A stretch of 24,854 nt of DNA from a virus. The stretch covers positions 1 through 24,854 of the IMG/VR virus record IMGVR_UViG_3300042345_000655; one strand, 5' to 3'. The position numbers were made by a program, and so were the translations under genes. The notes beneath the pieces were generated by a model. It was not told where the DNA came from. It worked only from the letters and a program-made list of their open reading frames with translations, and made no database searches. Below are positions 1 through 24,854 of the stretch, in pieces (the first letter of the stretch is position 1; the number at the start of each line of letters is the position of its first letter).

Positions 1-600
1 TTTACCGCTTCCTGGTCCACCAACAAGGAAAATTGCTTTATAACTTTCTTTTAGTTTACTCATGCCTGCTTTTACCTTGTCATGTATATGTGCGCCAAGT
101 TTCTTGTCGCTATATTTTGAAATAAATTCGTCTCTTTTTCCAGCAGCAACTAATGCTCGATGTTTAGAAGCAGATTCTCCTTCTTCTCCTTCTGAATCTG
201 GATCGCGATGACCTGCTGATTTGACTTCTATCTTTTTAATTTTTGGGAATTCTTTTGCACGATACTTGTTCAATAACTCTTGATATTCACCGACACGATC
301 CGAACCAGCATGAATCGTGACGTGAGTATGACCCTGCTTTTCCATATGCTGCATAGCATGAATGATGGTGCGGATCTTTGGGTGTGAAACGACGTTTGCC
401 TTCGGAAATAGTTTACGAAGTGCATGAACTTTATCCCCATGAGACAAGGGATTGCTACGGCTATCTTGCGTGTGGGTTGGGAAAATATAGTGTGTCCCGC
501 CTGTTTTTTCGGCGTGCTCCATCGCACCGTGGACGACTCTTCCGTGACCTTCTTCTGTTGGAGGGTTAAAACGACCCCATACTACTGTTGCTTTACTCAT
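1..600 (-). CDS. HIGH-type nucleotidyltransferase fused to P-loop domain (3' end outside window)
   Basis: Reading down from ATG at 600, the frame stays open to the window edge (200 codons). It begins MSKATVVWGRFNPPTEEGHG, where GRFNPPT..GH is the nucleotide-binding signature of the HIGH (NMN-adenylyltransferase/cytidylyltransferase-like) superfamily at residues 9-19. The usual form is PPTxGH, so TEEGH carries one extra residue. An FPTHTQDSRSNPLSHGDK stretch follows, typical of phage members. At the edge the same frame reaches AIFLVGGPGSGK, a Walker A P-loop, so a kinase/ATPase-like domain is fused C-terminally. NMNAT plus P-loop kinase is the architecture of NadR, so NAD salvage is one option; a nucleic-acid end-processing kinase is another. 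An internal ATG at 64 (MSKLKESYK) could also start the P-loop part separately. It follows the ligase-like gene by 26 nt, with an AATAAATA box overlapping that gene's stop. Confidence 0.75.
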   Translation of the reverse strand, partial: MSKATVVWGRFNPPTEEGHGRVVHGAMEHAEKTGGTHYIFPTHTQDSRSNPLSHGDKVHALRKLFPKANVVSHPKIRTIIHAMQHMEKQGHTHVTIHAGSDRVGEYQELLNKYRAKEFPKIKKIEVKSAGHRDPDSEGEEGESASKHRALVAAGKRDEFISKYSDKKLGAHIHDKVKAGMSKLKESYKAIFLVGGPGSGK

Positions 601-626
601 ATTTTTACCATCTGTTGGCAATAAGA

Positions 627-1796
627 TTATTTATTCTTCCTTCCTTTTAGAAGATTTTGTCGCGCGAACTCTTCGCGATCGACTAATTTTGTGGGGTGAC
701 CATTATGAACCATTACAAATCCCTCAGGCTTGGTAGCCTTACCTTCAATATGATGCTCAAATTCAGCGGAGGAAGATAACGTATTTACCAAAGCATTTTT
801 AGCCTTTTGAATGGCGTGGTGGATTTTAAATGCTTGAGATAGATGGCGATGATTGCGGTTTACGTCGTTATTGAATGCATTAAGGGCTTCGTGTTGCTTT
901 AATTTACCTTTTTGAGTCTTTTTCTTCTCAATTTCATTCTCGAAACGATTGGAAACAAAGGAACGATAACCCTCTACGCTCGGTTTAGTACCTTCTCGGA
1001 CAGTATGATTGATGTATCGATCTAGGTGCTCGCCGTGTGAACGAACCACGTGATACATCTCAGGATGAGACGCCTGATGATGGCGAACTGCGGCTTTGAG
1101 GTAAGTATCGAACTCTTTTTTATTCTTTTCGGAATGTTCCGCAGGTTTAACGCCTGGGTGAATTAGATGAACATCTGAATGAGAACCGAACTTATCGTGG
1201 TCGACGTCGAATCCAGCGGTCATATCGCTTAAATCCGATCCGTGGTATTTGGTATGAACGACCAAACCGATATGAGCCTTGGCTATCTTTTGACCGTGTT
1301 CTGAATCTGTAGGAGTAGAATAGGTGATCGTATTTGGAGTGAAATGATATTTTCCACCCTTTTTAGCCACGTCACCTTTGGTATACATTAGGTCGCCTTG
1401 ATAGACGCCGTGTTTTGGAGCAACTTTAGGGAGATGGCGTAGTGCGGTTTTGAGTTTTTCAACTAAACCTGGAGCGTGACCGTGGTTCTTTTCGATATCG
1501 GCTTCGGTATAATTAATTTTGGGGCTTTTGTTAAATGCAGACTTGCTGGCTACGAAAAACTTGCCCGTTTGTGGATGACGACCAAATACGAGCGAAGGAG
1601 ATCCGTCGTACTTGGTCGTCACTTTTGTTGTATTGAACGCACCGTGAAGTTTGTCGTTCACTGCCGAGAGAGCATCAACTGTGTGGTGAAATCCAGACTC
1701 ACCACCGTGAATAAAGTTATCTTCAGCGTGTGTTAAGTGTGTTAGATGCTTAACTGGTTCAATTTCTTCCGTTAGATAATTTCTAAAAGATAACAT
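627..1796 (-). CDS. Ligase/nucleotidyltransferase-superfamily-like protein with capsid-targeting-like N-terminus
   Basis: 389 aa, ATG at 1796. I see the ordered signature of covalent nucleotidyltransferases (DNA/RNA ligases, capping enzymes): motif I K62-Y-D64-G65, a motif III-like VYQGDLMY (131-138), a motif IIIa-like IGLVVHTKY (176-184), motif IV PEGFVMV (357-363) and a motif V-like TKLVDR (369-374). The gap between IIIa and IV is long and His/Lys-rich (about 185-350), which suggests an inserted helical domain. K62 would be the adenylylated lysine. The first ten residues, MLSFRNYLTE, match the T4 capsid-targeting peptide MKTYQEFIAE in the placement of aromatics (4, 7), the aliphatic (8) and E10, giving an LxE prohead-protease site. 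Inference: the protein is packaged in the head and may act on nucleic acid ends early in infection. It lies immediately upstream of the nucleotidyltransferase/P-loop fusion gene. Confidence 0.7.
   Translation of the reverse strand: MLSFRNYLTEEIEPVKHLTHLTHAEDNFIHGGESGFHHTVDALSAVNDKLHGAFNTTKVTTKYDGSPSLVFGRHPQTGKFFVASKSAFNKSPKINYTEADIEKNHGHAPGLVEKLKTALRHLPKVAPKHGVYQGDLMYTKGDVAKKGGKYHFTPNTITYSTPTDSEHGQKIAKAHIGLVVHTKYHGSDLSDMTAGFDVDHDKFGSHSDVHLIHPGVKPAEHSEKNKKEFDTYLKAAVRHHQASHPEMYHVVRSHGEHLDRYINHTVREGTKPSVEGYRSFVSNRFENEIEKKKTQKGKLKQHEALNAFNNDVNRNHRHLSQAFKIHHAIQKAKNALVNTLSSSAEFEHHIEGKATKPEGFVMVHNGHPTKLVDREEFARQNLLKGRKNK
628..635 (-). promoter_or_regulatory. AATAAATA late-promoter-like box
   Basis: AATAAATA overlaps the stop of the ligase-like gene and ends 27 nt before the ATG at 600. 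Confidence 0.4.
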
Positions 1797-1830
1797 TAAA
1801 ATATACTCTCTCCGCTCTGTGGGATATGAG

Positions 1831-1839
1831 TATATTTAG
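1831..1839 (-). promoter_or_regulatory. ACTAAATATA late-promoter-like box
   Basis: In the 54-nt gap before the ligase-like gene, 34 nt from its ATG; the same 10-mer ACTAAATATA occurs at 17693-17702. GGAGAGAG, a possible SD, lies between the box and the ATG. Confidence 0.35.
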
Positions 1840-1850
1840 TTTCTTTTAGA

Positions 1851-2627
1851 TTACTGCTTCATCTTAGCAATTGCTTCAGCTAATGCTTCACGCACTGGAC
1901 GCATTGCAGGATGGGCTGGAATTGTGCAGGTTGAACGCGAAGCCAACGTAGCAGCTTTGAATTCTTCCTCAGTAAACCACTGAACGTTCTCCAATCCCAT
2001 CAATTCAACGAGTTCATGCATATTGACCGAACCTTCGTTGACGAGATTTACAGGACCTGTTTCGCCCTTTTCGATAAGATCACAGGCAACGCGAACGGCT
2101 TCGTCGAGATCCGTAAGAGAGTTTTGACCTGAGTCAATCAACTTACCAGTCTTGGCATAGTTCATTACCTTTGTGAGATAATTCTTCTTTTCATTCAAAC
2201 CAGTGAATGGCATACGAATGCGAAACACAAGAGCACGATCCTTCAAGTAAAGATCTGAAACGCCCTTGGTAACGGAATAGATGCTACCGAAGTAATTTGG
2301 ATCTTCGTTTACATGAGTGATCTCGCCTTGGTAAATGCAACCGCTCGAGAAGTGAGCCAACTTTGTCCAGCCTCTGTTGCATGCATCAAGAAGTAGGGCT
2401 GGGAAAATGGCATTTGCTTCTGCCGTTTCTTCGCGTTGCAACTCACAAGCATCAACGTTTGGTGAACCAGTCATGCCTGCGCAATTTACCACCCACTGAT
2501 ACCCACCGTCAGTAGCCTCTTCAAGAGCATCTTCATGGCTACAATAAGTTACAATATGACCTCGTTTGACGAGTTCATTGAAAACTTTTTTACCTGTCCA
2601 TCCACGACCAACAACTAGAATTTTCAT
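1851..2627 (-). CDS. NAD(P)-dependent dTDP-sugar 3,5-epimerase/4-reductase-like protein (NRS/ER or RmlD type)
   Basis: 258 aa extended SDR protein. The start at ATG 2627 is preferred over a TTG at 2639, because GAGGTG lies just upstream of the ATG and the gene then begins MKILVVGRGWTGKKV with a Rossmann glycine motif. Catalytic YSVTK (YxxxK) lies near residue 139. The motifs GSPNVDACE, SSGCIYQG, FGSIYSVTK, FRIRMPF, NYLTKV and GPVNLVNEGSVNMHELVE match, as I know that family, the bifunctional nucleotide-rhamnose synthase/epimerase-reductase (NRS/ER) of plants and some large viruses more closely than bacterial RmlD. This would explain the absence of an rmlC gene: one enzyme could epimerise and reduce dTDP-4-keto-6-deoxyglucose to dTDP-L-rhamnose. 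It follows rmlA by 8 nt in the same operon. Confidence 0.8.
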   Translation of the reverse strand: MKILVVGRGWTGKKVFNELVKRGHIVTYCSHEDALEEATDGGYQWVVNCAGMTGSPNVDACELQREETAEANAIFPALLLDACNRGWTKLAHFSSGCIYQGEITHVNEDPNYFGSIYSVTKGVSDLYLKDRALVFRIRMPFTGLNEKKNYLTKVMNYAKTGKLIDSGQNSLTDLDEAVRVACDLIEKGETGPVNLVNEGSVNMHELVELMGLENVQWFTEEEFKAATLASRSTCTIPAHPAMRPVREALAEAIAKMKQ

Positions 2628-2635
2628 TTTACACC

Positions 2636-3514
2636 TCAACTATAACGACCCATAGATATGATTTTATCAAGATACTTACCATAATCAGATTTTGAATACT
2701 TCTTAGCGGCATTCGATAACTGATGTTGTGTAATCCAAGCATTACGATAAGCAATTTCCTCTGGGCATGCAATCATTGTGCCAGTTCTTCTTTGAACTGA
2801 ACCCACAAAGGTTGATGCTTCAGCAAGAGATTCAAAAGTGCCTGTATCAATCCAGGCAATACCACGATTTAAATATTCCACCTTACAGCTATGATCTTTC
2901 ATGTAGATATTGTTAATGTCGGTGATTTCAAGTTCACCACGAGCAGAAGGAGCAATTTGCCACGCATAATCTACGACGTTATTGTCGTAGAAATATAATC
3001 CTGTCACAGCATAGTTTGTTGGAGCAACTTTTGGTTTCTCAAGAATTGCAACTGGATCGCCGTGTTCGTTCACTTCAAGAACACCGAAACGTTCTGGATC
3101 CTGAACATGATAGGCGAACAAAGTGCAACCTTGATTGTTTTTGGCATAATTGAAGCGATTGATTAAATCATTTCCGTAGAAAATGTTATCGCCAAGAATC
3201 AAAGCAACTTCGTCTTTACCAATCCATTTCTCAGCAATACGAAAGCACTCAGCAATTCCTTTTGGCTCTAATTGAACTGCGTATGTAATGTTTAAACCCC
3301 ATTGCGACCCATCTTTGAGCAAACGTTTAAATTGCTCAGCATCATTGGGTGAATTGATGATCATAATATCGCGAATACCAGCAAGCATTAGCGTAGTGAG
3401 CGGATAGTAAACAAGTGGCTTGTCGTAAACAGGCAACAATTGCTTTGATGTCACTTCAGTGCATGGATACAAACGAGTGCCCATGCCACCAGATAAGATT
3501 ATTCCCTTTCTCAT
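2636..3514 (-). CDS. rmlA: Glucose-1-phosphate thymidylyltransferase
   Basis: 292 aa, the usual RmlA length. It makes dTDP-glucose from dTTP and glucose-1-phosphate. Visible motifs: the nucleotide-binding loop GGMGTRLYP (residues 9-17), SKQLLPVYDKPLVYYPL, the metal/sugar-site LGDNIFYG, ILEKPKVAPTNYAVTGLYFYD, ARGELEITDIN and AWIDTGTFESLAEAS. These cover the protein end to end, so it looks intact and functional. Its ATG overlaps the rmlB stop by 4 nt (ATGA), indicating translational coupling. It would pull on dTTP, which the phage-encoded dUTPase and dCMP deaminase help supply. Confidence 0.96.
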   Translation of the reverse strand: MRKGIILSGGMGTRLYPCTEVTSKQLLPVYDKPLVYYPLTTLMLAGIRDIMIINSPNDAEQFKRLLKDGSQWGLNITYAVQLEPKGIAECFRIAEKWIGKDEVALILGDNIFYGNDLINRFNYAKNNQGCTLFAYHVQDPERFGVLEVNEHGDPVAILEKPKVAPTNYAVTGLYFYDNNVVDYAWQIAPSARGELEITDINNIYMKDHSCKVEYLNRGIAWIDTGTFESLAEASTFVGSVQRRTGTMIACPEEIAYRNAWITQHQLSNAAKKYSKSDYGKYLDKIISMGRYS

Positions 3515-4458
3515 TTATACCACTCCAATGTTTTTTCAAGACCCACAATAATATCTGTTTTTGCTGACCAGCCAAGTTCCTTTTGAATCTTTTCAGCGTT
3601 CATTGCATATCTAAAGTCATGACCTTTACGATCACTCACAAAATTAATCCATGACTGATACATGTTGATTGGTTTGCCCATAATGTCAAGAATCATAGCA
3701 ACCATTTCAAGATTACTTACTTCGTGACCGCCACCAATATTATATCGCTCGCCAGATTTAAAGTTTTTACCAATCTCAAGTAAAGCCTCGCAATGATCTT
3801 CGACATATAACCAGTCACGAACGTTTTGACCTGTGCCATAAACAGGAACAGGCGTATTGTTTTTGATATGCCGAATTACAGTTGGGATAAACTTTTCTTT
3901 GTGTTGACGAGGACCATAATTGTTCGAGCAATTGGTCACAATTGCATCAATCTTATGAGTATTTACATAAGACCGAACAAGATGATCGCTGGCGGCTTTA
4001 GTTGCCGAATACGGATTGCGAGGATTGTATGGAGTTGTTTCCATAAATGGAGGATCTTCGCGAGTCAAACTACCATATACTTCGTCAGTTGAAATATGAA
4101 CGAGTTTACCGCCATATTTTTTGATGCACTTTAAAATGTTGTGAGTGCCATTAATATTAGTGCTGAGGAAAACATCGTCACCGTCAATAGAATTATCAAC
4201 GTGAGACTCAGCAGCAAAATGGTAAGTAATTTCTGGTTCATAACGATTGTACAGTAAATCTAGATTTTCATGATCTCTAATATCGACGTGTTTCAAAGAA
4301 ACACGCCAATCGTCCAAATATCCTTCTAGGTTTTTGACATCTGCTGCATAAGAGTTATTGTCAATAATAACAAGTTCGTCTGAGGGATATTTTTTAAGGT
4401 GAGCGATTACAAAATTAGAACCGATAAATCCCAAACCACCAGTCACAAATGTAGTCAT
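3511..4458 (-). CDS. rmlB: dTDP-glucose 4,6-dehydratase
   Basis: 315 aa extended SDR. It converts dTDP-glucose to dTDP-4-keto-6-deoxyglucose with bound NAD. The N-terminus has FVTGGLGFIGSNF (GxxGxxG). The family-specific HISTDEVYG carries the catalytic Asp/Glu pair, followed by NPYSATKAASDHLV (YxxxK), NNYGPRQHKEKFIP and RDWLYVEDHCEA. Length and motif order are normal. It is the first gene of the rmlB-rmlA-epimerase/reductase operon. RBS GAGG precedes the ATG, and a CATAAATA box lies 32 nt upstream inside the end of the preceding gene, suggesting late expression. Confidence 0.96.
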   Translation of the reverse strand: MTTFVTGGLGFIGSNFVIAHLKKYPSDELVIIDNNSYAADVKNLEGYLDDWRVSLKHVDIRDHENLDLLYNRYEPEITYHFAAESHVDNSIDGDDVFLSTNINGTHNILKCIKKYGGKLVHISTDEVYGSLTREDPPFMETTPYNPRNPYSATKAASDHLVRSYVNTHKIDAIVTNCSNNYGPRQHKEKFIPTVIRHIKNNTPVPVYGTGQNVRDWLYVEDHCEALLEIGKNFKSGERYNIGGGHEVSNLEMVAMILDIMGKPINMYQSWINFVSDRKGHDFRYAMNAEKIQKELGWSAKTDIIVGLEKTLEWYK

Positions 4459-4464
4459 AAAACC

Positions 4465-5376
4465 TCATCGTTCAACAATCACAACGTTTTTATTTATGCG
4501 CTTTTTATACGCAGCCAAAATTCTAATTCCTGGATATTCTTTTATACTCTTTCTCGTCTTATCATTACGAATAAAGAAGTATACATCTTTATCGCCTTTT
4601 ACATCTGTCATGTCAGTAATTACATGACTTACATCAATTACCAAATTTTCACCTTCTAATTTAAAGTCATCATTACTGAATGTCTTTGTGATCACAGCAC
4701 CATTTTGAGCAAGATCTGATCCGAATACAACATCGTTCTTTTCTTTGCGAGTTGATGTGACTGCAATATTAGGTTCAATTGTATAATAACTTCCTTGATT
4801 AATCAACTTTGTTTGCTCATTTTTTATTGCTTTATCAATAATTTTTTTGGCTTCTTCGCTAAAATATGAGTCCGCAGATTCCCAAGTTTCAGCATCATCT
4901 TTTTTGATTGATACAGGAAACTTCTGCATTCTTTTATTCATAAACATTACATCTGCTTTTTTTCTTCCTGCAGTGTCCGCACCAACGGAACCCACAGAAG
5001 TGCAAGATGGTATTTTAAAGGTTTTATTTTTTCCTTTGAATACAATATTCACACTGCCCATTTTCTTTATGGTCTTTTGAACCATATCAACTAGGAATTG
5101 TTCATTTCCAACTCCAGCAGAGGCACCTCCCTGCTTACCCGCAGGTTTTGCCAAAATCACAAATTTCCCGATCTTCACTTTACCGACAGAAGATTCAGAA
5201 GATGGGTTTTTATCGTAGTTACTTCCCTTTATGCTCTTATTTAAATTTTTAAGAACATCTATTCGATTTTCTTCCGTCAAAACCGCAATTTTGTTATTGC
5301 TAATTTTCTTAACATTTCTGTAACCAATAGAATTGACTAAAGCAATTACAGTTTCAATCGAAGTGATTTGCGGCAT
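4465..5376 (-). CDS. Unknown protein with PD-(D/E)xK nuclease-like residues
   Basis: 303 aa, not recognised as a named family. The middle of the protein has the layout of a PD-(D/E)xK nuclease core: a conserved-looking Glu in GVGNEQFLVDMVQ (E92), then KADVMF (D142), then FPVSIKKDDA with S156-I-K158 at strand spacing. Here the usual E/Q-x-K is S-x-K, as in some restriction-type and phage relatives. The C-terminal part is mixed alpha/beta and ends KKRINKNVVIVER. No signal peptide or membrane segment is visible. It lies 4 nt from the mini-metallopeptidase gene upstream and 6 nt from rmlB downstream. A role in DNA degradation, DNA end processing or recombination would fit but is inference; a non-catalytic structural protein cannot be excluded. 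Confidence 0.6.
   Translation of the reverse strand: MPQITSIETVIALVNSIGYRNVKKISNNKIAVLTEENRIDVLKNLNKSIKGSNYDKNPSSESSVGKVKIGKFVILAKPAGKQGGASAGVGNEQFLVDMVQKTIKKMGSVNIVFKGKNKTFKIPSCTSVGSVGADTAGRKKADVMFMNKRMQKFPVSIKKDDAETWESADSYFSEEAKKIIDKAIKNEQTKLINQGSYYTIEPNIAVTSTRKEKNDVVFGSDLAQNGAVITKTFSNDDFKLEGENLVIDVSHVITDMTDVKGDKDVYFFIRNDKTRKSIKEYPGIRILAAYKKRINKNVVIVER
4491..4498 (-). promoter_or_regulatory. CATAAATA late-promoter-like box before rmlB
   Basis: CATAAATA (one mismatch to TATAAATA) lies inside the last codons of the PD-(D/E)xK-like gene and ends 32 nt before the rmlB ATG. If used, it gives late expression of the nucleotide-sugar genes, in line with virion glycosylation. Confidence 0.45.
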
Positions 5377-5380
5377 CTAA

Positions 5381-5764
5381 TCACTCGTAGATTCTTGGAT
5401 TTTTTTTACCGTAGTTTCTCATAATAACTCCAGCAACACTATTTGCTTCGTTCTCAAATTCGCTACCAGTTTCACCAGCGTAGTTTGTTAACACACCATC
5501 TAGATTTTGTTTATGATGTACCATTTCATGGGCTAAAGTTCTAAGAACGTCAGCAGTATGTCTACCGCCTGTATTCAAATAGATCTTTTTCTCGCTCGGA
5601 GAATACCCACCAAAACTCTTATTTTCAGCAGCAATAGCCTTATCGGGAATTAGCACTAGTTCAGGCATTTCGCTTACGTTTAGATAATCTCTACAGTAAT
5701 CCATAAAGTCGTCAATGTGACTTTTTGTTTCCTGTTCTTTTAGGTATTGCTTGTACTTCAACAT
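5381..5764 (-). CDS. Mini-metallopeptidase-like protein (HExxH) with capsid-targeting-like N-terminus
   Basis: 127 aa. The sequence LRTLAHEMVHHKQNL contains HExxH (H79, E80, H83), and SEFENEANSVAG about 20 residues later supplies a plausible third Glu ligand (E104 or E106). This is the minimal gluzincin arrangement of a zinc peptidase. The N-terminus MLKYKQYLKE aligns with the T4 capsid-targeting peptide (aromatics at 4 and 7, L8, E10; LKE fits the (L/I)xE prohead-protease rule), so the protein may be packaged in the capsid. That N-terminus also supports ATG 5764 as the start even though the gene overlaps the upstream gene by 53 nt; AGAAGG lies about 12 nt upstream. The substrate is unknown: host envelope or a host defence protein are possibilities. 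Confidence 0.8.
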   Translation of the reverse strand: MLKYKQYLKEQETKSHIDDFMDYCRDYLNVSEMPELVLIPDKAIAAENKSFGGYSPSEKKIYLNTGGRHTADVLRTLAHEMVHHKQNLDGVLTNYAGETGSEFENEANSVAGVIMRNYGKKNPRIYE

Positions 5765-6371
5765 TGAGTTTGTAAACCTTCTTAAGAAACCGTTTCCATA
5801 TCTTCGGATCGGCTTTCCGAAAATGCAGTCGGTACATATAGATTGACTCGCATTCGGTCCAATTAATCTTATGTGCCTTACGAAGGTTATTTATATTCAG
5901 ATGCTCGGCTTGAGTCTCATAAGCGTGAGCATCAATCTCGTCTGGATTTCCATAGTACATCAACTTCATACGATCTTTTTTCTGCTTTGGCGTATACTGT
6001 TTAGTGTAAGAATAGCCTCGACCACGCTGTTGATGCTTATGGCGATACTCGTGGTGAATCGCTCGAACGACTTTTATCGCCAGATTCTTGGCTTCTTTTT
6101 CGGTAATGACCACCTTTTTATTCGCAACAGGAAAACTTAACGTAATCAATATGTTTTCAGGAATCGTCGAAAAGATTCGAGGACAATATTGCCCTGAAAC
6201 AATAACTGAGTGGTTTGGGAGATGGGCTTCATCGTAGCGCGAGGAAGTGAAATAAATGATAGACTTCTGAAACGTTTTATTCAGACTGCGAATGATAGCA
6301 GGTACAGACTTGACGCCCACCCAAGATGGGCTAATGGCGTCAACTTTTTTCTGTATCTTGTCTAATTTCAT
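5712..6371 (-). CDS. HExxH metallopeptidase-like protein
   Basis: 219 aa. VVRAIHHEYRHKHQQRG carries HExxH at residues 107-111, and NPDEIDAHAYETQAE (about 143-156) carries the glutamate (E145) and following acidic/aromatic residues expected of the third zinc ligand helix in mini-gluzincin or SprT-like proteins. The C-terminal half is strongly basic. I see no signal peptide and no capsid-targeting N-terminus (it starts MKLDKIQKKV), unlike its downstream neighbour. The start overlaps the gp41 stop by 4 nt (ATGA). The 3' end overlaps the next gene by 53 nt in another frame. Two HExxH proteins side by side suggest a related task, such as virion maturation or cell-envelope processing, but neither the substrate nor the activity can be read from sequence. 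Confidence 0.75.
   Translation of the reverse strand: MKLDKIQKKVDAISPSWVGVKSVPAIIRSLNKTFQKSIIYFTSSRYDEAHLPNHSVIVSGQYCPRIFSTIPENILITLSFPVANKKVVITEKEAKNLAIKVVRAIHHEYRHKHQQRGRGYSYTKQYTPKQKKDRMKLMYYGNPDEIDAHAYETQAEHLNINNLRKAHKINWTECESIYMYRLHFRKADPKIWKRFLKKVYKLNVEVQAIPKRTGNKKSH
5888..5895 (-). promoter_or_regulatory. TATAAATA late-promoter-like box inside a coding sequence
   Basis: An exact TATAAATA on the coding strand lies within the HExxH gene (codons for EHLNINNLR), 123 nt before the ATG at 5764. It matches the T4 late-promoter box. It could give the capsid-targeted mini-metallopeptidase its own late transcript, but chance occurrence in AT-rich coding DNA is a real alternative. Confidence 0.25.
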
Positions 6372-7753
6372 ACCTTAATGGCACTGAATTTATTCTTCGG
6401 TCTATCTCTATCCATTCCGCGATCTAACTCCTGCCCCGAATCAGCCAAGGTCGTTTGTGCGGCGGCTTCAACATCATAAAGTTTCATCTTGGAACGATCA
6501 ACGCCGATCACAAAACGCTTATTCATCGTTGGATCATTATATCTATTCTTCAACTGTTTCACCATAATGTGATTCAGTTTTTCGAGTTCCTCGGAAGTAA
6601 TTAGGGCAAACATAAAGTCAGCCGTTGCAGGCAAACCAAACGATTCAGAAGTATCCTCAAGACCAGGATCGGTATTGGTGAAACCTGAGCGAGTCGTTTG
6701 AGTGGCTGAAACAATCGGGACTTTAAACTCAACTGCAAGACCACGAATTTCTTCCGCAATCGCTTTGATATATGAATACGAGTTTACGTTCGCGCCGTGT
6801 TTCAAACGAGCCGACGCACATATATTCAGATAATCAATAAAGACGATATCGGGCTTAAAGTTTTTCTTGATGGCAAGTTCATTCAACAACGTTCGAAAGT
6901 GAATCGAACCTGCGGACGCAGTTGGATATTCTTTAATGATCAACTTACCTTTAATATTCTCTTTGATGCGAGAGATCTTTCTTTCATAAGTATCTTTCGG
7001 TAAGTTTGCAAGGTCATCCAACTTAACGTTCAAGAGATTCGCGTCAATACGTTCAGCAATCTTTTCTTCAGCCATTTCAAGAGTAATGTACAAGACGTTA
7101 TAGTTTTGACTCAACGCACCTGCCGCCACATGACACATGAATAGCGACTTACCAACGCCAGTTCCTGCCAACGCAACGTTTAGAGTTTTAGTCGGCAAAC
7201 CGCCTTTAGTGATACGATTGAAGAAGTCTAGATCGAAAGGGATGCGCTTTTCAACTTGATGATAGAAGTCAAATCGCTTAGAAGCATCTTCAATATAGTC
7301 GTGACCAATGTTAGGATCGAACGAAACTGAAAGCGCATCCGAAAGAATCTTCGGAATCGCACCTTTAGTCTTATCAGTCTTTTCATCTAGAATATGAATT
7401 GATTCTAGAATTGCATTATGAAGTGCTTTCTCTTGACAAAACTTTTCAGTCAACTCAAGAAGCCATTCCATCTTACTTGAGTCATCGCTGGACTTCAGCG
7501 ATTCAATCAATTCATTTGTCTGGCGAAAATCTTCTTCAAAGAGATTATCTCTCTGAGAAAGAGAGATGTTAATCGCTTCAAATGAAGGAACGTTATTATA
7601 TTTTAGAACATAACTTTGTACTTCTTCAAATACTATTTTTTCGACTCTTTCTTGGAAGTACTCGCTTTTTAGAAACGGAAGGGTCTTTCTTACGAACGGT
7701 TCGTTTTTGAACAGGTTCTTCAATATAATTTGCTCGATCTTCGTCAAACTCAT
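6368..7753 (-). CDS. 41: Replicative DNA helicase, DnaB-type (gp41)
   Basis: 461 aa, about the length of T4 gp41, the hexameric 5'-3' fork helicase that pairs with the primase. The N-terminal domain matches gp41 by pattern (PFLKSEYFQ, NVPSFEAINISL, GAIPKILSDALSVSFDPNIGHDY). The RecA-like domain has Walker A GTGVGKS (197-203), YITLEMAEEKIAERIDANLL, LLNELAIKKNFKPDIVFIDYL with Walker B, and AESFGLPATADFM-type helices near SFGLPATADFM. The start at 7753 fits the family alignment, even though the first 128 nt overlap the preceding gene in another frame. It is preceded by uvsX and a 171-aa protein, the T4 order uvsX-40-41 with an unrelated protein in the middle. Confidence 0.95.
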   Translation of the reverse strand: MSLTKIEQIILKNLFKNEPFVRKTLPFLKSEYFQERVEKIVFEEVQSYVLKYNNVPSFEAINISLSQRDNLFEEDFRQTNELIESLKSSDDSSKMEWLLELTEKFCQEKALHNAILESIHILDEKTDKTKGAIPKILSDALSVSFDPNIGHDYIEDASKRFDFYHQVEKRIPFDLDFFNRITKGGLPTKTLNVALAGTGVGKSLFMCHVAAGALSQNYNVLYITLEMAEEKIAERIDANLLNVKLDDLANLPKDTYERKISRIKENIKGKLIIKEYPTASAGSIHFRTLLNELAIKKNFKPDIVFIDYLNICASARLKHGANVNSYSYIKAIAEEIRGLAVEFKVPIVSATQTTRSGFTNTDPGLEDTSESFGLPATADFMFALITSEELEKLNHIMVKQLKNRYNDPTMNKRFVIGVDRSKMKLYDVEAAAQTTLADSGQELDRGMDRDRPKNKFSAIKV

Positions 7754-8141
7754 TTTCTGCTCCCTTCAACTCTTGTTCTAAAGAGTTAATTCTTTCATCC
7801 GCCGCTTTAATCGCATCTTCAAGAACAATCAATAGAATGTCACCAGCAATTCTATTAAAATCGCCCTTTAAAGTCAAATCGCCTTTCAGTTTACTCGGTT
7901 GCTTGATAACGTCAACATCAAAGTTTGCTTTTGCTGAACCATCACTCAGCGTTTCACCAATTTGAATTCTACCGATAGTGAAAATGACATCTTTATACTT
8001 TCCTTTTAAAAGACGAAAAGCAATTGATACATTATCGTTTTTATAAACGTCAGGCTCATGATAAATTTCATAATACTTACCTTTGCGATACTTGCGATCG
8101 CGATTCCACTTATGAAATTTGTCTAGGAAATTACTCATCAT
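7626..8141 (-). CDS. Unknown 171-aa protein between UvsX and gp41
   Basis: Starts MMSNFLDKFHKWNRDRKYRKG at tandem ATGs (8141/8138), overlapping the uvsX stop by 11 nt. The N-terminal two thirds look beta-rich (IAFRLLKGKYKDVIFTIGRIQIGETL) followed by a helix (DILLIVLEDAIKAADERINSLEQEL). The last 40 or so residues are Lys/Arg/Ser-rich and coded in the 128 nt that also encode the first 42 residues of gp41. The basic tail suggests a nucleic-acid contact. Its position is that of T4 gene 40, but there is no membrane segment and no resemblance to gp40. Related T4-like phages of aquatic bacteria also carry a small unknown gene here, as I recall. Function unknown; a replication accessory role is inference from position. 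Confidence 0.75.
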   Translation of the reverse strand: MMSNFLDKFHKWNRDRKYRKGKYYEIYHEPDVYKNDNVSIAFRLLKGKYKDVIFTIGRIQIGETLSDGSAKANFDVDVIKQPSKLKGDLTLKGDFNRIAGDILLIVLEDAIKAADERINSLEQELKGAENEFDEDRANYIEEPVQKRTVRKKDPSVSKKRVLPRKSRKNSI

Positions 8142-9195
8142 CTTCTACATCTCCTGCAGGAGTGGTATCTAGATTACCAGCAACAGCAGAACTGAATTGA
8201 TAGTTCTTACGAATCCATTCTTTGAATCCGTCATCCGCAAGAATGCTATCCCAGAATTCGGCACATTCAGTATCAGCCAAACGCCACTTCTTGGCTTCAA
8301 CTTCGCCAGTGGCGGTATTCACTTTTGCATACCAACCTACATTAGGCTTCGTAACATGACCAGACTCAAGTGCCATGTCAAGAAGACCACTGTACTTGCT
8401 AATGCCGCCATCGAAGCGAACTGTGACGGGGATCTTGGCTTTTTCACGAACATAGCGAGACTTCTCCACGTTGATGATAAAGTTATAACCAATCAAATCA
8501 GTACCTTCTTTTTCTTGCTGACGACCAAGGATGTAGATGTTATCAGCAGAGTAATAGGAACCTGTTCCGCCGCCGACAATATCCTTGGGATACAAACCTA
8601 TTTCTTTATAGGTGTGATTTACTACAACCATAGGAATGTCTTTTAAGGTGAGATGAGGTGTTACCATACGGAACAGGGATTTTATTTGCTTTGCGCGGCT
8701 CATGTCAGCGACTGACTTACCATCCAACGCATCCTCGACTTCTTTCTTCGAAGCCAAGTTACCAATTGAGTCAATGACGATCATTACACGCTCGCCACGC
8801 TCGATGTTAGTCAACTGTTGCATAATGTCAAACTTCAATTGCTCAACGTCCGTGATTGGAGTATGAACAACGCGATCGGTATCAATACCAAACGAAGTGA
8901 AATAGTTTTGTGGAGTACCAAACTCTGAGTCGTAGAACAATACAACTGCATCTGGATACTTAACCTGATATGCTTTCACCATCAAGAGACTGAACGCAGT
9001 CTTGAAGTGCTTTGACGGACCAGCCCACATCGTAAGACCAGGAGTGAAACCGCCATCAAGGTCGCCAGAGAAGGCAACGTTCACAACGGGAATGCTGGTT
9101 TGAATCATGTCCTTTGCGGCAAAGAACTTGGAACGAGCAAGAATTGCTGAATCCTTAATCGTGGAATTTTTCTTAATCTTATCAAGTAAACTCAT
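8131..9195 (-). CDS. uvsX: UvsX RecA-like recombinase
   Basis: 354 aa. It is the strand-exchange protein of T4-like recombination-dependent replication. The phage-type Walker A is AGPSKHFKT (58-66), with the GPSKHFK form specific to UvsX. FYDSEFGTP, MIVIDSIGNLASKKEVEDAL (Walker B region), VVVNHTYKEIGLYPKDIVGGGTGSYYSADNIYILG and the basic EKSRYVREKAKIPV follow in the expected order. The C-terminus is acidic (AGDVEDDE), as in RecA/UvsX tails. RBS AGGAG sits 6 nt before the ATG. It lies 9 nt downstream of gp43 and overlaps the next gene by 11 nt. Confidence 0.97.
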   Translation of the reverse strand: MSLLDKIKKNSTIKDSAILARSKFFAAKDMIQTSIPVVNVAFSGDLDGGFTPGLTMWAGPSKHFKTAFSLLMVKAYQVKYPDAVVLFYDSEFGTPQNYFTSFGIDTDRVVHTPITDVEQLKFDIMQQLTNIERGERVMIVIDSIGNLASKKEVEDALDGKSVADMSRAKQIKSLFRMVTPHLTLKDIPMVVVNHTYKEIGLYPKDIVGGGTGSYYSADNIYILGRQQEKEGTDLIGYNFIINVEKSRYVREKAKIPVTVRFDGGISKYSGLLDMALESGHVTKPNVGWYAKVNTATGEVEAKKWRLADTECAEFWDSILADDGFKEWIRKNYQFSSAVAGNLDTTPAGDVEDDE

Positions 9196-9204
9196 TTGTA
9201 TCTC

Positions 9205-11757
9205 CTATGAGAAAAAGTCATCTAGCGAATTAGTTTTCTCGCTCTTCCAGTTAATACTGTCAAGAACAATCGTCAACGGATCGAGAAACGCTTTCTCGAA
9301 TTGAGTATCATAATCTAAATATGGTCCCAAGTCAAATTCTTTCGGGATAGTTGTTAAGAACGATATGACGCTACATTGAAGTGGGTTTGGTTCCTTTACA
9401 TACAAGAACTTTATCTTTTCGCCTTCTTTGATTTCCTGATACTTCTTTTCAAGGTTCTTTGTACGGATCGCATTATTAAAAATAAGTGCACCCTTAACAT
9501 GAATTGGTGTACCTTTCGCATAAACACTATTCTTGTCAGCATATTCTCTTACTCCATTCACCGATCTCGGGAATGCAACATCTTCAACAGGTAATGTCTT
9601 AAACTCTTTGCGGAAGTTTGCAATAAACTGAATCAAGGTATCTTGATCTTTTGTGAGAATAACTTCAAACGCTTCCTTAATCTTTTCGCGGCAAGCATTC
9701 GGCGTTGAAGATTTAACCGCTTCAAGACCCATGATCTTAAGTTTCGGTTTCTTGTATTCAACACCTTCGTTATTATACACATTGATCAGATAACGCTTCT
9801 TTGCAGTCCAAATCGCTTTGTCAGCAAGAGCCTCGCGCTTCATCTTCATCTTCTGCGCATAAGCATTTACATACTCAGACAACTCCTGATATGATGCATC
9901 AATATATGGCTGCAGTTTCTGATCACAAAACTGATCCATTGCACGAATGATCTTTAACTTCTCAACCTTTTCGATGTTCGGTATAGACTTCTTGATAAGT
10001 GGTCCGAGATTCAAATAGATTGAATCGGTATCTGAAGCAATTACATAATCAGCATTTCGCGTTTTAACAATGCCGTTGATATAGGCATTAAGTTTATTTT
10101 CAATCCACCGAATAGATAACTGACCGCTGAGAGTGATCGCTTCAGCAATACGAATATCAAAGAAACGGAAGTATTGATTGCCGATAGCACCGTAAGCCGA
10201 GTTCAATGTTACTTTCTTAGCCAACTGAATGTTATTGAATTTAGCAATTTGCTTTTCGAGTTCTCGCTTTTCAGATTCTGAAACAGATTTCTCGAGTAAC
10301 TTCTTTGCTTCAGTCGCTTTGTTCTTGTACATGGCGCGATCTTCATACATACGCTCCATGATCTCGGACAAGAATCCTTGCTTGCTGATATCAAACAGTT
10401 GACCGTTTGGCGTTACCGTAACATTCAACTTCTTTAATTCTTCAGTTGGTATCTTACCATCAAGCAGTGAATCGACATTGATCTTACTACCCCATTGAGA
10501 CATAAACTTACGCATTTCATCCGTATAGTTTTTAGGTTCAATCAACATTTCAGGTGAAAGATTGTATTGCATGATCAAGTGCGGATACAGACTGTTCAAG
10601 TCAAACGAGGCAACCCACTCGTGCATACCAAGGATTGGATCTTTAACGAATGCGCCAGCATATTGACTATCCTTTTCTGCATTTCTGCGTGGAGGAATAA
10701 CCATATGCTTGGCTTTCAGAGTATTGTATGTGATTGTATCCCACATTCGTACTTGCGAGAACACATCATCATAATTTACTTTAGCGTCATACGCCAAAGT
10801 CATCGCAAGTTCAATCAGGCGAATTTTATCTTCGAGTTTCTGAACCAGCTCTACGTCGCGAATGTTATACTCAATAAACTTTTGATAATCAAGTCTATAG
10901 AGTTGATGTAGATTTTCATATTCAGAATAGTCTAACTTACGCTCGCCAAGTTCAACGCTACAGATATGATCTAGTTTGTATGACTCTTGATTTGGATTTG
11001 CTGAATACTTGCGATAGAGTTCGTAGTAGTCTAGAATTGAAATGCCATAAAGTTCATAGCAAGTTTGTTTCTTGCCACGAAAATTAATTTCACTCGAAGT
11101 GACTTTACCCCAGGGCGAAAGTTTCAATGCCTTGTCTTCACCAAACAAGCGAGTGATGCGGTTTACAAGATATGGAAAGTCGAAGAAACGAACGTTCCAA
11201 CCGCTGACAATATCAGGATAATATAAAGTCCACTTATCAATAAACTTTTCGATAAGTTCAAACTCATCCTGACACTTGATGTATTCAGTATTCTCGAAGG
11301 TGTTATTGAAGTCGCCACAACCGAAAACATAATTGCGACCACCCATACCGAGAGTGATGGCGGTGACTTCTTCAGTCGCCTTTGAAGGTTCAGGGAATCC
11401 GTTTTCAGATCCAACCTCAATGTCGATATATGCAACACATATCTGACTCAAGTCCCAATCAATTTCTTCTGGGAAGATGTCAGATATGAATGCATACTCA
11501 TAACGGTTTGAACCGTACACTTCAAAGTTGTTGACATCTTTAAATTCATCCATGAAGTTTCTTGCCTCACGAATGGATTTAAAGACCTTTTCTTCAACAT
11601 ACTCTTTATTCAGAGTTTGCCATTTAGTTGGAGTTGTGGATTTAACATAGAACTTTGGATTGTAATGAACCTTCTTGCGGAATCTCTTACCATCTTTAAT
11701 CCCGCGAAACAACACATTGTCACCAATAATGGTGACATTAGTGTAAAATGCACTCAT
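9205..11757 (-). CDS. 43: DNA polymerase, family B (gp43)
   Basis: 850 aa, slightly shorter than T4 gp43 (898), uninterrupted and in one piece. Exonuclease motifs: Exo I D112-I-E114, Exo II GWNVRFFDFPYL (about 186-197), Exo III YNIRDVEL (about 297-304). Polymerase motifs: A FDLNSLYP (385-392), B KKVTLNSAYGAIGNQ (514-528), C ASDTDSIY (574-581), with KKRYLINVYN and the thumb following. The C-terminus NSLDDFFS resembles the sliding-clamp (gp45) binding tail. So polymerase and 3'-5' proofreading functions both look intact. Its ATG overlaps the stop of the LSm-like gene by 4 nt. In T4, regA lies directly upstream; here regA is about 12.8 kb away. Confidence 0.98.
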   Translation of the reverse strand: MSAFYTNVTIIGDNVLFRGIKDGKRFRKKVHYNPKFYVKSTTPTKWQTLNKEYVEEKVFKSIREARNFMDEFKDVNNFEVYGSNRYEYAFISDIFPEEIDWDLSQICVAYIDIEVGSENGFPEPSKATEEVTAITLGMGGRNYVFGCGDFNNTFENTEYIKCQDEFELIEKFIDKWTLYYPDIVSGWNVRFFDFPYLVNRITRLFGEDKALKLSPWGKVTSSEINFRGKKQTCYELYGISILDYYELYRKYSANPNQESYKLDHICSVELGERKLDYSEYENLHQLYRLDYQKFIEYNIRDVELVQKLEDKIRLIELAMTLAYDAKVNYDDVFSQVRMWDTITYNTLKAKHMVIPPRRNAEKDSQYAGAFVKDPILGMHEWVASFDLNSLYPHLIMQYNLSPEMLIEPKNYTDEMRKFMSQWGSKINVDSLLDGKIPTEELKKLNVTVTPNGQLFDISKQGFLSEIMERMYEDRAMYKNKATEAKKLLEKSVSESEKRELEKQIAKFNNIQLAKKVTLNSAYGAIGNQYFRFFDIRIAEAITLSGQLSIRWIENKLNAYINGIVKTRNADYVIASDTDSIYLNLGPLIKKSIPNIEKVEKLKIIRAMDQFCDQKLQPYIDASYQELSEYVNAYAQKMKMKREALADKAIWTAKKRYLINVYNNEGVEYKKPKLKIMGLEAVKSSTPNACREKIKEAFEVILTKDQDTLIQFIANFRKEFKTLPVEDVAFPRSVNGVREYADKNSVYAKGTPIHVKGALIFNNAIRTKNLEKKYQEIKEGEKIKFLYVKEPNPLQCSVISFLTTIPKEFDLGPYLDYDTQFEKAFLDPLTIVLDSINWKSEKTNSLDDFFS

Positions 11758-12041
11758 ACAATCAGTTGTTTTGGAGGAGTTACGATGCCGCCGAACATTG
11801 AGTTATAGGTATTCTTGACATCGTCAGAAGCATCGCCAGAAGTAATGATTCTATCGTGAGATATCTTTTTATTACCTTCCATAAGATTACACCAAGGAAC
11901 GAAACCAAAAGTAAATCCGTCTTGTGCAGGACGAAGCATAATTGAAAGTGGATTCTTCAATTCAATATAACTTTCATTTTCAGAAACAACTTCGCCAATA
12001 ATTTCTTCGCCTGTAATCAATTTTAAAATTCTAACAGTCAT
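11754..12041 (-). CDS. Small LSm-like protein preceding gp43
   Basis: 95 aa. It begins MTVRILKLITGEEIIGEVVS, a pattern like the Sm/LSm fold (KLxxGEEIxGEV) followed by short beta strands (SYIELKNPLSIML, FGFVPWCNLM). Small proteins with this look are common in aquatic T4-like phages, but I do not know a characterised function; RNA binding would be inferred from the fold only. It is coupled to gp43 (4-nt overlap). RBS AAAGGTGA precedes the ATG inside a 16-nt sequence that is repeated exactly at the start at 13376. The stop of the upstream membrane-protein gene is 11 nt away. Confidence 0.75.
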   Translation of the reverse strand: MTVRILKLITGEEIIGEVVSENESYIELKNPLSIMLRPAQDGFTFGFVPWCNLMEGNKKISHDRIITSGDASDDVKNTYNSMFGGIVTPPKQLIV

Positions 12042-12054
12042 TTAGTTCACCTTT
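12039..12054 (-). repeat. 16-nt RBS/start module, copy 1
   Basis: AAAGGTGAACTAAATG, read on the minus strand, contains the SD sequence and ATG of the LSm-like gene. It is identical to 13374-13389. Confidence 0.6.
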
Positions 12055-12868
12055 ATTTAAATTTACCGACATCTAGTATATCAGATTTGTGCACTTCAAC
12101 GTAACCTTTTTTACCAGAGACTTTGATTGCCCGCCCTCTAGTTTTGTGCGTTGTGTTTGCTGCAATCAACAACACTATTGCCAACGGATCAAATACAAAC
12201 ACAAGCAATATTATAACCCATCGCACAGCAGAATCAAAATGATTTTCAGCCTCTTTACCATATATCAACTCAGCGATATACTTTAGAGGACCAATTTCAA
12301 CTTCTTGTTTTTTCTGTTCGGAAAGGAGTTTGTTACGCTCGCTTTTTAATGAAAGAATTTCTTTGTCTATTTCTGATCTATTCATCTCAATCGTTTTTCT
12401 TTCGGAATCTAAACGTCGTTTTTCCTGTAAACCTTTCGTCACACTTCCAAGTTCTATATACTTGACCAAAGTATTATCTATGTTTGTGATTTGCTTGACA
12501 TAAAGATCTCGAGTGAATTCTTTACTTTCAATATTATCGTTTATTGTTTCAATCTGCGCAATTAAATCACTTGTACTTGTAGCCGAACTTTCAATGTGTG
12601 CTCGAGAAAGGTAACCAAATATTCCCATTGAGGTGATGAGCATTAGTATTGCAATTGCGGTCGACATGTACGATCGCATCAAGATAGAGCACTGATCCCA
12701 ATTACGATACAACCAAGAAACTGAAACAAGTTTAGCGACTTCAAGTGCTGCACCCATCATTAAGATGGACCAAAATGCTCCACTGAATATTGCTGTAAGC
12801 CCAATAATTGAGTAGTACGCCGCAACACCTGACAGAAATAGTGCGGTCATTAAAACGATAATTTGCAT
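12053..12868 (-). CDS. Membrane protein with central coiled coil
   Basis: 271 aa. There are three hydrophobic segments in the N-terminal 90 residues (about 3-22, 27-47, 68-88: IVLMTALFLSGVAAYYSIIGL, AFWSILMMGAALEVAKLVSV, TAIAILMLITSMGIFGYL). A long heptad-rich helix follows (about 98-190, rich in E/K/I/L), then a fourth membrane segment near 217-238 (WVIILLVFVFDPLAIVLLIAAN) and a basic tail. This topology would expose the coiled coil on one side of the inner membrane. Proteins of this plan recur in marine T4-like phages without assigned function; superinfection exclusion or membrane organisation of infection are possible roles. An AATAAATA box lies 26 nt before the ATG. Confidence 0.75.
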   Translation of the reverse strand: MQIIVLMTALFLSGVAAYYSIIGLTAIFSGAFWSILMMGAALEVAKLVSVSWLYRNWDQCSILMRSYMSTAIAILMLITSMGIFGYLSRAHIESSATSTSDLIAQIETINDNIESKEFTRDLYVKQITNIDNTLVKYIELGSVTKGLQEKRRLDSERKTIEMNRSEIDKEILSLKSERNKLLSEQKKQEVEIGPLKYIAELIYGKEAENHFDSAVRWVIILLVFVFDPLAIVLLIAANTTHKTRGRAIKVSGKKGYVEVHKSDILDVGKFK

Positions 12869-12894
12869 CTAACAGACCGAATAAACAAGTTTAA

Positions 12895-12902
12895 TATTTA
12901 TT
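12895..12902 (-). promoter_or_regulatory. AATAAATA late-promoter-like box
   Basis: AATAAATA is one mismatch from the T4 late box TATAAATA. It overlaps the stop codon of the 91-aa gene and ends 26 nt before the ATG of the membrane-protein gene, a spacing shared with boxes at 628-635 and 17693-17701. Confidence 0.45.
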
Positions 12903-13173
12903 CAACGACTTTCCTGCTAGACATTGCCTTCCATTTTCTGGATACGGCTCGATCTTCTTCCGCTTGTATTTCGGTTTTCTCTATTCTCTTGCGTGGATAC
13001 CCGTCCAAAAGAGTTTTATCTTTTAAACTTTTTGGGACTTGATTGCAATAAAAGACGCCATTGGACATGGTCCAGGTATCTTTTCCTACCTTAAGATACC
13101 ATCCCATAAACTCTTTTATCTCAACATCATTTCTCACGAAATGATCTTTGAGTTCAGCAAGCGAATTCATCAT
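12898..13173 (-). CDS. Unknown small protein, 91 aa
   Basis: Starts at tandem ATGs (13173/13170), the first overlapping the upstream stop by 4 nt; GGTGA upstream serves either. It is not recognised. The middle has an aromatic beta-like stretch (FMGWYLKVGKDTWTMSNGVFYC), and the C-terminus is charged and basic (PRKRIEKTEIQAEEDRAVSRKW). No membrane segment or metal motif beyond a single Cys. It sits in a run of small coupled genes between the methyltransferase and the membrane protein. Confidence 0.7.
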   Translation of the reverse strand: MMNSLAELKDHFVRNDVEIKEFMGWYLKVGKDTWTMSNGVFYCNQVPKSLKDKTLLDGYPRKRIEKTEIQAEEDRAVSRKWKAMSSRKVVE

Positions 13174-13376
13174 TCACCATCAGACGAATCGCGATTTTCA
13201 GAAGTGTTGCGCTTCAACTTAAATCCAACATGACTTGCGTGAGCAGCAATCATTGCTCTACGAAGATCACCGCGCTCATGTGCGTTTTTCACCCACCCAT
13301 ATGTTTCAGCCATAGCAAGCGAACGCTTGATGCTGCGTGGAAGTTTAGCATTAAAGAAATCACTACGATTAGCCAT
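13170..13376 (-). CDS. Unknown small basic protein, 68 aa
   Basis: MANRSDFFNAKLPRSIKRSL, followed by AMAETYGWVKNAHERGDLRRAM. Predominantly helical, basic, no Cys, no membrane segment. It resembles a small conserved phage protein I have seen in aquatic T4-like genomes, with no known function. The start is firm because AAAGGTGAACTAAATG gives a good SD. It overlaps the methyltransferase 3' end by 8 nt and the next gene by 4 nt. Confidence 0.7.
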   Translation of the reverse strand: MANRSDFFNAKLPRSIKRSLAMAETYGWVKNAHERGDLRRAMIAAHASHVGFKLKRNTSENRDSSDGE

Positions 13377-13995
13377 TTAGTTCACCTTTGTCTATTACCA
13401 TTAGGGTACTATCTTTCTTTTTATCTTTCTCTCTGAGGTCAAAAACCTTAATACATTTTTGCATCTCAGGTGGAACAATTGATGAAAGTTGATATAACCA
13501 ACTGTATTCATCAATGTCTTCAATACACATCATACCATTTTCTGAGAGTTTAGGCAAGTAATATTGAATTGCCAGTTTTATCGACTCGAGTGTATGTGGA
13601 CCATCATCTATGATTAAATCAAAAAAGTCATCTTTAAAAAGGTTTGATGTTTGCTCGGTGTATGCGTCTGCAATTATCTGTACAATTCTAGATTGATTGT
13701 CGAGAGCAGCACAGTGCTTAATATCGATACCAACAATATTTGCTTCTGGGAAGTAATCGCGCCATAGTAGGTGGGACCCACCATTCCAAATGCCAATCTC
13801 TAAAACATTTTTTGTCAATCTAATACGTTTAAATAACTCTCCGTATACAGATTCAACATAAGAATGTTTAACTTCAATCCATTTAGCAATTGTATTGTTT
13901 GTACTAAATTTGTCTGTGTCGTACAAATTGGTTTTACATAATTCCAGCAATTCAGTAGCCATATTTTTCTTTTCTAATAAGGATGATAGTAACAT
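13369..13995 (-). CDS. Class I SAM-dependent methyltransferase
   Basis: 208 aa. NVLEIGIWNGGSHLLWRDYFP is motif I (E/DxGxxxG) of the Rossmann-like SAM fold, NIVGIDIKHC is motif II with the acidic residue that binds the ribose, FFDLIIDDGPHTLESIKLAI is motif IV, and MCIEDIDEY follows. It resembles the Methyltransf_24/cephalosporin-hydroxylase-like group that often occurs in sugar or surface-modification clusters. ATG 13995 abuts the upstream stop with no clear SD; an internal ATG at 13962 (MATELLEL) is an alternative start. Set among glycosyltransferases, a sugar O-methyltransferase is the likely role, by inference. Confidence 0.85.
   Translation of the reverse strand: MLLSSLLEKKNMATELLELCKTNLYDTDKFSTNNTIAKWIEVKHSYVESVYGELFKRIRLTKNVLEIGIWNGGSHLLWRDYFPEANIVGIDIKHCAALDNQSRIVQIIADAYTEQTSNLFKDDFFDLIIDDGPHTLESIKLAIQYYLPKLSENGMMCIEDIDEYSWLYQLSSIVPPEMQKCIKVFDLREKDKKKDSTLMVIDKGELNG
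13374..13389 (-). repeat. 16-nt RBS/start module, copy 2
   Basis: AAAGGTGAACTAAATG, identical to 12039-12054. Here it also encodes the last residues of the methyltransferase (KGELNG). Confidence 0.6.
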
Positions 13996-14715
13996 TTATG
14001 CGTTTAATGCTTTTTCACATCTAGCCCAAAACATCTCTTGATTGCCTGGGTGTGCGATTTGAAAATTATGATAGTACATATCGCCGAATTCTTGGTTACC
14101 AAATGTAGTACCAATTCCATAAACTGGCATATCGTCTTTCAATGCCCAGAAAGGTCGCTGATCTTCTTCCCAACCATATTTGTGTGGCGCTTTATCGAAA
14201 GATACAGGGAGAATAAGTTCCACTGGAACATTCTTGGCTTCAGCAGCCCAAGTATATTCTTCAGCAACATCAGATCTTTCTGTTTCTAATGCAGGAGGTT
14301 TACCGATGTTGATGTATGTTTCTTTTGAAAGAGCAATTGCCGAAGGTGCTGCAAAAAGATGTTGATCGTTTTTTATATGATTTGAACGTTGAACGTTTCC
14401 TATCACTTTACCGTTTGATGCTTGCTCAATATAGTATTCAATTGCCTTTTCGCTTAATGGAATACAATCAATGTCGAGAATTAATACCACATCGTGATCC
14501 AATTCTTGCTTAACTCCCGATTCTTTCATGTATTCTGGTCCTGCGCCATTTACAGTCCAGAAGTAATCTATGAATTGAGCGTGGCTTGGCATGCCTTTAA
14601 CTTGATAGAATGGGATTTTAGATTTGTTGAATTTATCAACAACTTTCTTTTGCATCTCTGGGGTTTTGTCTAAAATATTTCCCATAAAATAAGTAACAAT
14701 ACATGGATTTTTCAT
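13996..14715 (-). CDS. GT-A-like glycosyltransferase with intact DxD
   Basis: 239 aa. DHDVVLILDIDCIPLS carries a D-x-D (DID) at the position where GT-A enzymes bind the metal and nucleotide-sugar. SAIALSKETYINIGKPP and VPVELILPVSFDKAPHKYGW follow. It matches the protein coded at 15535-16164 along its length (VTxxxG start, FxxxFWxxN, PLSxxxIEYxIxxAxxGKVIxN, ALSKETYxxx, FW/YWxRCEKAL end), so the two are paralogues; this one keeps the acidic triad and is the likely active copy. The exact GT family is unclear. It overlaps the upstream gene by 4 nt and is followed without a gap by the methyltransferase gene. Confidence 0.75.
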   Translation of the reverse strand: MKNPCIVTYFMGNILDKTPEMQKKVVDKFNKSKIPFYQVKGMPSHAQFIDYFWTVNGAGPEYMKESGVKQELDHDVVLILDIDCIPLSEKAIEYYIEQASNGKVIGNVQRSNHIKNDQHLFAAPSAIALSKETYINIGKPPALETERSDVAEEYTWAAEAKNVPVELILPVSFDKAPHKYGWEEDQRPFWALKDDMPVYGIGTTFGNQEFGDMYYHNFQIAHPGNQEMFWARCEKALNA

Positions 14716-15560
14716 TTTGCACTCTCTAAGTTTTGTATTTCAGTAAAAAGATCGACAGCCAATTGATCGTAGAAACGTTTATGCGCTTCAAGTTTAGCAT
14801 CATCTGTGCGATGATGAATTCCACGATCGGCTTGGTGGTCGGACGAAGTTAGCCTTCTTTGTATATTCTTTTTTCGATCGAAAAATGATTTTGTATACGG
14901 CAACAAATTCATATGACATATTGCCAATTGATCTGTAGCGCGAGTCAAATCCCAAAAATGCCTTCCGACTGAATATATTGAAGTTCCCAAATAATCGACA
15001 TTATAGTTATGAATACTTCTCATCCAACGAGTATTCAAAACAATGTTAGGAGGGTTTTGTTGTTTCCATAATTCAAAAGATTTACCACGATGTGGATGAG
15101 GATAATCGTTTTTATAATGTACGCCATGATGGCGTTGTTCCAGCAATGGTAAATTTGGATCGGGTTCAACGTTTTCGTTTTGAACTGAATCGACCATCAG
15201 ATGACAAGGAATTAAAACCTGTCTATTGAACTTGATGTTATCTAAGAATGATAGGTTTCCAATTAAAAATTCTGTCGGATTTAATGTTGTAACCCAACTT
15301 CCAGGAAACTCTTCAAACAAGTCTTTTTCAACTTTTGATAAAACAACATCCCAGAGAAAGTTGCTCACTTCTTTCTGAGTTACTTTGTAGTATCTCCAAT
15401 GTGGGACATGCTTTTTATAAAGTTCGTAAGTGTTATCTTCTGAATTATCTTGCCAATTGAAGTCTACGATAACGCCAAAGTCGAATTTCTTTGCGCTATG
15501 TGGAAGCCACCACTGAAGGAGATAGTGTTCCGTATCAGTGCTTAATACTACGATCTTCAT
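14712..15560 (-). CDS. Glycosyltransferase-like protein (GT92 / Glyco_tranf_2_4-like)
   Basis: 282 aa. MKIVVLSTDTEHYLLQWWLP, then GVIVDFNWQDNSEDNTYELY, resembles the start of GT92-like and other inverting GT-A proteins, in which a D-N-x-S-x-D-x-T motif follows the second strand. Where such enzymes carry a DxDEF motif this protein has TTLNPTEFLIGN, so the metal site looks altered. The C-terminal half is rich in His and Arg (LEQRHHGVHYKNDYPHPHRG, TRWMRSIHNYNVDYLG), typical of acceptor or diphosphate contacts. ATG 15560 has a strong SD (GAGG, 5 nt) inside the previous gene, giving a 26-nt overlap. It ends with a 4-nt overlap with the next glycosyltransferase gene. Confidence 0.65.
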   Translation of the reverse strand: MKIVVLSTDTEHYLLQWWLPHSAKKFDFGVIVDFNWQDNSEDNTYELYKKHVPHWRYYKVTQKEVSNFLWDVVLSKVEKDLFEEFPGSWVTTLNPTEFLIGNLSFLDNIKFNRQVLIPCHLMVDSVQNENVEPDPNLPLLEQRHHGVHYKNDYPHPHRGKSFELWKQQNPPNIVLNTRWMRSIHNYNVDYLGTSIYSVGRHFWDLTRATDQLAICHMNLLPYTKSFFDRKKNIQRRLTSSDHQADRGIHHRTDDAKLEAHKRFYDQLAVDLFTEIQNLESAK

Positions 15561-16164
15561 AGATTCCTCTGACTAACAATTCTTCGCATTTGTTCCAATA
15601 CTTTTGTTCTTGGTTTTCTCCACCTGCTTGCCAAAACAATTCTTTATCGCCATGGCAATATGTTTTGCAATTATCTGAATCAACGTTACTAATTCTCAGT
15701 GTCAACACAGGAACATTATTTTTTCTTGCAGTAGAGAACAGATCTCTCATGTTTGGTGTTTTGAGTTTGTTGTATGTTTCTCTGCTCATTGCAATACCAT
15801 CATATAATGATAAGTTTACAATCTTACCTTCCTGAGCATTTTGAATCATAAAGTCTATTGATTCAACATTCAATGGCACGACATTACAATTTAAGAAAAG
15901 AATTACTTCCGCATTCACCGATCCCTTGGAAGTTTCCTTTATTTTATCAACCATGTTTGCAGGAAAATCTTTTGGTATACAGTTGTTCATGACCCACATG
16001 AAATTTTGAAATTCAAGCGGTGGCATGTCACTACCAAAACCCAGTCTTGGGTATTGATTCACATTGTATTTCTCATACATTTCTCTCTGGAACTCAATAG
16101 TTTTACCCTTTGTTCCACCACCATGAAGAGTTACAATCATACTCTCACGACTTACCGTTTCCAC
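15535..16164 (-). CDS. Degenerate glycosyltransferase paralogue (DxD lost)
   Basis: 209 aa from a GTG at 16164 with GGAG 7 nt upstream. An ATG at 16140 (MIVTLHGGG) is a reasonable alternative that would give 201 aa and a 12-nt gap instead of an overlap. It is a paralogue of 13996-14715: VTLHGG.T, FQNFMWVMNN, EVILFLNCNVVPLNVESIDFM, GIAMSRETYNKL and the C-terminal KYWNKCEELL all line up. The metal-binding LDIDCIPLS of the sister is LNCNVVPLN here, so both acidic residues are gone. A catalytically dead partner, a lectin-like role or a changed activity are possible. The gene is intact, so it is not a pseudogene by reading frame. Confidence 0.75.
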   Translation of the reverse strand: METVSRESMIVTLHGGGTKGKTIEFQREMYEKYNVNQYPRLGFGSDMPPLEFQNFMWVMNNCIPKDFPANMVDKIKETSKGSVNAEVILFLNCNVVPLNVESIDFMIQNAQEGKIVNLSLYDGIAMSRETYNKLKTPNMRDLFSTARKNNVPVLTLRISNVDSDNCKTYCHGDKELFWQAGGENQEQKYWNKCEELLVRGIYEDRSIKH

Positions 16165-16916
16165 GGCAAAACTCCATTATATCTTCTTGTCATTATATCG
16201 TTACCGTTTAAAAAGAAATCTGCTTGAACAGACAATCCTGTATTACCCACTCGATATTTTACCGTATAATCGAGGGTTCCGTCAAACTTTAATTTGTTGT
16301 TTGGATGCATAAGAGTTGACGCCAACACTCGATCAATCTCAGGCTGACCTGGCTCGCGGAATTTACGATACCAAAGAGGAACCATTCCGATGGCTACTTG
16401 CTTCTTTACAAAGTAGCAGTTCACGTCGATGAAAAAGTCGTTAGGATTTAGAACTGACGCCCACTTACCCAGACTCTCGCAATCATCTAAGCAAATAACT
16501 TTACCTTCTTGATCAATGATCTTGCGGAAAGAAAATGCCCAGTCTAGATCTTTTTCCTTAACCAAAGCGACAAGTTTTTCGATATGATTAGGCTCAAGTG
16601 CATTGTCTTCATCCAAGAAAATGAAGAAGTCACCATTTGCGATAAACGTAGCAGCACCATAAACGCGATGACCATTGTAACGATCGACGCCTGTTGCATA
16701 TGGGAGAACACAAACGTACTCATTACTGAACGAACCACGTTCGGCACCAACTGGGAAATTCAAGTCGTATAGAATTCCATTTGCGGCACCCCATCGTTCT
16801 TGACCATCTACAAATACAAGATGCTCAACGTCTTTATACGTTTGCTCGCGAACTGACTTAATGCATTCAGCGAGATGAGGATTGCCAACGCTTGCTGTGA
16901 TTACACTTACTTTCAT
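16152..16916 (-). CDS. Family 2 glycosyltransferase
   Basis: 254 aa. MKVSVITASVGNPHLAECIKSV is the classic GT2 first strand and helix, followed by SVREQTYKDVEHLVFVDG. The DxD element is FIFLDEDNALEP (about residues 97-108), after the GAATFIANGDFF segment that corresponds to GxArNxGi. The C-terminal part (RKFREPGQPEIDRVLAST) holds the catalytic-region acidic residues. GT-A fold; donor and acceptor unknown. Given the rml genes in the same genome, dTDP-rhamnose is a candidate donor (inference). ATG overlaps the upstream oxygenase stop by 4 nt. Confidence 0.9.
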   Translation of the reverse strand: MKVSVITASVGNPHLAECIKSVREQTYKDVEHLVFVDGQERWGAANGILYDLNFPVGAERGSFSNEYVCVLPYATGVDRYNGHRVYGAATFIANGDFFIFLDEDNALEPNHIEKLVALVKEKDLDWAFSFRKIIDQEGKVICLDDCESLGKWASVLNPNDFFIDVNCYFVKKQVAIGMVPLWYRKFREPGQPEIDRVLASTLMHPNNKLKFDGTLDYTVKYRVGNTGLSVQADFFLNGNDIMTRRYNGVLPWKR

Positions 16917-17665
16917 AATTGACTTCTCTTTTTACAAAATTCCATAATGCTAGGATCATTATACTGATCTTTGTGCGGAGTGAAAAATGCTTTCTTGCGC
17001 GTTTCTGTTTCCAAAGTGATTGGAGTCAAGTAGTATGTCGCCAAACTCATTCTTGCCGTTTGAGGTGGGCAAGTCAATTCATCTGGTAGTCCGTGCCAAG
17101 AGTTATGAGTTGTATCGAACACAACTGCGCGATTAAATTTGTTTTCGTATCGCGCATAACACTCTTTGGGGAGATTTTTTTCGTAGTCGTGCGACCAGAA
17201 TTCTATTCCGCCGCCCCACTCAGATTGCCAATCAGGAGTCATGTAAACAATGACATTGAAGTTTCTGCGCAATGGTAGTTTTGGATGTACAGAATAGTCC
17301 TTATGGATGTTCAGTTTACCACCACGACAGTGCGAATGCATCCCTCCGCCGTGAAGTCCATAGTCAGCATGTATCTCATCAGCGCCAGTAATGACTTGTA
17401 ATTTATCTACAAACTCTTTACTGCAAAGATAGTACAATGCAGAGTAGATGTTTGCTGGAAATTTATCCCAATGCGAACATGCTTTTTTTACTTCAACTGG
17501 ATTATCGTAGGCTACAGTCCAAACATCAGAGTTATGTTTGGGAAATTCTTCTGCAATCTTATTCGCAAGTTTTTCTTCAAAGAAGTTATCAATCACAACA
17601 TGATTGAATGGCTTTGCGTTATTAAACTTCTCAGAAAGTGAGAGAAGATCTAATTCGTTAATCAT
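16913..17665 (-). CDS. 2-oxoglutarate/Fe(II)-dependent oxygenase, P4H-like
   Basis: 250 aa. KPFNHVVIDNFFEEKLANKI is the usual opening of phage and bacterial prolyl-4-hydroxylase-like enzymes. The iron triad is visible: H-x-D in KLNIHKDYSVHP, distal His in THNSWHGLPDEL, and the 2OG-binding Arg in ARMSLATYYLTP. The GGGIEFW segment between them is family-typical. It heads the glycosyltransferase/methyltransferase run and probably hydroxylates a protein or glycan component made by it. Upstream lies a 39-nt gap with an ACTAAATATA box ending 27 nt before the ATG. Confidence 0.92.
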   Translation of the reverse strand: MINELDLLSLSEKFNNAKPFNHVVIDNFFEEKLANKIAEEFPKHNSDVWTVAYDNPVEVKKACSHWDKFPANIYSALYYLCSKEFVDKLQVITGADEIHADYGLHGGGMHSHCRGGKLNIHKDYSVHPKLPLRRNFNVIVYMTPDWQSEWGGGIEFWSHDYEKNLPKECYARYENKFNRAVVFDTTHNSWHGLPDELTCPPQTARMSLATYYLTPITLETETRKKAFFTPHKDQYNDPSIMEFCKKRSQL

Positions 17666-17692
17666 AAAGAACCCATCAGTGACATGGTATCA

Positions 17693-17701
17693 TATATTTA
17701 G
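17693..17701 (-). promoter_or_regulatory. ACTAAATATA late-promoter-like box
   Basis: CTAAATATA (ACTAAATATA with one more base) lies in the 39-nt gap before the 2OG oxygenase gene, 27 nt from its ATG. The same 10-mer occurs at 1831-1840 before the ligase-like gene. It has two mismatches to the T4 TATAAATA box but keeps TAAATA. Confidence 0.35.
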
Positions 17702-17704
17702 TCG

Positions 17705-17968
17705 TCACTCAAAAACGACTCGCAGGATTCCTGCAAATAATATAACACCAATCACGCCATTCAGAATCATCAACGCGCGATCATTCCATTTAAAACCAAC
17801 AAAGAACCAACCAACAGCCCCAATCCAACTACAAACCAAATCTATCCATTGAAATTGCGTCAAGCCGCTTGCTCGTATAGTAATGCCAATCAATGTAATG
17901 ATACTGGCTGTCCATTTAACATACCACGTGATATCATACTTGGGTGTTACTGATTTAAGTGTGCTCAT
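17705..17968 (-). CDS. Small three-helix membrane protein
   Basis: 87 aa from ATG 17968, which overlaps the DUF1289 gene stop by 4 nt; a TTG at 17977 is unlikely. Three hydrophobic segments are visible: WTASIITLIGITIRA, IDLVCSWIGAVGWFFVGF and ALMILNGVIGVILFAGIL, with a conserved-looking KYDITWYVKWTAS before the first and KWNDRALM between the second and third. Proteins with this plan occur in aquatic phages and bacteria as an uncharacterised family. Last gene of the small-ORF operon. Confidence 0.75.
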   Translation of the reverse strand: MSTLKSVTPKYDITWYVKWTASIITLIGITIRASGLTQFQWIDLVCSWIGAVGWFFVGFKWNDRALMILNGVIGVILFAGILRVVFE

Positions 17969-18147
17969 CTTCGACAACTTCCTTTGTTGGCTTTTCGTTC
18001 ACGATCTTCGCATTCTCTTACGACAGACTTCTTCTCATCGTGAGACATTTTAGTCCATTGTGCAATTTCTTGGAGTGTGCGAAAACACCCGAGGCAGAAA
18101 CCGCTTCGGGTGTTCATTTTGCATATTCCCTTACATGGACTTCTCAT
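17965..18147 (-). CDS. DUF1289-like cysteine-rich small protein
   Basis: 60 aa. SPCKGICKMNTRSGFCLGCFRTLQEIAQWTKMS is, in pattern, the DUF1289 domain (SPCxxxCxxd...gxCxGCxRTldEIaxWxxMs), with the conserved Cys residues C5, C9, C18 and C21 probably binding metal. DUF1289 proteins are typical of Proteobacteria, so this is probably a host-derived gene and hints at a proteobacterial host. ATG overlaps the upstream stop (TAATG). A strong hairpin lies inside the coding sequence at 18084-18114. The function of the family is unknown. Confidence 0.85.
   Translation of the reverse strand: MRSPCKGICKMNTRSGFCLGCFRTLQEIAQWTKMSHDEKKSVVRECEDRERKANKGSCRR
18084..18114 (-). other. Strong hairpin inside the DUF1289-like gene
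   Basis: On the transcript, AACACCCGA pairs perfectly with TCGGGTGTT, a mismatch is followed by two more pairs, and a 7-nt loop closes it; TTTTC follows immediately. This looks like a factor-independent terminator or an attenuator, although it lies within codons for NTRSGFCLGCF and may result from coding constraints. Confidence 0.45.
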
Positions 18148-18356
18148 TACAATTTAAATTTTTCCTCAACAGTAAACTTGTCAACATAAAAACTATATGT
18201 CAACCAAGCAAACCAACCAACCAGCGAAACAAGCATGAGAATCACACCAAGTTTCGGACCAAGAAGATCGAGGAGAAAATAAAATGCAACACCACCAGCA
18301 GTAAATGCCGCAAGTGTTTTAGCAGTTTCAATCATAGCCTTTGAACGAATACTCAT
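18147..18356 (-). CDS. Small two-helix membrane protein
   Basis: 69 aa. Two hydrophobic segments, AAFTAGGVAFYFLLDLLG and LGVILMLVSLVGWFAWLTYSF, joined by a tight PK turn, with a charged C-terminus (VDKFTVEEKFKL). AGGAG sits 7 nt before the ATG, the best SD in this part of the operon. Not recognised beyond its topology. Confidence 0.7.
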   Translation of the reverse strand: MSIRSKAMIETAKTLAAFTAGGVAFYFLLDLLGPKLGVILMLVSLVGWFAWLTYSFYVDKFTVEEKFKL

Positions 18357-18371
18357 AAAAAATCTCCTATG

Positions 18372-18692
18372 TTAGCCTCGCCGCATGCGAGAGATATCTT
18401 TCATTTGCTCTTCGTCGATTACAGGCACTGCGTTCGACTTGTGCATCGTAGCAATACCCTTCACCAAAGTGCCTGTATACATCAGGCTCTCTCTTTTTTC
18501 TGTAAAGACTTTATCGGACTTCAGCGACTGAATGCTGCGAGCAGCATCAGCCCCAACTCGTGAACCATATTCAAGGCGCGGAAGTTTCTCTACTCCGAGA
18601 ATTGCCGCGCTCCTGTTATACTTCTTCGCAATCACACCTTTTGGCTTGCGTTTCTTTTTGGGTTTGAAACGCGCAGCGCAATAAATCATCAT
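18372..18692 (-). CDS. Unknown basic small protein, 106 aa
   Basis: Very basic N-terminus (RFKPKKKRKPKGVIAKKY). The C-terminal half SLMYTGTLVKGIATMHKSNA, then VPVIDEEQMKDISRMRRG, looks like a conserved phage block that I have met in other aquatic T4-like genomes without a function. Possibly nucleic-acid binding because of the basic N-terminus. Tandem ATGs (18692/18689), overlapping the upstream stop. Confidence 0.7.
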   Translation of the reverse strand: MMIYCAARFKPKKKRKPKGVIAKKYNRSAAILGVEKLPRLEYGSRVGADAARSIQSLKSDKVFTEKRESLMYTGTLVKGIATMHKSNAVPVIDEEQMKDISRMRRG

Positions 18693-18877
18693 ACAGGATA
18701 CTTCTCTACATGACCACTATAGAATCGCGAAACATCATTAATCTTTGCGAGCATCTCGTGTGGCACAGGCATATCATGAATTGAACTTAATGCAATCATT
18801 TCGTTTGCAAACTTTCGCAGTACACGAATCTCTTCCATTGTACCACGAGGCATAACCTCAAAGTCACCATTACTCAT
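18689..18877 (-). CDS. Unknown small protein, 62 aa
   Basis: MSNGDFEVMPRGTMEEIRVL, then helical sequence to the end; no motif recognised. The start is firm: GGAG 5 nt before the ATG, which overlaps the upstream stop by 4 nt. Cytoplasmic, no Cys. Confidence 0.65.
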   Translation of the reverse strand: MSNGDFEVMPRGTMEEIRVLRKFANEMIALSSIHDMPVPHEMLAKINDVSRFYSGHVEKYPV

Positions 18878-19095
18878 ACTTTCTCCACAAGTTTAGAAAG
18901 AGTGTATTCAGCAATCTTGAAACGAATCATCGTCGGAATATCAGTAAAGGGGTCTTCCAAGAAATATGAACAACCATTCACCCAACTATTATATTTCACA
19001 AACCTTGCAAAATCAAGCATATGTTTGCGATTGCTCGCATCAAACGGAACTCTTGTCCTTGGTGCAAGAATAGAACGGCGATATTCACTTATCAT
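18874..19095 (-). CDS. Unknown small protein, 73 aa
   Basis: MISEYRRSILAPRTRVPFDA, then an aromatic-rich middle (FARFVKYNSWVNGCSYFLED) and a helical C-terminus. GGGAAG lies about 9 nt before the ATG. The first 11 nt overlap the 35-aa ORF upstream. Not recognised; no membrane segment. Confidence 0.65.
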   Translation of the reverse strand: MISEYRRSILAPRTRVPFDASNRKHMLDFARFVKYNSWVNGCSYFLEDPFTDIPTMIRFKIAEYTLSKLVEKV

Positions 19096-19192
19096 AATAA
19101 TATCTTCCCTTTCGTTTTGCAGGAATACAGACTAGTATACCTGAAATCAATCCGCAAAGAAAGCAAATGGCACCGAACCAATGCGCATCCAT
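19085..19192 (-). CDS. 35-aa single-span membrane micro-protein
   Basis: This ORF exactly fills the 96-nt space between two coupled genes. Its ATG (19192) overlaps the upstream stop as TGATG, and its TGA lies inside the start of the next gene. It begins MDAHWFGAICFLCGLISGIL and continues VCIPAKRKGRYYYDK: one hydrophobic helix with three Cys, then a Lys/Arg-rich, Tyr-rich tail, a typical positive-inside small membrane protein. GGAG lies 9 nt upstream. The perfect tiling and membrane-like composition argue that it is real. Function unknown. Confidence 0.65.
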   Translation of the reverse strand: MDAHWFGAICFLCGLISGILVCIPAKRKGRYYYDK

Positions 19193-19425
19193 CACTTGAT
19201 GCTCCAGTTCCAATCTTCTTCAGAAGGTCCCACCAATCGTTCAGTCTCAATATCTTCAGCAATATCATCAATCACTTCCCAACCAAGTTCAACCAAACGG
19301 TCTTCAACATGATCAGGATTCGCGCCACGCAATTCTTCTGGGGTAAAGCAGACAACTGCATAACCAAGATGTCGCATTTTAGTGCAAAGTTCAAAGACTT
19401 TGCTTTCTGTCATTACATCGCTCAT
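19192..19425 (-). CDS. Unknown acidic small protein, 77 aa
   Basis: MSDVMTESKVFELCTKMRHL, then YAVVCFTPEELRGANPDHVE, then a strongly acidic C-terminus. FTPEELRGAN and DRLVELGWEVID resemble a small conserved protein of aquatic T4-like phages. Function unknown; the acidic charge would suit a protein that binds a basic partner. Coupled both sides (TAATG upstream, TGATG downstream). Confidence 0.7.
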   Translation of the reverse strand: MSDVMTESKVFELCTKMRHLGYAVVCFTPEELRGANPDHVEDRLVELGWEVIDDIAEDIETERLVGPSEEDWNWSIK

Positions 19426-19646
19426 TAGTAGTGCTCCGCACCTGGATCAAATTCAAGATCATCATAACTGATAATCTCAGCCTCACCCTCATCAGCATCG
19501 GCGTCACAATCCTTGTCATAAGCAGCAAGAATCTCATGCACCTGCGTCAGAGAAATACCAAGAGATGTTGCAATCTCTGATTCTTTCATGCCATCGCTGT
19601 GATACATGTCAATGACATCAATCTCTAAATTAGCAAAGTATCCCAT
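19425..19646 (-). CDS. Small HTH protein with acidic tail
   Basis: 73 aa. MYHSDGMKESEIATSLGISL, then TQVHEILAAYD, fits a helix-turn-helix of the sigma-region-4/transposase-like class (xxGMxxxEIAxxLGISxxxVxxIL). It is followed by an Asp/Glu-rich tail (DKDCDADADEGEAEIISYDDLEF). Likely a small DNA-binding regulator or, given the acidic tail, a protein that modulates host transcription (inference). TAATG coupling with its neighbours. Confidence 0.7.
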   Translation of the reverse strand: MGYFANLEIDVIDMYHSDGMKESEIATSLGISLTQVHEILAAYDKDCDADADEGEAEIISYDDLEFDPGAEHY

Positions 19647-19873
19647 TAGAACGGCACTCCTTCGATAATGTCAATAGTATGCGATCGCTGCTCGCGTTTG
19701 TAAGCACGATCGCCAAGAACCAAAAGCATATTGCGCGCACGCTCGAGTTTTGCAGCAATGTCATAGCACGTGCTGGAATTTGCCTCACCAGAGACCTCAT
19801 GAATCATCAATTGATCCACATTCGCAATAAGACCAGCAGCCTCAATAGCCAAAGATTTATTGTCAGTTATCAT
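19646..19873 (-). CDS. Unknown small helical protein, 75 aa
   Basis: MITDNKSLAIEAAGLIANVD, then a helical middle (CYDIAAKLERARNMLLVLGD) and a basic stretch (RAYKREQRSH). No motif recognised. Its ATG overlaps the upstream stop by 4 nt (ATGA). Confidence 0.65.
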   Translation of the reverse strand: MITDNKSLAIEAAGLIANVDQLMIHEVSGEANSSTCYDIAAKLERARNMLLVLGDRAYKREQRSHTIDIIEGVPF

Positions 19874-20100
19874 ACAGCACTCCTATACCAAATTGCGCAA
19901 AGATCCCTTTCGCTGACACAAACAATACGACCATTAGGCATCTTGGCTCTCCAAAAATGCATCTGATCGCGTCGACCTGGTTTACTGGTGTGTTGCCACT
20001 TCAACGAAACACCTGTACCTTTCGGATACCCAGAAAAAGTTTCTGCAAGAATCCCATATGTTGCGGTTTTTGCCTCTCTAAATTTCTCAGCATATGTCAT
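19870..20100 (-). CDS. Unknown small protein, 76 aa
   Basis: The start is ATG 20100 (MTYAEKFREAKTATYGILAE), chosen because GGAG lies 7 nt upstream and it begins 1 nt after the preceding stop; more distal starts would overlap that gene. GVSLKWQHTSKPGRRDQMHF and WRAKMPNGRIVCVSERDLC look like a small beta-rich fold. Not recognised. Confidence 0.65.
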   Translation of the reverse strand: MTYAEKFREAKTATYGILAETFSGYPKGTGVSLKWQHTSKPGRRDQMHFWRAKMPNGRIVCVSERDLCAIWYRSAV

Positions 20101-20101
20101 A

Positions 20102-20323
20102 TCACCACTCCTTGAAATCACCATAGGCTTCGTTTTGTTCGTAGCCAATATTGTATTCAGCAATTTGCAATTTGGTCATGTCTTTCTCGAGCACGCGATC
20201 GCTGTTGAAAGTCACATAGCCATTGATGTCGCTTTTCATATAGTGCGGACTTCGAGCGCGACGATAATAACTGTCAGCGCGACCACGATCATACGGATTA
20301 CCATGTCGGTCATCGATGTTCAT
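20102..20323 (-). CDS. Small conserved phage protein with YDRGxADSYYxR motif
   Basis: 73 aa. MNIDDRHGNPYDRGRADSYY, then RRARSPHY: this Arg/Tyr-rich block is, as I recall, repeated in small proteins of many T4-like and other phages, with no assigned function. The C-terminal half (VTFNSDRVLEKDMTKLQIAE, then YNIGYEQNEAYGDFKEW) is helical and may mediate oligomerisation. TAATG overlap with the upstream gene. Confidence 0.7.
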   Translation of the reverse strand: MNIDDRHGNPYDRGRADSYYRRARSPHYMKSDINGYVTFNSDRVLEKDMTKLQIAEYNIGYEQNEAYGDFKEW

Positions 20324-20592
20324 TAGGCAACCACCTGAATGCGAGGAGCGGCACCCTTTTCTTCAGCCATGTCGTCGAAGAAATGATTACCAAGAAGCGG
20401 AGCAGTGAAGAAGTCAGACGGAAATTTCTTGTCCAACTTACCCTGCCACACACGCTTGATCGTCTTGGCACGGAAAGTGCCATCCATCTTGCTGATGCCG
20501 ACCACGAGACCGACATAATAGCAATCATTAATACCGACGAAGTCAAGGCTCTTGACAACGTCACCTACTTTTACAGTGTTTTCGTATTTCAT
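20323..20592 (-). CDS. Unknown small beta-rich protein, 89 aa, leaderless start
   Basis: MKYENTVKVGDVVKSLDFVG, then INDCYYVGLVVGISKMDGTF: an SH3/KOW-like small beta barrel by look (KVGDVVxS...YYVGxVVGI). It ends in a helical segment (FFDDMAEEKGAAPRIQVVA). There is no SD; a consensus-grade -10 hexamer ends just 6 nt before the ATG, so the transcript would start at or next to the A of the ATG. First gene of the small-ORF operon; function unknown. Confidence 0.75.
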   Translation of the reverse strand: MKYENTVKVGDVVKSLDFVGINDCYYVGLVVGISKMDGTFRAKTIKRVWQGKLDKKFPSDFFTAPLLGNHFFDDMAEEKGAAPRIQVVA

Positions 20593-20598
20593 AAGACT

Positions 20599-20627
20599 AT
20601 TATAGCAGAATACCCTGAAAAACTCAA
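20599..20627 (-). promoter_or_regulatory. Sigma70-type early promoter
   Basis: -35 TTGAGT (20622-20627), 17-nt spacer, -10 TATAAT (20599-20604), then AGTCTT and the ATG at 20592. The -10 is perfect and the -35 has four of six consensus bases. A 34-nt element shared with the promoter at 20940-20968 begins 5 nt upstream of the -35. Confidence 0.8.
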
Positions 20628-20632
20628 TAGTA

Positions 20633-20666
20633 AAAACCCTAATAGAATCAACAACTTACGACAACG
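20633..20666 (-). repeat. 34-nt upstream element, copy 1
   Basis: On the plus strand it begins AAAACCCTAATAGAATCAAC and matches 20975-21008 at 30 of 34 positions (differences at positions 12, 13, 28, 29). It lies 5 nt upstream of a -35 hexamer, in the UP-element/activator position. Confidence 0.75.
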
Positions 20667-20672
20667 GATGTT

Positions 20673-20933
20673 TTAGTGGAAAAGAGCCCTATCAACGTCC
20701 TGCGGCAGGGCTTCAGGGTTGTATAAAATCGACTCGAATTCTAGGTGTTCGTCGATATATTCGAGAAGTTCAGCCTGAAAATATACTAGTTCGTTGATGT
20801 CTGCCGTTGAATTTTCAGGCTTAAAATCTGTGGGAAAATCGAATCCAAGCCTAATGGCTTCGGCTTTAAGGTTGTTAATTGCCGCGATGACTGCTGCCCT
20901 ATAGCCTTGGGCGTTGGCTTTTTCGTTTACCAT
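20673..20933 (-). CDS. Unknown small protein, 86 aa, leaderless start
   Basis: MVNEKANAQGYRAAVIAAIN, then helices and an acidic C-terminal half (ELVYFQAELLEYIDEHLEFE). Probably all-helical, not recognised. It has no SD. The -10 hexamer of its own promoter ends 6 nt before the ATG, exactly as for the next gene. It lies alone between the two promoter regions, so it can be transcribed early from its own start. Confidence 0.7.
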   Translation of the reverse strand: MVNEKANAQGYRAAVIAAINNLKAEAIRLGFDFPTDFKPENSTADINELVYFQAELLEYIDEHLEFESILYNPEALPQDVDRALFH

Positions 20934-20939
20934 AGAACA

Positions 20940-20968
20940 ATTATCGCTGATTTCGCATTAAAAGGCAA
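20940..20968 (-). promoter_or_regulatory. Sigma70-type early promoter
   Basis: -35 TTGCCT (20963-20968), 17-nt spacer, -10 GATAAT (20940-20945), then TGTTCT and the ATG at 20933. Same geometry as the promoter at 20599-20627, with the shared 34-nt element 6 nt upstream of the -35. Confidence 0.75.
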
Positions 20969-20974
20969 GGGATG

Positions 20975-21008
20975 AAAACCCTAATGAAATCAACAACTTA
21001 CATCAACG
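20975..21008 (-). repeat. 34-nt upstream element, copy 2
   Basis: On the plus strand it begins AAAACCCTAATGAAATCAAC and is 30/34 identical to 20633-20666. Its end overlaps the last codon and stop of the 2OG oxygenase gene. Confidence 0.75.
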
Positions 21009-21590
21009 CCAGGGAGGACCCTCGAACCAGCCAACAATGCTGTATCGTTTGCCTTTCGTGACTGGCTTGACGCCATGTAAAACAAATGATGGGAAACAAG
21101 TCATGACGCCCTGTTTTCGAACAACATCTTTTGGTGGATATTCTGGTATTTGATCAAATTCAAAGTCACCACCTTCATATGAGTTAGGATCTGACAGTTG
21201 AACAATCGCTGATATTTTTCTTTGCTGCCCTGGTTCGGAACTCAACGAGTTACCTTCAATCCAATCCAAATCCATATGAATTTTATATTCGCCTTGATAT
21301 TGTTCAGAATATTGAGTTAATTGCAACGGCGGTAAATCTGTAATGTGCGCCTTGAAATAATTGTTATTAATGTAACTAACATTTCTCCAATATCTTTCAT
21401 GTATGAAGCCCAACGTTGGATGGTCCGATTTAATCCAAAACACTTTACTTCTTCTGTGCTCAAAAACTTTTTTTAAATCGGGTGAACGACCAGTATAAGC
21501 CCAAGTTGGTGTTTCTTTTTGTACAGTTTGTATGATCCACTCACACTCTTCTGGAGTGAATGCTTGCGCGCATGCCCATAATGCTTTCAT
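21003..21590 (-). CDS. 2OG-Fe(II) oxygenase, tandem copy 2
   Basis: 195 aa. The iron ligands are H-x-D in EYKIHMDLDWIEG and the distal His in FPSFVLHGVKPVTKG; the 2OG Arg is in KRYSIVGWFEGPPW. LPPLQLTQYSEQYQGEY and GGDFEFDQIPEYPPKDVVRK are shared with its upstream neighbour (21587-22156), so the two are tandem paralogues. P4H/phytanoyl-type phage oxygenases of this size are common in aquatic T4-like phages; the substrate (protein, nucleotide or small molecule) is not known. ATG overlaps the neighbour's stop by 4 nt. It is the last gene before the early-promoter region. Confidence 0.9.
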   Translation of the reverse strand: MKALWACAQAFTPEECEWIIQTVQKETPTWAYTGRSPDLKKVFEHRRSKVFWIKSDHPTLGFIHERYWRNVSYINNNYFKAHITDLPPLQLTQYSEQYQGEYKIHMDLDWIEGNSLSSEPGQQRKISAIVQLSDPNSYEGGDFEFDQIPEYPPKDVVRKQGVMTCFPSFVLHGVKPVTKGKRYSIVGWFEGPPWR

Positions 21591-22156
21591 TGAAATTTAG
21601 GTCCTTCAAACCAACCAACTAAACTAAAGCGCACTCCTCGAGTCACAGGTCGCAAGGAATGATACACAAAAGAAGGAAATGCTATCACAGACCCTTGCTT
21701 TTGTATTACTTCTTGTGGAGGTTGTTCATTTAAATTATCAAAAACAAATTCGCCGCCATCATAATTTGATTTAGGAGAAAGTTGAGTCACAACGGAAACC
21801 TTACGATGTCTTGGTGTGTCAGTAATCCAAAAAACATCTTGATGGCTTTTATATTCACCGTTATCAGACCCATAGTATTCAGTAAATTGAATTGGTGGCA
21901 AATATGTGACATTGAAATTAAAAAAATCACGATTCACTCTCACCAACAATTTCCAATAGTCATCGAACAAAAAAGTAAAATCGGGATTTTCTTCACGAAT
22001 CCAACGCACTCTTGATCTTCGAAATGTTTTAGTTTTGTCGCCATCCATACCACCAACCGTAGGTTCTTCTGATGGTATCTTCATGGCGAGTTGAATTATT
22101 TTATCGCAAGTTTCTTTCGAGAAATAACTATCCCAAAATGCCCACTCACCCTTCAT
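21587..22156 (-). CDS. 2OG-Fe(II) oxygenase, tandem copy 1
   Basis: 189 aa from ATG 22156, chosen because GGAG lies 5 nt upstream, it overlaps the dCMP deaminase stop by 4 nt, and MKGEWAFWDSYFSKETC then lines up with MKALWACAQAFTPEEC of the paralogue; an ATG at 22180 is less likely. H-x-D is in EYKSHQDVFWITD, the distal His in FPSFVYHSLRPVTRG, and the 2OG Arg in VRFSLVGWFEGPKF. All catalytic residues are present in both copies, so both are probably active, perhaps on different substrates. Confidence 0.9.
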   Translation of the reverse strand: MKGEWAFWDSYFSKETCDKIIQLAMKIPSEEPTVGGMDGDKTKTFRRSRVRWIREENPDFTFLFDDYWKLLVRVNRDFFNFNVTYLPPIQFTEYYGSDNGEYKSHQDVFWITDTPRHRKVSVVTQLSPKSNYDGGEFVFDNLNEQPPQEVIQKQGSVIAFPSFVYHSLRPVTRGVRFSLVGWFEGPKFQ

Positions 22157-22632
22157 AGTAACTCCATTGGCATGTCCCAAACTCTAACTTTAACTCCCGC
22201 CTCGCGCAGCATTACTTCTGCATGCTCAATAGAGTAATGCTTTCCCGCACCCTTACCAGCAAATGGTCGGTTTGGTCCGATGACTTCCTTGATGCCTGCT
22301 TGAATCAATGCGCGTGTGCAATCAGCGCATGGCTTTGGTTCCCAATTTAGATATGCACGAGAATTGTTGAGCGAAACACCAACACGAGCAGCATTGAAGA
22401 TTGCATTGCGTTCAGCATGCTCAACCCAGTGATACTTTTCTGGCGCTTTCCAACGATCACTCCAATCTTCTTCGATTCCACGAGGGAATCCATTAAAACC
22501 CGTCGACAAGATGACGTTATCATCATTGACGATTATACACCCCACCTTTGTCGACGGGTCCTTGCTTTTCTGAGAGATCAGAGTAGCCTGTAAGATAAAC
22601 AATTCATCCCACGTTAATTCATCACGAATCAT
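22153..22632 (-). CDS. dCMP deaminase
   Basis: 159 aa. It deaminates dCMP to dUMP, the feed for thymidylate. Zinc site: H72-A-E74 in WVEHAERNAIFNAAR, and P101-C102-x-x-C105 in KPCADCTRALIQAG. KSKDPSTKVGCIIV and FNGFPRGIEE are family-typical. GAG 8 nt before the ATG. It lies just after hsp20 and near dUTPase, forming a small nucleotide-metabolism group that also supports dTTP for RmlA. Confidence 0.95.
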   Translation of the reverse strand: MIRDELTWDELFILQATLISQKSKDPSTKVGCIIVNDDNVILSTGFNGFPRGIEEDWSDRWKAPEKYHWVEHAERNAIFNAARVGVSLNNSRAYLNWEPKPCADCTRALIQAGIKEVIGPNRPFAGKGAGKHYSIEHAEVMLREAGVKVRVWDMPMELL

Positions 22633-22648
22633 AATATAATCTCAATGG

Positions 22649-23092
22649 TTATTTAATTTCAATCTTACGAGGTTTCTGTTCTTCAGGGATGACATTTTCT
22701 AGTTGAATAGAAAGAATGCCATCAGCAAGAGTCGCGTCGCGAACCACTACCGTATCAGCAAGAACAAATTGACGAGAGAACTGGCGACCAGCAATACCCT
22801 TCACAAGGTAATTGCGTTCGTCTGTATCTGCCTTTTTGCCTTTGATCTTTAGAGAGTTTCTCTCAGAAGTGATTTCGATTTCATCTTGTTTATAACCAGC
22901 AACTGCAAGTTCAACTGTGAAATTATATTCGTCAGTTTTAATGACGTTCACAGGTGGGAACGATGTTGTTCCTGTTGCAGTTAAGATTCTGGTTGCGTTA
23001 TCCAGCGTAGAAAACACATGTTCAAAACCAAGTGCCGCTGGAAGTAAACGATCAAGATGATCCATAGATGTAAGTGTAGTTATATTTGTCAT
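22649..23092 (-). CDS. Small heat-shock protein (Hsp20/IbpA type)
   Basis: 147 aa. The alpha-crystallin domain spans about residues 45-147: FPPVNVIKTDEYNFTVELAV, AGYKQDEIEITSERNSLKIK, GIAGRQFSRQFVLADTVVV, and the ADGILSIQLENVIPEEQKPR region containing the G-x-L motif (GILSI). It is an ATP-independent holdase; Hsp20 genes occur in cyanophages and other marine T4-like phages, where a role in capsid or tail protein folding is suspected. Strong SD AAAGGAG. The 66-nt leader contains a perfect TATAAATA box and a 10-bp palindrome (CCCATATGGG, 23131-23140). Confidence 0.95.
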   Translation of the reverse strand: MTNITTLTSMDHLDRLLPAALGFEHVFSTLDNATRILTATGTTSFPPVNVIKTDEYNFTVELAVAGYKQDEIEITSERNSLKIKGKKADTDERNYLVKGIAGRQFSRQFVLADTVVVRDATLADGILSIQLENVIPEEQKPRKIEIK

Positions 23093-23150
23093 TTGTAACT
23101 CCTTTAATAAGCAAGTTTATAGTTATAGACCCCATATGGGCATCCAATAC

Positions 23151-23158
23151 TATTTATA
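23151..23158 (-). promoter_or_regulatory. TATAAATA late promoter of hsp20
   Basis: An exact copy of the T4 late box TATAAATA in the intergenic gap, 58 nt before the hsp20 ATG. It is the best late-promoter candidate in the window. Confidence 0.7.
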
Positions 23159-23719
23159 TCAATTCACGCCAGTACTACCAAAACCGCCGCTTCTTTCAGA
23201 ATGTTTTTCTGGTTTCGTTGTAACGACAGTAAAACCAAATGGTTCGTTTGCCACAACTTCACCCTGAGCAATACGATCACCGCGACGAATCGTTTGATGC
23301 ATTTTTGAAACGTTGGTCAAAAGTACAAACACTTCTTCTTGATAGTCTACATCTACTATACCTTCACTATTCGCTAAGATCAAACCTTTCTTGAGTGAAA
23401 GCCCAGAACGAGGATGAAGGCGAATACTAAAATTTCGAAGGGGCAATATGCCGCGTGAAATGTCAGCGAATGTTTCAATTGTAATCAATTGTTCCATTTT
23501 GAAAACTAATCCAGTAGGAATCAACAAACGATCTCCTGGATAAATTGAAGTTTCGCCAAATCCATTCACATCACGCTCAACAGGTGTGTTAAATGTATCA
23601 TATCCAGTCACAACATTTGCAGTTGGCTGGAATGATAAATCGAAACAGTTTGCGAGAGTAGTGCCGTATGTTGGGAGTTCAATATCATCATGAAGTCTAT
23701 ACACATTCACCGAAAGCAT
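23159..23719 (-). CDS. dut: dUTP diphosphatase (trimeric dUTPase)
   Basis: 186 aa. It hydrolyses dUTP to dUMP and PPi, keeping uracil out of DNA and feeding thymidylate synthesis. The five motifs are visible: 1 ANCFDLSF, 2 HPRSGLSLKKG, 3 EGIVDVDYQEEV (G-x-V-D-x-x-Y), 4 RRGDRIAQGEV, 5 ERSGGFGSTG at the C-terminus. It is longer than typical (about 150 aa) because of an extra loop between motifs 1 and 2 (about residues 32-60, GYDTFNTPVERDVNGFGET). RBS AGGAGG at the ideal distance. It follows the cupin gene by 3 nt. Confidence 0.93.
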   Translation of the reverse strand: MLSVNVYRLHDDIELPTYGTTLANCFDLSFQPTANVVTGYDTFNTPVERDVNGFGETSIYPGDRLLIPTGLVFKMEQLITIETFADISRGILPLRNFSIRLHPRSGLSLKKGLILANSEGIVDVDYQEEVFVLLTNVSKMHQTIRRGDRIAQGEVVANEPFGFTVVTTKPEKHSERSGGFGSTGVN

Positions 23720-23722
23720 AAT

Positions 23723-23995
23723 TTATTCCTCCTGTATCATTATCTTTAGATCGCTCAAACCACGTTTCACGCGATGATAAGTGTTTGCTGGGATAGTGTA
23801 AACTTCTCCAACTTTTATTTCCATAGGTAAACGATTGTCTAATTGTAATAACCAACCTTCACCTTCAATTATAGTTATGACTCGCGTTGAATGATCGCGA
23901 TGCCAAACCAATTCTTCGCTAACGACATTTTTGTCAAAAATACGATAGAAACTGTTAGCGTTAATACGTTCTTCAACGTAGGGATTTACCACCAA
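23723..23995 (-). CDS. Small cupin protein (non-ATG start)
   Basis: 90 aa single-domain cupin. LVWHRDHSTRVITIIEGEG is cupin motif 1, and MEIKVGEVYTIPANTYHRVK is motif 2 with His/Glu metal ligands. No ATG is available near the front: TTG 23995 or GTG 23992 would be the start, with AGG 6 nt upstream of the TTG and a 10-nt overlap with the upstream gene. Many marine T4-like phages carry a cupin of this size. It is not an RmlC by length or motif. Function unknown. Confidence 0.8.
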   Translation of the reverse strand: MVVNPYVEERINANSFYRIFDKNVVSEELVWHRDHSTRVITIIEGEGWLLQLDNRLPMEIKVGEVYTIPANTYHRVKRGLSDLKIMIQEE

Positions 23996-24603
23996 GTCTT
24001 ACCTGAATTTGAAAAGTATCTTGGCCAACGGCATGCCCAGTAAGAAGCACTGGTCTTGTCTTTATTCGTCAAGCAGTGGTGACGGGCAACAAAAGAACGA
24101 ACACGTGCAGGATCGTTATACTTCTTTGCCATACCTGATTGACTGAAATTAACTTTCTTTACGCCACCATCGCTAGTGCGAACATACACTGCACCACCAC
24201 TACCTTGGCGAAATGGTTTGCCAATACCCTTACCGTCAGTTTTATCTTCTTCATTTACAGGAACGCAGTTAGGTACAACCTTTTCGCCTTTTTTCTTCAT
24301 TCCCTTTTGAACGTATCCAGACCAGCATGCTTCTTCTAGTTCTTCTTCAACTGGAAAGTCTAATGGAACTTGTTTGCCATTAAACTCTGCAAACTCGCCA
24401 ATATCACTTTCAAGCAAATCAATTTCCCATTCATCGGCAGGCACATACATGCCGCGAGAATATAGTTTCTTTGCTTCACGAATCAACTCGAAGAACTTAT
24501 CAGATCCTGGACGAAAAATATTTTCTGTGAAGGATATCTTTTCATCCAAGTGATATTTAACTGCTTCTGATAGAGAAACTTCTTCGTTGATTTTATTTGT
24601 CAT
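23986..24603 (-). CDS. Modular unknown protein (three short conserved blocks)
   Basis: 205 aa. Block 1 (about 1-85): ENIFRPGSDKFFELIREAKK, then LYSRGMYVPADEWEID. Block 2 (about 92-115): CWSGYVQKGMKKKGEKVVPN, then CVPV, a Cys/Lys motif that recurs in unrelated marine-phage proteins. Block 3 (about 152-200): KKVNFSQSGMAKKYNDPARV, then RSFVARHHCLTNKDKTSASY and WACRWPRYF, a DUF5872-like basic block. Blocks 2 and 3 look like portable domains. ATG overlaps the regA stop by 4 nt. Function unknown; association with the virion or DNA is a guess from the basic blocks. Confidence 0.7.
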   Translation of the reverse strand: MTNKINEEVSLSEAVKYHLDEKISFTENIFRPGSDKFFELIREAKKLYSRGMYVPADEWEIDLLESDIGEFAEFNGKQVPLDFPVEEELEEACWSGYVQKGMKKKGEKVVPNCVPVNEEDKTDGKGIGKPFRQGSGGAVYVRTSDGGVKKVNFSQSGMAKKYNDPARVRSFVARHHCLTNKDKTSASYWACRWPRYFSNSGKTWW

Positions 24604-24854
24604 TGCTGTCTTGGCTCCAACTTACGACCTATGTTGTATTTAGCAACTAGTTGCCAGTCGTTTTTATCTTTGAAAGCAATAATCTTAATTTGTGATAATG
24701 GAGCACGTGGTTCTTTAATCTTTTCTAGATTAACGATTTTAAGCAATCCCCATTCTTCTAAAAGATTTGCAACAGAATTACGACGTGCAAGATCATTATC
24801 AGAAATGCTTGATGCTTTACCATCTAACAAAAACAATTCTTTAAAATGTACAAT
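24600..24854 (-). CDS. regA: RegA translational repressor (5' end outside window)
   Basis: Only the C-terminal 84 codons are present; the frame runs off the right edge. IVHFKE...LDGKASSISDNDLARR, NSVANLLEEWGLLKIV, then IKIIAFKDKNDWQLVAKYNI matches T4 RegA by pattern (VHFKE, DEVRRDSIAWLLEDWGLIEIV, VISFKQKHEWKLVPKYTIG). It binds translation starts of early phage mRNAs and represses them. In T4 regA is followed directly by gene 43; here the downstream neighbour is the modular protein, and gp43 lies about 12.8 kb further on. Confidence 0.93.
   Translation of the reverse strand: MVHFKELFLLDGKASSISDNDLARRNSVANLLEEWGLLKIVNLEKIKEPRAPLSQIKIIAFKDKNDWQLVAKYNIGRKLEPRQQ

What the first reader, a model, noticed from the sequence alone, without database searches (positions are those of the whole stretch)
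627..1796. Uncharacterised protein with the ordered motifs of the covalent nucleotidyltransferase/ligase fold
K62-x-D-G, a YQGD motif, an IGLVVHT strand, PEGFVMV and TKLVDR occur in the order I, III, IIIa, IV, V. An unusually long His/Lys-rich insert separates IIIa from IV. With the capsid-targeting start this would be a virion-delivered nucleic-acid ligase or adenylyl/guanylyl-transferring enzyme, which could pre-empt host tRNA- or DNA-cutting defences.
Basis: partly seen in the sequence, partly recalled or inferred. Interest (0 to 1): 0.75.

Follow-up and report, generated by a model that had tools for sequence, protein, structure and literature searches.

The report
Hidden ligase-fold enzyme in T4-like phages
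A protein of unknown function, carried by hundreds of T4-like water phages, is very probably a new branch of the enzyme family that joins broken RNA or DNA ends; it almost always sits beside an NAD-synthesis-like enzyme, and in this virus it carries a tag resembling the one T4 uses to pack proteins into its head.

Summary
The 389-aa ORF (complement 627-1796) is a member of DUF6267 (PF19782, E 9e-97), which has no assigned function. K62-x-D-G, D135, E358-G-x-V and K370 are kept in 275-276 of 276 distinct homologues, some only about 25-30% identical. AlphaFold2 models of the window protein (pLDDT 93.8) and of a short, divergent cyanophage orthologue (pLDDT 89.4) both give only RNA or DNA ligases among the 50 top structural matches, led by Naegleria RNA ligase (Z 8.9 and 8.8). 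Sequence-only searches do not reach ligases, so this is a new, divergent family of covalent nucleotidyltransferases, with a long helical insert and no recognised OB domain.

In 236 of 248 testable loci it lies near, or is fused to, an NMNAT-like HIGH nucleotidyltransferase. The window protein starts MLSFRNYLTE, matching T4 IPIII's capsid-targeting leader at the four mapped positions. Marine cyanophages carry this leader on the partner, which mass spectrometry finds in virions.

Most likely it is an ATP-dependent RNA-end ligase or adenylyltransferase. Seven complete DUF6267 genomes lack the four ligase families tested, but two other DUF6267 phages also have a DNA ligase, so it is not simply the missing replication ligase. 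Catalysis and substrate are untested.

The parts
627..1796 (-). DUF6267 protein, 389 aa: covalent nucleotidyltransferase (ligase-fold) enzyme
   Evidence: Pfam PF19782 E 9.2e-97; AF2 pLDDT 93.8, pTM 0.89; VIA top 50 all RNA/DNA ligases
1767..1796 (-). Capsid-targeting-like leader MLSFRNYLTE (residues 1-10), matching T4 IPIII MKTYQEFIAE at positions 4, 7, 8 and 10
   Evidence: residues 1-11 are the only stretch under pLDDT 50; CTS positions from PMC9026906
1602..1613 (-). Motif I K62-Y-D-G: predicted AMP-accepting lysine
   Evidence: 275/276 homologues; K62 ends strand 58-62 in the model
1539..1550 (-). Motif Ia ASKS (83-86), K85
   Evidence: K85 in 275/276; T4 Rnl1 (translated) has the similar SKG 20 residues after its KEDG lysine
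1392..1403 (-). Motif III YQGD (132-135), acid D135
   Evidence: Q133 and D135 in 275/276; aligned with ALQGEL of bacterial RNA ligases by hhalign, not significant by score
1251..1271 (-). Motif IIIa strand IGLVVHT (176-182)
   Evidence: H181 and Y184 in 276/276; strand 176-185 in the model
729..1241 (-). Insert between IIIa and IV (186-356); helices 223-341
   Evidence: shorter in S-RIM2-type orthologues
714..728 (-). Motif IV PEGFV (357-361)
   Evidence: E358, G359, V361 in 276/276
675..692 (-). Motif V TKLVDR (369-374), K370
   Evidence: K370 and R374 in 276/276
1..621 (-). Partner: NMNAT-like HIGH nucleotidyltransferase (GRFNPPTEEGH, SASK.R) followed by a P-loop kinase; cut by the window end, 491 aa in L004
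   Evidence: such a gene is adjacent, nearby or fused in 236/248 testable loci
1833..1840 (-). ACTAAATA, one mismatch from the NATAAATA late-promoter pattern (recalled consensus), about 40 nt upstream of the start
   Evidence: exact ATAAATA within 120 nt upstream in 16/80 freshwater-type loci against 3.7% of background windows
6368..11757 (-). Context: replication genes gp43 (9205-11757), UvsX (8131-9195), gp41 (6368-7753) read before DUF6267
   Evidence: identified by eye from the sequence; same gene order annotated in S-PM2 and P-RSM6

Best explanation
The protein is a divergent covalent nucleotidyltransferase of the DNA/RNA ligase superfamily, nearest in fold to stand-alone RNA ligases. It most likely works by the ligase route: K62 attacks ATP to form a lysyl-AMP; D135, E358 and K370 hold the nucleotide and metal; the AMP is passed to a 5'-phosphate end, probably of RNA such as cut tRNA, and the break is then sealed. 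The helical insert, in place of an OB or C-terminal domain, would grip the substrate or the partner. It acts together with an NMNAT-like nucleotidyltransferase and, in some lineages, a P-loop kinase, as a two- or three-enzyme module. In this phage group the leader probably packs it into the head so that it enters the host with the DNA. Shown by computation: fold, motif conservation, gene partnership, leader pattern. Inferred: AMP as the nucleotide, RNA as the substrate, packaging, repair role. Rough confidence: superfamily 0.9, active nucleotidyltransferase 0.8, RNA-end ligase 0.45, packaged in this phage 0.6.
For: AF2 models of two divergent orthologues both return only ligases in the 50 best VIA rows, NgrRnl first: Z 8.9, 184 aa, 3.7 A and Z 8.8, 176 aa, 3.8 A. 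RNA ligases (NgrRnl, Trl1, Rnl2, KREL1, Rnl1, archaeal Rnl) mostly rank above DNA ligases in both. The aligned range ends at 382 opposite NgrRnl 338, which places K370 near NgrRnl K326 and E358 near E312. Catalytic positions are kept in 275-276 of 276 homologues. The order of strands and motifs fits the ligase core: K62 ends a strand, D135 and H181 lie in strands, IV-V form a hairpin. A partner gene is present in 236/248 loci, 22 of them fusions. CTS-like start in 124/1189 ORFs against 0/5967 internal Met. Late-promoter-like sites are enriched upstream. DUF6267 coexists with a DNA ligase in DLP6 and XG4, which favours a different substrate.
Against: No sequence method links it to ligases: hmmsearch against PDB sequences finds none, and hhalign against ligase profiles stays at probability 3% or less, though it also failed for Rnl1 against Rnl2. 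Foldseek E-values against PDB are above 0.1, and VIA Z of 8-9 is only slightly above the 7-8 seen for unmatched models. The second model's alignment contained some long forms too, so the two models are not fully independent. Motif III has Asp for Glu. XG4 also has an Rnl1-type RNA ligase, so an RNA-sealing role would be shared there. In S-SZBM1 virions the partner was detected but DUF6267 was not, although that DUF6267 lacks the leader.
Confidence: 0.5

Rival explanations
1. It is the missing replication DNA ligase of T4-like cyanophages: a distant, non-orthologous stand-in for gp30 that seals Okazaki fragments.
For: Seven complete DUF6267 genomes (S-PM2, P-RSM6, C48C1, HTVC008M, Melnitz-3, S-RIM2, P-SSM3) and four long contigs have no PF01068, PF01653, PF09414 or PF09511 match, while T4 rings for three of the four. 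The gene lies among gp43, uvsX, gp41 and gp61. PMC2984593 leaves open whether cyanomyoviruses have unrecognised distant homologues of g30.
Against: Stenotrophomonas phage DLP6 and Pseudoalteromonas phage XG4 carry both DUF6267 and a DNA ligase. No OB fold was recognised. Host ligase can substitute for g30 (PMC2984593). A head-packaging leader is not expected of a replisome enzyme.
Confidence: 0.15
2. It is an adenylyl-transfer enzyme of NAD or nucleotide metabolism: with its NMNAT-like partner it makes, recycles or attaches NAD-type adenylates, for example against NAD-depleting defences, rather than joining polynucleotide ends.
For: The nearly universal partner is closest to NMNAT/NadR models (TIGR00482 E 8e-6, TIGR01526 1e-4). 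Such partners are found in virions (PMC3037559, PMC9146016, PMC9602691). Phage NAD+ reconstitution pathways are known (PMC12774641, abstract). Several top Foldseek rows are NAD+-dependent ligases.
Against: The partner scores far below the NMNAT cut-offs, so its substrate is unknown. No ligase-superfamily enzyme known to me makes NAD as its main job. VIA ranks RNA ligases first, not NAD+-dependent DNA ligases.
Confidence: 0.2
3. It is a scaffold or nucleic-acid-binding head protein that kept the fold but not catalysis.
For: CTS-like leader, basic protein (net charge +12), a weak hit to a phage structural family, PF11681 (E 1e-3).
Against: All catalytic motif residues are kept over 276 sequences including short forms, which is not expected without catalysis. 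Marine forms lack the leader.
Confidence: 0.08

Closest known systems
Naegleria gruberi RNA ligase (NgrRnl; I recall it as the Rnl5 clade)
   Same: Best fold match in both models (Z 8.9 and 8.8, 3.7-3.8 A, 176-184 aa); KxDG and EGxV motifs; chain ends soon after motif V.
   Different: As I recall, NgrRnl has an N-terminal OB domain and motif III Glu; DUF6267 shows neither, but has a long helical IIIa-IV insert, a leader and an NMNAT-like partner. Sequence identity about 11-12%.
T4 RNA ligase 1 (gp63, Rnl1)
   Same: Fold match (Z about 7.0-7.1); motif Ia with SK (SKG) like DUF6267 [AS]SK; phage RNA-sealing enzyme.
   Different: Not detectable by sequence; Rnl1 has its own C-terminal domain; Pseudoalteromonas phage XG4 has both families.
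T4 RNA ligase 2 and trypanosome RNA-editing ligase KREL1
   Same: Fold match Z about 7.2-7.3 with the nucleotidyltransferase domain alone.
   Different: No C-terminal domain in DUF6267; Asp instead of Glu in motif III.
T4 internal protein IPIII (capsid-targeting sequence)
   Same: Leader M..[FY]..[FY][LI].E at the same spacing.
   Different: The mature parts are unrelated; packaging of DUF6267 has not been measured.
NadR / NMNAT (partner gene)
   Same: HIGH nucleotidyltransferase followed by a P-loop kinase, as I recall for NadR.
   Different: Below NMNAT/NadR family cut-offs; kinase closest to Zeta_toxin/AAA_33 and PSTK.

Membership tests
DUF6267 (PF19782) | Profile match above the curated cut-off over the whole domain | tested here: met
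   325 bits against a cut-off of 27, profile 2-373 of 376
Covalent nucleotidyltransferase (DNA/RNA ligase) superfamily | Ordered motifs I (KxDG), III, IIIa, IV (EGxV), V (K), conserved in homologues | tested here: met
   275-276 of 276 at K62, D64, G65, D135, E358, G359, V361, K370; motif III acid is Asp, not Glu
Covalent nucleotidyltransferase (DNA/RNA ligase) superfamily | Ligase core fold | tested here: met
   VIA top 50 rows all ligases for models of two divergent orthologues; Foldseek E-values alone not significant
Covalent nucleotidyltransferase (DNA/RNA ligase) superfamily | Sequence-profile relationship to known members | tested here: inconclusive
   hmmsearch against PDB sequences no ligase; hhalign probability 3% or less, motifs aligned in register in places
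Covalent nucleotidyltransferase (DNA/RNA ligase) superfamily | Covalent lysyl-NMP intermediate | not testable with these tools
   needs auto-adenylylation assay with K62 mutant
T4 Rnl1 family (PF09511) | Profile match above the cut-off | tested here: not met
   2 of 66 members match, best E 0.11
RNA_ligase family (PF09414) | Profile match above the cut-off | tested here: not met
   not in the window protein's Pfam list; no match in DUF6267 genomes
ATP-dependent DNA ligase (PF01068) | Profile match above the cut-off | tested here: not met
   not in the window protein's Pfam list; no match in 11 DUF6267 genomes or contigs, T4 positive
ATP-dependent DNA ligase (PF01068) | C-terminal OB domain with motif VI | tested here: inconclusive
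   chain ends 19 residues after K370 in one helix; no OB domain could be placed, but no domain-level fold search was run
T4-type capsid-targeting sequence | Aromatic/hydrophobic residues at 4 and 7, L/I at 8, E at 10 | tested here: met
   F4 Y7 L8 E10; IPIII Y4 F7 I8 E10
T4-type capsid-targeting sequence | Protein present and processed in virions | not testable with these tools
   no proteome found for a phage with a leader-bearing DUF6267; the leader-bearing partner is in S-SZBM1 virions

The most novel reading that the evidence does not exclude
DUF6267 and its NMNAT-like partner form a new injected repair module: a ligase class of its own, carried in the phage head by a T4-style leader placed on one or the other partner, that re-seals host-cut RNA (or restores adenylated cofactors) from the first minute of infection, in phages that otherwise have no recognised ligase.
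Probability: 0.2. Interest if true: 0.85.

Novelty: new variant of a known kind. Interest (0 to 1): 0.62.

Why it matters
DUF6267 occurs in 471 of the phage records searched, mostly T4-like cyanophages, and in many environmental viral contigs, yet it has no function in Pfam or PHROGs, no NCBIfam model, and no paper in the library names it. A ligase-fold assignment turns a hypothetical protein of very abundant marine phages into a testable enzyme. It also bears on a question raised in 2010, whether cyanomyoviruses have unrecognised ligase homologues. The leader moving between two partner genes gives a simple, checkable rule for which proteins these phages inject.

Tried and rejected
(1) Profile-profile comparison with ligase families: not significant, so not used as proof. 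The best local alignments put motifs I, Ia and III, or IV-V, in register, but shuffled controls reach similar scores for Rnl5, Rnl1 and LigD; only the RnlA set beat all 60 shuffles, over 15-20 columns. (2) hmmsearch of the 66-member profile against PDB sequences: only chance hits. (3) Simple replacement of DNA ligase: weakened by DLP6 and XG4, which have both. (4) S-CREM2 was looked at as a virion test, but its cytidylyltransferase is not beside a DUF6267-sized gene, so it was not counted for the pair. (5) KPP10_Orf10 Pfam hit (E 1e-3, 2 of 66 members): below cut-off, not pursued. (6) Cellular origin: the 41 loci from bacterial and archaeal genomes are nearly all contigs in metagenome bins from very different phyla; I read them as phage contigs by titles only. 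(7) Guanylyltransferase (capping) reading: not separately testable; capping enzymes appear only in weak Foldseek rows.

Full report
WHAT IS THERE. The window is a 24,854-base IMG/VR viral fragment with T4-type replication genes on the minus strand: gp43, UvsX and gp41, recognised by eye and by the same annotated gene order in cyanophages. The finding is the ORF complement(627..1796), 389 aa. It matches Pfam DUF6267 (E 9.2e-97) and PHROG 455 (E 1.8e-98), both of unknown function; NCBIfam has nothing and no paper in the library contains the word DUF6267. In the annotated phage collection 471 records carry a relative, mostly Synechococcus and Prochlorococcus phages plus Methylophilales, Pelagibacter, Vibrio, Pseudoalteromonas and Stenotrophomonas phages.

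MOTIFS. In an alignment of 276 distinct homologues, K62, D64, G65 and D135 are kept in 275, and E358, G359, V361, K370, H181 and Y184 in all 276. K85 in a motif-Ia-like [AS]SK is kept in 275. Only 33 of 389 positions reach 97% conservation.

FOLD. AlphaFold2 on a 66-sequence alignment gave pLDDT 93.8 and pTM 0.89; only the leader (1-11) is below 50. VIA-align 2 on Foldseek's 1000 best PDB chains gave 50 of 50 top rows from the ligase superfamily: Naegleria gruberi RNA ligase Z 8.9 (184 residues, 3.7 A), then Trl1 7.4, T4 Rnl2 7.3, KREL1 7.2, T4 Rnl1 7.1, archaeal RNA ligases 6.5, DNA ligases about 6.3. A second prediction with a short orthologue as query (298 aa, pLDDT 89.4) gave the same answer: NgrRnl Z 8.8, and again only ligases in the 50 rows. 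The second alignment shared some long forms with the first, so the two models are not fully independent. The Z values alone are modest, as the tool's note warns, and Foldseek E-values are not significant. What persuades is that models of two divergent sequences rank nothing else, that RNA ligases lead in both, and that the aligned ends put K370 near NgrRnl K326 and E358 near E312, the residues whose mutants are named in the PDB titles. The models' secondary structure fits: K62 ends a strand, D135 and H181 lie in strands, motifs IV and V form a hairpin. I could not inspect coordinates, so the active-site superposition is inferred.

SEQUENCE LINK. No sequence method finds ligases significantly. 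With the shallow ligase profiles I could build, hhalign also missed Rnl1 against Rnl2, so this is weak evidence either way. In one unsupported but telling alignment, KYDG, FFVASKS and VYQGDLM fall opposite KLDG, FGVCSRN and ALQGELI of bacterial RNA ligases.

PARTNER. In 248 testable loci DUF6267 is followed within 4.5 kb by (214, most of them adjacent) or fused to (22) a protein with a GRFNPPxxGH motif; 12 lack it nearby. Its best models are NMNAT and NadR (TIGR00482 E 8.1e-6, TIGR01526 1.2e-4), all below cut-off. In freshwater types, and in HTVC008M as a separate gene, a P-loop kinase of the Zeta_toxin/AAA_33 kind accompanies it; the nearest solved structure is L-seryl-tRNA(Sec) kinase at E 0.003. 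In the window this partner begins at 621 and is cut by the window end; the complete 491-aa form is in L004. The function of the pair is inferred, not shown.

LEADER. The N-terminus MLSFRNYLTE fits the T4 capsid-targeting sequence. IPIII reads MKTYQEFIAE; PMC9026906 reports that residues 4 and 7 matter most for targeting and 8 and 10 for processing. In freshwater-type DUF6267 the consensus is F4, F/Y7, L/I8, E10. The pattern M..[FY]..[FY][LIV].E starts 124 of 1189 ORFs in related loci but occurs at 0 of 5967 internal Met codons; many of the 124 are the same family, so the number of independent events is smaller. Marine cyanophage DUF6267 lacks it, and there the partner has it in all 40 distinct cases where it could be read. 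This agrees with published virion proteomics: in S-SZBM1 the partner (SSZBM1_140, MRFRQFIIEA...) was detected and DUF6267 (SSZBM1_141) is not in the table; T4-GC190, the cytidylyltransferase cluster, was found in S-SM1 virions (PMC3037559); NMNAT-like proteins are reported in S-SCSM1 and S-CBWM1 virions (PMC9602691). So packaging of the window protein is a fair inference, not a measurement. Late-promoter-like ATAAATA sites are enriched upstream in freshwater and Melnitz-type loci (16/80 and 14/53 against about 3-4% of background windows); in the window the site is one mismatch off.

WHICH LIGASE JOB. Seven complete DUF6267 phage genomes and four long contigs have no match to the four ligase families tested; T4 rings for three of them. 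PMC2984593 says homologues of g30 and rnh are not found in cyanomyoviruses (RNase H in S-PM2 excepted), so either unidentified distant homologues exist or the genes are absent; it prefers the latter. DUF6267 could be such an enzyme. Against this, DLP6 and XG4 carry DUF6267 together with a DNA ligase, and XG4 also an Rnl1-type ligase. No OB domain was recognised, and the fold ranks RNA ligases first. I therefore favour an RNA-end (or related 5'-phosphate) adenylyltransferase/ligase over a replisome DNA ligase, and keep an NAD- or nucleotide-metabolism role open because of the partner.

CONCLUSION. Defence evasion is untested. DUF6267 should be described as a new family within the covalent nucleotidyltransferase superfamily, not as a member of Rnl1, Rnl2 or DNA ligase families, whose profile tests it fails.

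Noticed in passing
window 5381-5764 (-): 127-aa HExxH metallopeptidase-like protein with a capsid-targeting-like leader (MLKYKQYLKE); its family starts this way in 11 ORFs of the related loci.
   Followed up: partly
L067:7504-8124 (+): HAD-like hydrolase with the same leader (MKSFKDYLIEE), near DUF6267 and the nucleotidyltransferase; 8 related ORFs. With the P-loop kinase this recalls an end-healing set.
   Followed up: partly
L031:7983-9762 (S-PM2 AJ630128): S-PM2 DUF6267-nucleotidyltransferase appears as two CDS in AJ630128, but as one 591-aa protein in the viral structure library (A0A0M6VVW4) and one place in LN828717: probably a frameshift in the old record.
   Followed up: no
window 1851-4458 (-): Genes that look like dTDP-rhamnose synthesis (RmlB, RmlA, RmlD types, by eye) lie between the replication genes and DUF6267.
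   Followed up: no
window 4465-5376 (-): 303-aa protein of PHROG 12709, unknown function.
   Followed up: no
window 24600-24854 (-): C-terminal part of a RegA-type translational regulator (PF01818, E 1.5e-15), cut by the window end.
   Followed up: no
L004:7651-9726 (+): Next gene downstream carries DUF5824 (PF19141), which in other phages is fused to the nucleotidyltransferase.
   Followed up: no
window 21003-22180 (-): Two adjacent similar genes that look like 2OG-Fe(II) oxygenases (by eye).
   Followed up: no
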